Shown: positions 1 through 64,000 of the stretch, piece by piece | Layout: the number at the start of each line of letters is the position of its first letter | Numbering within the stretch: the stretch's first letter is position 1 | Program-made: the position numbers and the translations under genes | Source of the DNA: Bacteroidaceae bacterium | Lineage (GTDB): Bacteria; Bacteroidota; Bacteroidia; Bacteroidales; Bacteroidaceae | DNA: 64,000 nt | Reading direction: 5' to 3' | NCBI GenBank assembly: GCA_017615835.1 | Contig: JAFZZI010000031.1 | Location: 1 to 64,000, forward strand | The notes under the pieces: model-generated | Databases searched by the model: none | Seen by the model: only the letters and a program-made list of their open reading frames with translations | What the model was told of the DNA's origin: nothing

Positions 1-892
1 GTAATGCTCGCATCACGTTGAAGGCTTGTTCGTATGAATAGGCTCGATGGAGTCGATAGTCAAAATGTGCCATTCCGCAAAGTGTCTGCATGTGCACCTT
101 CTTCCCTTCTTTTCGATCGAACCGCTTAGTAAGGAAGTGGGCACGTCCGTTTTCCTCAATGAGTGAACATTCTGACATTTCTATGCCACATGCCTTGGCC
201 AACTTGTAGAAAGAGTATTCCAGTCGTCCATAATTCTCCGTCTCTCTGAAACCTGCCTTAGCAGAGACACCATCAAGTTTGATGAGATAGTAGTCGAAGC
301 CAGCAGGTGCTTCCACTTGGCCAGAACGAACCTCCCCTGTTTCTTTGTTATAAGCGATGACAGCTTTAGCACGTTGACCACCAGCAGAGGTACCTAAGCG
401 CAGTATTTCAGCAATAGCAGCTTTCTTGTCATCTTCTATATTCGTAGCAAATAATGATTTCTCGGCAAGGGCTTCTTTAGCCACCTCTACCAATTTATCT
501 ATTTCAAACTTCGCTTCTTGATTATGGGAGACTTCAATAGCTGGTTCAAATTCTAACGCCCCCATGCACCGTTTGCCCAAGAAACAGAGTGATTCAATGG
601 GATTACCACTTGTGCGGCCTGTCAGAGACAACCATCTGTCAAACAGGGCACGACCATAAGTGTCGGGCAAAGAATCCGCCAACATGCCAGGCAAACCTAG
701 AAAGGTGTCCCTGCCCAAATTGGCAAAGGAATATACTCGTCCTTCCCGAACAGGCATCATCAATGGCGATGGTTCTAAACCGCCACCAATGAAGCTATGG
801 TCATATTCAAATCGGGCGACCTCATATCTGGTATCCCAACTGAATGTGCCGACAGGTATTCCAAACATACTGACTTTCGCAACATCTACCAT
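1..892 (-). CDS. hipA: HipA-family serine/threonine kinase toxin (partial, C-terminus beyond window)
   Basis: Type II toxin of the HipBA family; family members phosphorylate aminoacyl-tRNA synthetases or other translation targets and are neutralised by the HipB antitoxin. About 297 N-terminal residues are visible, from the ATG at 892 (its frame is open to base 1). The N-terminal HipA_N-like region is followed by GTSAGGQRAKA at residues 167-177, the glycine-rich motif of HipA kinases, then YLIKLDG around 202-208 and KRFDR at 256-260. The catalytic Asp and Mg-binding motifs would lie past the edge, so kinase integrity cannot be judged. The ATG overlaps the stop of the upstream antitoxin gene by 7 nt, consistent with translational coupling. 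The motif reads GGQRAKA rather than the common GGARPKA, placing it in a divergent subgroup. Family assignment is firm; target and activity are unknown. Confidence 0.9.
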   Translation of the reverse strand, partial: MVDVAKVSMFGIPVGTFSWDTRYEVARFEYDHSFIGGGLEPSPLMMPVREGRVYSFANLGRDTFLGLPGMLADSLPDTYGRALFDRWLSLTGRTSGNPIESLCFLGKRCMGALEFEPAIEVSHNQEAKFEIDKLVEVAKEALAEKSLFATNIEDDKKAAIAEILRLGTSAGGQRAKAVIAYNKETGEVRSGQVEAPAGFDYYLIKLDGVSAKAGFRETENYGRLEYSFYKLAKACGIEMSECSLIEENGRAHFLTKRFDRKEGKKVHMQTLCGMAHFDYRLHRAYSYEQAFNVMRAL

Positions 893-1236
893 TCTGATTC
901 CTCCTTATTTGTATTATTAAGTCGTCCAATTGCACGTTGGCGTTGGTGCTTGGCTGCATTAGATTGAACGAGTTCATAGTATTCACTCGGGCTCAACTGC
1001 TCTTCGTCCACCAGTGGCTGTAGCACTTCGAGTTTACCCAATGTGCGCAAGACTCTGAGAAGAGAATCAAAAGTTTTTATATCTCCTTTCTCAATTTTCT
1101 TCAGAGAAGAAAGGGAAACTCCAGCAGCATCTGCAAGACTCTGTTGGGTGACATTCTGTCTTAGCCGAACTTTTTTCAAGTGATTACCTATCCTATTAAG
1201 GATTATGGCATCTGCAAGCATATAAATATCATCCAT
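886..1236 (-). CDS. hipB: HipB-like XRE-family antitoxin / autoregulator
   Basis: A 116-residue DNA-binding protein with a Cro/C1-type helix-turn-helix (about residues 28-54, containing TQQSLADAAGVSLSSLKKIE). It lies directly upstream of hipA with a 7-nt overlap, the standard hipBA order. In this family HipB dimers bind promoter palindromes, repress the operon and sequester HipA. Two near-identical palindromes lie just upstream of the ATG (1240-1255 and 1281-1296) and are the obvious operator candidates. The C-terminal 45 residues are charged and presumably contact HipA. The ATG at 1236 is preceded by a good TAnnTTTG box, supporting this start. Assignment as antitoxin is inferred from domain and gene order. 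Confidence 0.88.
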   Translation of the reverse strand: MDDIYMLADAIILNRIGNHLKKVRLRQNVTQQSLADAAGVSLSSLKKIEKGDIKTFDSLLRVLRTLGKLEVLQPLVDEEQLSPSEYYELVQSNAAKHQRQRAIGRLNNTNKEESEW

Positions 1237-1239
1237 AAT

Positions 1240-1255
1240 AGTTCAATATTAAACT
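1240..1255. promoter_or_regulatory. Putative HipB operator O1
   Basis: AGTTCAATATTAAACT, an imperfect palindrome just upstream of the hipB start codon. Its sequence matches the reverse complement of the second palindrome (1281-1296) at 15 of 16 positions. It sits between the -7 box and the ATG, so binding would block transcription elongation or initiation. Function is inferred. Confidence 0.7.
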
Positions 1256-1264
1256 TTTTCGTTG

Positions 1265-1272
1265 CAAATATA
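1265..1272 (-). promoter_or_regulatory. Bacteroidetes -7 box of hipBA promoter
   Basis: The minus strand reads TATATTTG, an exact match to the Bacteroidetes TAnnTTTG element, 28 nt upstream of the hipB ATG and flanked by the two operator palindromes. No clear -33 element was seen. Confidence 0.6.
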
Positions 1273-1280
1273 CAAATAAT

Positions 1281-1296
1281 AGTTTAATATTGAGCT
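1281..1296. promoter_or_regulatory. Putative HipB operator O2
   Basis: AGTTTAATATTGAGCT, an imperfect palindrome 41 bp (about four helical turns) from O1 and near-identical to its reverse complement. The pair brackets the hipBA -7 box, the arrangement expected for cooperative autorepression. Confidence 0.7.
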
Positions 1297-1396
1297 ATTA
1301 TATAGATTTTTTCTTAATAAGGTGTCTTTTTGATAAGTTTTCTAAGATTCAGGAGTATTTCTCGCACAACACTGCCACAATGGATGCCCTAATGTG

Positions 1397-2236
1397 TTAT
1401 TTCTTATCAGCGGGTAACTGGTAAACCCGGACGTAGTCCACTTCCATTGTGACGGGCAGGGCGGTTTCATCAACTCCGTTCATGCCGCCCCAGTCACCGC
1501 CCCAGGCCAGGTTCAGGATGATGTGGAAGGCATAGTGGAAGGGCCATTGTTCGTGGGCGTCACCCAAAACAGATTTTTCTACGTGCAGTTGTTCCTTACC
1601 GTCAACGTAGGTTATAATCTCATCCTCTGTCCAGAGCAGTGAGTAGATGTGGAAGTCACCCTCGGCCTTATCGATGGTCATAGCGTGGGTCTTTTGGGTT
1701 TTCTTGGTGTGATTGTAGTCCTGGGTATGGATGGATGACGACACTTCGTTCGGTACGCAGCCCACCTCTTCCATGATATCAATCTCGCCGCATCGTGGCC
1801 AGCCGTTGTTGGGCATGCGGTTTGCGGCTGGCATCATCCAGAATGCGGGCCAGGTGCCTTTGCCTTCCGGCAGTTTGATGCGTGCTTCAAAGTAGCCGTA
1901 CTGCCAGCCGGTGCTCGCATTTCCGTTCAGGCGGCCGGAATAGACCTTGTCATTCTCTTTGAAGCATTTGATGCGCAGAGTGCCGTCCCTGACCTCTGTC
2001 ACAGGTGCACCGCCGGGCGTCAGACGGTTCACATAGGTCTGTAGCTCATGGTTGACCGCTCCTTGTCTCATTACGACATGGGTCCACTTGGAGGCGTCTG
2101 GCTCGGTGCCTTCATTGAACTCGTCCTGCCAAACAAGCTCATATCCTTTGGGTGCATAACTCTTGACACGCTTGCACTGTGCAGAAACAACGGGCAGACA
2201 TGCCGCAATCATTGTAAACAAAACGGTTTTATTCAT
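1397..2236 (-). CDS. GH16 family exported beta-glucanase (laminarinase-like)
   Basis: A 279-residue secreted glycoside hydrolase of family 16, which cleaves beta-1,3 or mixed-linkage beta-glucans and related polymers by a retaining mechanism. An N-terminal signal peptide (about residues 1-19, ending VVSA) precedes a single catalytic domain. The signature GEIDIMEE places the nucleophile at E151, the assisting D153 and the acid/base at E156. Aromatic patches expected in the glycan cleft are present (WPAFWMMP at about 129-136, and a WGGDWGG motif near the C-terminus). No carbohydrate-binding module is attached. It shares its neighbourhood with a GH5 glucanase and a GH97 fragment, hinting at glucan use, but no SusC/SusD pair is nearby. 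Exact substrate is not resolvable from sequence. Confidence 0.92.
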   Translation of the reverse strand: MNKTVLFTMIAACLPVVSAQCKRVKSYAPKGYELVWQDEFNEGTEPDASKWTHVVMRQGAVNHELQTYVNRLTPGGAPVTEVRDGTLRIKCFKENDKVYSGRLNGNASTGWQYGYFEARIKLPEGKGTWPAFWMMPAANRMPNNGWPRCGEIDIMEEVGCVPNEVSSSIHTQDYNHTKKTQKTHAMTIDKAEGDFHIYSLLWTEDEIITYVDGKEQLHVEKSVLGDAHEQWPFHYAFHIILNLAWGGDWGGMNGVDETALPVTMEVDYVRVYQLPADKK

Positions 2237-2279
2237 ATTTGATTGACTTTGTTGTTATTAATATTTCATAACGCCTACC

Positions 2280-3455
2280 CTATTCTAACTTCGTAAGGAA
2301 GCCATAATAATGATTTTTCTCCGGGAAATAATAATACACATAGACTATATCCGGCCTCTCTCCCTGTGCTATGCGCCAAATTTCCATGATTTGTTTCCTG
2401 GAAAGTTTGGAGGGATTCAAAAACCCTTCATGGTCACGGTCTTTTAGCTGATAGTCCTTTCCATAATATATTCGTGGCTTTGTGTCTTTTGTCCAATTAG
2501 GTTCAATCGATAAGCCACGTTTATCAGTAGGAATAGCCTCCCAACTATAATTTACAGGTCTGATAAGGTGTCCTTCATCATCCAATAAACCAATTTCCAA
2601 AAAACCATCACGCCACCCTTCATTATAAAAGCACATGGACAGATTCTTCAGATTGTCCCTATTATAGTAAACAGAAGTACTGTTGTATCGTTTCCAATTA
2701 AGGTAAAAATCAGTTAGCACGTCCCGTGTTATTGGGGCTACAGCCATTTCCATGCATTGATTGCGTTGTACCCAGTATTCATCCCCGGAATCCCAAAATA
2801 TCTTATAGGCATCAGGTGTTTCCTCCAGAACAGGTCTGAATGATGTACTGTCAACATAATAGCTAGCCCTTCGCATATCTGAATATTTGTACAACTCGAA
2901 TGTTCCCGGTTTTGATTTTATGAATTTATCAAAAATCGTTGGCTTTCCCTTCAACAATTGGAAATTTTCTTCGTCTATGGTAATCTTCGGTGATAGGATT
3001 TTCTCATAACTCATCAGAAGTTTTACAGACTCTAAACCAAAGAAACCCGCAGACATCGTCTCTATCGTTAAATCCATCATATCATGCATTTCACCGTCGG
3101 ACGTTATCTTAGTATATAATTGAGTTATTTCGTACGATTCATTCTTACCGGTGAACTCATGTTTATGGTCTCTTATTTCCAGAGAATCGCCCGAATCGGA
3201 CACATACCATTCAGCTGTGTCAAGACGTGTGTAGAGAACTTCATCTGTATAGAGTGCAAAGCCGTTCTCAAGCAGTATCAACTCTTCTCTCCTGTCCAAG
3301 GGGTATTGCTCATAGGTTGCGCCACCGTCTGAAGAGACAGACAATTCCACAAGCAACCATTTTCCCATAAGCTTGCTTTCGATGCTTTCACTTGTGCAAG
3401 AGGTTATAATCACGACCGCAGCACATAACAACAAGAGTGTTTTGTAAGTTTTCAT
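2280..3455 (-). CDS. Hypothetical lipoprotein with lipocalin-like N-terminal region
   Basis: A 391-residue protein I do not recognise beyond its general type. The start was placed at the ATG at 3455 because it gives a clean lipoprotein signal (MKTYKTLLLLCAAVV, then lipobox ITSC); the frame continues upstream without one. Directly after the lipid Cys comes KLMGKWLLVELSV, resembling the opening strand of lipocalin-like domains in Bacteroidetes lipoproteins. The remainder is rich in aromatic and charged residues with no catalytic motif visible. It ends 43 bp before the GH16 start on the same strand, so the two may be cotranscribed. The DNA looks more AT-rich than the flanking hydrolase genes, possibly indicating separate origin. 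Function unknown. Confidence 0.7.
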   Translation of the reverse strand: MKTYKTLLLLCAAVVIITSCTSESIESKLMGKWLLVELSVSSDGGATYEQYPLDRREELILLENGFALYTDEVLYTRLDTAEWYVSDSGDSLEIRDHKHEFTGKNESYEITQLYTKITSDGEMHDMMDLTIETMSAGFFGLESVKLLMSYEKILSPKITIDEENFQLLKGKPTIFDKFIKSKPGTFELYKYSDMRRASYYVDSTSFRPVLEETPDAYKIFWDSGDEYWVQRNQCMEMAVAPITRDVLTDFYLNWKRYNSTSVYYNRDNLKNLSMCFYNEGWRDGFLEIGLLDDEGHLIRPVNYSWEAIPTDKRGLSIEPNWTKDTKPRIYYGKDYQLKDRDHEGFLNPSKLSRKQIMEIWRIAQGERPDIVYVYYYFPEKNHYYGFLTKLE

Positions 3456-3557
3456 ATGACATTGTATTTCAGTTACCGATTCTTTCCCTACGTCCTTGTA
3501 AAAGTACATATTATTTTCATATTGAACAATCAGGCTGGGCTATGTTAATTCTATGTT

Positions 3558-3839
3558 TCATTTTCTGATCAGGATACAGGCTCCGCCTCCGGGTGCGAGC
3601 CTTACTTTTATTGTCGATTTCCGGCTCACCATGACGCCATCCATGGTCTCAAATGTCTCACGGTTGGTACGGTAGTGAGTATCGTCGGCATCGGTACTGA
3701 TGGCTGCATTGTATTTGCCCTTGCCAAGGAAACTCAGCGGAATGCTCACCTCACGCTCATCCTCATTGGTTGCGGCGCCTATCAGCCAGTCGCCATCGGC
3801 ATTCTGGCGGGCCATAACAATGTACTCAATAATTTCTCG
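3558..3839 (-). pseudogene. C-terminal remnant of a GH97 glycoside hydrolase
   Basis: The frame encodes a stretch reading EYIVMARQNADGDWLIGAAT, continuing to ACILIRK at a proper stop. This matches the C-terminal beta-sandwich (oligomerisation) domain of GH97 alpha-glucosidase/alpha-galactosidase proteins, including the conserved EYIVxAR turn and the closing strand. The homologous stretch extends a few codons upstream of the first ATG (3815) and then meets an in-frame TAA at 3858-3860. The N-terminal sandwich and the catalytic barrel of a roughly 650-residue GH97 are absent. What remains abuts the promoter of the divergent GH5 gene. It is best read as a deletion remnant; a short expressed domain protein cannot be excluded. 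Confidence 0.75.
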
Positions 3840-3858
3840 CAGAAAATGCAGAAATAGT

Positions 3859-3866
3859 TATATTTG
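3859..3866 (+). promoter_or_regulatory. -7 box immediately upstream of GH5 gene
   Basis: TATATTTG, an exact TAnnTTTG match, ends only 5 nt before the GH5 ATG at 3872. If used, transcription would begin at or within a base or two of the start codon, giving a leaderless message. The -33 element is weak. Confidence 0.5.
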
Positions 3867-3871
3867 CAAAT

Positions 3872-4987
3872 ATGAGACACTTGAAAGCTATTGCTGTCAT
3901 TTTGATGAGCATCGTGATGACAGCCCCGATGCAAGCCCAGAACGGCTTTGAGATTAAACGCGGAGTGAACGTAAGCCATTGGCTGTCGCAGTCGCAGGCC
4001 CGTGGCCAGGCACGTGCCAACCATATCAAAGAGGCGGATTTTAAGCGCATCAAAGAGATGGGGTTTGACCATGTGCGTCTGCCCATAGACGAAGTCCAGT
4101 TCTGGGATGAGTCGGGCAACAGACTTGATGAAGCCTGGCAGTTGCTAACCAACGCCCTGGATTGGGCTGTAAAGTACAATCTCAGGGTCATTGTTGACCT
4201 GCACACCTTGAGGTCACACAATTTCGTGCTGCGCGAAGGCGAGACCAACGCCCTCTATCAGGACCCGGCCGAGCTGCAGAAACTCATTGACATGTGGGCC
4301 CAGTTGTCAGCCGTAATCAAGAGGTTCCCGGTAAGCATGGTGGCATACGAGTTCATGAACGAGCCCGTGGCCGATGACCCTGAGCAGTGGAACCAGGTGG
4401 TTGACAAGGTGCACACCGCCCTGCGCAAACTGGAGCCCGAGCGCAAGCTGGTGATAGGCTCCAACCGCTGGCAGAGTGTGGGCACATTCAAGGACCTTCG
4501 CATCCCTGAGGGTGACAAGAACATCATCCTGAGTTTCCACTACTACAACCCCATGTTCGTGACCCATTACCGCGCATCGTGGGCCGATGTAGGCCGGTAC
4601 ACAGGTACAGTAACCTACCCTGGTCAGCTCATTTCCGATCAGGATTACGAGCAGGCTTCGGAACAGGTACAGAAGATAATCCGCGACAACGAAGGCCTGA
4701 CCGTGTGGAACCGCGAAAGGATAAAGAATGATATGGCCGACGCCATCAGACTGGCCCAGGATCTGGGCCTTCAGCTGTTCTGCGGCGAATGGGGAGCCTA
4801 CCAGCTCACCCCCAGAGACCTGGCCTACGCCTGGATGAAAGACATGATCTCAATCTTTGACGAGTGCAACATAGCCTGGACCGTCTGGTGCTACGACGCC
4901 GACTTCGGCTTCTGGGATCAGCGCACCCAGGACTTCAAAGACAAAACCATGTTCGAAATCCTCACCTCCGGCAAACCGCTAAAATGA
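3872..4987 (+). CDS. GH5 family exported endoglucanase/glucosidase
   Basis: A 371-residue retaining glycoside hydrolase of family 5 (TIM barrel). The signal peptide covers about residues 1-22 and ends MQAQ. The N-terminal GVNVSHWLS and RLPIDEVQFWDE segments match the early barrel strands. The acid/base is E164 in FMNEPV, and the nucleophile is E306 in FCGEWGAY; HTLRSHNF and SFHYYNP carry the usual substrate-side His and Tyr. Length is typical for a single-domain GH5. Members act on beta-1,4- or beta-1,3-glucans, mannans and others, so the substrate is left open; the neighbouring GH16 favours a beta-glucan. M1 must be the start because the signal peptide needs it, although the promoter box lies immediately upstream. 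Confidence 0.92.
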   Translation: MRHLKAIAVILMSIVMTAPMQAQNGFEIKRGVNVSHWLSQSQARGQARANHIKEADFKRIKEMGFDHVRLPIDEVQFWDESGNRLDEAWQLLTNALDWAVKYNLRVIVDLHTLRSHNFVLREGETNALYQDPAELQKLIDMWAQLSAVIKRFPVSMVAYEFMNEPVADDPEQWNQVVDKVHTALRKLEPERKLVIGSNRWQSVGTFKDLRIPEGDKNIILSFHYYNPMFVTHYRASWADVGRYTGTVTYPGQLISDQDYEQASEQVQKIIRDNEGLTVWNRERIKNDMADAIRLAQDLGLQLFCGEWGAYQLTPRDLAYAWMKDMISIFDECNIAWTVWCYDADFGFWDQRTQDFKDKTMFEILTSGKPLK

Positions 4988-4992
4988 GACGC

Positions 4993-5024
4993 ACACAAAG
5001 TGGTCTGAAGTGAACCCTTTGTGT
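4993..5024. terminator. Possible bidirectional terminator between convergent genes
   Basis: ACACAAAG (4993-5000) pairs with CTTTGTGT (5017-5024) across a 16-nt loop between the convergent GH5 and scpB genes, followed by a short CATTTC run. The stem is weak and the U-tract poor, so confidence is low. Confidence 0.35.
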
Positions 5025-5833
5025 CATTTCTCATCCAAGTCTGCGGCCTTGCCCTTGTACTGAGGCTGGCGTTTCTCGAAGAAGGCTGTGATGCCTTCCC
5101 TGTAATCGTCGCCGCAATACACCTTCGTGCGGTAGGCGTTGATGCGCTCGAAACTCTCGCTCGACATTGTCGATGCGGCACGACTGAGGATGCGGAACTG
5201 CCTTTTTATCGCCGAAACACTCAGTACGGAGTTGCGGCGCAGCGGTGCACGGAACTTCTCTTCCAGCAGGGCGTCCAGTTGGTCTTCGGGTGCGACATGG
5301 TTCACCAGACCTACGTTGAGCGCATCCTGTGCCGTGATGGGATTGGCGGTAAAGAACATTTCACGGGCTTTGTTGATGCCCAGCTGGTTGATGAAGTGCA
5401 TGATACCCGACGCATTGTAAGGTATGCCTATCTTCGCCGGAGTGATGGCAAATGTGGCGGTGTCTGCCGCCACTATCATATCGCAGCTGAGACACAGGTC
5501 GCACGCTCCTCCCCACACAGTACCGTTGGCACAGGCAATTACCGGGATGGGTATATCCTGCACTTTGCGCAGCAACTGCTCCATCGGCACTTCGTATGCC
5601 AGAGGGTCGGAACCGTCTGTAGGCAGTTCATGAATATTATGTCCTGCCGACCACACACCTCGTTTGCACTCTGCGTTGATGATGATACCAACACATTCGG
5701 CCGCGTAGGACTGGTCAATGGCCTCCATAAGTGCCGAGCACATCTTCTCGCTCAGGCAGTTGAAATGCTCTGCGTCCTGCATCGTAATCAATGCAATGCG
5801 GTCGTCTATCTTTAAATTTACAATCTTTTCCAT
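5024..5833 (-). CDS. scpB: Methylmalonyl-CoA decarboxylase, crotonase type (ScpB/YgfG-like)
   Basis: A 269-residue enoyl-CoA hydratase/isomerase-fold enzyme closely resembling E. coli methylmalonyl-CoA decarboxylase, which converts (methyl)malonyl-CoA to propionyl-CoA in the succinate-to-propionate route. Diagnostic matches to that subfamily are WSAGHNIHELP (oxyanion region and the His after SAG), VWGGACDL, TPAKIGIPYN with the conserved Tyr, TANPITAQDAL, and the C-terminal DYREGITAFFEKRQP. These are much closer to ScpB than to generic crotonases. The ATG at 5833 was chosen; the upstream in-frame start at 5842 would be TTG. No scpA mutase or scpC CoA-transferase is adjacent. Bacteroidetes usually decarboxylate methylmalonyl-CoA with biotin enzymes, so the presence of this cytosolic enzyme is notable. 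Confidence 0.85.
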   Translation of the reverse strand: MEKIVNLKIDDRIALITMQDAEHFNCLSEKMCSALMEAIDQSYAAECVGIIINAECKRGVWSAGHNIHELPTDGSDPLAYEVPMEQLLRKVQDIPIPVIACANGTVWGGACDLCLSCDMIVAADTATFAITPAKIGIPYNASGIMHFINQLGINKAREMFFTANPITAQDALNVGLVNHVAPEDQLDALLEEKFRAPLRRNSVLSVSAIKRQFRILSRAASTMSSESFERINAYRTKVYCGDDYREGITAFFEKRQPQYKGKAADLDEK

Positions 5834-5865
5834 ATCATTCAATTATAGGTTATCGGGTACAAAGA

Positions 5866-7938
5866 TTAACGGGACCAAGACATTATGGCATCCACTCCAT
5901 CATCAACTTGCCGGGCATTAACCAAATCTATTTTTCGTTGAGCATTGTCAAATACAGCATTCAGCAACCCTCCTCGAAGAGTATATTCCATTGTACTTTT
6001 GAAACCATAATAACCCGCAACATATCCTACCACCACCGCATCTTCAAGAGATGAATAACCGTCAATAAAAGCGATTCTTCCTCCTTGCATGTGGTGAACT
6101 ACAAAATGGACATATCCGGTCTCGTGATTTGAATAATCGGTAACCTCAAAAGAAAAGTCATCGGAACCGTTGCCTCTAAAAGTAAAATAATAGTTATCGC
6201 TGGAATGTGAACGGGAAACAGGGCGTGGCACACTGGAATAATCAAATTTTTCGGCTATGGCAAGTTCTCTCTTACACTGTTCGTAATAATTGGTTCTGCC
6301 CTTTCTCCGATCTGCCAGTACTTCACGAAGCCATGACGAAGGGATATTGAAGTCGAGGCAATCAGTGCAAAGTTTCATGGATCTGTCCAGATAGTCAAGG
6401 TCTGAGCGATAGCGGTCATCAAATCTGTTAGTCTCCGTATAATACGGTGCAAATTTGTTGTTGGCGGCTTCTATGGCATGATAATAGCCATCCAGGACTT
6501 TTGCCAACGGCGCTTTATTCTGCGGGTCATAGTAACCGGAATATTCAGTTGCGAAATCACTTAAATTAAACTGTGATGTCACGGACAGATTGTGTTCATC
6601 ACACGAAGCCAACACTCTGTTCAGCTCCTGATTCACAGAATTACAGTCTGATTCGTAAATAGTGTTTTTCTTGGATTGCACGTCCTGATATCGCTCAGGG
6701 TAATGATTCTCAAAGTCTTTTACAAGGCGTACGGAAGAAACTTCGGACAATTCTCTGTCTGAAACCCTGTCATGACATCTCGCTGTTAAATCTGAGTATT
6801 GCGGATAATGTTCCCTGAACAGGCAAAGTTCCGGATATTTTTCAGCTTCGTCACACTCTTTCTCGGCTATCAATCTCCTCTTGGGTTCAACAATTGAATT
6901 CAGGTCGCTATACCTCATACCGCACAAAGAGATCATTTCATATGAAGTGGCCGCTGACACTTCCTGACGGGCCAGTGATTCGTATTTTTCCTGAACCATT
7001 GTTTTCTTGTCAGAGAACAGATTCCTGAAGTCAGTCAATTCTTCGTACGACTGAGCATTATGTGAACATTCCGATGCCAGGTATTCATACATCTCTGGTG
7101 ATACTTCTGAGATGTAATCCCGGACATCGTTGGAGAAAAGCTTGATATTATAATTTTCTACTATTCTGCGAAGCAATGACAAATCGCTGCTCCGAATGGC
7201 AGATACCACAGCATTGTCACCTGACTCATTCGCAGATTTGTCAATATTAACTCCATTATCAACCAGATAATTCTGAAGGCGGACATTCCCCGTTGTATTG
7301 GCAAGCAACAGCAGAGATGCACCATTTTCATCATAGGTGTTCAATAGGGCACCGTGGTCTATCAATAAAAAGATGAGGTCAATGGAGAGATAATCTTCAT
7401 CGTAATGATTTCCCAAGTATTTGAAATTTTCTGAAAGCAGGTAGGAAAAAGGAGGTGGAAGTGTACGGTACCGTCTGTTAATGTCAAAATCAGGTCTTGA
7501 GAAAAAGAGATTGAGGACTTCGGTTCCCAAAGCTGAATCGGCTGAAGGTGTCGTTGCCAGATAATCCATTACCCTGTATATGGGTGTTTTCCCGTTATAA
7601 ATAGTATAGACATCACAACCTGACCGGATTGCCAGACGACATATATCCAAGGAAACTTCGCCTTTCAGGGTTCTGTCAACAACGTCATAGAAGAACGGAA
7701 TGACAAGGGGTGCCCCCTTGTCATTTTGTCCTATTCTGCTTCCCTCTTCTTTTGTTTCGGGCTTTGACTTCAATAGTTTTTCCAGGCCACTGACATCGTT
7801 CTTGTCTAACAAAGACTGCAACTTTGTATTTAAACTGACCGGTTTAGCTTGTTTAAGATCATCAAAACCCTGTCCATAAGACATTCCGCACAAGAGAGAC
7901 AGCAGCAGTATCAATGAAAAAGAACGAAGTCTGCTCAT
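5866..7938 (-). CDS. Exported ankyrin-repeat-like protein of unknown function
   Basis: A 690-residue protein with a signal peptide (about residues 1-22, ending MSYGQ). Residues roughly 40-280 carry degenerate ankyrin-like helical repeats, with phrases such as ICRLAIRSGCDVYT, IFLLIDHGALLNTYDENGAS and LQNYLVDNGVNID that follow the ankyrin pattern of a helix pair, a Gly turn and a hydrophobic DxN-type loop. Residues about 320-580 are highly charged and helical with scattered Cys; the last 120 residues look like a mixed domain I do not recognise. It overlaps the stop of the upstream 349-residue gene by 4 nt (ATGA), so the two are translationally coupled. The DNA is AT-rich relative to neighbours. 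Ankyrin domains suggest protein binding; an envelope role or a toxin/effector role are both only guesses. Confidence 0.65.
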   Translation of the reverse strand: MSRLRSFSLILLLSLLCGMSYGQGFDDLKQAKPVSLNTKLQSLLDKNDVSGLEKLLKSKPETKEEGSRIGQNDKGAPLVIPFFYDVVDRTLKGEVSLDICRLAIRSGCDVYTIYNGKTPIYRVMDYLATTPSADSALGTEVLNLFFSRPDFDINRRYRTLPPPFSYLLSENFKYLGNHYDEDYLSIDLIFLLIDHGALLNTYDENGASLLLLANTTGNVRLQNYLVDNGVNIDKSANESGDNAVVSAIRSSDLSLLRRIVENYNIKLFSNDVRDYISEVSPEMYEYLASECSHNAQSYEELTDFRNLFSDKKTMVQEKYESLARQEVSAATSYEMISLCGMRYSDLNSIVEPKRRLIAEKECDEAEKYPELCLFREHYPQYSDLTARCHDRVSDRELSEVSSVRLVKDFENHYPERYQDVQSKKNTIYESDCNSVNQELNRVLASCDEHNLSVTSQFNLSDFATEYSGYYDPQNKAPLAKVLDGYYHAIEAANNKFAPYYTETNRFDDRYRSDLDYLDRSMKLCTDCLDFNIPSSWLREVLADRRKGRTNYYEQCKRELAIAEKFDYSSVPRPVSRSHSSDNYYFTFRGNGSDDFSFEVTDYSNHETGYVHFVVHHMQGGRIAFIDGYSSLEDAVVVGYVAGYYGFKSTMEYTLRGGLLNAVFDNAQRKIDLVNARQVDDGVDAIMSWSR

Positions 7939-8984
7939 TTGTCATCACCGTAGTATGAGAAATAATCCAAGCCTGCTTTCTGTAATTTTGTCCTGAGTTT
8001 TGAATCCTTGGGAAGAAGTTTGTCACCTACCAATTCCCACGTCGGTTCTCCGTTATCAGCAATTCCCTCAATTTTCCCGTTGAATGCTTCGCAAATGGCG
8101 AGAAATACGTTGTCAAACTCTACTTTGACATCTCTCTGCCAGAAATAATTATACAGAGATGTAACCTTTCCCTCGGCTATTTCTTTTTCCAATGCCTTAA
8201 TAGTAGCTGCAGGAACATTCAGGTCGTTATCATCGATTAACTTATTATAGTTCTCAAGCAATTCTTCAGGTTTGCCCAAAAGATAGAAATCTTTATCTTC
8301 AAGTTTATTTGCTATTTCTATCTGCTCATCTATATTATCGAGGAATTCTTTCAGACTGCTTTGGATTTTCGATACTTCTCCGATACCTTTATTTGCAAAG
8401 ACCAGAATGGCGGCTGTTGCCTTTCCCAATCCATCCTGCATTGTCGGAGCAAGCATATAACTCATGTATTTATCATACTCTGTCGGTGACAGTATTTTCT
8501 CCGGATCAATCTCTTTTGAGTACTTCTTAGACAATGCAGCATATTCCCAGAAAGCGATATCAGAAAGATTCTTGATAGTAACCCTTATCTTTCCGTTGTC
8601 ATAAAACTGGAAAAACAGATCTGAAACAATATAAACCGGAGCAACAGGTGCAACGGCACCGGCAAGGGGGGCTGTTCCATGCCAGCCAAAACGGAAAACT
8701 ACTTCCGGAATATTAAATTCAACATGGGATTCATCGTATTCCTTGACGGAGGCAAGAATACTTTCTTTGTCTTCCACAAAATCAAACTCAGACAGAAACT
8801 CTACCGTCTTAGAGAGAGCCTCCTGCTTGGATTTGAAATCTGCCGAAATTATGGCAGAATAGGTCTTGCCGTTCTCGCCGCCATAGATAGAGTGTTGATT
8901 TTCCTTGCCCACAAAAATACGCTGGGCATTAATTAATGTGGTTGATGAAAGCATCAATACCAAAGAGAGAATAATTCTTTTCAT
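7935..8984 (-). CDS. Exported hypothetical protein coupled to ankyrin protein
   Basis: A 349-residue protein starting with a standard signal peptide (MKRIILSLVLMLSS, cleavage near INAQ). The middle contains QFYDNGKIRVTIKNL, a strand pattern resembling the TBP-like DUF4468 domains of secreted Bacteroidetes proteins, preceded by a helical SKQEALSKTVEFLSEF segment. The C-terminal half is charged and helical. No catalytic motif is visible. Its stop codon overlaps the start of the ankyrin gene by 4 nt. It is the first gene of the pair and is preceded by a 690-bp repeat-bearing intergenic stretch. The DUF4468-like assignment is inference from pattern only. Confidence 0.6.
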   Translation of the reverse strand: MKRIILSLVLMLSSTTLINAQRIFVGKENQHSIYGGENGKTYSAIISADFKSKQEALSKTVEFLSEFDFVEDKESILASVKEYDESHVEFNIPEVVFRFGWHGTAPLAGAVAPVAPVYIVSDLFFQFYDNGKIRVTIKNLSDIAFWEYAALSKKYSKEIDPEKILSPTEYDKYMSYMLAPTMQDGLGKATAAILVFANKGIGEVSKIQSSLKEFLDNIDEQIEIANKLEDKDFYLLGKPEELLENYNKLIDDNDLNVPAATIKALEKEIAEGKVTSLYNYFWQRDVKVEFDNVFLAICEAFNGKIEGIADNGEPTWELVGDKLLPKDSKLRTKLQKAGLDYFSYYGDDK

Positions 8985-9099
8985 AAATGCAGTGTATCGT
9001 TAAGTTACTGATATATTATATTATGTTACGTACAATCGTCCATAGCGGTGACTACTGGTCTCGAGTTTGGCACTTTTGTGAAGCACAAGATAGAGCTTT

Positions 9100-9255
9100 T
9101 TATTCACATAAACGAATCTTACATAAAGTTTTTTGACGTTCTGTAAGCCCACTTTGAAACACGTATTGAATGTATCGTACAAAATAGTAGTTGCACTTTC
9201 TGCGTATGTCAGAAAATTTCGCAATAAGGCATCGGCCTTTGAACAGTTCTTCCAT
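9100..9255 (-). CDS. Possible small basic protein (51 aa), doubtful
   Basis: An ATG at 9255 opens a 51-codon frame ending at TAA 9100-9102. The product begins MEELFKGRCLIAKF and is rich in Lys, Arg, Tyr and Cys. A second minus-strand frame is open across the same bases (ending at 9021), so at most one is real. I recognise neither. It lies between the repeat array and the exported-protein pair. No promoter is evident. Confidence 0.2.
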   Translation of the reverse strand: MEELFKGRCLIAKFSDIRRKCNYYFVRYIQYVFQSGLTERQKTLCKIRLCE

Positions 9256-9290
9256 GCTGAAAGGATATCGCGGGACAGAGAGAGTGAAGC

Positions 9291-9336
9291 TGTTTCATTG
9301 GCAGCGGGACATCTGTTCCATTGGCAGCGGGACATC
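9291..9336. repeat. 23-bp tandem duplication
   Basis: Two head-to-tail copies (9291-9313 and 9314-9336) of a 23-bp unit containing CATTGGCAGCGGGACATC, differing at one position. It directly precedes the hairpin and second array; the shared 23-bp period suggests a related origin. Confidence 0.85.
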
Positions 9337-9348
9337 CCGGCCAAAAAG

Positions 9349-9380
9349 GATATGGGTCTGCTTGCGAAAAGACCCATATC
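9349..9380. repeat. Hairpin formed by inverted copies of the array core
   Basis: GATATGGGTCT (9349-9359) is the exact reverse complement of AGACCCATATC (9370-9380), separated by 10 nt. The arm is the same core word that recurs in the tandem array to its right. No U-tract follows on either strand, so this is not a standard terminator. Confidence 0.8.
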
Positions 9381-9392
9381 TCTTTGCGTTCA

Positions 9393-9475
9393 GATATGGG
9401 TTTTTTTCACATTCAGATATGGGTGTTTTTCACATTCAGATATGGGTCTTTTCGCGTTCAGATATGGGTCTATTT
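9393..9475. repeat. Array of four 22-23-bp repeats with core GATATGGGT
   Basis: The core GATATGGGT, preceded by TTCA, recurs at 9393, 9416, 9439 and 9461 (spacings 23, 23 and 22 bp), with T-rich and C/G-containing linkers between. Linkers are not unique spacers, so this is not a CRISPR array. The period is a little over two helical turns. Confidence 0.85.
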
Positions 9476-9477
9476 TT

Positions 9478-9498
9478 ACGCGCGCGCGTGTGCGCGCG
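9478..9498. repeat. Alternating purine-pyrimidine (potential Z-DNA) tract
   Basis: A run of about 21 bases of strictly alternating CG/TG directly after the repeat array, with arms CGCGCGC and GCGCGCG around a central TGT, so it could form either left-handed DNA or a small cruciform. In this base-composition background it stands out. Confidence 0.6.
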
Positions 9499-9670
9499 AA
9501 CCTTATTATACTAGTTCGTTTCCAAAGCCTGTGTAATATGTAAAACGGCAGTCAGGTTGAACTATACTCTTCTCCGGTTTTTTTTGGCATCTGACGACGG
9601 GTTCTTCATGAAGGCATGAATATACTGTCAAATTAATTATTAAACAGCACACATCAGGTCCGCTGTGGAA

Positions 9671-11155
9671 TCAATGTGCGTCAGAAAACTGGTAGCAGCC
9701 GGCGTCAGCCAGAGTGTCGGGGCGCTGAAGTCCTGTGATGTCGGTTGGGCAGAGGGCGGAGGACGATGAGATGCCGCGGGCCATGGAGAGTGAGTCAAGG
9801 TGATAATCGTAGCGGAAATCGCCCTGTGCGACGTGGAGGAAATTGCCTGAACCGTGCACCGGATTGCGTTCAAGGTCCCAGACGTTGCCGGCCAGACGGG
9901 CGTTCAGGGTGTCTTCGGTCAGAATGAGCGAACTGCTGATGCGGTAGTTTCCGACAAGATCGGGCCCCTGCCCCGCTATCGAGTCATTGACTTGCAACTC
10001 TATCTGATCGGTGCCGAAGCCGGTGACGATGCAGCTGACAAATTCGGCCCTCGACATAGGGAAAGAGAGCGAATCGCTAACGTTGGCAAGATAGAGGGCG
10101 ACACCGCTGAGATCCCAGGGATAGAAGTTGGCAATGGTGCAGAAGCGGAACTCGTTGCTGCCGCCCAGCAGACTGACACAATTGCCGGCAGCATTGCTTA
10201 TCAGCGAGTTGCGCACATGTCCGCTGGTGTTGTTCAGTTGCAGTCCGTCGCCGCTCACGTTGTGTATTATGCAGCCGTCAATGAGGTAGATATCCTCTGC
10301 GGCCGAGTTGCAGGTGTCGGTCATTATGCCCCAGCTCCCGCCGTGTATGTCGCAGCCCACGAACCTGTTTCCCGTGCTGCCCGAGCCTATGAGGACACCG
10401 CCCCATCTGCCCGACACAAGGTCGTAGGGAATGTTGGTCAGCATTCTGTCGAGGCGGTCGCCGCACATCAGTATCATGCTGTCGGGAGTGCCGTCGGCTT
10501 CGACTCTGCCGTTTATACGGAGGAAGGCCCGGTCATGGAAATGGAGTCTTGTGCCTTTCTGCAGTTTCAGCAGGGCTCCGCTGTCCACTACAAGACTGTC
10601 GTATATGAGATAAGGGCGGGCGGATGTGAAGACAGTCTCTTCATCATCAAGCACGCATCCCCTCAATTTCACCACATCCTGTCCGTATGCTTCGAGATGG
10701 ACAGTCTGGCGAATTCCGCTCTCAAGAAGAAACATTATCGAGTCTTCGGTAAGGATGGGAAGGTCTTCCCCGCTCTCTTCGGTCAGCACAGCGACAAAGC
10801 AGTACAAGCTGTCGTTGGACAGAATCTCAACATTCCGGAAAGTTGTGCCGCTCTGCCCGTCAACGTTTATGCGGAAGGCACTCTCCATACCTCCCGCAAG
10901 GGTGACGCTGAAGCGGAGTCCGGCATCGTTACGGTTATATACGACAAAACCGGAAGTTGCCGAACTGACTGTGGCGAAAACCGTGTCGAACGAGAGGGTG
11001 TCGGTCGAGAACAAAAGCCGGCATGAACTGTCATCGGTAAAGTCTTCGGTTCTGGTACATCCGGCACCTGACAGGAATGATATCAGTGCCAGTACAGACA
11101 GCCATACTGGATTGTGCCGCGGGGCGGACAGTGATTTCAGTGTTCTATTCATCAT
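9671..11155 (-). CDS. Lipoprotein with right-handed beta-helix
   Basis: A 494-residue exported protein. The ATG at 11155 (or the next codon, 11152) gives a lipoprotein-type signal: a hydrophobic stretch VWLSVLALISFLSGAGC with the Cys as lipid site. The frame is open further upstream but that part runs inside the GH2 gene and lacks a signal. The central region, about residues 200-430, shows repeated short strands with Asn ladders and Gly turns (GRWGGVLIGSGSTGNRFVG, DGLQLNNTSGHVRNSLIS), typical of parallel beta-helix folds (pectate-lyase-like). No catalytic residues of a named lyase family are evident. It starts 25 bp after the stop of the upstream GH2 and is probably cotranscribed. Likely a surface glycan-binding or structural protein. 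Confidence 0.75.
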   Translation of the reverse strand: MMNRTLKSLSAPRHNPVWLSVLALISFLSGAGCTRTEDFTDDSSCRLLFSTDTLSFDTVFATVSSATSGFVVYNRNDAGLRFSVTLAGGMESAFRINVDGQSGTTFRNVEILSNDSLYCFVAVLTEESGEDLPILTEDSIMFLLESGIRQTVHLEAYGQDVVKLRGCVLDDEETVFTSARPYLIYDSLVVDSGALLKLQKGTRLHFHDRAFLRINGRVEADGTPDSMILMCGDRLDRMLTNIPYDLVSGRWGGVLIGSGSTGNRFVGCDIHGGSWGIMTDTCNSAAEDIYLIDGCIIHNVSGDGLQLNNTSGHVRNSLISNAAGNCVSLLGGSNEFRFCTIANFYPWDLSGVALYLANVSDSLSFPMSRAEFVSCIVTGFGTDQIELQVNDSIAGQGPDLVGNYRISSSLILTEDTLNARLAGNVWDLERNPVHGSGNFLHVAQGDFRYDYHLDSLSMARGISSSSALCPTDITGLQRPDTLADAGCYQFSDAH

Positions 11156-11180
11156 AGTATTAAACGCGCCGGAGTCCGGC

Positions 11181-13715
11181 TTATTGCATGGCTGATATTC
11201 TGACGGAAGCGCTCTTGAGTCCCGGCGATGAGGCCTGAAGCGTAGCAGTACCCTTGCGGCCGTCGTTCTGAAGCACGACAAGGCACTTTCCGTAGAATGC
11301 CTGGCGGTGGTCGTCCTTGAACCGCTCGAGCGATATTGGCGAGCCGTTGTCGACACCGGCAATGAAGAACACAGGCGATGAGTCTTCCGAAGCGAGCGAG
11401 AAGCTGATGTCGTTCGAGGCAAGAGGACAGAGGTTACCCTCGCTGTCAAGCACCTCAACGGTGACGAAACTCAGGTCAGTTCCGTCGGCTTTCAGAAGCT
11501 GGCGGTCGGGAGTAAGCCGTATCTGAGCCGGCTCACCGGCTGTACTGATGGTCTGATGTCTCACCTCTACACCGTTTCTGCGGGCCACGACGGTGACTTC
11601 GCCGGGCTCGAATGCGACCCTCCAGCCGACATGATACCGGGTATCAAGTTCGCCGCCGTCGCCTTTGCTGCGCACACCCTGGCTGACGCCGTTGACGAAC
11701 AGTTCAACCTCGTCGGCATCGTTGTAGTAGCACCACATGTCGCGAACTTCACCTTCGCCGTCGGGCATGGCGTTCCAGTGGGGGAACAGGTGCAGTACCG
11801 GGTCGGAGGTCCACTCGCTCTTGTACATGTAATAGACATCCTTCGGGAATCCGGCCAGGTCGATTATCCCGAAGTATGACGACCTGGCAGGCCATCCGTA
11901 GGGTGTGGGTTCGCCGATGTAGTCGAACCCGGTCCAGATGTACTGGCCGCTTATCCAGGGATATTTGCTTTCTACTTCGAGCGTCTCCTCGTGAGTGCTG
12001 CCCCAGGGGGCATGACAGTTGTCGTAGCTTGAGCAGGAGAATGAGGGGTCGTAGAAGGGTCTGTCCCACCTTGCAGGCCACAGGAAGGCCGTATCGGAAG
12101 GCATTTTGTAGTAACCGCGTGTCATCAGGGCGGAATTCGACTCGGTTATGATGAACGGCTTGCCGGGGAACAGTCTCGGCACTGCGGGAACATTATGGTT
12201 GTGATAGTTATAGCCTATTATGTCGAGGGCTCCTGAGGCGAAAAGGTGGTTGCCGGGGTTGGGCTCGTTGCAGCCGGCCGTTATCGGGCGTGTCGGGTCG
12301 AGCGCCCTGACCATGTCGGCCAGTTTCCGTGTGAGCAGCGAGTTGACTGACATTGAACCGTCTGTGGCGAGCTGGTCGGCCGAGCGGCCAAGGTTGAGCA
12401 GCAGGTTGGCCTGTTCGAGCGTCAGGGTGTCAGCCTTGGCATCGGTCCACTGTTCGAGCACCTCGTTGCCTATGCTCCACATGAACACTGACGGGTGATT
12501 GCGGTCGCGTACCACGAAATCCGTGAGATCCCGCTCGTACCACTCGTTAAAGTAGCGGGCATAGTCGTGGGATGTCTTGCGTTTGCGCCACATGTCGAAG
12601 GCCTCGTCCATTACGATGAAGCCCATCCTGTCGCAAAGGTCAAGAAGCTCGGGACTTGGAGGATTGTGCGAGCAGCGTATTCCGTTGCAGCCCATGGCCT
12701 TGAGCAGCTGAAGCTGGCGCGCAATGGCCCTGGTGTTGATGGCTGCACCAAGACAGCCGAGGTCATGGTGGTTGCACACTCCGTTTATCATCACCTTGCG
12801 GCCATTGAGCACGAAACCCCGGGTGGAATTGAACTCGAAGTTCCTGATGCCTGTGGCAGTGACATAACGGTCATCACCTATGCCTGTCACCACGGTGTAC
12901 ATGTACGGATCGTCAACGTCCCACAGATGTACATCCCTTAACACCATCGTGACGGTATCGGTTGTGATACCGGGCTTGAACAGTCGCTGTCCGCCCGATG
13001 ATGAGACAAGACTTTCGGACTGTCCGGACAGGTTTTCGGGCAGGCAGCCGTACATGCTCTGAGTCACCTCTCCGGAAATAGCCTTTTTCGAGCTGTTGAC
13101 CACTGTCGTGATGACAGTCACGAGAGCACTGCCGTCGTTGTCCAGCCTGGCCGTCACGTACGTGCCGTCCCTGTCGATATGCAGCTGAGGCTGTATCGTA
13201 AGCCATACGTTACGGTAGATTCCGCAGCCTGAATACCAGCGCGAGTTGGGCTGTTCGGTATTGTCAACCCTGACAGTAACGGTGTTCTCTCCGCCGAAAC
13301 GCACCCAGTCGGTGATATCGTACCCGAATGAGATGTATCCGTATGGCCTGATGCCGAACGAATGGCCGTTGACAGTCACCTCGGCATCCATATAAACTCC
13401 GTCGAAATCGATGCGTATGCGCTTGCCGCGTTCTGACTTGTCTATGGAGAAGATCTTTGTATAGACTCCGATGCCGCCGGGAAGCGCACCGCCACCGGTA
13501 CCCGAAGCGGCCCTTTGGTTGAAGTCTCCACACACGGCCCAGTCGTGCGGCAGTGTAACGTCGCCGTCAAAACTGTATTGAATGTTCTCAAGACCCGGCG
13601 TCGGAGTGAGGGTAAAGTGCCAGCCATCGTTGAACGCAACTCGTCCACAGTTTTGGGCTGATGCAGATACATTCAGAGCCAACAGACACAAAATCAGAAG
13701 CAAAGTCTTTTTCAT
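11181..13715 (-). CDS. GH2 family exported glycosidase (beta-galactosidase-like, with DUF4982)
   Basis: An 844-residue retaining exo-glycosidase of family 2. Signal peptide at about residues 1-20 (ending SASAQ). Order: sugar-binding jelly-roll domain (about 25-180), immunoglobulin-like domain (190-300), TIM barrel (300-580), then C-terminal sandwich domains with the DUF4982 phrase ADEVELFVNG. The acid/base is E418 in WSIGNEV; the nucleophile is E525 in FIITESNSA. CSHNPPSPELLDLCD and MDEAFDMW are standard barrel landmarks. This architecture covers beta-galactosidases, beta-glucuronidases and other Bacteroidetes exo-enzymes, so substrate is undetermined. It heads a likely two-gene unit with the beta-helix lipoprotein and is divergent from the CotH-type gene across 105 bp. 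Confidence 0.92.
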   Translation of the reverse strand: MKKTLLLILCLLALNVSASAQNCGRVAFNDGWHFTLTPTPGLENIQYSFDGDVTLPHDWAVCGDFNQRAASGTGGGALPGGIGVYTKIFSIDKSERGKRIRIDFDGVYMDAEVTVNGHSFGIRPYGYISFGYDITDWVRFGGENTVTVRVDNTEQPNSRWYSGCGIYRNVWLTIQPQLHIDRDGTYVTARLDNDGSALVTVITTVVNSSKKAISGEVTQSMYGCLPENLSGQSESLVSSSGGQRLFKPGITTDTVTMVLRDVHLWDVDDPYMYTVVTGIGDDRYVTATGIRNFEFNSTRGFVLNGRKVMINGVCNHHDLGCLGAAINTRAIARQLQLLKAMGCNGIRCSHNPPSPELLDLCDRMGFIVMDEAFDMWRKRKTSHDYARYFNEWYERDLTDFVVRDRNHPSVFMWSIGNEVLEQWTDAKADTLTLEQANLLLNLGRSADQLATDGSMSVNSLLTRKLADMVRALDPTRPITAGCNEPNPGNHLFASGALDIIGYNYHNHNVPAVPRLFPGKPFIITESNSALMTRGYYKMPSDTAFLWPARWDRPFYDPSFSCSSYDNCHAPWGSTHEETLEVESKYPWISGQYIWTGFDYIGEPTPYGWPARSSYFGIIDLAGFPKDVYYMYKSEWTSDPVLHLFPHWNAMPDGEGEVRDMWCYYNDADEVELFVNGVSQGVRSKGDGGELDTRYHVGWRVAFEPGEVTVVARRNGVEVRHQTISTAGEPAQIRLTPDRQLLKADGTDLSFVTVEVLDSEGNLCPLASNDISFSLASEDSSPVFFIAGVDNGSPISLERFKDDHRQAFYGKCLVVLQNDGRKGTATLQASSPGLKSASVRISAMQ

Positions 13716-13820
13716 AACGGGTTGTTAAAATTTTTGATTTTTGTTTATTGCAAAGTAAGCAATTATTTCGTAATTTCGCGGACTTTACAGAGATTTCGTC
13801 TACAAAAAAGTGAATAAGAT

Positions 13821-16346
13821 ATGATTGGAGGAAAAAAAGTTATGGCTTCGGTTCTGGCTCTGGCGACTTTACCGGCAGTAAACATCACGGGTGAGTTGAG
13901 CCATAAACTTTACATCAACGAGGTCATGCAGTCCGTCATCAGCGGCGAGGTTGACAACCTCAAGGAATATCCCGACAGCTGGGTTGAAGTGTACAACCCC
14001 TCGTCATCGGAGATAAACATGAACGGATACTATATCGGAAAGCACAACGACCCCTCGAAATGCTACAGAATCAGCAGCGATTTCAAGGTTCCTGCCAACG
14101 GCTTCAAGGTAATATACTGCGATAAGGAGAATGACAACAACAGCGGCGGCGGTGGCGGCTGGCCCTGGGGCGGCGGTGGCTGGGGCTCCGTAACTGACCT
14201 TCACACAGACTTCAGGCTCACCAATTCGAAGGAGGGCGGCGTATATCTGTTTGACAGCAGCAAGGCCCTTGTCGATTCCATGCATCTTGCTCCCATGCCG
14301 GCAATAGACGTAGCGTACGGTCGCGAGACGGACGGCTCGGAGAATCTTGGTTATATGCTTACCCCTACCCGCGGAAAGAAGAACAGCGGAGGTCTTGCAG
14401 CCAGCGTGCTGCCCTCACCCCTCTTCTCTGTGCCCAGCATGATTCTTGAGGAAGCGGCGAACGGCGACAAGAGTGTCACTGTAGAGATGACGATTCCCGA
14501 GGGTCTGCCTGCCGGAGCACGCATCAGGTACACGACTGACGGTTCGGAGCCTACCAAAGACAGCAATCTTTACAGCGGCCCCATCTCATTCAAGAAGACT
14601 ACCACGCTGAAGGCTGCAATCTTCCTGGCCGGTCATCTGACACCACCTGCGGCAACCAGAACTTTCATCTTCCACGGAAGGAAGCTGACCGTTCCGGTGT
14701 TCTCGCTCACGACACCCAAGAAGAATCTTTACGACAACACGATAGGTATTTTCACTACCCAGAACAACAATTCAAACAATAAGAACAACTGGCGGCGTCC
14801 TGTTTTCATGGATTATTTTGCAAACGGCGAGAAGGAAGCCGAATTCAGCCAGTGGTGTGAGATCCGTGTAAGCGGTGCTGCATCGCGCGACAACGCCCAG
14901 CGTTCGGTAGCCGTCTATGCCAACAGCAGATTCGGCTCGAAGGACACTTTCAGAGCCCAGTTCTGGCCGACGAACAAGCCTGGGAACACACGCATCCCAT
15001 CGTTCGGACTTCGTGCGTCAGGCAATGACTTCAACGCTGCCCACTTCCGCGACGGACTTGTACATATGCTGTTCGGCCTGAACACAGACGTTGACTGGCA
15101 GGCGTTCCAGCCGGCTATCGTGTACATCAACGGCGAATACTACGGTATCCTGAACATTCGCGAGCGCAGCAACGAGGACAATATTTGGATGAACTACGAC
15201 AAGCTTGAGGATATCGTCATAGTCGAGAATCCGCAGTGGGGCAACTCGCCTAAGGTTGGCGACAGGTCGCTGTACGATGAGTTCTACAACTTCATCAACA
15301 GGAGCAACTCGAGCACCAAGTTGTCCGAATATGCCAGCCGCATGGATATCGACGAGTTCAGCAATGTCATGATAGCCAACATCTACATGAGCAACACCGA
15401 CTTTCCGGGCAACAACTATGTGGTGTGGAGACCTTCCGAGAGCGGCGGCAAGTGGCGCTGGATGCTGAAGGACGTTGACCGCAGTTTCGGCTTCTGGTAT
15501 CTGCACGGCGACTCGCGCAGCCGCGACAACGGCTCAAGCAGCGCACAGTATCTGAGATGGATAATGCGCAACCCTGCCGACATTCTCACAAACAACTACG
15601 ACGGAGCCAACTCCGACAGGGCTACCCTATCCTTCCGCAAACTCATCGCCAACAGCGATTTCAAGGAAATGTTCATCGACCGTTTCACAATTTATCTGGG
15701 CGATTTCCTCAATATCGGCTACATCGAGGGGATGATCAACGACATCCAGAACGAGATGGCCTACGAGATGACCTACCACAAGAAACTGTACGGAGGTTCG
15801 GTCAGCGAGTGGCAAACTGAGGTCTCGAACATGAAGAAATGGACTACGGAGCGCACTCCGCAGATGTACAAGCAGCTAAAGGATGTATTTGCCCTGAACG
15901 GTGCCATCGCCACGACCGTCAACCTTGACGTTGACGATCCGGAGATGTTCAATGTCAGCATAAACGGAATTCCGCTTCAGACACGGCAGTTCGACGGAAC
16001 TATGTTTGCCAACCGCAAATATGTTCTTTCCGCCACTTCGGTTGACGGTGAGTATGACGTGGCAGGATGGCAGCTCGACTATTTTGACAAAGGTGAACTG
16101 AAGTCGGAAACCATAATGACGCCTGAATATACATTCCTGCCCAAATCGACCTATACGGACGTGGCGTTGAACGCCCTGCTCTGCGAGACCGGCACAGGTG
16201 TAATATCGAACGACTTCAGGGTTCCCGAAGAGGTGCTCTACTACAACCCGCAGGGACAGGTATCTTCGACGCCGTTCAACGGAGTCAACATAGTCCGCAG
16301 GAACTATTCGGACGGAACATTCTCAGTAACCAAGGAGATCAGGTAA
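13821..16346 (+). CDS. CotH-family surface protein with lamin-tail and chitobiase-like domains
   Basis: An 841-residue exported protein. N-terminal hydrophobic segment MASVLALATLPAVNITG (after M8) is a probable signal; ATG at 13821 retained as start. Residues about 30-170 form a lamin-tail-like domain (INEVMQS, DSWVEVYNPSSSEINMNGYY), interrupted by a Gly/Trp-rich insertion near residues 108-123. Residues about 210-290 contain RYTTDGSEPT, the hallmark of chitobiase/hexosaminidase C-terminal sandwich modules. Residues about 295-640 match CotH proteins (YGILNIRERSNED, WRWMLKDVDRSFGF), an atypical kinase-fold family. The C-terminus (YYNPQGQ..., GVNIVRRNYSDGT) resembles short C-terminal domains on secreted Bacteroidetes proteins. 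Role is unknown; surface location is inferred. Confidence 0.85.
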   Translation: MIGGKKVMASVLALATLPAVNITGELSHKLYINEVMQSVISGEVDNLKEYPDSWVEVYNPSSSEINMNGYYIGKHNDPSKCYRISSDFKVPANGFKVIYCDKENDNNSGGGGGWPWGGGGWGSVTDLHTDFRLTNSKEGGVYLFDSSKALVDSMHLAPMPAIDVAYGRETDGSENLGYMLTPTRGKKNSGGLAASVLPSPLFSVPSMILEEAANGDKSVTVEMTIPEGLPAGARIRYTTDGSEPTKDSNLYSGPISFKKTTTLKAAIFLAGHLTPPAATRTFIFHGRKLTVPVFSLTTPKKNLYDNTIGIFTTQNNNSNNKNNWRRPVFMDYFANGEKEAEFSQWCEIRVSGAASRDNAQRSVAVYANSRFGSKDTFRAQFWPTNKPGNTRIPSFGLRASGNDFNAAHFRDGLVHMLFGLNTDVDWQAFQPAIVYINGEYYGILNIRERSNEDNIWMNYDKLEDIVIVENPQWGNSPKVGDRSLYDEFYNFINRSNSSTKLSEYASRMDIDEFSNVMIANIYMSNTDFPGNNYVVWRPSESGGKWRWMLKDVDRSFGFWYLHGDSRSRDNGSSSAQYLRWIMRNPADILTNNYDGANSDRATLSFRKLIANSDFKEMFIDRFTIYLGDFLNIGYIEGMINDIQNEMAYEMTYHKKLYGGSVSEWQTEVSNMKKWTTERTPQMYKQLKDVFALNGAIATTVNLDVDDPEMFNVSINGIPLQTRQFDGTMFANRKYVLSATSVDGEYDVAGWQLDYFDKGELKSETIMTPEYTFLPKSTYTDVALNALLCETGTGVISNDFRVPEEVLYYNPQGQVSSTPFNGVNIVRRNYSDGTFSVTKEIR

Positions 16347-16377
16347 CACCTCCCGACTCTGCGTACAGGCATATAGG

Positions 16378-16401
16378 ATGAGCGGCTGCATGGCCGCTCA
16401 T
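16378..16401. terminator. Shared terminator between convergent CotH gene and smpB
   Basis: ATGAGCGGC (16378-16386) pairs perfectly with GCCGCTCAT (16393-16401) around a 6-nt loop, followed by TTTTC on the plus strand. It overlaps the smpB stop codon (16398-16400). Confidence 0.7.
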
Positions 16402-16859
16402 TTTCGCATGGCGCGCTCCATCTCGCGGCGGTCGTCGTTTTCGCGCAGTGTCTCGCGCTTGTCGTACTGACGCTTGCCCCTTGCAAGAGCTATGACCAGT
16501 TTGGCCAGCCCCCTCTCGTTTATGAACAGCCGCACCGGAACGATGGTATAGCCGGGGTTTTTCGAATCTGACGCAAGTCTGCGGAGTTCCTTGGCCGACA
16601 GCAGCAGCTTACGGTCGCGCTTGGCCTGGTGATTGTTGTAGGATCCGTAAAAATACTCGGCCACATGCATCCCCTTGACCCACAGTTCACCGTTTATGAA
16701 GGTGCAGTAAGTGTCTGCCAGGCTCGCCTTCGACTGACGTATCGACTTTATCTCCGTACCCGTCAGCACGATGCCTGCGGTATAGGTGTCGAGCAGTTCG
16801 TAGTCAAAGGATGCCCTCTTGTTCCGGATGTTGACGTTGACCGTTTTACGTGCCCCCAT
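16398..16859 (-). CDS. smpB: SsrA-binding protein
   Basis: A 153-residue SmpB, the protein partner of tmRNA in trans-translation; it binds the tRNA-like domain and delivers it to stalled ribosomes. The family signature is clear: [28 protein letters not shown] near residues 35-42, the GYTIVP and [11 protein letters not shown] segments, and a basic C-terminal tail ([10 protein letters not shown]) that inserts in the mRNA channel. The ATG at 16859 is used rather than the GTG one codon earlier. It follows the NigD-like gene by 9 nt, so cotranscription is likely. The ssrA RNA gene is not in this window. Confidence 0.96.
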
Positions 16860-16868
16860 CACAACATG

Positions 16869-17672
16869 TCAAAAGTCCAGTTTCATGCGTGAGAATGACC
16901 TGAAGCCCCTGCGCTTCTCGTAATAATCCCTGTTAAGTATCCCAAGGGTGTCGCAGGTGTTCAGTTCTATGGTGAGCGAGTCGGTCTCCAGGCTGCGTGC
17001 CAGGTTCAGGATGCTGTCGATGCGATGATTGCCGGCCTGGGCATATTTGCTGAGGTCATAGCAGAGCAGCCTGCTGGCTCCCTGGTAATAATAATTGGAG
17101 TTCGGGATGTCGGCTGTCAGCATCAGGCTGAGAGTGTCACCACGGAGTTCCTTCACATTGAGGAAGAACCTGTTCTTCTCATATGCCAGAGACGAGTCTG
17201 GATAGTATGTTACCATAGTGTTGAGATAGTGACCGTTTGTCCACGACGACGGATAGACAAACGCATTGTCGATGCGCAGGTTCTCGAAATGTATGTATAT
17301 GCCGACAGAGTCGCTGCGCGGGCAATTGCCCAGGTCAACCTGACTGAGGGCTATCGTGTCAGCCTTCTCGAGTTCGTAAGTGTATATGTCGGCCGACGGA
17401 ATCTCGTTGTAGGATATCTGGGCCAAAACCCTGTCGCCGTCTTCGACATTGAAGGTCGCCAGGTCGGAAGCTTTTGAGAAATTCTTCAGGGTGAACGCCT
17501 CGCCGGTATAGTCGATTTCAAGACGCACCGAGTTGCCTGTCTGCTTTACTGTGGCCAGACGGTTAATGGTTCCGGTCAGTGTCGTGCGCTCGGCGTATGA
17601 GCAACCTGCCAGCAGCAGCGCTGCGGCAATAGAAATAAAATTGAACAGTCCTCTCATATTTTTATGCTTCAT
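16869..17672 (-). CDS. NigD-like lipoprotein
   Basis: A 267-residue lipoprotein (signal ending LLAGC at about residue 24) of the NigD-like family found on Bacteroidetes surfaces, first noted near a nigrescin bacteriocin locus in Prevotella. The N-terminal NigD OB-like segment is recognisable (FNVEDGDRVLAQISYNEI), followed by a beta-rich C-terminal domain with DSVGIYIHFENLRID and an NSNYYYQGASRLLCYDL segment. An alternative start is the ATG five codons in (17657). It lies 9 nt upstream of smpB. Biochemical function of the family is unknown; the link to bacteriocin biology should not be carried over here because no such genes are nearby. Confidence 0.8.
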   Translation of the reverse strand: MKHKNMRGLFNFISIAAALLLAGCSYAERTTLTGTINRLATVKQTGNSVRLEIDYTGEAFTLKNFSKASDLATFNVEDGDRVLAQISYNEIPSADIYTYELEKADTIALSQVDLGNCPRSDSVGIYIHFENLRIDNAFVYPSSWTNGHYLNTMVTYYPDSSLAYEKNRFFLNVKELRGDTLSLMLTADIPNSNYYYQGASRLLCYDLSKYAQAGNHRIDSILNLARSLETDSLTIELNTCDTLGILNRDYYEKRRGFRSFSRMKLDF

Positions 17673-17711
17673 TTTGGGCGGCTAAGATAGTGAAAAATGA
17701 GGAATAATGTC

Positions 17712-17719
17712 TAATTTTG
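17712..17719 (+). promoter_or_regulatory. -7 box of the IscU-like/GGGtGRT operon
   Basis: TAATTTTG, an exact TAnnTTTG match, lies 42 nt before the ATG at 17762, predicting a leader of about 35 nt. It overlaps a spurious upstream TTG start, which supports the downstream ATG. Confidence 0.6.
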
Positions 17720-17761
17720 CAATCCAAACAAGACACAATTGACAAACATATCCATTCAAGT

Positions 17762-18463
17762 ATGATTTACTCAAAAGAAGTTGAACACATGTGCGTGGTT
17801 CAGAAAGGACCCAAGCACGGTCCCGCTCCCATACCGGAAGAGGGCAAGTGGGTCAAGGCCAAGGAGATCAAGGATATCTCGGGCTATACCCACGGTATTG
17901 GCTGGTGCGCTCCTCAGCAGGGTGCCTGCAAGCTTTCACTGAACATCAAGAACGGTATCATTGAGGAGGCTCTCGTTGAAACCATCGGTTGCTCAGGCAT
18001 GACTCACTCAGCAGCAATGGCAGCTGAGATTCTTCAGGGCAAGACTCTTCTCGAGGCACTGAATACAGACCTTGTCTGCGACGCCATCAACACTGCCATG
18101 CGCGAGCTGTTCCTGCAGATTGTATATGGCCGTTCACAGAGCGCTTTCTCAGAGGGTGGCCTGGTAGTAGGCGCCGGACTTGAGGATCTTGGCAAAGGCC
18201 TGCGCAGCCAGGTCGGCACCATGTACGGCACCAAGGCTAAGGGCGTCCGTTACCTTGAGATGGCCGAGGGTTATGTAAACCGCATTGCTCTTGACAAGGA
18301 CAATCAGGTCTGCGGTTATGAGTTTGTCAATCTGGGCAAGTTCATGGATGAGATCAAAAAGGGTACTGATGCCAACGAAGCTCTGAAAAAGGTTACTTCG
18401 ACCTACGGACGTTTCAGCAAGGAGGCCGGTGCCGTTAAGTTTATTGACCCCCGTAAAGAATAA
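17762..18463 (+). CDS. IscU/NifU-like iron-sulfur scaffold-family protein
   Basis: A 233-residue protein related to the N-terminal scaffold domain of IscU/NifU but longer. The Cys pattern is GWCAPQQGAC (C49 and C56), ETIGCSGMTH (C77) and LVCDAIN (C106); three of these lie at spacings like the cluster-binding cysteines of IscU. The segment GIIEEALVETIGCSGMT is the scaffold strand-turn core. Homologues in gut Firmicutes and Bacteroidetes are found next to a GGGtGRT protein, as here (12 nt downstream). The ATG at 17762 was chosen over an upstream TTG because of the promoter position and the family start MIYSKEVE. No IscS/SufS or iron-sulfur biogenesis genes adjoin, so a role in general cluster assembly is unproven. 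Confidence 0.85.
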   Translation: MIYSKEVEHMCVVQKGPKHGPAPIPEEGKWVKAKEIKDISGYTHGIGWCAPQQGACKLSLNIKNGIIEEALVETIGCSGMTHSAAMAAEILQGKTLLEALNTDLVCDAINTAMRELFLQIVYGRSQSAFSEGGLVVGAGLEDLGKGLRSQVGTMYGTKAKGVRYLEMAEGYVNRIALDKDNQVCGYEFVNLGKFMDEIKKGTDANEALKKVTSTYGRFSKEAGAVKFIDPRKE

Positions 18464-18475
18464 GGAGATACAGCT

Positions 18476-19501
18476 ATGATTAGAGAAGTGAAGTTCGAAT
18501 CACAGGATCGCAGAATCAAGCAGATCCTCGCTGCTCTCAAGGAGCATGGAATCTCCTCTATCGAAGAGGCCAACCAGATTTGCGAAAGCTATGGCATAGA
18601 TCCTTACAAGGCTTGTGAGGAGACTCAGCCCATCTGCTTCGAGAATGCAAAGTGGGCGTATGTGGTCGGCTGCGCCATCGCTCTCAAAGAGGGAGAGAAG
18701 ACTGGTGACAAGAGTGCCGTGAAGGCTGCCGAGAACATCGGTATCGGACTGCAGAGTTTCTGCATCCCCGGTTCAGTGGCCGATGACCGTAAGGTTGGTC
18801 TGGGCCATGGCAACCTGGCTGCTCGTCTGCTCAGCGAGAAGACAAAGTGCTTTGCCTTCCTGGCAGGCCACGAGTCATTCGCTGCCGCCGAGGGTGCCAT
18901 CAAGATTGCCGCAAAGGCCGACAAGGTCCGCAAGCAGCCGCTGCGTGTCATCCTGAACGGTCTGGGCAAGGATGCTGCACAGATTATCAGCCGCATTAAC
19001 GGTTTCACCTATGTACAGACCAAGTTTGACTACTACACAGGCAAACTGAAGGTTGTTCAGACAATACCATACAGCGATGGTCCGCGTGCCAAGGTAAGGT
19101 GCTACGGTGCCGATGATGTACGCGAGGGTGTGGCAATCATGTGGAAGGAAGGCGTTGACGTTTCCATAACCGGCAACTCGACCAACCCCACCCGATTCCA
19201 GCATCCTGTGGCAGGTACTTACAAGAAGGAGCGCGTGCTTGCCGGCAAGCCCTACTTCTCGGTTGCCTCCGGTGGCGGTACAGGACGTACCCTTCATCCT
19301 GACAACATGGCTGCAGGTCCCGCCTCTTACGGTATGACCGACACCATGGGTCGCATGCACAGCGATGCCCAGTTTGCAGGCAGTTCTTCTGTTCCCGCAC
19401 ACGTCGAGATGATGGGCTTCCTCGGAATCGGCAACAACCCGATGGTGGGTTGCTCGGTTGCCTGTGCCGTTGACGTGGCTCAGGCTCTCGCATCAAAGTA
19501 A
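18476..19501 (+). CDS. GGGtGRT family protein, function unknown
   Basis: A 341-residue cytosolic protein named for its conserved motif, here SGGGTGRT at residues 265-272 followed by LHPDNMAAGPASYG. Other conserved-looking elements are HGNLAARLL, GHESFAAAEGAIKIA, and a Cys-containing C-terminus (NPMVGCSVACAVDVA). Scattered Cys residues (C36, C47, C54, C66, C96) could bind metal together with the upstream scaffold-like partner. The pair is separated by 12 nt and ends at a strong terminator, so it forms a self-contained operon. I know the family by name and gene order only; no reaction is established. Glycine-rich motif may bind a nucleotide or phosphate, which is a guess. Confidence 0.85.
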   Translation: MIREVKFESQDRRIKQILAALKEHGISSIEEANQICESYGIDPYKACEETQPICFENAKWAYVVGCAIALKEGEKTGDKSAVKAAENIGIGLQSFCIPGSVADDRKVGLGHGNLAARLLSEKTKCFAFLAGHESFAAAEGAIKIAAKADKVRKQPLRVILNGLGKDAAQIISRINGFTYVQTKFDYYTGKLKVVQTIPYSDGPRAKVRCYGADDVREGVAIMWKEGVDVSITGNSTNPTRFQHPVAGTYKKERVLAGKPYFSVASGGGTGRTLHPDNMAAGPASYGMTDTMGRMHSDAQFAGSSSVPAHVEMMGFLGIGNNPMVGCSVACAVDVAQALASK

Positions 19502-19520
19502 GAGGACGTTACAAATGAAT

Positions 19521-19554
19521 AGTCCCTGCAATCTCTACGGTTGCAGGGACTTTT
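19521..19554 (+). terminator. Rho-independent terminator after GGGtGRT operon
   Basis: AGTCCCTGCAA (19521-19531) pairs perfectly with TTGCAGGGACT (19541-19551) over a 9-nt loop, followed by a T run. Eleven base pairs, GC-rich. Confidence 0.9.
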
Positions 19555-19663
19555 CATATAGGGTATTGTCCCGTCTTGGCTATGATATGATTGAAACACA
19601 TTGTAATTTTTGTATATCCTCCAGGTAACGCTGTTTCCCGGCTCTTGTCGGACGGGATTCCTT

Positions 19664-21436
19664 CTATTCCGTTATTATGTCAATGTCCTCATAGACGGCC
19701 CTTTCGCCTGAATTCAGGCTTTCGGCATCTATACGGAGCATTGTGGTTCTGACAGGTTCAATGCTTACACTCTGCCAGATAGGGTTGTTCACGATGTTCG
19801 AAAACTCCCCTTCATCAAGTCTTTTCCATTCTCCGTCTGTCATAGCCCAGAACGAGTAGCGCGTAATGATGCCCTTGGCACCCTGTCCCTGGGGAGGCAG
19901 ATAGCGGAAACCCTTGACTTTTCTGGTTCCTTCAAGGTCTATCATAATGGAGCGTGAAGGAGTGTCGTTACTGCCCACCATAAAGACGTTTAGTCTGGAA
20001 GAGTATTTTTCTCCCGAGTCGGGTATGTCGGCAGTTAGTGGCGGTGCGTCATACAGACCGGAGAAGGTGATGATCGGCTTGGCCTTGCTGTCGGTTACGG
20101 TAAAGCGTATCTTTGTCACCGTAACCGTAGGGAAGCAGATTATCCGTTTTCGGCCTATCGTTGTCAGACCGTCTCCATTTTCAGCAAGTTCATCTTTCAA
20201 GGCGACCCACTCGCCGTCAACGAGCGCTTCGAGGGAGAACTTCCTGACACGCTGTCCATAGCGTATGTCTTCGCATACCATGAACCGGTTGCACTCAGTC
20301 GGTTGCCTGAACGACAGGGTAATTTCGCAATACTCCGCATCCTTTGCTATATTCCGCCTGGCCTTTTCGGCAAGATTGTATGCAAACACCTCGTCAATCA
20401 TCTTCTTGAACGCAACTCCGCGGGCGCTGTCAATCGGATGAATCAGGCCGTCGGGAGTAATGGGAAAGTTGAGAAGGAGGGTGCTGTTCCTGCCCACTGA
20501 CTTATAGTATGTGTCCATGAGTTTCGACAAGCTTTTCACATGGCTGTCCTCTGACTCGTGGTAGAACCAGCCTGGACGTATGCTTGTATTTGTTTCGCCC
20601 GGCACCCATACGTCACCATCCTCTGCACCGTAATGAAGATGAGTCCATGGTACTTCGCCGGTGCTGTGCAGAAGGCTCCAGTTAGTCTCGCCTATGTTGC
20701 CGGCCTCAGTTCCTACCCATCGAAGGTCACCGCGGAGATCGGCTCCGTCGTTCCAGATAATGCAGTGCGGCTGCAACTCCCTTATCATCTTGTACGTATC
20801 ACCCCATTTGTAGTAGGTCAGCCGGTCTATGGTACGTGTCTCGTTTGCTCCTCCATACCAACCGTTGCCGCCGTTTGCGCCATCGAACCAGACTTCGAAC
20901 ACATCACCGTAATCTGTAAGCAGTTCCCTCAGCTGGTTGCGGAAATATGTGACATACTCGTCGCGGCCGTACTCAGGATGATTCCTGTCCCACGGAGAAA
21001 GATAGACTGCGAACTTCAGTCCATAATCCCTGCAGGCATCAGCCAGTTCCCTGACTACGTCGCCCTTGCCTTCCTTCCAGGGGGATGACTTGACCGAATA
21101 GTCGGTGTAGTCGGAAGGCCACATGCAGAACCCGCAATGATGTTTTGCTGTAAATATTATGCCCTTCATGCCTGCGGCTTTGCACGTGCGTACCCACTGC
21201 CGTGCATCAAGATGAGATGGATTGAACAGTTGGGGATCCTCGTTTCCGTATCCCCATTCCTGTCCGGTATATGTATTTAGCGAATAGTGCAGGAAGGCGT
21301 ACATCTCCATGTCCTGCAGATTGATCTGATCGGCGGTTGGAGTCGGGCCGACCTTCTCGTGTTCTTCTGACTTGCAGGAGTGGAATGACTGGCACAGTAA
21401 TGCTGATAGTGCAAATAAGACAAGCGGCTTGTTCAT
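19664..21436 (-). CDS. GH29 family alpha-L-fucosidase, exported
   Basis: A 590-residue retaining fucosidase releasing alpha-linked L-fucose from glycans. The ATG at 21436 gives an N-terminal signal (LVLFALSALL) and a likely lipid-modified Cys21 (FHSC, a loose lipobox). The barrel carries LHYSLNTYTGQEWG, IFTAKHHCGFCMWPS and YLSPWDRNHPEYG, all typical of GH29, and the nucleophile is D185 in EVWFDGANG. WYGGANETRTID and the WVGTEAG region shape the pocket. The last 120 residues resemble an F5/8-type C (discoidin) sandwich. Promoter box at 21469-21476. It is divergent from the lacZ-like GH2 gene, and both could act on host mucin or milk-type glycans carrying fucose and galactose. Confidence 0.93.
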   Translation of the reverse strand: MNKPLVLFALSALLCQSFHSCKSEEHEKVGPTPTADQINLQDMEMYAFLHYSLNTYTGQEWGYGNEDPQLFNPSHLDARQWVRTCKAAGMKGIIFTAKHHCGFCMWPSDYTDYSVKSSPWKEGKGDVVRELADACRDYGLKFAVYLSPWDRNHPEYGRDEYVTYFRNQLRELLTDYGDVFEVWFDGANGGNGWYGGANETRTIDRLTYYKWGDTYKMIRELQPHCIIWNDGADLRGDLRWVGTEAGNIGETNWSLLHSTGEVPWTHLHYGAEDGDVWVPGETNTSIRPGWFYHESEDSHVKSLSKLMDTYYKSVGRNSTLLLNFPITPDGLIHPIDSARGVAFKKMIDEVFAYNLAEKARRNIAKDAEYCEITLSFRQPTECNRFMVCEDIRYGQRVRKFSLEALVDGEWVALKDELAENGDGLTTIGRKRIICFPTVTVTKIRFTVTDSKAKPIITFSGLYDAPPLTADIPDSGEKYSSRLNVFMVGSNDTPSRSIMIDLEGTRKVKGFRYLPPQGQGAKGIITRYSFWAMTDGEWKRLDEGEFSNIVNNPIWQSVSIEPVRTTMLRIDAESLNSGERAVYEDIDIITE

Positions 21437-21468
21437 AACGGTTTGGTTGTGATGAGTTCCTGATATTG

Positions 21469-21476
21469 CAAATATA
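21469..21476 (-). promoter_or_regulatory. -7 box of GH29 gene
   Basis: TATATTTG on the minus strand, an exact TAnnTTTG match, 32 nt upstream of the fucosidase ATG. The predicted leader is about 27 nt. Confidence 0.55.
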
Positions 21477-21562
21477 ATTATTCCGTCTGAAAGAGACTGC
21501 AAGGATTCAGGAGTATCCGGGAAGACAATGTCGGTTATGTTGGGTCTGACTGGAAAAAAACA

Positions 21563-24574
<3,012 letters not shown>

Positions 24575-24631
24575 TGTGCATCGGACGGTCTGATGCCTGA
24601 CTGTATGTCAACTATGAATTAATAATGAAGT

Positions 24632-26014
24632 ATGAAAATATGCGTGGGACTGTCGGGAGGCGTTGACTCCAGTGTAGCGGCACTTCTGCTGAAGCGTCAG
24701 GGCTATGATGTGTTCGCGATGTTCATGCAGAACTGGCACGATACGGAGGGAACCCTGCACGGTGAGTGCGAATGGGAAGAGGACCGCATGGTGGCCGAGA
24801 TGGTGGCACGCAAGATTGGCATACCTTTCCACTTTGTCGATTTGAGCGACGAATACCGCAGACGGGTTGTCGACTATATGTTCGACGAGTATTCGAGTGG
24901 CAGGACTCCTAATCCGGATGTTCTTTGCAACCGCGAAATCAAGTTCGACGCATTCCTTGAAGCAGCCATGAAACTTGGTGCGGACATGGTGGCCACCGGC
25001 CACTACTGCCGGAAGGAGAGTTTCACGGATAACAATGGCCACACCGTTTACCGCATACTTGAGGGTACCGATCCCAACAAGGACCAGAGTTATTTTCTCT
25101 GCCAGCTTGATCAGCGGCAACTGTCAAAGGCTCTGTTCCCGATAGGTCATCTGCTGAAACCCGAAGTGCGCCGCATTGCCGCTGAGGCCGGCCTTCCGTC
25201 AGCTGCCAGAAAAGATTCGCAGGGCATCTGCTTTGTCGGCAAGGTTGACCTGCCCGAGTTTCTTAAACAGAAGATAAGACCGAGCGAAGGTGATGTCATA
25301 GAGGTTTACGACAGATTCTATGAGGATAACAGCCACTATCGCGATGTGGAGCATACTCTTTCAGCACTGACTTTGGACGGTAAGCCGGTAAATATGGTGA
25401 CCGGATATGTGAGCGAGGACAAATGTACCGGTACTCTAGGCTCAAACAGATACGATCCGGACAGGCTGTCAGAGCTTGACGAAGAGACACTGCACAGCCT
25501 TTCTGAGCCCGTCAGATATGATTCCATAAGATTCGAGACCGAAGTTTACCGCTCAGGGCGCAGGCATACGAAAAAGACCAGATGGAAGCATAACCCATGG
25601 GGTTGCATCATAGGCAGGCACGATGGAGCCCAGTTCTTCACGATAGGTCAGCGTCACGGCCTGAACATCGGCGGCCACGACGGTTCGCTGTTCGTCATAT
25701 CGACGGATATAGGGCGCAACATCGTCTATGTCGGCGAGGGCCACTCCCACAAAGGGCTCTCGCGCAGCTGCCTGCGCATTGATTCCGGCCAACTGCACTG
25801 GATCAGGACAGACTTGGCGATGAGTGACGGAGAGGTCAGACGCTGCCGCGCCAGGATTCGCTATCGTCAACCGTTACAGGATGCCTGGCTGATAATGAGA
25901 GCTCACGCTCTCTTCATACTGTTTGACGAGCCGCAGAGGGGAATTACCTCCGGACAGTTTGCAGTCTGGTACACTGACGACGGAGAGATGACCGGCTCGG
26001 GCACAATCAGCTGA
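24632..26014 (+). CDS. mnmA: tRNA-specific 2-thiouridylase with large internal insertion
   Basis: MnmA transfers sulfur to U34 of Lys, Glu and Gln tRNAs. The PP-loop SGGVDSS is at residues 8-14, the catalytic cysteines are C99 (NPDVLCN) and C200 (DSQGICFVG), and TGHYCRK, DPNKDQSYFL and the closing FTIGQRHGLNIGG plus C-terminal beta-barrel (LFDEPQRGITSGQFAVWY) are intact. The protein is 460 residues, against roughly 360-380 for most MnmA. The excess is an insertion of about 95 residues (around 225-328) between the catalytic domain and the central domain, with charged and Ser/Asp-rich sequence and a basic RRHTKKTRWKH stretch. The frame is continuous. Function in tRNA thiolation is secure; the insertion is unexplained. 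Confidence 0.93.
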   Translation: MKICVGLSGGVDSSVAALLLKRQGYDVFAMFMQNWHDTEGTLHGECEWEEDRMVAEMVARKIGIPFHFVDLSDEYRRRVVDYMFDEYSSGRTPNPDVLCNREIKFDAFLEAAMKLGADMVATGHYCRKESFTDNNGHTVYRILEGTDPNKDQSYFLCQLDQRQLSKALFPIGHLLKPEVRRIAAEAGLPSAARKDSQGICFVGKVDLPEFLKQKIRPSEGDVIEVYDRFYEDNSHYRDVEHTLSALTLDGKPVNMVTGYVSEDKCTGTLGSNRYDPDRLSELDEETLHSLSEPVRYDSIRFETEVYRSGRRHTKKTRWKHNPWGCIIGRHDGAQFFTIGQRHGLNIGGHDGSLFVISTDIGRNIVYVGEGHSHKGLSRSCLRIDSGQLHWIRTDLAMSDGEVRRCRARIRYRQPLQDAWLIMRAHALFILFDEPQRGITSGQFAVWYTDDGEMTGSGTIS

Positions 26015-26083
26015 CTTTCCGTCACGCTTCCAGTCACACGCCTCCGGCATTCCGTACAATCAATTCAACCGGATGTGCGGTCA

Positions 26084-26123
26084 GAAAAAAATCCCTGAAG
26101 GCCGGACGGATCTTGCAGGGATT
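26084..26123 (-). terminator. Rho-independent terminator of the carboxylesterase gene
   Basis: On the minus strand AATCCCTG pairs with CAGGGATT, with an inner AAG/CTT extension around a GC-rich loop, followed by a run of seven Ts. Position is just downstream of the esterase stop; the plus-strand mnmA may also use the stem, but without a T-run. Confidence 0.8.
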
Positions 26124-26144
26124 CATTTGGGTATTGTGCTGTTG

Positions 26145-27653
26145 TCAGCGGCTCAAGGGATTGCCTAGTGCAGATGCCTCTACATCGTTATCATCAAGCT
26201 TGAAGATCATAAACTGCTGATTGGCCTGAGTGAAGGGTTGCCATTCACCGCCGTCAGGCCCGTTCGGATCGCCATACTTTGCGAAGTTTGACCATGCAGT
26301 CAGCATCTTCTCCGAGAGATCCCAGTCTCCCTGAGTCCATGGACGCCAGCAGTTCTTAAGTGACTTGAACACAAACCATAAGTCTGAAGAGTGGAAGGCT
26401 CCGCGCAAGCGTTGTGTCACCTCCGGGTGGTTGCCATCATCAGGTAGCGGGCGGGCGAACTGGTATGCGTAAGCCTTTCCGCCCATCTCTTCGCGATTAA
26501 GGCAGAAATCGGCAATCTGCGAACCCATGTTGCCGGCATCGTTCAGAGTATAGCCGATAAGATAAGGGACCTGAGCCAGTGAACCGTCCAGACATGCATC
26601 GTCAAATGACTCTGTCAGTACATAGCCGTCGATATAGGGTGATATGGGAGATGCAGTGAGTATGCTACGCTTGCCGGTAACGCTTGTGTAGATGGTTCCG
26701 AGCGAGTAGATGGTCTCGGTAGCAGCACCTCTCAACTGACGCAGAGTGGTCAGATTGGCCCAGTCGCATACCTCTTTGGTAGAAGCTTCAGCCTGAGCCA
26801 GTGTGGTCATTGATTGCTGAGGCATTCCCATTCCGAAGCCCATGGGTCGCCCTTGAGCTGCCTGAGATGCGGTTTCAGTCTGTGGGCGCGGCTTTACCAG
26901 ACCGCTGCCACTCATGATTACAGCCTTGTTGAACAGGCCTTTGGTGAGGGGCGATGCGCTAAGGAACTTGACGCTTCGCGAACCCGCGCTCTGTCCGAAA
27001 ATCATCACGTTGTCCGGGTCACCGCCAAACTGGGCAATGTTCTTCTGAACCCACTTCATGGCTTCTATCTGGTCCAGAGTTCCCCAGTTGCCTGTAGCAT
27101 GTTCCGGATCCTCGGCCGAAAGTTCGGGATGTGCAAAGAAGCCGAAAGGTCCTACCCTATAGTTGAAAGATACGAGTACGACATCCTTGTTGGCCCACTC
27201 CTGTCCGTCAAACTCAGGTTCTGAGCCCCAACCCTCACGCATTCCTCCTCCGAATATCCAGATGGCAACCGGCAACTTGGCATCGGGCTGTCCGGGTTTC
27301 TTGGTCCAGACGTTAAGGTAAAGGCAATCCTCGCTGTAGGCGGTCTCCTCGCCGTAGCCCCACTCAGTGGTATAGCCACCAGGATAGTGGGCACCCTGGA
27401 AAGGCGGATGTCCGAAGGTGTCGCATATTCTGACACCTTCCCATGGTACTACAGGCTGAGGTGCTCTCCAGCGATTCTGCCCGATGGGTGGAGCCGCAAA
27501 TGGAATGCCGCGATAGACGGTAACCCCCTTGATGTCAGCAGGAACGCCTTGTATCTGACCGCCCTCGATGGTGAGGACAGGTCCGTTGTCCTGAGTAGTG
27601 GTGCAGGCCGTCAGAGCCAATATGCCGGCCAAAGCAAATAAAAGTTTCTTCAT
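26145..27653 (-). CDS. Type-B carboxylesterase lipoprotein (CE10-like)
   Basis: A 502-residue alpha/beta-hydrolase of the carboxylesterase/cholinesterase family. The lipobox LTAC (Cys17) marks a lipoprotein. TVYRGIPFAAPP and SEDCLYLNVWTKKP are family signatures, the oxyanion region is IWIFGGGM, and the nucleophile is S222 in FGQSAGS. The usual motif is GESAGG, so Gln at 221 and Ser at 225 are variants. The catalytic His is probably in GAFHSSDLWFVF near the C-terminal third, and NDAG supplies the acid region. Such enzymes remove acyl groups from plant glycans or small esters; substrate unknown. It has its own terminator and lies downstream of the ABC exporter on the same strand (45-nt gap). 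Confidence 0.88.
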   Translation of the reverse strand: MKKLLFALAGILALTACTTTQDNGPVLTIEGGQIQGVPADIKGVTVYRGIPFAAPPIGQNRWRAPQPVVPWEGVRICDTFGHPPFQGAHYPGGYTTEWGYGEETAYSEDCLYLNVWTKKPGQPDAKLPVAIWIFGGGMREGWGSEPEFDGQEWANKDVVLVSFNYRVGPFGFFAHPELSAEDPEHATGNWGTLDQIEAMKWVQKNIAQFGGDPDNVMIFGQSAGSRSVKFLSASPLTKGLFNKAVIMSGSGLVKPRPQTETASQAAQGRPMGFGMGMPQQSMTTLAQAEASTKEVCDWANLTTLRQLRGAATETIYSLGTIYTSVTGKRSILTASPISPYIDGYVLTESFDDACLDGSLAQVPYLIGYTLNDAGNMGSQIADFCLNREEMGGKAYAYQFARPLPDDGNHPEVTQRLRGAFHSSDLWFVFKSLKNCWRPWTQGDWDLSEKMLTAWSNFAKYGDPNGPDGGEWQPFTQANQQFMIFKLDDNDVEASALGNPLSR

Positions 27654-27698
27654 AATGATGATTTAGTTATGTCTGACGTAAAAGTAGTAAAAACAATG

Positions 27699-29348
27699 TT
27701 ATTCTTTAAATTCTGACAGGGTTATTGAATCGCTGCACAACGCGGCTACCTCGTGACGGTGCGTAATAAGCAGTATTGTCTTGTCTGTGCATTGGGCCAA
27801 CAGACGGCTGAACAGTTCACGCTCCGTAACGCTGTCAAGTGCAGAGCTTATCTCGTCAAGCAGAAGTATGCTGCCGGGACGCAGCAGTCCGCGGGCAATG
27901 GCGATGCGCTGAGCCTGTCCCTCGCTCAATCCGACAGCGCGCTCTCCAAGAATGGTGTCCAGGCCGTCAGGCAGGTCGAAAACAAAGTCTGCCATTGCTG
28001 TGTGCAATGCCTGCCTGAGTTCTGAATCTGTGGCATCAGGATGTGCCAGTTGCAGATTGTAGCGTATTGTGCCGCTCATGAGCGTGTTGCCCTGAGGTAC
28101 GAATACCATGTGACGGCGCGTACCAGGTCCCGCAGTTGTGCGGGTCTTGCCGTCAAATATGGTTATACTGCCCGAATCCGGTTCGGCGAATCCGAGCAGA
28201 AGACGGAACAAGGTGGTTTTTCCGATTCCGGTAGGCCCGACTATAGCTGTTCGCGAGCCGGGTTCAAACCTGTGTGTAAAACTGTTCAGGACCTTGTGGT
28301 CAACATCGGCATAACTGTAGCTGACGTTCTGCATCTCCACGCCCAGGAGTTGTCCTGTCGGATTGATCGCCGATTCATCGTCAGATACGGGACTCTCGGT
28401 CTCAAACTGCTCAAGTTCTGCAAGCCTGTCAATGCCGGCTGAGGTGTGCATCAGTTGCGGCAGGAGGTTCAATAATCCCAAAATGGGTTGCTGTATCTGG
28501 CCTACCAGTTGCAGAAACGATGTCATGACGCCAATTGTGATGACTCCAGAACGCAGCTGGAGACCACCCCAAATGAAAGCCAGCAAATAACCAAGCGAGA
28601 AACAGGCCGACAGCATCGAGCGCGTTAGTGCCGTGAAGCGGGTCCTGCGGCCCACGCTGGCCATCAGTCCCTCCTGCATTTCATCTACCTGACCGGTAAG
28701 CCAGTCGGTACTCTCCATTGAGCGTATTACTTCATTGTGTTCCAATCCCTCCTGCATAGTCATCTGTATCCGACTCTCACGGCTACGTATGTCATGGGTC
28801 ATCTGACGCAGACGTCGCGCAATGAGTTTCCCCATAATCAGGAAAAGTGGTGTGAGCAGAAGCAGCACCCACGCCAAGGTGGCATCCATCCAATGGAGCA
28901 GAAAAAATGCTCCAAGCAGCCTGCAGCCTGTCACTATTACCTCGGGAATCATTGAAGCTACGGTCTCGCTCACCTGGTCAATATCCTTTTCGAGCCTTGA
29001 TACCAGCTCGCCTGAGTGCAAAGGCTGTCCTTCGTACAGCTTGCGATACATCAGTCTGCCGAAAATACGCAGTCTCAAACTATTAGACTGCTGTGTCTGA
29101 GCCTTTACTCCCCAGTAGTAATAAAGCTGTCTCAGGACTATGCTTCCCAAGGCAGCTGACACCAGAAGACAAACCATCTGTATGATGTCACGACTGGTCC
29201 CGGTGTGTATTGTGACATCTATGAACGTCTTGCACAGCCACACCATGCCCAAGCCAAGTCCAACCTGTGCCAATCCGACCAAGACCCTTGCAGCCATGTT
29301 CGTGCGAATGCCCAGGGAACTCTGCCATATCCAGCGCAAATACTTCAT
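27699..29348 (-). CDS. ABC exporter, fused transmembrane and ATPase domains
   Basis: A 549-residue half-transporter of the MsbA/LapB-like export type. Six membrane segments occupy about residues 15-300 (for example LGSIVLRQLYYYWG and SLGYLLAFIWGGL), then the ATPase: Walker A GPTGIGKTT, Q-loop VFVPQGNT, signature LSEGQAQR and Walker B ILLLDEISSALD, with the switch His in THRHE. The signature reads LSEGQ instead of LSGGQ, a change at the residue contacting ATP. No N-terminal C39 peptidase domain is fused. It follows the S24/S26-type peptidase gene by 28 nt, suggesting processing and export of a peptide, but no precursor was found. It is the last gene of a run starting at cbiA. Confidence 0.88.
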   Translation of the reverse strand: MKYLRWIWQSSLGIRTNMAARVLVGLAQVGLGLGMVWLCKTFIDVTIHTGTSRDIIQMVCLLVSAALGSIVLRQLYYYWGVKAQTQQSNSLRLRIFGRLMYRKLYEGQPLHSGELVSRLEKDIDQVSETVASMIPEVIVTGCRLLGAFFLLHWMDATLAWVLLLLTPLFLIMGKLIARRLRQMTHDIRSRESRIQMTMQEGLEHNEVIRSMESTDWLTGQVDEMQEGLMASVGRRTRFTALTRSMLSACFSLGYLLAFIWGGLQLRSGVITIGVMTSFLQLVGQIQQPILGLLNLLPQLMHTSAGIDRLAELEQFETESPVSDDESAINPTGQLLGVEMQNVSYSYADVDHKVLNSFTHRFEPGSRTAIVGPTGIGKTTLFRLLLGFAEPDSGSITIFDGKTRTTAGPGTRRHMVFVPQGNTLMSGTIRYNLQLAHPDATDSELRQALHTAMADFVFDLPDGLDTILGERAVGLSEGQAQRIAIARGLLRPGSILLLDEISSALDSVTERELFSRLLAQCTDKTILLITHRHEVAALCSDSITLSEFKE

Positions 29349-29376
29349 ATCGGTTTACTTGGATTACTCGATAATG

Positions 29377-29811
29377 TCACAAACGGTTAACCTTCACATA
29401 AACATACAACAGATAGCGTCTCAGGGGAAGCAGCCAGCGCCATAGCTGTGCAGCCATCACCATGCGGCGAGAGTAAAGCCGGCACTTGCTGCCGTCACTG
29501 TGCACGATATGAGTTACCAGTGCCTTCACTCCATCAAATCCGCACACCTCCCTGCAAGACAGGTTTCCGTCGCCCATGAGTGTTATGCAACCATCCCCGA
29601 CATTCACTATGCGGTGAACGACATAACGGCTGTCAGGCAGCAAGGCCAGTACTACCTGACCCTTTTCAGGAACCGTCGGACGCTCAAGCAGCACACTGTC
29701 ACGTCCGCCGACGATGAACGGCAACATGCTTCGGCCCTTGACAGGCATGGTAACGCCATATCCTTCGTTCACCAGCCTCAATGCTTCCTGTATTATCTCA
29801 CTGTCTGTCAT
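29377..29811 (-). CDS. S24/S26-family peptidase (signal peptidase-like), Ser-His type
   Basis: A 144-residue protein with the S24/S26 fold. GRSMLPFI gives the nucleophile S28; VVHRIV supplies H66 where bacterial signal peptidase I has Lys, so the likely dyad is Ser-His as in SipW/archaeal enzymes. LMGDGN further on is another fold landmark. There is no N-terminal membrane anchor; the C-terminus is amphipathic and basic (AAQLWRWLLPLRRYLL), maybe a membrane-surface helix. In Bacteroidetes such small S24/S26 proteins occur beside ABC exporters and sometimes PqqD-like proteins in peptide-export or RiPP-like loci; here only the exporter is present. Catalytic competence and substrate are unknown. 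Confidence 0.78.
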   Translation of the reverse strand: MTDSEIIQEALRLVNEGYGVTMPVKGRSMLPFIVGGRDSVLLERPTVPEKGQVVLALLPDSRYVVHRIVNVGDGCITLMGDGNLSCREVCGFDGVKALVTHIVHSDGSKCRLYSRRMVMAAQLWRWLLPLRRYLLYVYVKVNRL

Positions 29812-29866
29812 ATCTGCTACGCCTCTTGATTCTTAACGGAAGAACTGTCTTGAATATCCGGCCTGA

Positions 29867-30457
29867 CTAAGGATTATCTGTTGTACCGGAGTTCCTGTTC
29901 TTGTACGAGAAGGCGTTCCATCTCTCTTCGGGAATGGAGGAGAGATGGAGTTCGAAACGTGCCAGAACGAACAGAAGGTCAGACAGGCGGTTGACAAAAC
30001 TGAGGACAGGTTGCGGCAACGGGTCCTGACGGTTCAGAGTGCAGAGTCTTCGCTCTGCACGGCGTGCGACGGTGCGGGCATACTGGAGCTGGGCTGAGAG
30101 TGGAGTTCCACCAGGCAGCAGGAAATGACCTCCATCCGGCATCCGGACTGTAAGTGAGTCCATCCACTCCTCGCAGCGGCGGTCCATTTCAGGATCCAAG
30201 CTGTTGGGATTGGAAGTACGAAGGTCTGAAGGAGTAGCGACATGACTCATGACGGTCATGAGTTGAATCTGTATCTGTTTCAGTTTAGTATCCCATTCAT
30301 GTCCGGACGGCAGCATGCTGCGTATAATGCCTATCTGAGCATTGAGTTCGTCAAGAGAACCATTGGCCTCGACGCGAATGTCATCCTTTGGGACCCTCTC
30401 GCCTCCGTGAATGCCGGTAGTGGCGAAGTCGCCTGTACGTGTGTATATACGTTTCAT
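29867..30457 (-). CDS. PduO-type ATP:cob(I)alamin adenosyltransferase
   Basis: A 196-residue adenosyltransferase that moves the 5'-deoxyadenosyl group of ATP to cob(I)alamin or a corrinoid precursor. The N-terminal ATP-binding motif is TRTGDFATTG (usually TxTGDxGxT), followed by EANGSLDELNAQIG; the C-terminal helices carry ARTVARRAERRL and VNRLSDLLFVLAR, with the Arg and Asp residues conserved in PduO/MMAB enzymes. Length is normal. It starts 23 nt after the cbiA stop, so adenosylation is coupled genetically with a,c-diamide formation, the order of the pathway. The Ala for Gly in the ATP motif is a small oddity. Confidence 0.93.
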   Translation of the reverse strand: MKRIYTRTGDFATTGIHGGERVPKDDIRVEANGSLDELNAQIGIIRSMLPSGHEWDTKLKQIQIQLMTVMSHVATPSDLRTSNPNSLDPEMDRRCEEWMDSLTVRMPDGGHFLLPGGTPLSAQLQYARTVARRAERRLCTLNRQDPLPQPVLSFVNRLSDLLFVLARFELHLSSIPEERWNAFSYKNRNSGTTDNP

Positions 30458-30480
30458 CTTTTATCATTATGTTTTCCGTC

Positions 30481-31791
30481 TCACTGCCAAAGCCTGAAAA
30501 GGTCGGTCTCGCCCCAGTACCAGTGCGTATATCCTGCGACGACATTAAGATGACGGAAAAGACAGGTGTCGGTGACTATTCCCTCAGCGTCGGTCTGTTC
30601 GGCAGCCGAAAGAAGCTGTCCGTGGTTAGTGATGCTTGAATAGTGGAACTCATGCCCATGGAAAACCGTATTCCCCCACTCCATTCTGCGGTATCCGAGG
30701 TGAAGTCTGGCCTGATTCATTGTACAGTCGAGCGGCAGGACGCCTGACATGGGGAATTTGGTGCCTGTCGCATCGGTTAGCGAGCGTGACAGGTATATCA
30801 TTCCACCGCATTCGGCCATAATCCGCCCGCCTGAGGATGCATAACTGCGAAGTTGGTCTGCAAGCCGCGTATTGGCGGAGAGGGTCTCGGCAAAAAGTTC
30901 GGGATAGCCGCCGGGCAGATAGACGAGGTCGGCCTGCGGAAGGTGGTCGCCGGCAAGCGGACTGAATGTAATGACTGTGCCGGAAGCGGCAAGGCGGTCA
31001 ATATTCACGCGATAGGTGAAGTTGAAAGCGCTGTCGCTGGCCACGGCTATGCGAAGTCCGGTCTGCGACATTGGTCTGACCGGATCGGTGCTACAGTCAG
31101 TGGAGACTGTTGGTGATGTTGTCCGGCACAGTTGCAAAAGTCGTTCAATCCTGACATGGCGCTCAACCAGATCGGCGATGCGGTCGGCAAGCAAGTCTAT
31201 CTCAGATTCGGCACCCACAGTCAGCCCGAGATGTCGTGAAGGCACCTGTATTTCAGGACAGCGCGGAAGGCAGCCCAACAGTTCGACGCCTACGTCCCTG
31301 CAAGCCTGTTCGAGCAACTTTGCATGACGGTCTGAACCAACCTGGTTAAAGATGACACCGGCAATGCGCAGATCTTGCCTGAAAGTGCAGAGTCCATGCA
31401 ACAGTGCAGCCATTGTATAAGCCGTGGAACGGGCATTTATGATGATTATGACAGGCAAGTCGAGAAGCATTGCAATATGGGCGCTGCTGCCTTTCATCCT
31501 GTCGTAGCCGTCAAAAAGCCCCATGACACCTTCAGTTACGCAGACATCGGCGGAAACTGAATAGTGCCTATAGACGGACCTTACATGATTTTCAGAGGCA
31601 AGCCAGGTATCGAGGTTTACAGAACGGTTGCCGGAGGCAATACCGTGAAAAAGAGTATCAATGTAGTCCGGACCACATTTAAAGGGTTGCACCGCAAAGC
31701 CACGGCGACTTAGAGCCCGTAACAAGCCTATTGTGACTGTTGTCTTTCCGCTTCCGCTTGCAGCGGCTCCTATCAGCATGTGGGCTGTCAT
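30481..31791 (-). CDS. cbiA: Cobyrinate a,c-diamide synthase
   Basis: A 436-residue CbiA/CobB enzyme that amidates the a and c carboxylates of cobyrinic acid using glutamine and ATP. The N-terminal half is a dethiobiotin-synthetase-like ATPase with P-loop GAAASGSGKTT (residues 7-17), and VTEGVMGLFDGY as the downstream Mg/ATP motif. The C-terminal half is a class I glutamine amidotransferase domain: YLPGGYPELFAE, then the nucleophilic Cys in MAECGGMIYL, and a final GHEFHYS. A clear TAnnTTTG box lies 28 nt upstream on its own strand. The gene is divergent from the riboswitch-controlled receptor and does not share that riboswitch. It heads the run cbiA, pduO-type, peptidase, exporter. Confidence 0.95.
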   Translation of the reverse strand: MTAHMLIGAAASGSGKTTVTIGLLRALSRRGFAVQPFKCGPDYIDTLFHGIASGNRSVNLDTWLASENHVRSVYRHYSVSADVCVTEGVMGLFDGYDRMKGSSAHIAMLLDLPVIIIINARSTAYTMAALLHGLCTFRQDLRIAGVIFNQVGSDRHAKLLEQACRDVGVELLGCLPRCPEIQVPSRHLGLTVGAESEIDLLADRIADLVERHVRIERLLQLCRTTSPTVSTDCSTDPVRPMSQTGLRIAVASDSAFNFTYRVNIDRLAASGTVITFSPLAGDHLPQADLVYLPGGYPELFAETLSANTRLADQLRSYASSGGRIMAECGGMIYLSRSLTDATGTKFPMSGVLPLDCTMNQARLHLGYRRMEWGNTVFHGHEFHYSSITNHGQLLSAAEQTDAEGIVTDTCLFRHLNVVAGYTHWYWGETDLFRLWQ

Positions 31792-31819
31792 ATCCGCAGT
31801 GTGAATCCTGTATTTTTTA

Positions 31820-31827
31820 CAAAAATA
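31820..31827 (-). promoter_or_regulatory. -7 box of cbiA operon
   Basis: TATTTTTG on the minus strand, matching TAnnTTTG, 28 nt before the cbiA ATG. The predicted leader, about 22 nt, is too short to contain a riboswitch. Confidence 0.55.
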
Positions 31828-31848
31828 GTGAAATCATTCAAAAAATTG

Positions 31849-31856
31849 TACCTTTG
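31849..31856 (+). promoter_or_regulatory. -7 box of riboswitch-controlled btuB operon
   Basis: TACCTTTG, an exact TAnnTTTG match, ends 4 nt before the first base of the riboswitch at about 31861, the position expected if the RNA starts with the aptamer. Confidence 0.65.
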
Positions 31857-31860
31857 CAGT

Positions 31861-32030
31861 AGGTTTGGTGATGCTACCGCCTCCGGTGGAAGCATAGAGG
31901 GAATCCGGTAAAAGCCGGAGCAGTGCCCGCTACTGTATGGTTCCATCATCTTCAGCAGACTTTGCCACTGCCGCAATGCGGCGGGAAGGCGCATGACAGA
32001 GGAACCGAGCCAGGAAACCTGCCAGACCCT
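31861..32030 (+). ncRNA. Cobalamin (AdoCbl/B12) riboswitch
   Basis: The leader contains the full set of cobalamin-riboswitch landmarks: the 5' helix (GGTTTGGTGATGC), the conserved core GAATCCGGTAAAAGCCGG followed by GCCCGCTACTGTA (31901-31937), GGCGGGAAGGCG in the central arm, and the closing B12 box GAGCCAGGAAACCTGCC (32007-32023). Binding of cobalamin is expected to reduce expression of the downstream receptor genes. A strong hairpin without U-tract (32039-32066) precedes the ATG at 32082, which suggests control of translation rather than termination. The long open frame starting at 31923 lies inside this RNA and is not a coding start. Confidence 0.97.
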
Positions 32031-32038
32031 ATTTCATT

Positions 32039-32066
32039 GGAGACTGTCCCGGGACAGGACATCTCC
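32039..32066 (+). promoter_or_regulatory. Candidate riboswitch expression-platform hairpin
   Basis: GGAGACTGTC (32039-32048) pairs with GACAG (32053-32057) and TCTCC (32062-32066), with loop CCGG and a 4-nt bulge GACA on the 3' side. It includes the 14-bp palindrome CTGTCCCGGGACAG and ends 15 nt before the receptor ATG. No T-run follows. Confidence 0.55.
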
Positions 32067-32081
32067 TTGGGAGTCGGAAAT

Positions 32082-34352
32082 ATGATAAAGAGAGTTTTCT
32101 TCACTGCGGTCGTGCTTATTGCGGCCATGTCTGCCTATCCCCAAAAATCGGTAAGCGGAAGAGTAGTGAATGCTGACAACGGAGAACCTGTGCCCAACGC
32201 CAGCATTCGGGTTGACCACAGTCTGTCGGGGGGCTCGACGAACAACAAGGGAGAATTCACCCTGAACAACCTGCCGGAAGGACGGGAGTTGGTTCTGAGT
32301 GTTACCCATGTGTCGTTTCTGCCGAAAAGACAAACTGTCAAATCGGGTGACAGCGACATAGTGATTGAACTTCAGGAAAGTCACATTAATCTGGATCAGG
32401 TGGTTGTGACCGGTACAGGCACACACCGCAGGTCAGACAATTCTACTGTTCCTGTGCAGGTGATAACCGCAAACGATGTCAGAAACATTGGAACTGCCAG
32501 CCTTGAGGCTACGCTTGTGGCAATGTCGCCAAACGTGACGACAGTGACGAACGGAATGGGAACTTTCCTGAATATCAACGGTGTGGGACAGGACTACATG
32601 CTGGTACTGGAGAACGGACGGCGCGTCGTTGGAGATGACCGCTATTCAAGGATTAACACAGGAAACATCAAACGAATTGAGATACAAAACGGTGCTGCCT
32701 CTGCCCTTTACGGCAGCGAGGCAATCGGTGGCGTAATAAATATAATCACAGACGACCGAAAGAACGGCACCGAAGTGTCGTCACAGACACGGTTGGCCAG
32801 CAAGGGACGTTTTACCCAAAGCATCGATGCCGATGTCAGCATCGGGAAATTGAGGTCTTATACGGTCTTCAAGCGTCAGGAAGCTGACAACTGGCAGGTA
32901 AACGACATTGACGAAGAGGGTTATAAGACCGGAAGGCCAATGTCGGTAGGATTCAGGAGTAACAATGTAAACCAGCGTTTTTCATTCAGTGTCAACGATC
33001 GGCTGAACTTGTCGCTGAGAGGAAACTATTTTGAATACTCGACGCTCAGGCCTCAGTCAGCCACATACTTCAAGAAGAGCAGTTCAAAGGATGCGGAAGG
33101 CAACTATATATATAAGGAGACTCAGGCCTACACGTACGACATGGCACACAATTCATGGATGTATGGTGCCGGTATGGACTACATGGTGAGTCCGTCCGTC
33201 TATATTGAGGCAGACTTCTATGCAGACAACTATACTTCGCTTTACAGGTATTTCACGAAAAGCGGGGATTTCATGCCCGGTGATGAACAGAAACGAAAGG
33301 AGACACACTATTACGACGGTAGCGTCAAAGGAATACTGAAACCGGACAAGGCTAATAAGTTGTCAGTTGGTCTTGAATACATCAACGAACGGCTGGAGAG
33401 CGAGTCGGACAACATCGAGTCCGTGGGAACGCAGACCGGAGCCCTGTTTGTGCAGGATGAAATATCTATGACAAAGTGGCTTCAGGGCGTCGTAGGTCTG
33501 AGGTATATTTACAACGAGGACTTCAAGCATCATCTGACTCCGAATGTGTCACTTATGTTCAAACCCGGACGGTTTATTTTCAGGGCGGCATGGTCAACAG
33601 GCTACAGAGCCCCCACCCTGAGTCAGATATATGCCACCGACCAGAGCAAGACGGCAAGCAGATGTACGGTGGGCAACACTGGTCTGAGACCGGAGAGAAG
33701 CAATTTCTGGTCACTTAATGCAGAGTATTCTAACCCATGGTTTTCGCTGCGTGTTACGGGTCTTCTCAATGACATCCGCGACATGATCAACTATCGCGTA
33801 CTCAGCGATGCTGAGATAGATGCAATGGGATATGGAGAGCTTCACAAGGATTTCGCAATCGTGCGTCAGCGCGACAATGTTGACAGAGCCAAGATAAAGA
33901 GCCTGAGCATCAGCGCCAATGCATATCTTGGAGCGGGAATATCGATAGGAGGAGGTTACGTTCTGACCGACTCAGAGGCGAGATCTTACGGCAACGACGA
34001 AAACGGACAGGAGACAGTGACTGTGACACCTGTAGACAAAAGCGTAAGGCACTCCGGAAATGTGAATGCCCGCTGGGACTGGAGCCGTGGCAAGTACCAT
34101 CTGAACGTAACGCTTAACGGCCATATTCAGGGAGAACGCTACTCCAGTACCTACGGTTATGCACCTGGTTACAGTCAATGGGATCTTAACACCAGCCACT
34201 CGTTCTATTTGGACGAATTCATTGTAGAGCCAGGGATTGGCATCGAGAATATTTTCAACAACCGCGACGAAAGGCCCTGGAACAGTAATTTCTCGACCAT
34301 CTCTCCGGGGACTTCGGTCATGGTAAGCCTGGTTCTGAGATACAAGAAATAG
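32082..34352 (+). CDS. TonB-dependent outer-membrane corrinoid receptor (BtuB-like) 1
   Basis: A 756-residue TonB-dependent receptor. The start is the ATG at 32082, giving a signal peptide (FFTAVVLIAAMSAYPQ); the frame is open upstream but that runs through the riboswitch. Residues about 23-105 form a carboxypeptidase-regulatory-like sandwich (VSGRVVNADNGEPVPNASI), common in Bacteroidetes receptors. A plug follows (VVVTGTGTHRRSDNSTVPV to ALYGSEAIGGVINIIT), then a 22-strand barrel ending ...SLVLRYKK. Riboswitch control and the neighbouring corrinoid genes identify cobalamin or another corrinoid as the likely ligand. A second receptor follows after 10 nt. Which corrinoid each prefers is not visible from sequence. 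Confidence 0.92.
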   Translation: MIKRVFFTAVVLIAAMSAYPQKSVSGRVVNADNGEPVPNASIRVDHSLSGGSTNNKGEFTLNNLPEGRELVLSVTHVSFLPKRQTVKSGDSDIVIELQESHINLDQVVVTGTGTHRRSDNSTVPVQVITANDVRNIGTASLEATLVAMSPNVTTVTNGMGTFLNINGVGQDYMLVLENGRRVVGDDRYSRINTGNIKRIEIQNGAASALYGSEAIGGVINIITDDRKNGTEVSSQTRLASKGRFTQSIDADVSIGKLRSYTVFKRQEADNWQVNDIDEEGYKTGRPMSVGFRSNNVNQRFSFSVNDRLNLSLRGNYFEYSTLRPQSATYFKKSSSKDAEGNYIYKETQAYTYDMAHNSWMYGAGMDYMVSPSVYIEADFYADNYTSLYRYFTKSGDFMPGDEQKRKETHYYDGSVKGILKPDKANKLSVGLEYINERLESESDNIESVGTQTGALFVQDEISMTKWLQGVVGLRYIYNEDFKHHLTPNVSLMFKPGRFIFRAAWSTGYRAPTLSQIYATDQSKTASRCTVGNTGLRPERSNFWSLNAEYSNPWFSLRVTGLLNDIRDMINYRVLSDAEIDAMGYGELHKDFAIVRQRDNVDRAKIKSLSISANAYLGAGISIGGGYVLTDSEARSYGNDENGQETVTVTPVDKSVRHSGNVNARWDWSRGKYHLNVTLNGHIQGERYSSTYGYAPGYSQWDLNTSHSFYLDEFIVEPGIGIENIFNNRDERPWNSNFSTISPGTSVMVSLVLRYKK

Positions 34353-34362
34353 AGTAATTACT

Positions 34363-36510
34363 ATGAAAAGAGTTGTTCTGATTCTGTCGCTTGCACTGCC
34401 TGGCCTGCTGTATGCACAGTCCGGAGATTTGCTGTCGGGTCACATTGACGATGTGGTCGTAACAGCTACCGGTACTCCCCATACGCTAAAGGATGTTCCC
34501 GTCCAGACGGAAGTTGTTTCACGGAAACAGATTGAGCAGCTTGGTGCCTCATCGTTCCAGGACATTCTTGAACAGCTCTGTCCCGGATTCGACTTCAACG
34601 CAGGCGACATGGGAAGCCAGATGACCATGAATGGCCTTGGCAACAGCTATATTCTGATTCTTATTGACGGTAAGAGACTGCACGGTGACAATGGGGGCGA
34701 AAATGACCTCGGACTGATAGACCCCAACAACATTGATCACATAGAGATTGTCAAAGGTGCAGGTAGCGCCCTATACGGGAGCGATGCCATCGCAGGAGTA
34801 ATCAATGTCATAACTAGAAGGCATGACAGCGAGGGGCTATACCTTGAGAACACTACCCGGACCGGCTCATTCATGGATCTGAGACAGCATAACAGTATCG
34901 GCTTCAGCGTCGGCAAACTGACATCACTGACAAATTTCCAGTTGCAGCATACCGATGGCTGGCAGAACACCGGCGAGGAAGACCCGGCACAGACGGAGTT
35001 CCATATATTTGATTCGAAAAACAAGACGGTAAACCGCTATACCAATTGGCAGGTAGCCGAGAGACTGACATACTCTGTCACGGACAGACTGAGCTTATAC
35101 GCTGAAGGTTCGCTGTATGGCAAGCGAATATTCCGCCCGACTGACGGAAAATACCCGTCATGTGACGTGAATACATTCGACATGATGTATCGTGACGCTT
35201 CAGCTTCCATAGGTGGCGGATACGATCTGCAGAGCGGAGACCGCATAACGTTGGACGTAGACTGGAACAGGCATGCCTATTACTACAGATATACTGCCAC
35301 GACTCTTGAGGACGGGTATGACCCGCAAGGAGATTTCACTCACTATTTCCCATATTTCGCAGGACAGAGTAATCTTCAGAGCGACCAGCAGCGCGCCATT
35401 GCAACGCTGAAGGGAGTGTTTGCGCTGCCCCACGGCAACACTCTGAACGGAGGAGCCGAATTCAGGTACGACTATCTGAACGCTCCAATGAGGGTGTTTG
35501 ACGGAACTGCTGATGACTGGACCGCTTCCATATATGCTCAGGACGAGTACAATGAAATAGAGTGGCTGAATGTCACTGCCGGAATAAGGCTGACACAAAA
35601 CAGAAGGTCTGGATTCAATGCCGCTCCCAAGCTTAGCGTAATGCTGAAGACCGGCGAATGGAGGTTCAGGGCCGGATGGAGCCGGGGCTTCAAGTCACCG
35701 ACGCCTAAAGAACTGTACTACAAATATCTCCGCACAATGGGAGCCACGACATTTCTATATGTCGGCAACACAAATCTGAAAGCCCAAACTTCAGATTATT
35801 GGTCAACCAGTATTGAATACAGCCACGGGGGATTTACGGCATCGGTAACAGGCTACCTGAACAAATTGGACAACATGATTACGCTGGTCAATATTCCCGT
35901 CAGTGAAATACCGCAGGGAACCGCTGAATATATGGGAGACGGCAGCGCACAGATTGTTCCGCGCCAGTACCGCAACATGGATAATGCAAGGACGTATGGA
36001 GCCGATGTATCGGTGACCTGGAGAATAACATCTGATTTAACAGTCGGCGCAGGCTACAGCTATCTTGACACAGAGGCTAACCTATACGATGCGAACCATG
36101 ACAGAATGAAGCATGTCATTATTGACGGAATGGCACACCACAAGGGCAATATCTACAGTACGTGGCAGCATAGGTTTGCAGACAACTACAGACTGGGACT
36201 GGGAATCTACGGCAGGGCAAGCAGCACACGCTATTACCAGAACAATGGTGACGGGAAAGCTTACCAGCTGTGGAGGCTGACTACGGCACACGATATCGGG
36301 AAAGGACGCAAGGGAGTTACATTCCGGGTCGAAGCCGGTATTGACAATATATTCAATTATGTGGACAGAACCCCGCATGGGCTCCATCTGGGTACTACAA
36401 ACGCCGGTCGGACCTGGTACTGCACATTGAGTGTCAGGTTTACTCACGGCAGGAAGATGGACACCCGCGACATTACACGGGAATCCGGATACTCGTCTGA
36501 CGATGAATGA
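34363..36510 (+). CDS. TonB-dependent outer-membrane corrinoid receptor (BtuB-like) 2
   Basis: A 715-residue receptor with signal peptide (residues 1-19, ending LLYAQ), no carboxypeptidase-like N-domain, a plug (VVVTATGTPHTLKDVPVQTE to ALYGSDAIAGVINVIT) and a 22-strand barrel ending CTLSVRFTHG, after which a hydrophilic 20-residue tail follows the usual terminal aromatic strand. It is cotranscribed with receptor 1 (10-nt gap) under the cobalamin riboswitch and precedes a lipoprotein chelatase by 44 nt. Sequence divergence from receptor 1 suggests a different ligand, such as another corrinoid or a tetrapyrrole precursor. The C-terminal extension beyond the barrel is atypical, since the last barrel residue is normally the C-terminus. 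Confidence 0.9.
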   Translation: MKRVVLILSLALPGLLYAQSGDLLSGHIDDVVVTATGTPHTLKDVPVQTEVVSRKQIEQLGASSFQDILEQLCPGFDFNAGDMGSQMTMNGLGNSYILILIDGKRLHGDNGGENDLGLIDPNNIDHIEIVKGAGSALYGSDAIAGVINVITRRHDSEGLYLENTTRTGSFMDLRQHNSIGFSVGKLTSLTNFQLQHTDGWQNTGEEDPAQTEFHIFDSKNKTVNRYTNWQVAERLTYSVTDRLSLYAEGSLYGKRIFRPTDGKYPSCDVNTFDMMYRDASASIGGGYDLQSGDRITLDVDWNRHAYYYRYTATTLEDGYDPQGDFTHYFPYFAGQSNLQSDQQRAIATLKGVFALPHGNTLNGGAEFRYDYLNAPMRVFDGTADDWTASIYAQDEYNEIEWLNVTAGIRLTQNRRSGFNAAPKLSVMLKTGEWRFRAGWSRGFKSPTPKELYYKYLRTMGATTFLYVGNTNLKAQTSDYWSTSIEYSHGGFTASVTGYLNKLDNMITLVNIPVSEIPQGTAEYMGDGSAQIVPRQYRNMDNARTYGADVSVTWRITSDLTVGAGYSYLDTEANLYDANHDRMKHVIIDGMAHHKGNIYSTWQHRFADNYRLGLGIYGRASSTRYYQNNGDGKAYQLWRLTTAHDIGKGRKGVTFRVEAGIDNIFNYVDRTPHGLHLGTTNAGRTWYCTLSVRFTHGRKMDTRDITRESGYSSDDE

Positions 36511-36554
36511 GAGAGTTTTCTTCTATAATTATCAACTTTTTTAGAAAAGAATTT

Positions 36555-37655
36555 ATGAAAAATTTCAGGTTTCTGATGACCGCTGCGGTGGTCACTGTAG
36601 TTGCAGCAGGTTTAACCGGATGCAACAAGGGAGAAGAGTTCAAGAGCAATTATCAAATCTATCAGGAAGCCGTTGACAATGCCGTATCTGCAGAGAAGAA
36701 GCATGACAACGTTATTCTGCTTGTCGCCTTCGGATCGACATGGGATCAGGCCTTCAAGACCTTCGACGCTACAAAGGAGACCTACAGGCAGAAATTCCCC
36801 GACTATGATATCTATCTGTCGTACTCTTCGGCAATATGCATCAATCGCGCCGCTGCCGGTGAGAACACCGATCCGCGCAACTATTATGCACCGAACTTCT
36901 GGCTACACGCTTTCGGAACGGCACAATACAAGAACATTGTTGTTCAGTCTCTTCAGGTTATCCCGGGTGAGGAGTATGCACGTGTAATAAACTACATGAA
37001 AGACTTCGCCAACAACCATACCGGCGACATTGACGACAAGTATCTGAGCGAAGTTGAACTGAGACTTGGAGTTCCACTGCTTCAGGATTCCGAGGAGGAC
37101 GTCAAAGAAGTTGCAAAACGCCTGAACCTTCTGTACAAGGACAAGGCAGCCGAGGGGGTCGTGGCTTTCATGGGTCATGGAAACCCCGACTCGTATGACA
37201 CCTACAAGGCTAACATCCGCTACACTGAACTGGAAGAGGCTCTTCAGGCTCACAGCAAGAACTACTTTGTCGGCACTGTCGACATGATGGGAAACTTCAA
37301 GACAAATGTTCTCAAGCGCATGATTGAAGCAGGTATCAATAGCGGCAAGGTGTTCTGCCACCCGTTGATGTCAATAGACGGTGACCACGGCCACAACGAC
37401 ATGGCAGGCAACGACTGCCCGGAAGGTGTTGAGAAGTTCTCCGACCTTGAGGAGAATGAAGAGGGTGAAGTTGAGGATTGCAGCTGGAAAGTATATTTCA
37501 ATCTGGCCGGATATGAATGCAACAACAACACGATGATAGATAAGGGTCTGCTGGAACTTCCGTCAATCCGCGAGATCTGGATGAACCACACTCAGGATGC
37601 CATCAACGGCGAACCACTTGATTTCTATCACAGCATGTATCCCGAGGCTGAGTAA
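36555..37655 (+). CDS. cbiK: CbiK-type sirohydrochlorin cobaltochelatase, lipoprotein form
   Basis: A 366-residue class II chelatase related to CbiK, which inserts cobalt in sirohydrochlorin in the anaerobic B12 route. The ATG at 36555 gives a lipoprotein signal (VVTVVAAGLTGC, Cys23), so this copy is predicted to be anchored outside the cytoplasm. Conserved elements include VILLVAFGSTWDQAF, the metal-binding His in VAFMGHGNPDS, VDMMGNFKTN and a second His cluster in SIDGDHGHNDMAG. A periplasmic CbiK is known in Desulfovibrio vulgaris. A Glu/Asp-rich insertion (LEENEEGEVED) near residue 300 is unusual. Position between two outer-membrane receptors and an ABC importer under one riboswitch suggests a role in uptake rather than, or in addition to, de novo synthesis. 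Direction of metal transfer is unknown. Confidence 0.9.
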   Translation: MKNFRFLMTAAVVTVVAAGLTGCNKGEEFKSNYQIYQEAVDNAVSAEKKHDNVILLVAFGSTWDQAFKTFDATKETYRQKFPDYDIYLSYSSAICINRAAAGENTDPRNYYAPNFWLHAFGTAQYKNIVVQSLQVIPGEEYARVINYMKDFANNHTGDIDDKYLSEVELRLGVPLLQDSEEDVKEVAKRLNLLYKDKAAEGVVAFMGHGNPDSYDTYKANIRYTELEEALQAHSKNYFVGTVDMMGNFKTNVLKRMIEAGINSGKVFCHPLMSIDGDHGHNDMAGNDCPEGVEKFSDLEENEEGEVEDCSWKVYFNLAGYECNNNTMIDKGLLELPSIREIWMNHTQDAINGEPLDFYHSMYPEAE

Positions 37656-37668
37656 TAATCTTTTTTAG

Positions 37669-37676
37669 TATATTTG
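37669..37676 (+). promoter_or_regulatory. Internal -7 box ahead of importer genes
   Basis: TATATTTG, an exact TAnnTTTG match, between cbiK and the binding-protein gene. Transcription would start about 37682, exactly at the base of a strong hairpin. Confidence 0.45.
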
Positions 37677-37681
37677 ACGGT

Positions 37682-37724
37682 CCGTCCTGTCATGCGGCAC
37701 TAAATGACCGCACGGGCAGGACGG
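37682..37724 (+). other. Intercistronic hairpin
   Basis: CCGTCCTG (37682-37689) pairs with CAGGACGG (37717-37724), and TGCGG (37693-37697) with CCGCA (37708-37712), around a 10-nt loop with an asymmetric internal loop of 3 and 4 nt. No U-tract, so not a standard terminator; it could protect the 5' end or limit read-through between cbiK and the importer genes. Confidence 0.7.
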
Positions 37725-37748
37725 GTTGTCTTTAAAGCCTTGGCTTTT

Positions 37749-38915
37749 ATGAACAAATGGAAACTGGCGCTACTGTGCTGCACGGTTCTGACACTTGTCG
37801 GTGCCTGCCGCAACGCCGGACGCAATCAGACAGGACGGGGAAGAATCTCTGTTGTGGGGATGAAGGCTGACTCTGCCAGATTTGAAAGGCTTGATATAAA
37901 ATATGCCGGAGGATTTTCTCTGACATACGACGACGGTGTCTGTCTTGTTGACATTCAAGACCCGCAGAAAGAGGAAAGCCAGTCATTCCACTATGCCCTG
38001 GTGCGGAGAGGATCCACACACCCTGCCCTGCCCAAAGATTATACTGTCATCGAGGTTCCGGTCAGAAGAGTAATCTGCATGACCTCGTTGCAGTTGTCAA
38101 ACTTCATCAAGCTCGGAGCAACCGATGCCGTTGCCGGTATTACCAGTACGAGACATCTTTTCAACGAAGAAATGAACCGGAGAATAGCAGACGGACGGAC
38201 TCACAAGATTGGCATTGAGGGGAACTTCGACAATGAGGTCATAATGGGAGTGAATCCAGACCTTATACTTATTTCGCCATTCAAACGAGGAGGCTATTCT
38301 GCACTTAAGGATGTGGACATAACTCTAGTTCCCCATCTGGGATACAAGGAGACTACTCCGCTCGGACAAGCCGAATGGGTCAAATTTATAGGTCTGCTGC
38401 TGGGTATGGAAACTGATGCTGAGAATGTGTTTGACGAAATTGAGAAACGCTACACCGAACTGGCATCACTCGCAAAGAATGCAAATGGTCGTCCTGTAGT
38501 GTTCAGCGGAGAAATACAAGGGGGAAACTGGTATGCCGTGGGCGGTAACAGTTTCCTGGCCAACATTTTCAGAGATGCCGGAGCTGACTACTTTTTGAAG
38601 GATGACAATCACTCGGGCGGTGTAACGCTCGACTACGAAGTTGTTTACAGTCAGGCCGCAAACGCTGATTATTGGCGTATTGTCAACAGCTACAACGGTG
38701 ATTTCTCATATGGTGCACTGATGGACGAGGATGCCAGGTATGCCGACTTCAAGGCATTCAGGGACAAGGGTGTCATCTATTGCAATATGAGCCGGAAGCC
38801 CTTCTACGAAAGCATGCCGATGGAACCGGAACTGGTTCTTTCCGATTTCATCAAGGTTTTCCATCCTGAACTGCTGCCCGATTACCAGCCTGTATATTAC
38901 GAACTGCTGAAATGA
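37749..38915 (+). CDS. ABC importer substrate-binding lipoprotein (BtuF-like)
   Basis: A 388-residue binding protein of the siderophore/cobalamin (FecB/BtuF) class. The ATG at 37749 gives a lipoprotein signal ending LVGAC. The fold's two lobes are recognisable: VPVRRVICMTSLQLSNFIKLGATDAVAGITS begins lobe one, and NPDLILISPF with the linker helix WVKFIGLLLGMETDAENVFDEIEKRY leads to lobe two (GGNSFLANIFRDAGADYFLKD). Its stop overlaps the permease start by 4 nt. The neighbours argue for corrinoid binding, but the large lobe insertions relative to E. coli BtuF leave room for heme or other tetrapyrroles. Confidence 0.88.
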   Translation: MNKWKLALLCCTVLTLVGACRNAGRNQTGRGRISVVGMKADSARFERLDIKYAGGFSLTYDDGVCLVDIQDPQKEESQSFHYALVRRGSTHPALPKDYTVIEVPVRRVICMTSLQLSNFIKLGATDAVAGITSTRHLFNEEMNRRIADGRTHKIGIEGNFDNEVIMGVNPDLILISPFKRGGYSALKDVDITLVPHLGYKETTPLGQAEWVKFIGLLLGMETDAENVFDEIEKRYTELASLAKNANGRPVVFSGEIQGGNWYAVGGNSFLANIFRDAGADYFLKDDNHSGGVTLDYEVVYSQAANADYWRIVNSYNGDFSYGALMDEDARYADFKAFRDKGVIYCNMSRKPFYESMPMEPELVLSDFIKVFHPELLPDYQPVYYELLK

Positions 38916-39952
38916 AACGCTCGGTGATGCCATACATGCTGCTGATAACAGCACTTATCGTGTTTGTATTCATGCTTAACCTGTTGCTGGGATCTGTGAG
39001 CATACCCTTCCGTGCGGTGTGGAACATCATCTGGAACGCCGGAGGAAATGACATCATACAGCAGAACATAGTACTGAAGTCCAGGCTTCCGCAAGCTGTC
39101 ACGGCTATTGTGGCCGGTGCCGGGCTCTCAATAAGCGGTCTCCAGATGCAGACTGTATTCAGAAACCCGCTGGCAGGTCCGTCTGTGCTGGGTATCAGCT
39201 CCGGTGCAAGCATGGGAGTGGCATTTGTGGTTCTATTATCAGGCAGCATAGGCGGTGTTGCTCTTAGCAGACTCGGGTTTGCCGGTGACATGGCTATGAC
39301 TGTCGGAGCTATCGCCGGATCGCTTTCAGTCATGGCTCTCATAGTATATGTGTCCCAGAAGGTTAAAGGCAACGTCACCCTTCTTATTATTGGAGTCATG
39401 ATCGGATACGTAGCTAACGCAATCATCGGTGTCCTGAAGTTTTTCAGCGTCGAAGAGGACATACGTGCTTTTGTGGTATGGGGACTGGGCAGTTTTGCCA
39501 GGGTTTCAGGAAACCAGACTACCTTGTTCTTCTACATGATGATTATAGTCCTGCCTCTGTCATTTCTGCTGGTCAAGACACTTAACCTTCTTCTGCTTGG
39601 CGATGCATATGCCCGCAATCTCGGTCTGAACATAAAGAGAGCACGTATGTATGTCATCAGCTACTCCGGCATTCTGGTAGCTATCGTAACAGCTTATTGC
39701 GGTCCTATCAACTTTCTGGGACTGGCGGTACCGCATCTCTGCAGAGGCATATTCAAGACATCGGACCATAGGACCCTGACTCCGGCATGTATTCTGGTGG
39801 GGGCATTGTTCGCGCTGACCTGCAATCTTATTGCGCGCATGCCGGGCATTGAGGGTGCACTGCCGGTAAACTCTGTTACTGCTCTGGTGGGAGCTCCTGT
39901 CGTAATCACCGTACTTTTCAGGAAGAGACGGAACAACGGAATCGCGGAATGA
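38912..39952 (+). CDS. ABC importer permease, FecCD/BtuC family
   Basis: A 346-residue permease with about ten hydrophobic segments. Family signatures include GLSISGLQMQTVFRNPLAGPSVLGISSGA near residues 70-100, the GLGSF and LGLNIKRAR coupling region, and GPINFLGLAVPHLCRGIFKTSDHR that contacts the ATPase. The C-terminus (GAPVVITVLFRKRRN) is typical. It overlaps the binding-protein gene by 4 nt (ATGA) and is followed by the ATPase gene 1 nt after its stop. By analogy with BtuC it forms a dimer with two copies of the ATPase. Substrate is inferred to be a corrinoid. Confidence 0.92.
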   Translation: MKRSVMPYMLLITALIVFVFMLNLLLGSVSIPFRAVWNIIWNAGGNDIIQQNIVLKSRLPQAVTAIVAGAGLSISGLQMQTVFRNPLAGPSVLGISSGASMGVAFVVLLSGSIGGVALSRLGFAGDMAMTVGAIAGSLSVMALIVYVSQKVKGNVTLLIIGVMIGYVANAIIGVLKFFSVEEDIRAFVVWGLGSFARVSGNQTTLFFYMMIIVLPLSFLLVKTLNLLLLGDAYARNLGLNIKRARMYVISYSGILVAIVTAYCGPINFLGLAVPHLCRGIFKTSDHRTLTPACILVGALFALTCNLIARMPGIEGALPVNSVTALVGAPVVITVLFRKRRNNGIAE

Positions 39953-39953
39953 C

Positions 39954-40964
39954 ATGAAGAAGGAGACGATTAGGATAGATTCACTTAGCACCGGCTACCG
40001 GCTGAAGAGAGAGGTCCGGGTAGTAGCAAGAAATATAAATGCCTCGATTCACAGCGGTGAACTGACTTGTCTTTTGGGAGCCAACGGTGCCGGCAAATCA
40101 ACACTTCTGCGAACTTTGGCTGCGTTTCAGCCTCCCATAGACGGAAGTATCAGAATAATGGGCAGAAACATCAATGAATTCAGCGACAAGGAGCTGTCCA
40201 AAGCCATCGGCGTAGTCCTGACAGAAAAGGTGGATATCCGCAACATGAGCGTTGAAGATCTGGTCGGTTTGGGACGAAGTCCATACACTGGGTTCTGGGG
40301 CATACTGGACGATACTGACCGCCAGGTTGTCAGGGATGCACTCGCAATGGTAAAGATAGAGATGCTGAAAGACCGGATGACAGATACGCTCAGCGATGGA
40401 GAAAGACAGAAGGTTATGATTGCTAAGGTTCTTGCACAGCAGACTCCGATAATCTTTCTCGATGAACCTACAGCCTTTCTTGACTATCCGAGCAAGGTAG
40501 AGATCATGCAGCTGCTGCACAGTCTGTCACGCAACGAGAACAAGACGGTTTTCCTGTCAACGCACGATCTTGAGTTGGCACTTCAGATTGCGGACAAGAT
40601 ATGGCTGATGGACAAAGAGAAAGGTGTAGTGATCGGGACTCCAGAAGACTTGTCATACGACGGTAGCCTCAGCAGTTTCTTCAACAGGCGCGGCATAGTA
40701 TTCGATGTTGGAAACGGCCTGTTCAGAATAGACAACGAATGTAGCAGAAGCGTCTGCCTCACCGGCAACCGGAAACTGTTTCCGCTGGTGCGGAAGGCCC
40801 TGCAGCGAAACGGGATAAGTACCTTGACCGAAAGCACCGGCTGCACAGACATTGAAGTCAACGTCTCAGAGAGTGATACAGGACTTGAATTCACCGTAAA
40901 ACGCGATGGAAAGCCTGATATGAATGTCAGCGGCATCAATGGACTGCTTGAATCAGTTCAGTAG
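39954..40964 (+). CDS. ABC importer ATPase (BtuD-like) with C-terminal extension
   Basis: A 336-residue ATPase. Walker A is LGANGAGKST near residues 43-52, the Q-loop area reads IGVVLTEK, the signature is LSDGERQ (normally LSGGQ), and Walker B is IIFLDEPTAFLD, with the switch His in STHDLE. These belong to the siderophore/B12 importer class. The protein is about 80 residues longer than BtuD; the extra C-terminal part (from about 255) contains NECSRSVCLTGNRKLFPLV and TLTESTGCTDIEVNV, apparently a small regulatory domain of alpha-beta type seen on some Bacteroidetes homologues. The gene ends in a 7-nt convergent overlap with cbiJD. Confidence 0.9.
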   Translation: MKKETIRIDSLSTGYRLKREVRVVARNINASIHSGELTCLLGANGAGKSTLLRTLAAFQPPIDGSIRIMGRNINEFSDKELSKAIGVVLTEKVDIRNMSVEDLVGLGRSPYTGFWGILDDTDRQVVRDALAMVKIEMLKDRMTDTLSDGERQKVMIAKVLAQQTPIIFLDEPTAFLDYPSKVEIMQLLHSLSRNENKTVFLSTHDLELALQIADKIWLMDKEKGVVIGTPEDLSYDGSLSSFFNRRGIVFDVGNGLFRIDNECSRSVCLTGNRKLFPLVRKALQRNGISTLTESTGCTDIEVNVSESDTGLEFTVKRDGKPDMNVSGINGLLESVQ

Positions 40965-42742
40965 ATCCTACCCTCTTCATCAATCAGCAGAATTGTCAGG
41001 GTACCGTCTGGAAGAAGAGGGTCGCAGTGCGAATGGCAATGCGACAGAACTGTCTTACTGAAACTCTCCAAGTATTCGGGGGGGACTATGTTCCATAAGT
41101 CACGAGCCAGAGTAATGTTACGGGCGGCAGCAACAACTCTTTCCGGGCAAGAAGACTGACGTACAAGAGAACAGACAAAATCAATATTCATTGTGCCTAG
41201 TTTACTATGGGTGTCGAGACTGCCTTCGGCAAGTTTTACCGCCTTGCCAATCATAACTCCCATTGTTACCTGCCTTATTTTCAGATCAGCGGCAATTCTG
41301 AGTGTTTCTCCGATATAGTTGCCATAATGTACAAAAGCCTGCGGAGGAAGATCTGGATAGACAGCCTTTACGAAACGCTCGCTTCTGGCTCCTGAGTTGA
41401 TAACAAGTCGGCTGGCACCTACGGCCACACATACTTCAACCTCGCGTCTTATGGCTTCGACAAATGCTTCTGACGAGAATGGAATCACAATACCCGAAGT
41501 GCCAATTATGGATATTCCGCCGACAATCCCCAGCTTGGGGTTGAAAGTTCGCTGAGCCAGTTCCTCGCCATGAGGTACGGAAACTGTCACATCAAGACCT
41601 CCGTCATAGATAGTTGTCAGGGCTTCAGTTATCATCTTCCGCGGTATTGGGTTGATTGCCGGCTCACCAGGTTCAATACCCAAACCTGGCAGAGTAACCC
41701 TCCCCACTCCGCATCCCTGAAGAAAATGGATGCCTGGGGTTTTGCTGAGAGTCACGCTAACCGAAACGGTACATCCGTCAGTCACATCGGGATCGTCTCC
41801 GGCATCTTTTACCACAGATGCCGTTGCACTGTCTTTTCCGACAATTGTACGGGAAACAGGCAGTGTCATTACTTCACCGTCAGGAATTGAAAAACTCACA
41901 TCACTCTGTTCTTCGCCTGTTATCAGGGCAAGTAGAGCCGCCCGGGCTGCTGCAGTTGCACAAGCACCTGTAGTGTACCCGCTACGCAACGGGAAACAGC
42001 CCGGCAAAAGACGTTCGATCTGTTTTCGAAGCCCATGTTCCCCTGTCACAGTAATGAACGATGACGGCAGTTCTGGCCTTTTCACCGCATAAACGGGTAT
42101 GCCCAACGATGCGGCTGCTGACACTTTGCCGACAAATCCACCGGATAACCCGCTCTCTTTGGTAAGTACTGCCTGAGGCTTCAGCTCTCTCATAAGAGAC
42201 TCCTCTGGTTCATCATTATGGTAAAAAACAAGATTGTCACTGTCAAAACCCTGATCCACTGCTGATTTTACCGACTCTTCACGGTCAAGAATCCTGAACC
42301 AGCACCGGTTATTCATCCAGTATCTCTTCAATTTGCCGATTGTCTGTACACCGGTAAGTGCAAGCAAACTCTCAATACCGTCCCCTAGCAGACGTTCCAC
42401 AGCGTCATCATACCCGTCGCACCAGATTACATCGTCCGTCCTTGGCGGATAGACACGTTCTACGCGTATTACGGGAACTCCCAGCATCGAAGACACCTTT
42501 TCTACAGTATCATGTAGCCGGACAGCAAAAGGATGTGCAGCGTCAATGAGCAGACGGATGCCGTTGCTGCGGCAGAATTCTGTCAGTTCCCCGAAATCCT
42601 TGGCTCCGGTAACCTGGATTCCGTTACGGGTATCAACCTGCTGTCGTTCACCTCGGGTAGAGTAATAGAAGGTTTTGCCCGTCTGATCGGCCACCTTTGC
42701 CGCCAGCCGGCCTTCAGTAGTGCCTCCAAGTATGAGAATCAT
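40958..42742 (-). CDS. cbiJD: CbiJ-CbiD fusion: precorrin-6A reductase / cobalt-precorrin-5B C1-methyltransferase
   Basis: A 594-residue two-domain enzyme of the anaerobic corrin pathway. Residues 1-245 are CbiJ/CobK, starting MILILGGTTEGRLAA, with DAAHPFAVRLHD and LALTGVQTIGKL typical of this NAD(P)H reductase of cobalt-precorrin-6A. Residues about 250-594 are CbiD, opening with RSGYTTGACATAA (253-265), then GVGRVTLPGL, the glycine-rich GIVGGISIIGTSGIV, and MGVMIGKAVKLAEG. CbiD methylates C1. Fusion of these two is unusual in enterics, where they are separate genes. It is the last gene of the operon, overlapping cbiGF by 4 nt, and converges on the importer ATPase with a 7-nt overlap. Confidence 0.93.
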   Translation of the reverse strand: MILILGGTTEGRLAAKVADQTGKTFYYSTRGERQQVDTRNGIQVTGAKDFGELTEFCRSNGIRLLIDAAHPFAVRLHDTVEKVSSMLGVPVIRVERVYPPRTDDVIWCDGYDDAVERLLGDGIESLLALTGVQTIGKLKRYWMNNRCWFRILDREESVKSAVDQGFDSDNLVFYHNDEPEESLMRELKPQAVLTKESGLSGGFVGKVSAAASLGIPVYAVKRPELPSSFITVTGEHGLRKQIERLLPGCFPLRSGYTTGACATAAARAALLALITGEEQSDVSFSIPDGEVMTLPVSRTIVGKDSATASVVKDAGDDPDVTDGCTVSVSVTLSKTPGIHFLQGCGVGRVTLPGLGIEPGEPAINPIPRKMITEALTTIYDGGLDVTVSVPHGEELAQRTFNPKLGIVGGISIIGTSGIVIPFSSEAFVEAIRREVEVCVAVGASRLVINSGARSERFVKAVYPDLPPQAFVHYGNYIGETLRIAADLKIRQVTMGVMIGKAVKLAEGSLDTHSKLGTMNIDFVCSLVRQSSCPERVVAAARNITLARDLWNIVPPEYLESFSKTVLSHCHSHCDPLLPDGTLTILLIDEEGRIY

Positions 42743-44556
42743 TTACGGAACAGATGTTTGAATTCGTGTGCGTAAAGTCTGGATAGGCCGTGGCGGTTGT
42801 CTATCGCCTCGCCAACGACAAGCAATGTAGTAAGGGTAAGATTGTTTTCCCGTACCATTCGGGCAAGATTCCGAAGCTCACCCCTGTATATGCGTTCATC
42901 CTTCCATGTAAGCTTGTAACAAGCTGCAACGGGAGTTTCGGGTGGATAGGCTTGAAGCAACTCTTCCTGGACTTTCTCAACTATGGCGGCACTGAGGAAG
43001 ATGCACATGGTGCTGTTCGATTGTGCCAGTTTGTGCAGTTGCTCTTTTTCAGGCATTGGTGTGCGACCTTCGCCTCTCGTAAGTATTATGCTCTGGACTT
43101 TTTCGGGTATTGTAAACTGGGAGCGCAGGGCTGCGGCTGCGGCCTGGAATGAAGATATACCCGGAGTAATGTGGTATCTCATTCCATATCTGTCGAAGAA
43201 TGCCATTTGTTCCTGTATGGCTCCATAAATGCATGGGTCACCTGTATGCAGGCGGACGACAAACAATCCGCGGTCATAAAAATCCTTCATCAAGGCGAAC
43301 TGCTGTTCTAAATCCATGTCGGCAGAACTGCGTACAACAGCACCTGCCTTGGCACAGAATGTCAACTCACGGGGGACCAGGCTTCCGGCATATAATATGA
43401 GATCGGCCTCTTCAAGCATATGCCTGCCCCGAACCGAAATAAGATCCGGATCACCCGGCCCTGCTCCTACAATCTCAATGCGCCCTCCCCGTACAGCACT
43501 GTTGTCAACGGTCACAGCATAAGTAAAGTCATTGCCTTTGGACAGACATCCTTTCTGTTTTTCCATTACCACCGGACCATACCCGCTACTTTTGATAGCT
43601 GTGCTTTCAGCCACACCATACAGGCCAGTTACCTGAAATGCTTTGTCTGAAGGGTTTGGTACTTGAATGTCGCATAGCTCGCCGGCTGACCATATATTCA
43701 GCTCGGTTTCAGGCCAATGCTGCTGGAGCGAACGAAGCATTGGCTCGTCGCGCTTCAGTTCTATGGTACTTATACTGCGCAGAGAAGCCGGATCATATCC
43801 AAACTTCCTTATGCAGGAATCAATATACTCAGGAATGCCGGTGGAATCGCACATCCTGCGGCAACCTATTCCAATATTAAGAACCCTGGGACGATAGAAC
43901 AACGATGGCAAAGGTGCTTCATAAATCCGCGGAGTAACAGCTATCAGAAGCTCAAAATCTTTAAAATCAATATCGGAATAGTTGTAGAAAATCCTCACGT
44001 GGTGTGGTACGCTCCTCTCGAGCCATTCAGTGCCATTGTCGCGTATGTCAAGCAGCAATGCAGTAGGACGGCAGCCTACAAACAGCGAAATTATCCGGTT
44101 CATCTCCTTTCGGGGAATCGTATATGTCCATCCGAACCTCTGACCGATTGTGTCCAGCGGCCAGAGTTCCATCGCATCGCTCTGTGTTGTAATAACAGCC
44201 GTAGCACCCGTCGCATGGGCCAATCGGCGTGCCAGGTCGTTGGCACCTCCAATGTGCCCCGAAAGTACAGGTATTACAAACCTTCCCATACTGTCAATAC
44301 ACACAACTGCAGGGTCTGTGTATTTGTCTCTGACATATGGCGCTATGCTGCGGACGCATATCCCGAGCGCTCCTATGAATACGATCTGTCCGAATTCATG
44401 AAAGCGCTGTCTCATCAGCAGCTGGTATGAATCGATGTGCGTACACCCTTCAGCATCAGTTGCAGAAAATATTTCAGCTTCATCAAGCTCATGACTCACA
44501 CTTCGCGCAAGTGGAAGTGAAGTTCCGGTAACAAGCACTATTGCAGACTGTTTCAT
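42739..44556 (-). CDS. cbiGF: CbiG-CbiF fusion: cobalt-precorrin-5A hydrolase / precorrin-4 C11-methyltransferase
   Basis: A 605-residue fusion. Residues 1-345 are CbiG, which opens the ring-A lactone and releases acetaldehyde: FIGALGICVRSIAPYVRDKYTDPAVV and SGHIGGANDLARRLA are signature stretches, and LNIGIGCRR begins the CbiG C-terminal domain. Residues about 357-605 are CbiF/CobM, a SAM-dependent tetrapyrrole methylase, with VGAGPGDPDLI at 363-373, YAGSLVP, RLHTGDPCIYGAIQEQM and TPGISSFQAAAAAL. Reaction order is inverted within the protein, since CbiF acts before CbiG. Overlaps of 4 nt at both ends tie it to cbiET and cbiJD. Confidence 0.93.
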   Translation of the reverse strand: MKQSAIVLVTGTSLPLARSVSHELDEAEIFSATDAEGCTHIDSYQLLMRQRFHEFGQIVFIGALGICVRSIAPYVRDKYTDPAVVCIDSMGRFVIPVLSGHIGGANDLARRLAHATGATAVITTQSDAMELWPLDTIGQRFGWTYTIPRKEMNRIISLFVGCRPTALLLDIRDNGTEWLERSVPHHVRIFYNYSDIDFKDFELLIAVTPRIYEAPLPSLFYRPRVLNIGIGCRRMCDSTGIPEYIDSCIRKFGYDPASLRSISTIELKRDEPMLRSLQQHWPETELNIWSAGELCDIQVPNPSDKAFQVTGLYGVAESTAIKSSGYGPVVMEKQKGCLSKGNDFTYAVTVDNSAVRGGRIEIVGAGPGDPDLISVRGRHMLEEADLILYAGSLVPRELTFCAKAGAVVRSSADMDLEQQFALMKDFYDRGLFVVRLHTGDPCIYGAIQEQMAFFDRYGMRYHITPGISSFQAAAAALRSQFTIPEKVQSIILTRGEGRTPMPEKEQLHKLAQSNSTMCIFLSAAIVEKVQEELLQAYPPETPVAACYKLTWKDERIYRGELRNLARMVRENNLTLTTLLVVGEAIDNRHGLSRLYAHEFKHLFRK

Positions 44557-45740
44557 TCAGCTTTCATTATTTCAATTGGATTGTGGTCATCAACTGCCAC
44601 CCTTATACATCCGGTTATCTTTCGCCCCACGGCCGAAACGCCTTCTGCAAACAATGCCTGACTCTGCTCTGAAACAGAATTGAAGACTATTACACCTCCC
44701 GGCATAAGCACTTTGTCAATAACCCCTATCATTTCGGCAAGTAAACCTCCGTGTCCACCGATAAATACTGCGTCTGGGCGCGGGTAACTGTCGAGAGACA
44801 GTTCCATGAAATCTCCCTCAACTGCGGTAATGCCCGGAGTTCCGAACCGGATGCTGTTTGCAGTCATCAGTTCCATCCCCTGAGGTCTCTTTTCAAAGGC
44901 TGTAATGTCTAGATGAGGGAATCTCAGTTTTGCTTCAATAGATACGGAACCGGTACAGAAGCCAATATCCCAGAATGAATTGCGGCTTCCGAGATCCAGC
45001 ATGCTGAGCACAGCAAGACGCACAGGCATTTTAGTAATCATTCTTGTGCGGCCTTCAAGCAAAGCAAAAGAGCTGTCGGGTATTCCAAAAGGGATTTGTC
45101 TTGACGATGTCTGCCGCAAGATGACGCAATTTGGATATCTGAAATTCATTCCGACAGTATCAGCAAGGGTCATGGTTCGGACACGCTCCGATATGCCGTT
45201 GCCCAGCGATTCTCCCACTGAAACCTCATAGTTGTCATAGCCATACTGAAGCATGCGCCGGGCAATTGAATCAGGTGTCTTACTACTGTCAGTAAGCACC
45301 CCTATCAATTTCTCACCTTGAATGAGGGCTGTATCCAATCCCTTCCACAGACGTCCGGTAAGAGAAACTGAACGCATGTCCTGATAAGGGAGCAGCAGCC
45401 TGTGGGCCAGCATCTGAAGTGAATTGAAATAGGGATAGACATGAACCTCGGCATCAGGCATTTCACGCATTACTGTCGAGGCAAAGCCATAAAACAACGG
45501 ATCCCCCGATGCAAAAACGATGATTGCGGGATGTAAAGAATACTCGGTGAACACGTCGTTCAATGGGACTCTGATCTCAATCCATTCCGAGTCTTCGGGA
45601 AGCAGGCGGGCTACAAGTTCATGGTGTCTTTTACCACCGGAGAACACCCTGCCGCCGGCTATTAAATCCATAGCCTCACCCGACAACTCCTTTGAAGGAT
45701 CATCGCTTATGCCAATAATATGTATCACCTGTCTAGACAT
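44553..45740 (-). CDS. cbiET: CbiE-CbiT fusion (CobL-like): cobalt-precorrin-6B C5,C15-methyltransferase/decarboxylase
   Basis: A 395-residue bifunctional enzyme. Residues 1-200 are CbiE (C5 methylation), a tetrapyrrole methylase fold with FSGGKRHHELVA, FASGDPLFYGFAS and YPYFNSLQMLAHRL. Residues about 230-395 are CbiT (C15 methylation and decarboxylation), with TKMPVRLAVLSML and the SAM-binding WDIGFCTGSVSIE (257-269), then VFIGGHGGLLAEM. This is the same pairing as aerobic CobL. The ATG at 45740 overlaps the upstream gene by 8 nt; a GTG one codon earlier is the alternative. The SAM motif has FC where GAG is usual, a mild deviation. Confidence 0.93.
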   Translation of the reverse strand: MSRQVIHIIGISDDPSKELSGEAMDLIAGGRVFSGGKRHHELVARLLPEDSEWIEIRVPLNDVFTEYSLHPAIIVFASGDPLFYGFASTVMREMPDAEVHVYPYFNSLQMLAHRLLLPYQDMRSVSLTGRLWKGLDTALIQGEKLIGVLTDSSKTPDSIARRMLQYGYDNYEVSVGESLGNGISERVRTMTLADTVGMNFRYPNCVILRQTSSRQIPFGIPDSSFALLEGRTRMITKMPVRLAVLSMLDLGSRNSFWDIGFCTGSVSIEAKLRFPHLDITAFEKRPQGMELMTANSIRFGTPGITAVEGDFMELSLDSYPRPDAVFIGGHGGLLAEMIGVIDKVLMPGGVIVFNSVSEQSQALFAEGVSAVGRKITGCIRVAVDDHNPIEIMKAE

Positions 45741-47139
45741 CACGACCTGGTTTCAGTTGTCCTGCGTCATCAAACGTCAGAATCGAATTCACCAGAGTTG
45801 CAGCCAGAGTGCTTCCACCTTTACGGCCCTCCACAATAATTTTGGGAGTAGTGGTGAAAGACTTGACCATATACTTGCTCTCAAGGACATGAATAAAGCC
45901 GACCGGTGCCGCTATAATGCCACATGGATGGGCTTTACCCTTACGCATAAGATCACACAGTTCCATCAGCGCGGTCGGGGCATTGCCAAAGACATACAAA
46001 GCATCGGGATGCTCTTCCACTGCCATGCGGATCCCGGCCTGTGCACGGGTAATGCCTTTCTCCCGTGTCATTTGTGAGGTCCCGGAATCTGACAGATAGC
46101 ATCTCACTTCGAGCCCAAGACGTTCAACTGCTCCCTTTCGTATTCCTGAGGCAACCATAGTGACATCTGTTATTATAGTCCTGCAGACACCACCAGCCAA
46201 CAGGCTATGCAATTTCTCTACAACTCCTTCATCTGAATATAGAAGATCCTGCATCTCGAAGTCTGCGGTAGTGTGGATGGCATGAAGCAGAGCCCACTTA
46301 TGTCCAAGAGGCAGTTCTCTATTCTTCAACATTCCCTGAATGGTCAGGAAACTCTTTATCATGATGTTCTGGCCAATTCCTACGTCTTTTATTGTCTGTT
46401 CTCTGTAGTAACCCCTTGGGGTAATGAAGTGCCCGTTCCAGTTATATGAAGTCGAATTACCGATGAGAACGATGGTAAACATGTCTATTTGTTCTGGGTC
46501 AAACTCTGAGAGAGTTGTAATGACAGACTTCTCTTCAGAACGACCGGCCTGACGGACATATCCTACAGGAGTATCTGCCTTGCGCTCACGCATGAAAATC
46601 TCCTTAAGTCTGTAGAGTTGCCAGTAGCGTCCGTTGCTCTTGGGATTGTAGACCGCTGTGATAAAATCAGCAGATGCAGCCGCCTTGATACGTTTCTCAA
46701 TGGATTCCCATGGAGTCATAAGATCGGACAATGATATCACGCAGAAATCATGCCCCACAGGAGCGCCAAGTAATGAAGCTGCCTTCTGAAAGGCACTTAT
46801 ACCCGGCAGAACAGTTACTTCAACTTTGCTGTCGAGTTCACGCTGCATCTCAAATACCAGCGGAGCCATTCCGTAAATACCTGAATCGCCTGAACTTACG
46901 ACACAGACCTTCTTGCCCTTCTCAGCATGCTGAAAAGCCTGGAGAGCACGGTCACGTTCGTGCAGCATGCCTGTGTCAATACATTCGGCACCGGCAGGAA
47001 TCCATGGTCTGATATACTCGAAATAACGGCTGTAGCCTATTACAACGTCGCTGTTTCCTAGTGCATCCACCACAGCAGGCGTAATGTCACCGGATGAGCC
47101 TGGACCGATACCGGCTACAACAATATGTCCTTTTACCAT
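45733..47139 (-). CDS. cbiHC: CbiH-CbiC fusion: precorrin-3 C17-methyltransferase / precorrin-8X methylmutase
   Basis: A 468-residue fusion. Residues 1-245 are CbiH/CobJ, which contracts the ring and methylates C17: VVAGIGPGSSGDITP, VVIGYSRYFEYI, SSGDSGIYGMA, LPGISAFQKAASLLGAP and FITAVYNPKSNGR are diagnostic. Residues about 258-468 are CbiC/CobH, the methylmutase making cobyrinic acid, with SFLTIQGML, HAIHTTADFE (catalytic His at 286 or 289), TDVTMVASGI and the closing AAPVGFIHVLESK. It is the first corrin gene of the operon and lies 56 nt downstream of the flavodoxin-like gene. No riboswitch is seen in that gap. Confidence 0.94.
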   Translation of the reverse strand: MVKGHIVVAGIGPGSSGDITPAVVDALGNSDVVIGYSRYFEYIRPWIPAGAECIDTGMLHERDRALQAFQHAEKGKKVCVVSSGDSGIYGMAPLVFEMQRELDSKVEVTVLPGISAFQKAASLLGAPVGHDFCVISLSDLMTPWESIEKRIKAAASADFITAVYNPKSNGRYWQLYRLKEIFMRERKADTPVGYVRQAGRSEEKSVITTLSEFDPEQIDMFTIVLIGNSTSYNWNGHFITPRGYYREQTIKDVGIGQNIMIKSFLTIQGMLKNRELPLGHKWALLHAIHTTADFEMQDLLYSDEGVVEKLHSLLAGGVCRTIITDVTMVASGIRKGAVERLGLEVRCYLSDSGTSQMTREKGITRAQAGIRMAVEEHPDALYVFGNAPTALMELCDLMRKGKAHPCGIIAAPVGFIHVLESKYMVKSFTTTPKIIVEGRKGGSTLAATLVNSILTFDDAGQLKPGRDV

Positions 47140-47195
47140 CAGTTTCTCTTTATTATACGCTAGTGTATGCGGCTTTTCTGTTCAGAAGGAGCAGT

Positions 47196-47876
47196 TCACA
47201 GACGCTTGAGCATGTAAGCCATATTGTCGGCAAGGGTACGCATAGTCTGCAGGCCCTCGGCATCCTTTTCAATATCCCCCGGAGTCAAGCCATATCCTAT
47301 GTTCCAGTACTGTGATGTCACAATAGGCATGTTCAACATCTGGAATGGCATCTGTAACGTCTGGAATGATGCGGTAGCTCCACCACGACGGCAGACAGTA
47401 ACGGCTGCGGCAGGCTTCCGCTGCATGTATGCGCCTCCGGAATATGCCATGCGCTGAAGCAAAGACAACACCTGCCCTGCAGGAACACCGTAATAAACCG
47501 GTGAGCCGACAATCAGGGCGTCAGACTCTTTCATCTTGGCTATTACCGAATTGCATATGTCATCGTCAAAAACACACTTGCCCAGACCTTTCGCATGGCA
47601 TTGTCCGCATGCCACGCATCCCCTGACAGGTTTTGTGCCTATCTGGACAATCTCTGAATGAATGCTGTTCTTCTCAAGTTGCGATGCTATCTCCTGAAGC
47701 ATGCGGTTGGTGTTTCCGTTCGCACGGGGACTTCCATTTATCAGTAGTACTTTCATATCACCTTCTTTGTCAGAAACATGCGAGTTCATCGCATTTATAC
47801 CAGATATACCGACAGCAGTGGCAGCTGCCGCAGCTCCCATATACTTGATAGCTTCCCTTCTAGTAATATCTCCCAT
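47196..47876 (-). CDS. Flavodoxin/NADPH-FMN reductase-family protein with Tat-type signal
   Basis: A 226-residue protein. The first ATG is at 47876; the longer frame would start with TTG. The N-terminus MGDITRREAIKYMGAAAAA resembles a twin-arginine signal (RRE, then a hydrophobic run to about residue 28). After a linker, KVLLINGSPRANGNTNRML is the flavin phosphate loop, followed by a Cys motif (GCVACGQCHAKGLGKC) like those of iron-sulfur flavoproteins, and VGSPVYYGVPAGQVLSLLQRM. It leads the corrin operon by 56 nt. A corrin cobalt reductase is otherwise missing from the window, making that role tempting, but an exported location would be hard to reconcile with cytosolic adenosylation. Confidence 0.8.
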   Translation of the reverse strand: MGDITRREAIKYMGAAAAATAVGISGINAMNSHVSDKEGDMKVLLINGSPRANGNTNRMLQEIASQLEKNSIHSEIVQIGTKPVRGCVACGQCHAKGLGKCVFDDDICNSVIAKMKESDALIVGSPVYYGVPAGQVLSLLQRMAYSGGAYMQRKPAAAVTVCRRGGATASFQTLQMPFQMLNMPIVTSQYWNIGYGLTPGDIEKDAEGLQTMRTLADNMAYMLKRL

Positions 47877-47925
47877 TTCGTTTGGTTTTACTGTCAAATG
47901 AGAACATGTCTGTCAGTACCTTCTA

Positions 47926-47969
47926 TCTGAAAGGTTGCCACCATTTGAAAAACGGTGGCAACCTTCAGA
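47926..47969. terminator. Strong 16-bp hairpin ahead of the flavodoxin-corrin operon
   Basis: TCTGAA plus GGTTGCCACC (47926-47942, one bulged A) pairs with GGTGGCAACC plus TTCAGA (47954-47969) around an 11-nt loop. Neither strand has a long T-run, so it may be a U-poor terminator for the EF-hand gene or an RNA-stability element in the corrin operon leader. Confidence 0.6.
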
Positions 47970-47989
47970 AATACCGGATTACCGTATTG

Positions 47990-48445
47990 TTACTTTTTAA
48001 GGAACTTGCCCAAAATGCTCCCTGCAGCTCCTAGCAGACCACCACCGGAATTACCTCCTGTAAGAGAAATCAGGATGTCGTTCAAATCGACATCACCGTC
48101 ACCATCCCTGTCCTTGATGAAACCGGAGAGATTGCCCAGAATTCCCGGGATGAGCGCTGATACAGCATTTCCAGTATCTTTGGTCAAACCAAGTCCGGAG
48201 ATTTTTTTTGCAAATATAGATCCTGCAAGGGCTGTTATCGGACTGGAAGCTGCTTTCGTGCCACCAGTCAACAAAGACTTGATCTGGTCGATGCCGCCCG
48301 ATTTTGCAGCTGTCTGTGTAAGACTGCCCAGAATAGAATCAGACAAACCGCTGAGGACGGTACTCCTGATGCTTGAGGGGATATCAATCTTCCCTGCGGA
48401 AGAATTCACCTGCTGCATGATGATGTCACTGATTGATAATGCCAT
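47990..48445 (-). CDS. EF-hand-containing hypothetical protein (DUF937-like)
   Basis: A 151-residue protein without signal peptide. The first 100 residues are low-complexity helical, rich in Ser, Gly, Ile and Leu (SGLSDSILGSLTQTAAKSGG, VSALIPGILGNLSGFI), resembling DUF937-type proteins. Residues about 111-125 contain a single EF-hand/dockerin-like calcium loop (DRDGDGDVDLNDI). The C-terminus is Gly-rich and ends in a basic GKFLKK. It starts 24 nt after the metallopeptidase stop on the same strand, so the two are likely cotranscribed. Function unknown; calcium binding inferred from the loop residues. Confidence 0.72.
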   Translation of the reverse strand: MALSISDIIMQQVNSSAGKIDIPSSIRSTVLSGLSDSILGSLTQTAAKSGGIDQIKSLLTGGTKAASSPITALAGSIFAKKISGLGLTKDTGNAVSALIPGILGNLSGFIKDRDGDGDVDLNDILISLTGGNSGGGLLGAAGSILGKFLKK

Positions 48446-48469
48446 AGCTGTAAAGAATTAAATTAGTTA

Positions 48470-49333
48470 TTAAAGCGATGAATATGTACCTGAGAATGTG
48501 TCTCCCTGTCTGATATCGCCCGTGGATATACCCTTTTTTAGCCACCTTGAGCGCTGTGCCGAGGTACCGTGATTGAATGTTTCGGGCATGGTGCGTCCGT
48601 AGGCTTTCTTCTGCAGATAGTCATCACCTATCTTTGCAGCCACGGCAAGTCCTTCGTCAATATCACCCTCCTCGAGCGAACCAAACATCTTGTTGTCGTT
48701 GTGCGCCCAGACACCTGCATAGAAATCAGCCTGCAATTCAAGACGAACACTCAACTGGTTGCTCTGTTCCTTGCTGACTCTGGACATCTGCTGGTGTACT
48801 TGGCTCAAGGTTCCAAGCAGATACTGTACATGGTGCCCTACCTCATGGGCAATGACGTATGCATAGGCAAAATCACCGTCTGCCCCAATTTCCTTCTTCA
48901 TTGATGTGAAAAAAGAGAGGTCAATGTAAACACACTGATCGGCACTATTGTAGAAGGGCCCCATGTCTGAGCTCGCAACACCAGATGATGTCTGAACCCT
49001 GCCTGAATAGAGGACAAGCTTTGGCGGATCGTATGTTTTGCCGTACTGCCGGAATATCTTGGTCCAAACATCTTCTGTACCTGCAAGTATTTTTTTTGAG
49101 AATGATGCCAACTCCTCTTCTTCCGGAGTCGGAGTCCAATCAGAGCCTACTGCCGTAGTGCCACCCATCTGACTGGCCATCTCCATCACGTCACTGGGAT
49201 TGCCTCCGAACAGCAGTGTCAACAAACCGATTATCAGGAGGCCTCCAATTCCTACGCCACCGACAGTCTTTCCCATAGAAGCTCCTCTGCGGTCATCCAC
49301 GTTCGAGCTTTCCCTTCTTCCGTCAAGTTTCAT
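48470..49333 (-). CDS. ypfJ: Neutral zinc metallopeptidase, YpfJ family
   Basis: A 287-residue membrane-anchored protein. The N-terminus MKLDGRRESSNVDDRRG precedes one transmembrane segment (VGIGGLLIIGLLTLLFGG) at about residues 25-45, the standard YpfJ layout. The catalytic core includes GPFYNSADQCVYIDLSFF, AYVIAHEVGHHVQYLLG with the HExxH zinc ligands, and LQADFYAGVWAH supplying the third ligand; the C-terminal HGTSAQRSRWLKKG is also family-typical. Length matches family members. Substrates are unknown for the family. It precedes the EF-hand gene by 24 nt. Confidence 0.92.
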   Translation of the reverse strand: MKLDGRRESSNVDDRRGASMGKTVGGVGIGGLLIIGLLTLLFGGNPSDVMEMASQMGGTTAVGSDWTPTPEEEELASFSKKILAGTEDVWTKIFRQYGKTYDPPKLVLYSGRVQTSSGVASSDMGPFYNSADQCVYIDLSFFTSMKKEIGADGDFAYAYVIAHEVGHHVQYLLGTLSQVHQQMSRVSKEQSNQLSVRLELQADFYAGVWAHNDNKMFGSLEEGDIDEGLAVAAKIGDDYLQKKAYGRTMPETFNHGTSAQRSRWLKKGISTGDIRQGDTFSGTYSSL

Positions 49334-49367
49334 TTTTTATATGCTATTTTATAGTTTAATATACAGG

Positions 49368-51248
49368 TCAATAGCTGAAAACCCTATATGAATGAGGTTT
49401 AAGGGGTACGCTGAACGATGTTGAGCGTATCATTGGGCCGCCTCGACGTCCGAACGACATCATGCCCACCGAAGGCAATGCCTGAATATCGGAACCGTCA
49501 AGCCTGTCCCTGATAGATTTTACCTCACCTTGTACCATGACATTAAGAGTCACAGGCTCGTCAGCCAGCGACTCGACGATGAAGGTATTATTGTCATAGC
49601 AGTACAAGCACACGTTCGAAGGGCCCTGGAAGGTTACCGGAACGACTTTTTGGCTCACAAGCGCACGTATGTTGTTCAGAGCCTGTACCGGCAGTTTGTA
49701 CAAATCTGCGAAATTGTCAGGGACCACGATTAGGTAGAGATTATTGTCGGCATAGAGATAGCGATGAAGCAATGGCCATCCCAATCCTGCATCCATACCC
49801 GAAATCATCTCCCACGAATCATTTGTCATATACGTGACTTGCTGCATCAGTATCGGTTTCTCGAGGTTTATTATCTGACCGTTGACCTTTACGGCAGATG
49901 CCAGCGCCTTGCGGTCAGTCCAGCTGATTTCGAACATATTCTCAATACCCTTGCCCTGCATTGCGTGTAAGAATCCTGAGGTTATCATTACGTCGTGTCC
50001 ACCCCTCAGCGTCCTGTCAATCTTCCTGAGAATATCCTTGTCTGCCGCTGCCTGCTCAGTCAGAAGGACGAACTCACCTTCGGGATACTCAGGTACAATG
50101 TCCATCGGGATGCCTATCATGCCGAAATAGTTCTGCAGGAACTCCTCGCCCTTTGACTGGTAGGGCTTATAACTTTTGACACCGACAGGATTTCCAAGAA
50201 GACCAACGGTTTTGTCGAGTTCCTCAAGAGTAAAACCAGCTGCCCTGGCAATAGTGGTCGGTTTCACCGCAGATTTGTTTTTTCCAAGACTGACAGGTTC
50301 CATCATCTTGTCAAAACTGAAACTAGTGCCTTGATCCTGCCACGGAGCACGGTAACGTGTCGAGAGCGGATTTAGCATCTGGCGATAGTCGAACAGCGTC
50401 ATCTCCGGCGATTTGGCAAACATCGTCATCCATATCTGTTCACTGTAGCGGTCTATGTAGCGCATGCCGCCGGTATCAACCCAACCTCCCCGGTTGTTAT
50501 GATTAAGGTTGTCAAAGTAACGCCATATCAGGTAGCTCTCATACGGCTGCAGATGTTGGTCCGAATTGACTGCATCGCGAGTTTCTGTACCGGTATAGAT
50601 GCCGTCATAATGTTTCGGACCGAAGTCCAGGTCAAAGCCCAGAGCCGGGAAGTGGTCGTACCAGTTGGGATATTTTATCACCACCTCACACTTGGGGTTT
50701 ACCTTTTTTGCCGGACCAAGTATTACGTTCAACGCAGCATCGTCCATCAATTCCAGACGATACTCCGTCCATGAGCGATCTCCTTTGGCCTCAAGACAAT
50801 ACTTGCACTTGCAGTCGGTGAAGAAAAAATCATCCAATACGATTTCATCGAAAATCTTGGCTGTAAGTTCGATAATCTCCTGAGCTTTCTTGCGCTCAAC
50901 AGGATCTTTGTAACAGTATGTCTCAAATGAATTGCCTTCGCTTATGGTATAAGTGATACCGCCTGATACAGTCACGCCATGGTCCTCAAAGAACTTCTTG
51001 ATGCGGCGCATGTCTTTCTCGTCAATAATGAGCTGGTCGCGATGCGTCTCAAGATAGATCTTGTCAACTTTCATCTGACTTGATATCACATTCCAGGTAG
51101 AGTCAAGCCAATGTTGGTCACACATCTTCTGAACTTCATATGCACGGGTATATATGGCAACCCTGAAGTTTTCATAGTTGCCGGCATGGAGAGTTGATAT
51201 CCCTGCAAGCAGGAGCAGGAGCATAATGATGACAATAAACCTTTTCAT
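49368..51248 (-). CDS. Exported putative glycoside hydrolase-like protein
   Basis: A 626-residue protein with signal peptide (IVIIMLLLLLAGISTLHA). I do not recognise a numbered family. The first 330 residues look like a TIM barrel: RVAIYTRAYEVQKM, VDKIYLETHRDQ, EIVLDDFFFTDCKCKYC and IKYPNWYDHFP suggest successive strands with acidic residues at their ends, and the DDFFFTxCxCxxC stretch is striking. Later segments (GHDVMITSGFL, YLIVVPDNFADLY) resemble a flavodoxin-like/beta-galactosidase trimerisation domain, and the C-terminal 90 residues form a beta-sandwich ending HSYRVFSY. This order is common for retaining glycosidases. Activity and substrate cannot be stated. It stands alone between panB and ypfJ. 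Confidence 0.65.
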   Translation of the reverse strand: MKRFIVIIMLLLLLAGISTLHAGNYENFRVAIYTRAYEVQKMCDQHWLDSTWNVISSQMKVDKIYLETHRDQLIIDEKDMRRIKKFFEDHGVTVSGGITYTISEGNSFETYCYKDPVERKKAQEIIELTAKIFDEIVLDDFFFTDCKCKYCLEAKGDRSWTEYRLELMDDAALNVILGPAKKVNPKCEVVIKYPNWYDHFPALGFDLDFGPKHYDGIYTGTETRDAVNSDQHLQPYESYLIWRYFDNLNHNNRGGWVDTGGMRYIDRYSEQIWMTMFAKSPEMTLFDYRQMLNPLSTRYRAPWQDQGTSFSFDKMMEPVSLGKNKSAVKPTTIARAAGFTLEELDKTVGLLGNPVGVKSYKPYQSKGEEFLQNYFGMIGIPMDIVPEYPEGEFVLLTEQAAADKDILRKIDRTLRGGHDVMITSGFLHAMQGKGIENMFEISWTDRKALASAVKVNGQIINLEKPILMQQVTYMTNDSWEMISGMDAGLGWPLLHRYLYADNNLYLIVVPDNFADLYKLPVQALNNIRALVSQKVVPVTFQGPSNVCLYCYDNNTFIVESLADEPVTLNVMVQGEVKSIRDRLDGSDIQALPSVGMMSFGRRGGPMIRSTSFSVPLKPHSYRVFSY

Positions 51249-51287
51249 CGCACTATAATGTTTTGGTCAGTAATCAATTTCATCAGG

Positions 51288-52106
51288 TCAGTACTGTTCC
51301 TTTTCATTCGGGAAATCACCACTTTTCACATCTTCCACATAATGGCCGACAGCTTGTGTAATTGTGCCAAACAGATCAGCATAGCGTCGAAGGAAACGAG
51401 GCGTAAAGTCGCAATTCATCCCTAGCATGTCTGCGATGACGAGAACCTGACCGTCAACTCCGCCGCCGGCTCCAATGCCTATTACCGGAATGGTCAGTTC
51501 CTTGGCTACACGTTCAGCAAGTACTGCCGGAATCTTCTCCAATACAAGCGAGAAGCAGCCGGCATCTTCCAGAGTGTGTGCATCCGAAATCAGTTTCTCA
51601 GCCTCAGCCTCCTCTTTGGCACGCACTGCATATGTTCCGAACTTGTTTATTGACTGCGGCGTGAGACCAAGATGTCCCATGATGGGTATGCCGGCATCAA
51701 GAATGCGGCGCACAGATGGAAGTATCTCGACCCCACCCTCAAGTTTCAATGCATCGGCATGCGACACTTTCATGATTTTTATTGCATTCGACACAGCCTC
51801 GGAATCACTTATCTGATAAGTGCCAAATGGCATGTCCACTACTACCAGGGCATGGCTAACGGCACGTACCACCGACTTTGCATGATATATCATCTGGTCG
51901 AGGGTGATCGGAAGCGTGGTCATGTTACCGGCCATTACATTCGAAGCAGAATCGCCTACAAGAATCACATCAATTCCGGCTCCATCGACAATTTTCGCCA
52001 TTGTATAATCATACGAAGTGAGCATAGATATTTTCTCACCCCGCTGTTTCATCTCTCTCAGTCTCTGAGTAGTGACTTTTTTCTTCTCTTCGCTCAAGTA
52101 ACCCAT
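51288..52106 (-). CDS. panB: 3-methyl-2-oxobutanoate hydroxymethyltransferase
   Basis: A 272-residue PanB, making ketopantoate from 2-oxoisovalerate and methylene-tetrahydrofolate in pantothenate/CoA synthesis. Conserved motifs: [29 protein letters not shown] (metal and substrate binding), [16 protein letters not shown] with the active-site region, [18 protein letters not shown] and the [21 protein letters not shown] segment. Length and order are canonical. A TAnnTTTG box lies at 52155-52162. It is divergent from the addA-like gene; panC and panD are not in the window. Confidence 0.97.
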
Positions 52107-52154
52107 AGGACAATAACGTTACGTTTAGGCAATGCAGTTTGTTATTTAGTATGG

Positions 52155-52162
52155 CAAATTTA
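52155..52162 (-). promoter_or_regulatory. -7 box of panB
   Basis: TAAATTTG on the minus strand, an exact TAnnTTTG match, 48 nt before the panB ATG. Confidence 0.5.
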
Positions 52163-52217
52163 CAAAATATAATTATCAATTGATATCTTTACGGACGTTT
52201 TGAATTTTCCATTGAAG

Positions 52218-55200
52218 ATGAGAGGTAAGAGACCGCTGCTGACATTGTACAAGGCCTCGGCCGGTTCCGGCAAAACATTCATGCTGGCCGTCAAGTATAT
52301 CTCTATTGTTGCCCGCAAGCCCGATGAATACGGCAGCATTCTGGCAGTAACCTTCACCAACAAGGCTACTGCGGAGATGAAGCAGCGCATACTGTCACAG
52401 CTATTTGGAATCAGCAGATCACTACCCGACTCCATACCGTATTTCGATACCGTCCGAAAACTGGTTCCGTCCATCTTTACCGATGACGAAATACGCGCCA
52501 ACTGCGGTAAGGCTCTGCAGAACATACTGCAGGACTACAGTCACTTCCGCGTTGAAACCATCGACAGCTTCTTCCAGTCCGTACTCAGAGGTCTGGCCCG
52601 CGAACTGCAGCTCGGCAGTGATATGACCATAGAAATCGACCAAAAGGCCGTAGTAAGTGACGCTGTCGATGCTTTTTTGGCAAATCTTCGCAACGGTTCA
52701 AAGGAAAGCAGGGCCGTGTCACAGTTCATACAGAAGAACATTGGAGATGACAGAAGTTGGAATATTTCAAATCAGCTCAAAGATTTCTCATCTCAGCTCT
52801 TCAGCGAAGTCTTCATGGAAAAAGGAATATCCCTGCGCCAACTACTTGAAAAGCCAGATGCAATCAGCGGATATGAGCGCAGCATCAGGCAGTGGCGTGA
52901 TGAAAACATGAATAAGCTGAAAGACAGTCTTAAGGAATGTGGCATCCATATCATGAGCATACTTTCAGATTTGGGTTTTCCATGCGACAATCTGAACCTC
53001 AACCAGCGGAATCTTATCGAAGGAATAGCCGATGGCAGTTGGCTGAATAAGAATGCAGGCTCCACAATCACCAATGCCATTTCCAATCCGGCTTCTATTT
53101 TCCCGGCAAAAGCCGTGAAGATGAATGCCCGACTTGCGGACGAAGCCGGGCAACGGATCGTACCTCTGTTGGAAGAAGTTCTCAGTCTTCGTGAAAGGTA
53201 CACTTTCACAGCCAATTCGTACCAGGCCGCAACTTCAAATCTGAGAGAATTAAGTCTTCTGCTGTATATTCGCGATGAAATACTGCGCCAAAACGAGGCA
53301 CAGGGCAGATTCATACTTGCCGACACGGCCAACCTTCTGGGAAGTCTCAAGGAAGGTGACACTTCGTTCGTTTTCGAAAAAACCGGATGCTTTACCAACC
53401 ATATAATGATCGACGAATTTCAGGACACATCACGTCTGCAATGGAAGAATCTGTTTATTCTGCTCGACGAGTGTCTGTCACGCAACGAAGACTGCCTGGT
53501 TGTGGGAGACGTCAAACAATCCATTTACAGGTGGCGCAACAGCGACTGGAATATATTCAATACTGAAATCGAACAGGATCTGTCAAAATACTCTCCCCAG
53601 ACAGAATCGCTAAGGACAAATAGGCGCAGCATGCGCAATATCATCACATTCAACAGACATATTTTCGGGCAGGCTGTCAACTCCGTCGAATCGGTATATA
53701 CCGGACTTTTCGGAGGCAGTGGCTATGACATCCTGCGGAAAGCATATTCAGATCTGGAGCAGGAGATTCCCAAGGAAAAGGAGACTGCCCCTGCCGGATA
53801 TATTGAGGTCAGAATTGTCGGTAATAAAGAGAGGGGAGCCGACAATGAGACTCTTAAGTTTGACATGATTGAAAAAGAGATTGACCTGCTCACCCAAGCC
53901 GGAGTAATGCAGAGTGACATTGCAATACTTCTGCGCAACACCGATGACATAGCTTCCATTGCCGGCTATTTCGCGACCAAGCGTCCCGAATGGAAGATGG
54001 TATCTGGCGAGGCTTTCCAGCTCGATTATTCGCCGTCAGTCCGCGTATTAGTGAATGCCATGCGCTGGATTGCCGATGAAAAGGACCAGGTGGCACTCGC
54101 TTCACTCGTCTGGGAGTGGCGAAATTATATCCTGAAAGAAGAAGTTCTTCTTGAACAGGTTTTCGGTGATGGAGAAGATACAGAAGTTTCCCGACATCTG
54201 GCGGAACAGATTCCAAGGGAGATCTCAGCGAACCGTTCCACGCTTGGAGGCTTGCCGCTATACCAGCTGGCAGAACATCTGTTCAGAACTCTAGAACTGG
54301 ACAAGGCAGATAATCAAGACGCCTACGTAATGGCGTTTCTCGATACTGTCAGCAACTTCACCTCGAACAACAACGGCTCACTTAGTGACTTCATAGCACT
54401 GTGGAATGACAGACTCCATAAAAAAACAATTCCATCCGGAAATGCTGACAGCATACGTCTGCTGACAATTCACAAATCAAAAGGCCTAGAGTTTCACACA
54501 GTTATTCTGCCCTTCTTTGAGTGGCCGTTGTTCAAGACTCGCACAGATACTCATTTGTGGATAGAGCCAAGCGAAGCGCCATTCAACGGGATACCTCTTG
54601 TTCCTGTCAACTATTTATTGAATCTCAGAGACTCAGCCTTCAAAAACCATTTCAAGGAAGAGACCGGACGTCAGCTCGTCGACAATCTCAATCTCATGTA
54701 CGTTGCCATGACAAGGCCTAAATGCAACCTGGTCATTCTAAGTTCCAAGGGACTTTCTGACAAGAATCCCTCAACCAACAATATAATAGCCTCTGCCATT
54801 AAGACTTTAGATGGCTTTTCCGAAACAGCAGAAGGGATACTTGAATACAGATGCGGAGAAATAGCAGGCCATTTTGACGAAGTAAAAAGAGTGACCTCTA
54901 ATCCTTTCGAACCGACAAGCATCCAACTCGATATTTCGATGAAATCGTATGCGACTGAGTTGTGTTTCAAGCAATCGGGTGAGTCTGTACGCTACATGAG
55001 TGAGGCGGGCCCTGATAACGGAGAGGAATCCCTACGACAGAAAGGGTTCATTGAGTTTGGCAAACTGATGCACCGCCTGTTTTCGTCAATCAGCACCGAA
55101 GCCGACATCGACAGCCAGGTTGCCAGGTTGTTTGCGGACGGACTATTCAAGAGCCGTGAAATCGCTGATAACGCCCGCCAACTTGCACACAGAGCTGTAA

Positions 55201-55478
55201 GTTCGCCAACAGTCAACCGATGGTTTGACGGGCACTGGAAACTCTTCAACGAGACCTCTGTCTTATTCAGACGTAACGGACAAGTAATGACCCGTCGTCC
55301 TGACCGCATCATGACAGACGGAGTCGAGACCGTAGTCGTCGATTTCAAATTCGGACGTGAGAACGAAGAATACACACATCAAGTGGCTGAATACATGGAT
55401 CTGCTGGAACAGATGGGCTTCAATGATGTCAAAGGATATGTGTGGTATGTGTTTCAGAACAAGACGGTAACCTGCTGA
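52218..55478 (+). CDS. addA: AddA-like helicase-nuclease (UvrD superfamily)
   Basis: A 1086-residue double-strand-break repair protein of the AddA/RecB type. The ATG at 52218 is used; the frame also has a TTG six codons upstream. Walker A is YKASAGSGKTF (P-loop 13-20), AVTFTNKAT is motif Ia, DEFQDTS at 399-405 is Walker B, QSIYRWRN motif III, LTIHKSKGLEF motif V and NLMYVAMTRPK motif VI. The C-terminal PD-(D/E)XK nuclease has VVVDFKFG with D1042 and K1044. Paired with the addB-like gene 4 nt downstream, it should form a two-subunit end-resection machine feeding RecA. Naming as addA is by architecture; sequence identity to the Bacillus enzyme is low. Confidence 0.88.
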   Translation: MRGKRPLLTLYKASAGSGKTFMLAVKYISIVARKPDEYGSILAVTFTNKATAEMKQRILSQLFGISRSLPDSIPYFDTVRKLVPSIFTDDEIRANCGKALQNILQDYSHFRVETIDSFFQSVLRGLARELQLGSDMTIEIDQKAVVSDAVDAFLANLRNGSKESRAVSQFIQKNIGDDRSWNISNQLKDFSSQLFSEVFMEKGISLRQLLEKPDAISGYERSIRQWRDENMNKLKDSLKECGIHIMSILSDLGFPCDNLNLNQRNLIEGIADGSWLNKNAGSTITNAISNPASIFPAKAVKMNARLADEAGQRIVPLLEEVLSLRERYTFTANSYQAATSNLRELSLLLYIRDEILRQNEAQGRFILADTANLLGSLKEGDTSFVFEKTGCFTNHIMIDEFQDTSRLQWKNLFILLDECLSRNEDCLVVGDVKQSIYRWRNSDWNIFNTEIEQDLSKYSPQTESLRTNRRSMRNIITFNRHIFGQAVNSVESVYTGLFGGSGYDILRKAYSDLEQEIPKEKETAPAGYIEVRIVGNKERGADNETLKFDMIEKEIDLLTQAGVMQSDIAILLRNTDDIASIAGYFATKRPEWKMVSGEAFQLDYSPSVRVLVNAMRWIADEKDQVALASLVWEWRNYILKEEVLLEQVFGDGEDTEVSRHLAEQIPREISANRSTLGGLPLYQLAEHLFRTLELDKADNQDAYVMAFLDTVSNFTSNNNGSLSDFIALWNDRLHKKTIPSGNADSIRLLTIHKSKGLEFHTVILPFFEWPLFKTRTDTHLWIEPSEAPFNGIPLVPVNYLLNLRDSAFKNHFKEETGRQLVDNLNLMYVAMTRPKCNLVILSSKGLSDKNPSTNNIIASAIKTLDGFSETAEGILEYRCGEIAGHFDEVKRVTSNPFEPTSIQLDISMKSYATELCFKQSGESVRYMSEAGPDNGEESLRQKGFIEFGKLMHRLFSSISTEADIDSQVARLFADGLFKSREIADNARQLAHRAVSSPTVNRWFDGHWKLFNETSVLFRRNGQVMTRRPDRIMTDGVETVVVDFKFGRENEEYTHQVAEYMDLLEQMGFNDVKGYVWYVFQNKTVTC

Positions 55479-55482
55479 AGAT

Positions 55483-58371
55483 ATGGAACATTTTCTGGAA
55501 TTGGCGGCCAAAGACCTGTATTACGGTTTCAGCAATCCTCTCACAGGATTGTCCGATGTCACCGTTGTTTTTCCCAATCGGCGTGCAAGACTCTTTTTTG
55601 ACGAGTATCTGTCACTTTGCTGTGAAAAGCCTCTATGGTCTCCGACATACATGACCATATCAGAACTGTTTCAGTCCCAGTCTCCACTGGTTCTGGCAGA
55701 TCATATCAGAACCATCGCAATGCTCTACGACATATACTGCGAAGTGACCGGCAGCAGTGAAACTCCCGACAGTTTCTGGACCTGGGGTGAGTTAATGCTG
55801 CGTGATTTTGACGACATTGACAGCTACATGGTTGATGCCGACCAGTTGTTTGCCTGCCTTGAGAACCAGAAGGAGATTGAGAGTGCGACATTCCTCACTG
55901 AAGAGCAGCAGAAGTCACTCAATCGGTTCTTTATCGGGCTCAAGCCGGAAGGAGCAGAAACCGAACTGAGACGCAAATACATACACCTCTGGAGAACCAT
56001 TGGTAAAATATATCACAAACTCCGCGGGAAACTCTCAGCCGAGGGCCTGGCCTACGAAGGAATGCTGCTACGCAATGTAGCCGAAAGCCCAAATACTGAT
56101 CTCTTCACAGCCAGAAAGTACGCATTCATCGGATTCAACAGTCTGAACAATGCTGAGAAACGGTTGTTCAGCACTCTTCAAAGTTGTGGCAAAGCCCTTT
56201 TCTACTGGGACTATGATGAAAGTTACATAAGGGATACAACTCTTGAAGCCGGTACATTTCTCCGCGAGAACGTCAAATTGTTCCCTGGCAGAATCTCACC
56301 TACCGACAGTTTCTCCAAGAATGCTCCCTACAGAGAGCTTACTATCGTCGAAACCTCGTCGGACAACGCACAGGCCCGCTTTATTCCCAACTGGCTCGAA
56401 AGACTACCGTCCAGGCCGGATAAGGAGACTGCCGTCGTGCTGTGCGACAGCACCATACTGCAGGCTGTGTTAAATTCATTGCCTTCAGACAAAGTCGATA
56501 CCGTAAACATTACTATGGGTTATCCGCTTAAGGTCACCGTACTCTATACCTTCGTATCAGCCTTTCTGGACACCCAGCGCTACATACTGAAGAACAATGG
56601 CAGCGTCACCCTCGAACTGGTCTCCCAAATTCTCAACAACCCCTTAGCCGCCAAAATGTCGGACAATGCAGCCAGTGTAATAAGCAGCCTGAATCAGCAG
56701 CACAAGTTTCACCCCTCACTCAGCGAACTCAAACAGGATGAGAATCTGGCCAAACTGTTTGCGCCATGCACCAACAACCTTCAGTTGATGGACAACTTGT
56801 TAGCTATGCTTGACGCACTTGCCGCCACAATCTGCGAGAACCCGGACGACAGTATTATGAACCCGCTCAACTCTGAAGCCATCTATCGCATCTACACTCA
56901 GTCGAACCGTTTCCGTACCCTTGTTGACGACGGTATCCTGAACATAACTCCAGACACATTGTGCAAGTTGCTCCGTAAAGTACTCGCTGGTACTACCATC
57001 CCATTCCACGGTGAACCAGTAGTGGGAATGCAGATAATGGGACTTATCGAGACGCGCAATCTGGACTTCCGTCACGTTCTCCTGCTATCTGCATCAGAGG
57101 GGACGCTTCCATCGGGAAATTCAGAATCATCATTCTTACCCTACAGTCTTCGTAAAGCTTTCGGGCTGACCACAATGCGTCAGAAGAGTGCCGTATCTTC
57201 ATACAATTTCCATCATCTTCTGCAAAGAGCCGAGAGCGTCACGATGGTGTACAACGGTGACACCGATTCCGCCGGCATAGGCAAAGGTCAGATTTCCCGA
57301 TACCTGCTGCAACTGATTGTCAGCAATGCGAAGGTACAGCGCATTACTCTAGACTCCCGACACAAAGAGTCAACTGTATCACATCTTGTGGTCGCAAAGA
57401 GCAGCAAGGTGATGCAACGGCTCTATGACATGTACGATTATTCTACGGAGGGAAATTATCTCTCACCGTCGGCTATCAACTGCTACCTCGACTGTTCCTT
57501 GAAATATTGGTTCAGATATGTAATAGGAATTAAGCCTAAGGAAGACGATTCCACCGAGATTGCCGCCAATCTTTTCGGCACCTTGTTCCACAAGAGTGCC
57601 GAATTGGCCTACAATTCACTTGCGGCAGAATCAGACGGATTGATAACCGAAAGCAACCTCAGGAAACTGATTGACGCCCCGGAACGTATCGACTCGTTCG
57701 TCAGGCAGGCATTCAACTGCGAACTATTCAACGGAGCCGCAGTCAAGCCTGAAGACTATAACGGCGTGCAGGTCATAAACTATGAGGCAATAAGAACATA
57801 TCTCAGACAGGTTCTGCGCATTGACCTGCTGTATGTACCATTCCAATATATCGGAAGCGAATCAAGAAAATTCAGCCATTGTCTCGTGATAACACATCCT
57901 GAAAAGCCCGGTGAAACCCTAATGATACGTATGAGCGGTTCCATAGACCGACTGGACTTGAAAGGCAACATTCTGAGGATTGTCGACTACAAGACTGGAA
58001 ACAGAAAGGAAGAACCCAAAAGCATGGAAGATCTCTTCAGCGGGAGCAAGCGCAACTCTCACTATCTTCAGGCTTTCTATTACGCTACCCTTGTCAATGA
58101 TGACGCGCAGTTAAGCAAGTATCGCCTGGCGCCGGTGCTGCTGTACACCCGTTCCTCGTCAAATCCAACCCCAGCCGATCTATACCTCAGTATAGGCGGA
58201 CAACCGGCAACCGACTTTGCAAAAAACTATATCAGCGAATACACCGAGCGTCTGAAGAAGACAGTAAGTGAAATATTCGATCCCAAAGTTCCATTCCGAC
58301 AGCCGGACAAGTCTAACGAGCACTGCAGGTTTTGTGATTTTGCAAGTATCTGTCAAAGACAGACCGAATAA
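55483..58371 (+). CDS. addB: AddB-like nuclease subunit with iron-sulfur cysteines
   Basis: A 962-residue partner of the AddA-like helicase. The N-terminus (VTVVFPNRRARLFFDEYL) is the degenerate helicase domain; no Walker A is present, as in many Bacteroidetes homologues. MQIMGLIETRNLDFRHVLLLSASEG is the conserved helicase-like core. The C-terminal nuclease carries RIVDYKTGNRK with D835 and K837 and a QAFYYA motif. Cysteines C671 (NCYLDCSLKYWF) and C948, C951, C957 (HCRFCDFASIC) match the four-Cys iron-sulfur staple of AddB/RecB-like nucleases. The gene starts 4 nt after addA. Together they replace RecBCD in this lineage. Confidence 0.86.
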   Translation: MEHFLELAAKDLYYGFSNPLTGLSDVTVVFPNRRARLFFDEYLSLCCEKPLWSPTYMTISELFQSQSPLVLADHIRTIAMLYDIYCEVTGSSETPDSFWTWGELMLRDFDDIDSYMVDADQLFACLENQKEIESATFLTEEQQKSLNRFFIGLKPEGAETELRRKYIHLWRTIGKIYHKLRGKLSAEGLAYEGMLLRNVAESPNTDLFTARKYAFIGFNSLNNAEKRLFSTLQSCGKALFYWDYDESYIRDTTLEAGTFLRENVKLFPGRISPTDSFSKNAPYRELTIVETSSDNAQARFIPNWLERLPSRPDKETAVVLCDSTILQAVLNSLPSDKVDTVNITMGYPLKVTVLYTFVSAFLDTQRYILKNNGSVTLELVSQILNNPLAAKMSDNAASVISSLNQQHKFHPSLSELKQDENLAKLFAPCTNNLQLMDNLLAMLDALAATICENPDDSIMNPLNSEAIYRIYTQSNRFRTLVDDGILNITPDTLCKLLRKVLAGTTIPFHGEPVVGMQIMGLIETRNLDFRHVLLLSASEGTLPSGNSESSFLPYSLRKAFGLTTMRQKSAVSSYNFHHLLQRAESVTMVYNGDTDSAGIGKGQISRYLLQLIVSNAKVQRITLDSRHKESTVSHLVVAKSSKVMQRLYDMYDYSTEGNYLSPSAINCYLDCSLKYWFRYVIGIKPKEDDSTEIAANLFGTLFHKSAELAYNSLAAESDGLITESNLRKLIDAPERIDSFVRQAFNCELFNGAAVKPEDYNGVQVINYEAIRTYLRQVLRIDLLYVPFQYIGSESRKFSHCLVITHPEKPGETLMIRMSGSIDRLDLKGNILRIVDYKTGNRKEEPKSMEDLFSGSKRNSHYLQAFYYATLVNDDAQLSKYRLAPVLLYTRSSSNPTPADLYLSIGGQPATDFAKNYISEYTERLKKTVSEIFDPKVPFRQPDKSNEHCRFCDFASICQRQTE

Positions 58372-58429
58372 GGCTATCTACTGTATTACGCCAGGAAATA
58401 TCATGCATAAAAGCCACACATCATGGTCT

Positions 58430-58708
58430 TTAATGCCAACGCTTCAAGGTCGGAAAGTACTGCATAAGTCCATCCTTGTACTGCTCACGGGTAAGGTGCT
58501 GACCTGTACTGGCGTTGAAATGGTCAACATATTGTGAGCATAACTCAGCCATTTCCTCCATAGTGCAATCACTTGTAAAGGCACCATCCTTGTAGCAATA
58601 ACTGCAATACTCGCGATTTCTGCTTCCGTCTGAATTCGTACCAAGCATCTCTTCTGTCAACGGCATTCCGCAACTCTGGCAGAAAAGGACAGTTCTTTCT
58701 TTCTCCAT
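58430..58708 (-). CDS. Small zinc-ribbon protein
   Basis: A 92-residue cytosolic protein of the putative zinc-ribbon family. CQSCGMPL (two Cys) and EYCSYCYKDGAF (two Cys) form a four-Cys zinc site in the first 45 residues, a pattern widespread in small bacterial proteins annotated only as zinc ribbon. The C-terminal half is acidic and helical, with TMEEMAELC and REQYKDGLMQYFPTLKRWH. The ATG at 58708 is used rather than a TTG two codons upstream. Monocistronic, convergent with the addB-like gene. Function unknown. Confidence 0.85.
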   Translation of the reverse strand: MEKERTVLFCQSCGMPLTEEMLGTNSDGSRNREYCSYCYKDGAFTSDCTMEEMAELCSQYVDHFNASTGQHLTREQYKDGLMQYFPTLKRWH

Positions 58709-58789
58709 ATCCAATTATTATTGAAACTGACCATAAAAGTAGCGTTCTTTTTCTAAAGATACAAATCGCAATCTTTTTTTACAATTTTC

Positions 58790-58802
58790 TGTCACGGTGA
58801 CA
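58790..58802. promoter_or_regulatory. Palindrome in the 279-bp gap upstream of the ECF sigma gene
   Basis: TGTCACGGTGACA, arms of six around a central G, resembles the half-sites of Crp/Fnr-family operators. It lies in the 58709-58987 interval between two divergent genes, which otherwise is AT-rich with no clear TAnnTTTG match. Regulator and target are unknown. Confidence 0.4.
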
Positions 58803-58987
58803 ATAATTCGGACATACTTGAATACTTGATGTCATGCAACAATCCTCCGTTAACACTCTTTAATGCAAATTAAAGCAATTTGACTGCCGACACAGTTGTA
58901 AAGACTGATAATTATTTCTTCCTTTGTAATGTTATCATTTATCGCACATTATTTGACAATTATCGTCGTTGAGAAAAGGTTGGACTG

Positions 58988-59545
58988 ATGTATCTGACTG
59001 ATAAGAGGACATTGGAACTGTGCAGGCAAGGCGACAAAGAGGCTTTCCGCACAGTTGTGGCGACGTATCGTCAAATGGTGTTTGGTGTGGCTCTCAGAAT
59101 TCTAGGTGACGAGGAAGGAGCCAAGGACATCGTTCAGGAAACTTTCATTAAAATGTGGCAGGGTTTCAGTTCTTTCAGGTCTGACCAGAGCCTGACTACA
59201 TGGATATACACCATTGCTACACGTCTATGTCTGGACACACTTCGCAAATCATCTAAAATGTCGCGAATGACAGATGGCGATGAGGTATTGACCAGATTTG
59301 CCGAAGGTAGTGACGGGCCCGAACGACAGATGGAGAACAACGAACTGGCTTCGGTGGTTAGAGAGCTGACAAGCCAACTGAGCCCGAAACAGCGGGCGGT
59401 ATTCACTTTGGTATGCCTCGAAGGCCTGGACACAAGGCAGGTTGCAGCCATTACCGGACTGGATGCAGGAAAAATCAAAAACAACCTTTACGTCGCGAAA
59501 AGCAAAATACGCGAACAACTGACGAAACTGGGCTACGGAAGATAA
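58988..59545 (+). CDS. ECF-type RNA polymerase sigma factor
   Basis: A 185-residue sigma-70 family protein. Region 2 (FRTVVATYRQMVFGVALRILGDEEGAKDIVQETFIKMW, then TWIYTIATRLCLDTLRK) and region 4 (LSPKQRAVFTLVCLEGLDTRQVAAITG, with the helix ending IKNNLYVAKSKIREQL) are complete and separated by a short acidic linker, the ECF layout. There is no anti-sigma gene downstream: the next gene is convergent at 13 bp. Its regulon and control are therefore not shown by context. A possible operator (58790-58802) is 185 bp upstream. Confidence 0.93.
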   Translation: MYLTDKRTLELCRQGDKEAFRTVVATYRQMVFGVALRILGDEEGAKDIVQETFIKMWQGFSSFRSDQSLTTWIYTIATRLCLDTLRKSSKMSRMTDGDEVLTRFAEGSDGPERQMENNELASVVRELTSQLSPKQRAVFTLVCLEGLDTRQVAAITGLDAGKIKNNLYVAKSKIREQLTKLGYGR

Positions 59546-59558
59546 TTCTTCACAGATC

Positions 59559-60767
59559 CTATATCTTGACAGTACTTATAAGTACTTTTTTGCCCGATGA
59601 AAGCGTGGTTGCGAACACATAGCGATCGCCACCGTCTCTGACACGGAAGCGTTGCCGCAGTTGGCTGGAACTAAGGGGAAAGTTACGGACTGTAATATTG
59701 GCACGGTCGGTGCGGGTGAAGAATGTTTTTGCAGAGCGGTTGTCAAAGGGTATGACCTCATCTATTACAAACTGGCGTCCCGGAAAAGCGAGGACTCTTT
59801 CTTTGGAGAGGTAAAGGTGAGAGGCTGGATGGAGCTGGCTGACACGATAGCGAAGGCACAGTGTTCTATAGAGAGCACACTTCATCTGGGCAGCATAGGG
59901 TTCATAAAGAAAACATCCGGCAGTTACTGATGCATCGGAAACCAGAGGTAATGACAACTGCGATTCTTCTGCAAGCGTTGAGCATAACGGTTCACCGGCT
60001 ATGCCGTCAGCTGCTATGTTGACAGAGCATATTTCTGTATTACCGACAAAACCATCCTTTATGACTGCCAGCATCTCTTTGCATTCGCCGTCAAACGATA
60101 TGATCCAGAGTTGGCTGACGTAGCGGAGATCTGAAAGAGCACGGCTTATGTCAAGCATAGGCGAAAGCTTGACCATGACAAGTCCGGCAATACGGAGCAT
60201 CTGAGCCTCAAGCATTGTGACGTCAGGCTGACATCCGCTGACAGACACCACCTTGTCGCCTGAGTTTGAGCGTCGGGCCGGATCGACATATATGAGGTCG
60301 AAATGGTCTCTTGAATGTGTTCTTAGAAACTCTTCGGCAGTCATATTGCTTATGGTGACATTGCAGCGGCCAAGCAACGGGAAATTGTGTGAAGCGAGGT
60401 CGCATAACTGCGGGTTGACGTCGTTGTAACAGACCGCAGCAGCGGAACGGGAAAGATAGAAACAGTCAACACCCATTCCACCGGTCAAGTCGCACATAGT
60501 GAAACCCTTGGGAAGTATGGTATCAACGAGTCCTGCCTTATAGAGTGCAACATACTGTGAAGTACATTGCTCAAGCGAGAGGTGTTCGGGCCACAAGATA
60601 CCATCTACTGCCGCCCAACTGGGCAGTTTGTCCATGGCTGACTGGTGACCTGAAATCTGGACAAGTGCCTCTCTCATGTCAACACCTTCAGGGCAGCGAC
60701 CAAGAGCCAGAGAACGGACATCCTCGTCCGCATGGCGGCTGATGAATAGGGCGGTCTCGCTATTCAT
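59559..60767 (-). CDS. THUMP-like domain SAM-dependent methyltransferase
   Basis: A 402-residue class I methyltransferase found in Bacteroidetes and relatives. Residues about 90-110 carry the SAM-binding DLTGGMGVDCFYLS, followed by YNDVNPQLCDLASHNF and the catalytic-type LIYVDPARR, reminiscent of RNA methylases with a DPPR/DPAR motif. The C-terminal portion (FPGRQFVIDEVIPFDNRSAKTFF and ANITVRNFPLSSSQLRQRFRV) is the THUMP-like domain, supporting an RNA substrate. The gene starts inside the end of uvrA (ATGA, 4-nt overlap). Target nucleotide is unknown. The gene is convergent with the ECF sigma gene. Confidence 0.88.
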   Translation of the reverse strand: MNSETALFISRHADEDVRSLALGRCPEGVDMREALVQISGHQSAMDKLPSWAAVDGILWPEHLSLEQCTSQYVALYKAGLVDTILPKGFTMCDLTGGMGVDCFYLSRSAAAVCYNDVNPQLCDLASHNFPLLGRCNVTISNMTAEEFLRTHSRDHFDLIYVDPARRSNSGDKVVSVSGCQPDVTMLEAQMLRIAGLVMVKLSPMLDISRALSDLRYVSQLWIISFDGECKEMLAVIKDGFVGNTEICSVNIAADGIAGEPLCSTLAEESQLSLPLVSDASVTAGCFLYEPYAAQMKCALYRTLCLRYRVSQLHPASHLYLSKERVLAFPGRQFVIDEVIPFDNRSAKTFFTRTDRANITVRNFPLSSSQLRQRFRVRDGGDRYVFATTLSSGKKVLISTVKI

Positions 60768-63631
60768 CGGTTCTTCAGTTCTTCGGACAGGTATAATGAT
60801 GTGTAGCCCTTGCCAAAGGAGGCAACCTGAGCGGGAGTACCCTCGACCACAATAGTACCACCGTTGCGACCTCCTTCGGGTCCCATGTCGATAATCCAGT
60901 CGGCCTGTTTGATTACATCCATGTTGTGTTCTATTACTATGACTGTGTTGCCTTTGTCAACAAGTCGGTTCAAAACATTCATCAGGACGCGAATATCTTC
61001 GAAGTGTAGTCCGGTTGTAGGTTCATCAAGTATGTAGAGGGTTTTGCCTGTATCGCGCTTAGACAGTTCAGCTGCAAGTTTGACGCGCTGACTCTCACCT
61101 CCGGATATCGTAGTCGAGGGCTGTCCAAGTTTGAGATAACCAAGGCCCACATCCTGAAGCACCTTAATCTTATTTAGTATTGAAGGAACGTTTTCAAAAA
61201 AAACAACCGCCATATTGATTGTCATGTCAAGAACGTCAGCAATGGATTTTCCCTTGAAGCGTACTTCGAGGGTTTCGCGGTTATAGCGCTTTCCGTGACA
61301 TACCTCGCATGGTATCATAACGTCGGGCAAGAAGTTCATTTCTATGGTCTTGTATCCGTTCCCGCTACAGGCCTCGCAACGCCCGCCTGACACATTGAAC
61401 GAGAAGCGGCCTGGCCTATATGCTCTTATCTTCGACTCTGGAAGCTCTACAAACAGCGAGCGGATTTCACTGAAGACCCCTGTATATGTAGCAGGATTTG
61501 AACGGGGTGTACGGCCCAGTGGTGACTGGTCAACATCAACCACTTTATCGATGAATTCGAGACCATCTATACTGTCAAACTCGAGGGGTTCCTTAAGTGA
61601 ACGGTACAGGCGCTTCGAAAGTATTGGCTGAAGTGTTTCGTTGACGAGAGTAGATTTTCCACTGCCCGATACGCCTGTGACACAGATGAGTTTTCCTAAC
61701 GGGAACGAAACGGTAATATTCCTGAGATTGTTTCCACGGCAACCGTGCAGGACAATGCTGTTGCCATTACCGTTACGGTATTGGCGTGAATAATCACAAG
61801 TGTCCAGGGTGCGCTTAAGATATTTTGCAGTGAGAGTATCGGCATTAAGCATCTGTCGGGGAGTACCGGAGAACACTACTTCGCCCCCCAGACGCCCTGC
61901 TTTCGGACCAAGATCGATAATCTTGTCAGCGGCAAGCATCATTTCGCGGTCATGCTCGACCACAAGAACTGTGTTACCTACATCTCGCAGGGTCTTTAGA
62001 GAGTCTATAAGCCGCTGGTTGTCACGCTGATGGAGCCCAATGCTCGGCTCATCAAGTATGTAGAGAACATTGACCAGTTTAGAGCCTATCTGTGTAGCCA
62101 GACGTATGCGCTGTTCCTCACCGCCCGACAGTGACTCGGCAGGGCGGTTGAGCGAAAGGTAGTCAAGCCCCACGTCAAGCATGAATCTGAGTCTGGTGCG
62201 TATTTCCTTGAGTATCTCAGAAGCAATGGCACGCTGACGTTCCGGCATCCTCGCCCCCACTTCACCTGTCCATTCGTAAAGCTCGGCAATGTCCATTGAG
62301 GCGAGTTGATGGATGTTCTTTCCGTCAATTAGGAAGTGAAGTGATTCTTTCCTGAGGCGTGATCCTTGACACTCTGGACAGACTGCTGTGGCGGCAAACT
62401 GGTCGGCCCACTTCTGCTCGACTGCACTGAGGTCGGTCTGTTGCTGAAGGTTACGAATGTATTTGACTATTCCGTCGTATTCGATGAATACAGCGTCGGC
62501 CTCACTGTTGATGCCGGTTATCTGTACTTTAATGCGCTCTACGCTTCCGTTGAGCAATTCGTCAATAACATCGTCAGACATATCCGACATAGGAGTGTCG
62601 ATTGTGTAGTCATACTTCTGGAGCAGCGAAGTGATTTGTCTGAATATCAGAGTGTTTTTATATGGCCCCAATGGTGCCAGGGCACCTTTTCGAACGGAGA
62701 GACTTCTGTCTGGAATAACCTTGTCAATATTGACAACTGACACGATACCGAGCCCTTTGCACTTCGGGCAGAAGCCCTGTGGAGAATTGAAAGAGAAGGA
62801 GTGTGGAGCGGGATCTGAATACGACAAACCGGTGTCAGGGCACATGAGACTGCGGCTGTAGCGGTGCAGGACACCTGTTCCTAAAACCCCTGGTATGACG
62901 TTGTCAGGAACGGACAATATCTTCATCTGGCCTTCACCCAACTTCATGGCAAGCGACACGGCTCCCTGCAGGCGCTGACGGTACTTTTCGCAGACAACCA
63001 GTTTCTCAACGACCACATCAATGCTATGGTTACGGTAACGGTCGAGCTTCATGCCAGGTTTCAGTTCTGTCATTTCACCGTCAATTCTGACATTAAGGTA
63101 ACCTTTGCGACGGATACTCTCCAGAAGTTCCTTATAGTGTCCCTTACGGTTATCAACAAGTGGAGCCAATACGTAAATGCGCTGGCCGTTGTAGTCGCTG
63201 AAGATAAGGTCGAGTATCTGTTCTTCAGTGTATTTGACCATCTTCTTGCCCGAAAGGTACGAGTAAGCCTCGCCCGCTCTGGCAAAGAGCAGCCTCAGAT
63301 AATCATAAACTTCAGTAGTGGTTCCAACTGTCGAACGTGGATTGCGGTTAGTCGTTTTCTGTTCTATTGAAATCACTGGACTCAGACCGGTAATGCTGTC
63401 CACATCAGGACGCTCCATGTTACCCAAAAAATTGCGGGCGTATGCTGAGAATGTTTCAATATACCGACGTTGCCCTTCGGCATAGATTGTATTGAAAGCC
63501 AATGAAGACTTGCCGCTGCCGCTGAGTCCGGTGACAACAGTAAGCGATTTGTGAGGAATCTCAACATCTATGTTCTTAAGGTTATTGGCCCTGGCACCAA
63601 CAACGCAGATTGCTCCGGATTTGCTTTTCAT
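60764..63631 (-). CDS. uvrA: UvrABC excision nuclease subunit A
   Basis: A 955-residue ATPase that recognises damaged DNA and loads UvrB. The ATG at 63631 was chosen: it gives the family start close to GARANNLKNIDVEIP and lies 7 nt after the stop of the preceding gene; the ATG at 63661 would overlap that gene. First ATPase: GLSGSGKSS at residues 35-43; second: GVSGSGKSTL; signatures LSGGEEQR and ISGGESQR; Walker B ILDEPSIGLH and ILDEPTTGLH. Zinc modules are CPKC/CPEC (insertion) and CEAC...CEVCHGKRY. SVGTTTEVYDYLRLLFAR matches UvrA1. The downstream methyltransferase overlaps by 4 nt. Complete and apparently functional. Confidence 0.97.
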   Translation of the reverse strand: MKSKSGAICVVGARANNLKNIDVEIPHKSLTVVTGLSGSGKSSLAFNTIYAEGQRRYIETFSAYARNFLGNMERPDVDSITGLSPVISIEQKTTNRNPRSTVGTTTEVYDYLRLLFARAGEAYSYLSGKKMVKYTEEQILDLIFSDYNGQRIYVLAPLVDNRKGHYKELLESIRRKGYLNVRIDGEMTELKPGMKLDRYRNHSIDVVVEKLVVCEKYRQRLQGAVSLAMKLGEGQMKILSVPDNVIPGVLGTGVLHRYSRSLMCPDTGLSYSDPAPHSFSFNSPQGFCPKCKGLGIVSVVNIDKVIPDRSLSVRKGALAPLGPYKNTLIFRQITSLLQKYDYTIDTPMSDMSDDVIDELLNGSVERIKVQITGINSEADAVFIEYDGIVKYIRNLQQQTDLSAVEQKWADQFAATAVCPECQGSRLRKESLHFLIDGKNIHQLASMDIAELYEWTGEVGARMPERQRAIASEILKEIRTRLRFMLDVGLDYLSLNRPAESLSGGEEQRIRLATQIGSKLVNVLYILDEPSIGLHQRDNQRLIDSLKTLRDVGNTVLVVEHDREMMLAADKIIDLGPKAGRLGGEVVFSGTPRQMLNADTLTAKYLKRTLDTCDYSRQYRNGNGNSIVLHGCRGNNLRNITVSFPLGKLICVTGVSGSGKSTLVNETLQPILSKRLYRSLKEPLEFDSIDGLEFIDKVVDVDQSPLGRTPRSNPATYTGVFSEIRSLFVELPESKIRAYRPGRFSFNVSGGRCEACSGNGYKTIEMNFLPDVMIPCEVCHGKRYNRETLEVRFKGKSIADVLDMTINMAVVFFENVPSILNKIKVLQDVGLGYLKLGQPSTTISGGESQRVKLAAELSKRDTGKTLYILDEPTTGLHFEDIRVLMNVLNRLVDKGNTVIVIEHNMDVIKQADWIIDMGPEGGRNGGTIVVEGTPAQVASFGKGYTSLYLSEELKNR

Positions 63632-63638
63632 CAGTCTT

Positions 63639-64000
63639 TTATCGTTGTTCGGAGCTTTCATTCTTAAGTCCGGTAAGCAAGTTGATATCGGACTTGACAG
63701 TATAGTGCATTCCCCCGGCACCTTCGGCCTCAATGTGTATGAAGTATGTGCCGTTTGGTGCCGTCCGACCGCCTATGGTGCCGTCCCAGCATGTGTAGTA
63801 GCCGTTGTTATCGTTGCCCTCGGAATACTCAAGGCTGTTCTGATCGCCAGAAGCCACAAGTTGGCCCCACCTGCTGAAGATACGCATGTTGAAGCTGACT
63901 ATTGACTTAACTCGAATCTTCAACTCATCGTTGATACCGTCGCCATTAGGAGAGAAGGCGTTTGGAACAAAAAGGTCAGAGGCGTTTATCGAGAACTGTG
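63639..64000 (-). CDS. Gliding-motility/T9SS type B sorting-domain protein (C-terminal part only)
   Basis: The last 120 residues of a larger exported protein; the rest lies past the window edge. ASDLFVPNAFSPNGDGINDEL begins the CHU_C-type domain, followed by NMRIFSRWGQLVASG, WDGTIGGRTAPNGTYFIHIEA and a final strand DINLLTG, the usual fold of gliding-motility-associated C-terminal sorting domains. Such domains direct secretion through the type IX system and attachment or release at the surface, so the organism is likely to have T9SS. A stretch of about seven residues (KNESSEQR) follows the usual end. Its stop is 7 nt before the uvrA ATG. N-terminal function unknown. Confidence 0.9.
   Translation of the reverse strand, partial: QFSINASDLFVPNAFSPNGDGINDELKIRVKSIVSFNMRIFSRWGQLVASGDQNSLEYSEGNDNNGYYTCWDGTIGGRTAPNGTYFIHIEAEGAGGMHYTVKSDINLLTGLKNESSEQR

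Follow-up and report, generated by a model that had tools for sequence, protein, structure and literature searches.

A riboswitch-preceded receptor, CbiK, and importer cassette

The window, a 64,000 nt stretch of DNA (contig JAFZZI010000031.1, positions 1 to 64,000, assembly GCA_017615835.1, a Bacteroidaceae bacterium), carries a cassette of six genes, all of them open frames on the + strand at the positions and strand given in the initial annotation. A Cobalamin riboswitch (RF00174, 93 bits, gathering threshold 31.5) occupies 31849..32040 on the + strand and ends 41 nt upstream of the ATG of the first gene, a TonB-dependent receptor with a CarboxypepD_reg-like N-terminal domain (receptor 1, 32082..34352, scanned from 31923). 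This is followed by a second TonB-dependent receptor (receptor 2, 34363..36510), a CbiK-family lipoprotein (36555..37655, with the start taken as the ATG at 36555 within a longer frame, 36507-37655), a binding lipoprotein with a lipobox Cys at residue 20 (37749..38915), a FecCD-type permease (38912..39952), and an ABC ATPase with a C-terminal extension (39954..40964). Pfam matches above cut-off were obtained for both TonB receptors, CbiK, Peripla_BP_2 (the binding lipoprotein), FecCD, and ABC_tran. The earlier description of a one-directional cassette whose first part lies under a cobalamin riboswitch was borne out, and in an Rfam scan of the genome this riboswitch was the sole one of its kind found. 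The gap between the CbiK and binding protein genes contains a strong hairpin (37676..37730, + strand, -37.8 kcal/mol, z -5.5); since it intervenes there, the riboswitch may act mainly on receptor 1, receptor 2, and CbiK.

The initial annotation had called the receptors BtuB-like. Both are TonB receptors by Pfam, but their scores against the BtuB model TIGR01779 (122 and 119 bits) fall below its cut-off of 599.7, and on these comparisons we regard their identity as BtuB as not established. For receptor 1, TIGR01779 was the top-scoring NCBIfam model, though below cut-off; for receptor 2, a heme-receptor model scored above the BtuB model (159 bits), also below its own cut-off. The best solved relatives of both are Cir, with BtuB lower in the list. 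Of the importer that had been termed BtuF/C/D-like, the three component families were recovered and the permease scored best against BtuC (NF003001, 199 bits), but this is below the cut-off of 334, and the binding protein was not identifiable as BtuF by profile and solved-relative comparison.

CbiH to CbiC and CbiA are present in the window. A corrin-ring operon on the - strand, consisting of the fusions cbiH-cbiC (45733..47139), cbiE-cbiT (44553..45743), cbiG-cbiF (42739..44556), and cbiJ-cbiD (40958..42742), converges on the cassette from the opposite strand. Also on the - strand are cbiA/cobB, encoding cobyrinate a,c-diamide synthase (30481..31791), and a gene for a PduO-type cob(I)yrinic acid a,c-diamide adenosyltransferase (29867..30457).

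Among the best 80 of 339 relatives, the gene immediately preceding CbiK encodes a TonB receptor, in the same orientation, at all 76 of the 76 loci with room for one; receptor 2 holds this place in the window. A strict B12-box pattern gave just five sites across the 80 loci; Rfam was used instead, and it placed a Cobalamin riboswitch upstream in all 21 of the scanned cassettes that covered the region (13 + 6 + 2 genus loci). These two counts together indicate that the arrangement is not due to chance. No riboswitch was seen in the fetched stretch of locus L128, which may stop short of the operon start.

The CbiK-family lipoprotein

The CbiK protein scored 142.4 bits against PF06180 (cut-off 26.2). 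Its N-terminus reads MKNFRFLMTAAVVTVVAAGLTGC, with a signal peptide and lipobox running to Cys23 (36555..36623, + strand) and then NKGEE, which upholds its original description as a lipoprotein. At least two acidic residues occur at +3 to +6 after the lipobox Cys in 82 of 82 CbiK lipoboxes and in 0 of the 21 lipoboxes of neighbouring binding proteins, the window's own among those without the motif (rows lacking a lipobox, 2/84 for CbiK and 1/22 for the binding proteins, lie outside these counts). An acidic motif of this type is described as driving lipoprotein export to the surface in Bacteroidota (passages of PMC5080379), and the CbiK lipoprotein is probably located on the outer surface rather than in the periplasm. 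The extracytoplasmic chelatase of the initial annotation has its export signal, but the signal points to the cell surface and not to the periplasm. The window's motif is a weak form (NKGEEF, with the two acids at +5 and +6), and this, as well as the incompleteness of the genomes, counts against the salvage reading set out below.

An alignment of 101 rows plus the window, from which 14 of 115 matches had been removed as identical copies, has His at the equivalents of the catalytic His145 and His207 in 102 of 102 rows (His208 and His278 in the window). Glu175 of CbiK is a metal ligand; its place is taken by Asp in 89 of the 102 rows, including the window (Asp243), and by Glu in 13. The histidine of the QSLH motif is replaced by Gln in 83/102 rows. 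We rejected the idea of a dead active site, which had mistaken the change from QSLH to QSLQ for catalytic loss; by the count of 1qgo, His145 is the histidine of FMGHG, which is retained. Against NF047852, the equivalog model for sirohydrochlorin cobaltochelatase, the window CbiK scored 96.5 bits, below the cut-off of 400. A signal-less relative in genome G119, with Asp at the Glu175 place and an adjoining cobalt importer, is also below this cut-off (142 bits), and no corrin genes were seen in the 60 kb read around it. The Asp in this branch is a point against the salvage reading, for which the substrate and activity of CbiK are predictions.

Linkage and co-occurrence with corrin genes

The cassette and the corrin genes often form one operon in relatives. 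At 46 of the 74 loci with at least 3 kb of downstream sequence (best 80 of 339 relatives), CbiK is followed by corrin genes in the same orientation, and at locus L123 a single strand carries receptor 2, CbiK, the importer, cbiHC, ET, GF, JD, cobU, cobT, and cobS. Within the genus, CbiK and CbiH are present together in 6 of 17 genomes and both absent in 11 (Fisher p 8e-5, ignoring linkage and kinship). Corrin genes in these 17 genomes were judged by the CbiH and CbiF frames of a methylase search, not by CbiD, and the matches in G007, G011, and G022, whose frames are 242 to 258 aa long, were assigned as RsmI-type by size alone. Nucleotide-loop genes are present in the same-genus genome G021. Among 198 genomes of the order, CbiK matches occur in 18 and exceed the cut-off in 13, so the CbiK cassette is not general in the order.

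Uptake of a finished corrinoid such as cobalamin or cobinamide, with CbiK serving as a corrinoid-binding surface lipoprotein in the manner of BtuG or BtuH and no chelatase, would suit the B12 riboswitch, the BtuC-like permease, and a surface-type lipoprotein adjoining a receptor. It would also suit the 25 of 80 loci (best 80 of 339 relatives) whose fetched flank, about 20 kb long in several cases, shows no cbi gene; these loci count against the salvage reading, as do the outgroup loci L127 and L133, where a lipoprotein CbiK adjoins a receptor and no corrin genes were found in the stretch. To our knowledge, BtuG and BtuH are not CbiK-family proteins. The Bacteroides BtuB-BtuG(-BtuH) systems are similar to the window in joining a surface lipoprotein to a TonB receptor under riboswitch control, and finished-corrinoid uptake with other lipoproteins is common in Bacteroidota, but BtuG and BtuH, unlike what we propose for the window, bind finished cobamides (PMC10404256; passages of PMC8941943). 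However, CbiK tracks the corrin-ring genes and not a mere need for B12, with neither found in 11/17 genus genomes; the cassette is joined into the corrin operon; the catalytic histidines are invariant; and finished-corrinoid uptake would leave the corrin pathway without a starting ring. We consider it unlikely.

Missing early steps and the search for other chelatases

HemB was found in 0 of 37 genus genomes, the window's own included, in a search that spanned these and 24 other genomes (the locus genomes and G093, G136, G185, G205, and G119 lay outside it). In a PF00590 methylase search of the window's genome and 24 other corrin-pathway genomes, CobA and CbiL were not found, and the matches were solely to CbiF, CbiH, CbiE, and RsmI-type proteins. 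In contrast, 4 of 4 outgroup genomes have an additional CbiL-like PF00590 match. The CbiL cut-off of 163 bits is too strict as a yardstick, as the CbiL-like proteins scored reach 111 to 157 bits; the absence of CbiL is argued from the gap between that range and the best genus match, 46.9 bits, which lies within a CbiHC frame. Six weak methylase matches (26.7 to 38.8 bits) were also rejected as CbiL, those at L134 to L137 because they look like second RsmI-type proteins; the sequences of the remaining two, in G021 and G247, are outside this reading-based rejection.

All 30 cassette genomes have CbiK, and corrin genes were seen in 29 of them. A second CbiK occurs in four of the 30, three with a signal peptide and one a 101-aa fragment, and no cytosolic-looking CbiK or CbiX was found in the 30 with PF06180 and PF01903. 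Apparent CbiX matches in seven genomes were discarded, for they fall on CbiK genes; those within the 30 cassette genomes are all on the second CbiK. The outgroup genome G185 has one marginal CbiX match (22.4 bits, cut-off 22). CobN was not found in the window's genome, the sole genome searched for it. PF00590 was applied to 21 of the 80 locus genomes, and PF01903 and PF06180 to 24; these were hand-picked and mostly corrin-bearing, although no corrin genes were seen in G261 (locus L072). The window's genome is 82% complete, and the others are incomplete too.

On this gene content, the organism, a bacterium of gut type, seems unable to start B12 synthesis, so that its corrin pathway appears orphaned. 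Import of a corrin precursor in which CbiK only binds and delivers the ring, the cobalt being already present or added by an unrecognised enzyme, would fit the Asp and Gln substitutions and the failure to reach the NF047852 cut-off. The invariant histidines argue against a purely delivering CbiK, and so does the Asp in the signal-less G119 relative beside its cobalt importer, although the 60 kb read there showed no corrin gene. A search of the 30 cassette genomes for another class II chelatase also argues against it: 26 gave none, and the remaining four gave none of cytosolic appearance. We regard such a CbiK as somewhat unlikely. A CbiK working in reverse, stripping iron from siroheme or metal from a related ring so that the freed ring is imported and receives cobalt later, would agree with the metal-removal option of the initial annotation and with an iron-removal role proposed for IhtB (passages of PMC10913741). 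Nevertheless, its histidine site is the same as that of cobalt-inserting enzymes, and the separate cytosolic cobaltochelatase needed for the next step was not found in the 30 cassette genomes; we estimate a reverse reaction to be distinctly improbable.

Comparison with known systems

The solved protein nearest to the window CbiK is the Porphyromonas chelatase FetB/IhtB (9b86). In an unrooted tree whose reference rows are aligned stretches only, 18 of 30 rows group with FetB, and a split supported at 100/99 separates them from CbiKP and Salmonella CbiK.

PDB entry 2xvx we take to be Desulfovibrio vulgaris CbiKP, a periplasmic cobaltochelatase. This exported CbiK has the same catalytic histidines as the window in the alignment, but it lies on the opposite side of the tree split. 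D. vulgaris makes its own sirohydrochlorin, and we know of no tie between CbiKP and TonB receptors. Salmonella CbiK is part of a complete pathway, and its solved chain (1qgo) has Glu175 and no signal peptide. It is a cytosolic sirohydrochlorin cobaltochelatase of the same family, with His145 and His207 (passages of PMC7689651).

The window has the gene order of the P. gingivalis ihtABCDE locus, in which a TonB receptor, a CbiK-like lipoprotein, a binding protein, a permease, and an ATPase come in a row. Iht (IhtB/FetB = PG0669) is described as a heme/iron uptake system (passages of PMC10913741), and FetB as a chelatase that loads Mn into protoporphyrin (passages of the review PMC13402209). The initial annotation had instead seen the logic of the Porphyromonas hmu locus here. 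HmuS/BtuS of the Bacteroidota hmu locus is likewise exported, resembles a chelatase, and is encoded next to a TonB receptor, but HmuS is CobN-like and is reported to lack similarity to CbiK (passages of PMC13227078), and we replaced it as an analogue with ihtABCDE and its IhtB/FetB. The window differs from Iht in its B12 riboswitch, its corrin-ring genes, its two receptors, and its Asp at the 175 position, where FetB has retained Glu.

The cassette could accordingly be a system for heme or another metalloporphyrin, the lipoprotein stripping iron or exchanging the porphyrin metal before uptake. That FetB is the closest solved relative, on the same side of the split and described with protoporphyrin and heme, and that the top-scoring model for receptor 2, although below cut-off, is one for heme receptors both lean this way and against the salvage reading; with HemB absent, the cell also probably needs porphyrin from outside. 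However, the B12 riboswitch in 21/21 cassettes, the linkage to the corrin operon, and the co-occurrence with corrin genes in the genus are not what a heme system would lead one to expect, and HemB is likewise missing from the genus genomes that have no CbiK, so that a need for porphyrin alone does not require CbiK. We judge a heme system to be distinctly unlikely.

A title by Roper from 2000 reportedly announces that the corrin pathway of P. gingivalis is functional and calls the matter an "enigma". Passages of Shelton 2019 (PMC6461909) state that P. gingivalis lacks the steps to precorrin-2 and describe tetrapyrrole precursor salvagers, which are similar to the window's organism in having a corrin pathway without its early steps; these passages point out the gap and mention neither a transporter nor a chelatase that would fill it. 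For the window's organism, HemB and CobA are the early steps found missing, HemA, HemL, HemC, and HemD being outside the searches, and its corrin-ring and nucleotide-loop pathways differ from the complete ones of the salvagers in that CbiL was not found.

A possible salvage route for corrin precursors

Our preferred reading, which we hold with slightly better than even confidence, is a B12-repressed salvage route in which exogenous isobacteriochlorins receive cobalt outside the cytoplasm. The gene content gives good support to the import of a precursor. The steps to precorrin-2 (HemB, CobA) are apparently missing from the cell, which keeps the corrin enzymes from CbiH onward. For the remaining steps, we infer that the CbiK lipoprotein would dock on receptor 2, as BtuG does on BtuB, capture sirohydrochlorin or a closely related metal-free isobacteriochlorin from outside, and insert Co2+. 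The cobalt complex would then cross the outer membrane via a TonB receptor and be carried to the cytoplasm by the binding protein and FecCD-type importer, where CbiH and later enzymes would finish the corrin. Low B12 would lift the riboswitch repression and turn the route on.

The earlier suggestion that the chelatase feeds scavenged precursors to the corrin pathway is partly supported, through the early genes not found, the operon linkage, and the genus co-occurrence; its core also gains from the search of the 30 cassette genomes, in which no cytosolic-looking class II cobaltochelatase was found, with activity and substrate still at the level of prediction. New here, from sequence comparison, are the apparently orphaned pathway, the genus co-occurrence, the surface-export signal, the invariant histidines, and FetB rather than HmuS as the nearest protein. 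The cassette, which occurs under B12 control in many Bacteroidales of the gut and rumen and is frequently joined there to corrin genes, is a gene-by-gene candidate answer (receptor, chelatase, importer) to where corrin-pathway cells without early steps obtain their ring. If true, gut and rumen communities would trade early B12 intermediates in addition to cobinamide and finished cobamides, and the insertion of the metal, generally regarded as a cytosolic step, could take place outside.

Because CbiL was not found, the genes found could not complete sirohydrochlorin itself, and the imported ring would be factor III, a trimethylated isobacteriochlorin, or its cobalt complex. If the surface lipoprotein inserts the metal, then cobalt insertion for B12 would take place outside the cytoplasm and the cobalt would enter the cell within the ring. 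We put this more specific version forward tentatively and think it rather doubtful. Lineages with CbiL beside CbiK (L015, L068, and L072) would use sirohydrochlorin instead.

Gene organization and conservation of the cassette

The six genes that the initial annotation had placed in a single cassette are indeed all adjacent and on one strand. In the window, two TonB receptors (32082-34352 and 34363-36510), a CbiK lipoprotein (36555-37655), a binding lipoprotein (37749-38915), a FecCD permease (38912-39952) and an ABC ATPase (39954-40964) follow each other on the forward strand, with intergenic gaps of 10, 44, 93, -4 and 1 bases in gene order. The first start codon lies 41 nt past the end of a full-length Cobalamin riboswitch (RF00174, 31849-32040). 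The cassette meets a corrin operon of four fused genes (cbiHC, cbiET, cbiGF and cbiJD) tail to tail with a 7-base overlap, and cbiA and a PduO-type adenosyltransferase are found on its opposite flank. The genome assembly (2.34 Mb, 32 contigs) is 82% complete.

CbiK is separated from the binding protein by a very stable hairpin (37676-37730; -37.8 kcal/mol, z -5.5), which lacks a T run and is not classed as terminator-like; it may separate the expression of the cassette's two halves. Adjoining cbiHC on the same strand is a gene for an FMN_red/flavodoxin-like protein (47196-47897) whose N terminus has a signal-like stretch, possibly a reductant for corrin steps.

Across 17 genomes of the genus (this one and 16 at least 85% complete), CbiK and corrin methylase reading frames were found in the same six and neither in the other 11 (Fisher p 8e-5, uncorrected for kinship or physical linkage). 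We also analyzed the best 80 of 339 CbiK relatives, records from MAGs or uncultured isolates, many of ruminant gut origin, whose titles name Prevotellaceae, Prevotella, Bacteroidaceae, Muribaculaceae, Porphyromonadaceae and Bacteroidales, and one merely "bacterium". Among these 80, the gene immediately 5' of CbiK encodes a TonB receptor in the same orientation at all 76 loci with room for one, and corrin genes lie 3' in that orientation at 46 of the 74 with at least 3 kb downstream. A cbi gene is present anywhere at the locus in 55 of 80, several of the other 25 being stretches of about 20 kb; the link between CbiK and corrin genes is strong, though not universal in the fetched flanks.

A Cobalamin riboswitch precedes the cassette in 13 of 13 loci, in both genus loci and in six of six further loci, a set from which a seventh (L123, beginning inside the receptor gene) was left out. 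Of two outgroup loci, L126 has the riboswitch, and none was detected in the fetched stretch of L128. In two loci (L121 18330-18541 and L124 17625-17836), a Cobalamin riboswitch was found 5' of a lipoprotein-like gene adjoining the corrin operon; the L121 gene product weakly matches Peptidase_M49 (25.5 bits, cut-off 21).

Apparent absence of the early pathway

HemB was found in none of 37 genus genomes, this one included, by a search that was positive in six of 24 genomes from elsewhere in the order. The methylase family PF00590 covers both CobA and CbiL, and neither is among its matches in this genome, which are only CbiF, CbiH, CbiE and RsmI. The same set recurs in G005, G009, G021 and 21 locus genomes, three genomes being without one member. 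An extra weak match in six of those 24 genomes was not taken as CbiL, the four that were read resembling a second RsmI-type protein. Each of four outgroup genomes (G093, G185, G205 and G136) has a further PF00590 match, scoring 94 to 124 bits, that looks like CbiL; two of these were scored with the model for CbiL (156.5 and 110.8 bits), one has 45% identity to a scored protein and one was judged by eye. The CbiH of the window scores above the equivalog cut-off, and in G021, of the same genus, the pathway continues to cobU, cobT, cobS, cbiP, cobD and cbiB. The corrin pathway thus looks orphaned, without its early steps.

The CbiK lipoprotein as a candidate for cobalt insertion

CbiK and CbiX were searched for in 30 cassette genomes (this one, five of the genus and 24 locus genomes), in 29 of which corrin genes were seen. 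CbiK is present in all 30, and four carry a second CbiK (three with signal peptides and one a 101-aa fragment). None of the 30 yielded a separate CbiX, all four matches falling on the second CbiK genes, and CobN was not found in this genome, the sole one searched for it. Genome incompleteness weakens each single absence; it is the agreement across many genomes that carries the weight. Judged by gene content, the CbiK lipoprotein is the sole candidate found for cobalt insertion.

The window protein belongs to the CbiK family and has a signal peptide and a lipobox (Cys23). Its only solved relatives found are, in order, FetB (IhtB, the CbiK-like protein of Porphyromonas gingivalis ihtABCDE; E 1.9e-27), 2xvx (Desulfovibrio vulgaris CbiKP) and Salmonella CbiK (1qgo), and a family-profile search gave an identical ranking. 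An unrooted tree of 30 rows, with some long branches and three reference rows consisting of aligned stretches only, contains a 100/99 split that puts the window CbiK and FetB together in a set of 18 rows and leaves CbiKP and Salmonella CbiK across from them. The place of Glu175 (counted on 1qgo), a metal ligand there, is taken by Asp in 89 of 102 aligned rows and by Glu in 13. The catalytic residues of Salmonella CbiK are given as His145 and His207 (PMC7689651); their equivalents in the window, His208 and His278, are histidine in all 102 rows.

The Asp form also occurs in a CbiK of genome G119 that has no signal peptide, an in-frame stop codon lying 8 codons upstream; the neighbors of this CbiK (L131 10135-17833) are CbiM, a CbiO-like ATPase, HemA, HemC and CobA-HemD. 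No corrin-ring genes were seen in the 60 kb read around it, and it may serve siroheme or B12. This single case, possibly a natural contrast to the exported form, suggests that function tolerates Asp and that chelatase location follows ring source.

Lipoproteins of Bacteroidota are directed to the outer surface by a short acidic motif that follows the lipidated Cys; the Capnocytophaga motif is K-(D/E)2, and SDDDD, inferred for B. fragilis, works in Capnocytophaga (PMC5080379). A lipobox pattern run on 84 CbiK genes (80 relatives, three genus members and the window) found a lipobox in 82, all with at least two acids at +3 to +6, most commonly as CKDDKDD, CSDDKDD or CSDDDDD. The binding protein shows the same acid pattern in 0 of 21 lipoboxes (22 genes, one without a lipobox) and looks periplasmic. 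Given these counts, the CbiK family is likely to be on the outer surface, and the window protein, whose CNKGEEF is a weak form of the motif, probably so.

Proposed route and comparison with the literature

A cell without precorrin-2 synthesis but with CbiH onward would need a ring from outside, at the factor II stage or later. The corrin genes are presumably not idle, since they are kept as intact operons in many species, and the riboswitch would call for the route at low B12. The chelatase-like lipoprotein is extracytoplasmic and beside a receptor, with no cytosolic counterpart found; in the simplest reading, the ring would be captured outside, CbiK would insert cobalt there and the cobalt complex would be imported. 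A precedent is FetB, which a 2026 review describes as a chelatase putting manganese into protoporphyrin IX, with porphyrins building up on the outer-membrane surface (PMC13402209).

As for the ring, a CbiL-like gene lies directly 3' of the lipoprotein CbiK in L015 (11124-11825; 144.5 bits on the CbiL model), L068 (11182-11856) and L072 (11182-11856), and no others were found in the 80 loci at E 1e-10. In these three, sirohydrochlorin would suffice as the imported ring. CbiH is named cobalt-factor III methyltransferase in a figure legend (PMC12654859). Because it is the first corrin enzyme encoded, factor III would be the simplest food in genomes without CbiL; alternatively, a C20 methylase may have escaped recognition, or CbiH may combine two activities. 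Some bacteria excrete such factors.

Early-precursor salvage by gut Bacteroidetes has already been named (PMC8941943, PMC6461909), and P. gingivalis is described as without the steps to precorrin-2 (PMC6461909). The iht locus is assigned to heme/iron uptake, IhtB possibly stripping iron (PMC10913741). A rumen metagenome paper states that a CbiK enzyme transports sirohydrochlorin and joins cobalt to it, with no TonB or export argument in the portion available (PMC12654859). The searchable full-text literature, a scope outside which most subscription papers and preprints fall, yielded no account linking an exported CbiK to TonB receptors and a corrin operon.

The initial interpretation is strengthened and partly supported, with three revisions: FetB/Iht, as nearest solved relative on the same side of the split, replaces HmuS as the analogue; the acidic motif in 82 of 82 CbiK lipoboxes points to the surface instead of the periplasm; and the receptors called BtuB-like are generic TonB receptors. 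Demonstrating the cassette's function would resolve a long-standing question.

L074 and L076 (15384-16217), L129 (9960-10880), L006 (6449-7288) and L078 (10902-11825) have a CbiK that is more divergent and whose signal peptide looks ordinary. In L074 it has receptors beside it and no corrin genes nearby, and in L129 it is accompanied by receptors, a PepSY_TM protein and a corrin operon; this form possibly handles another metal or ring.
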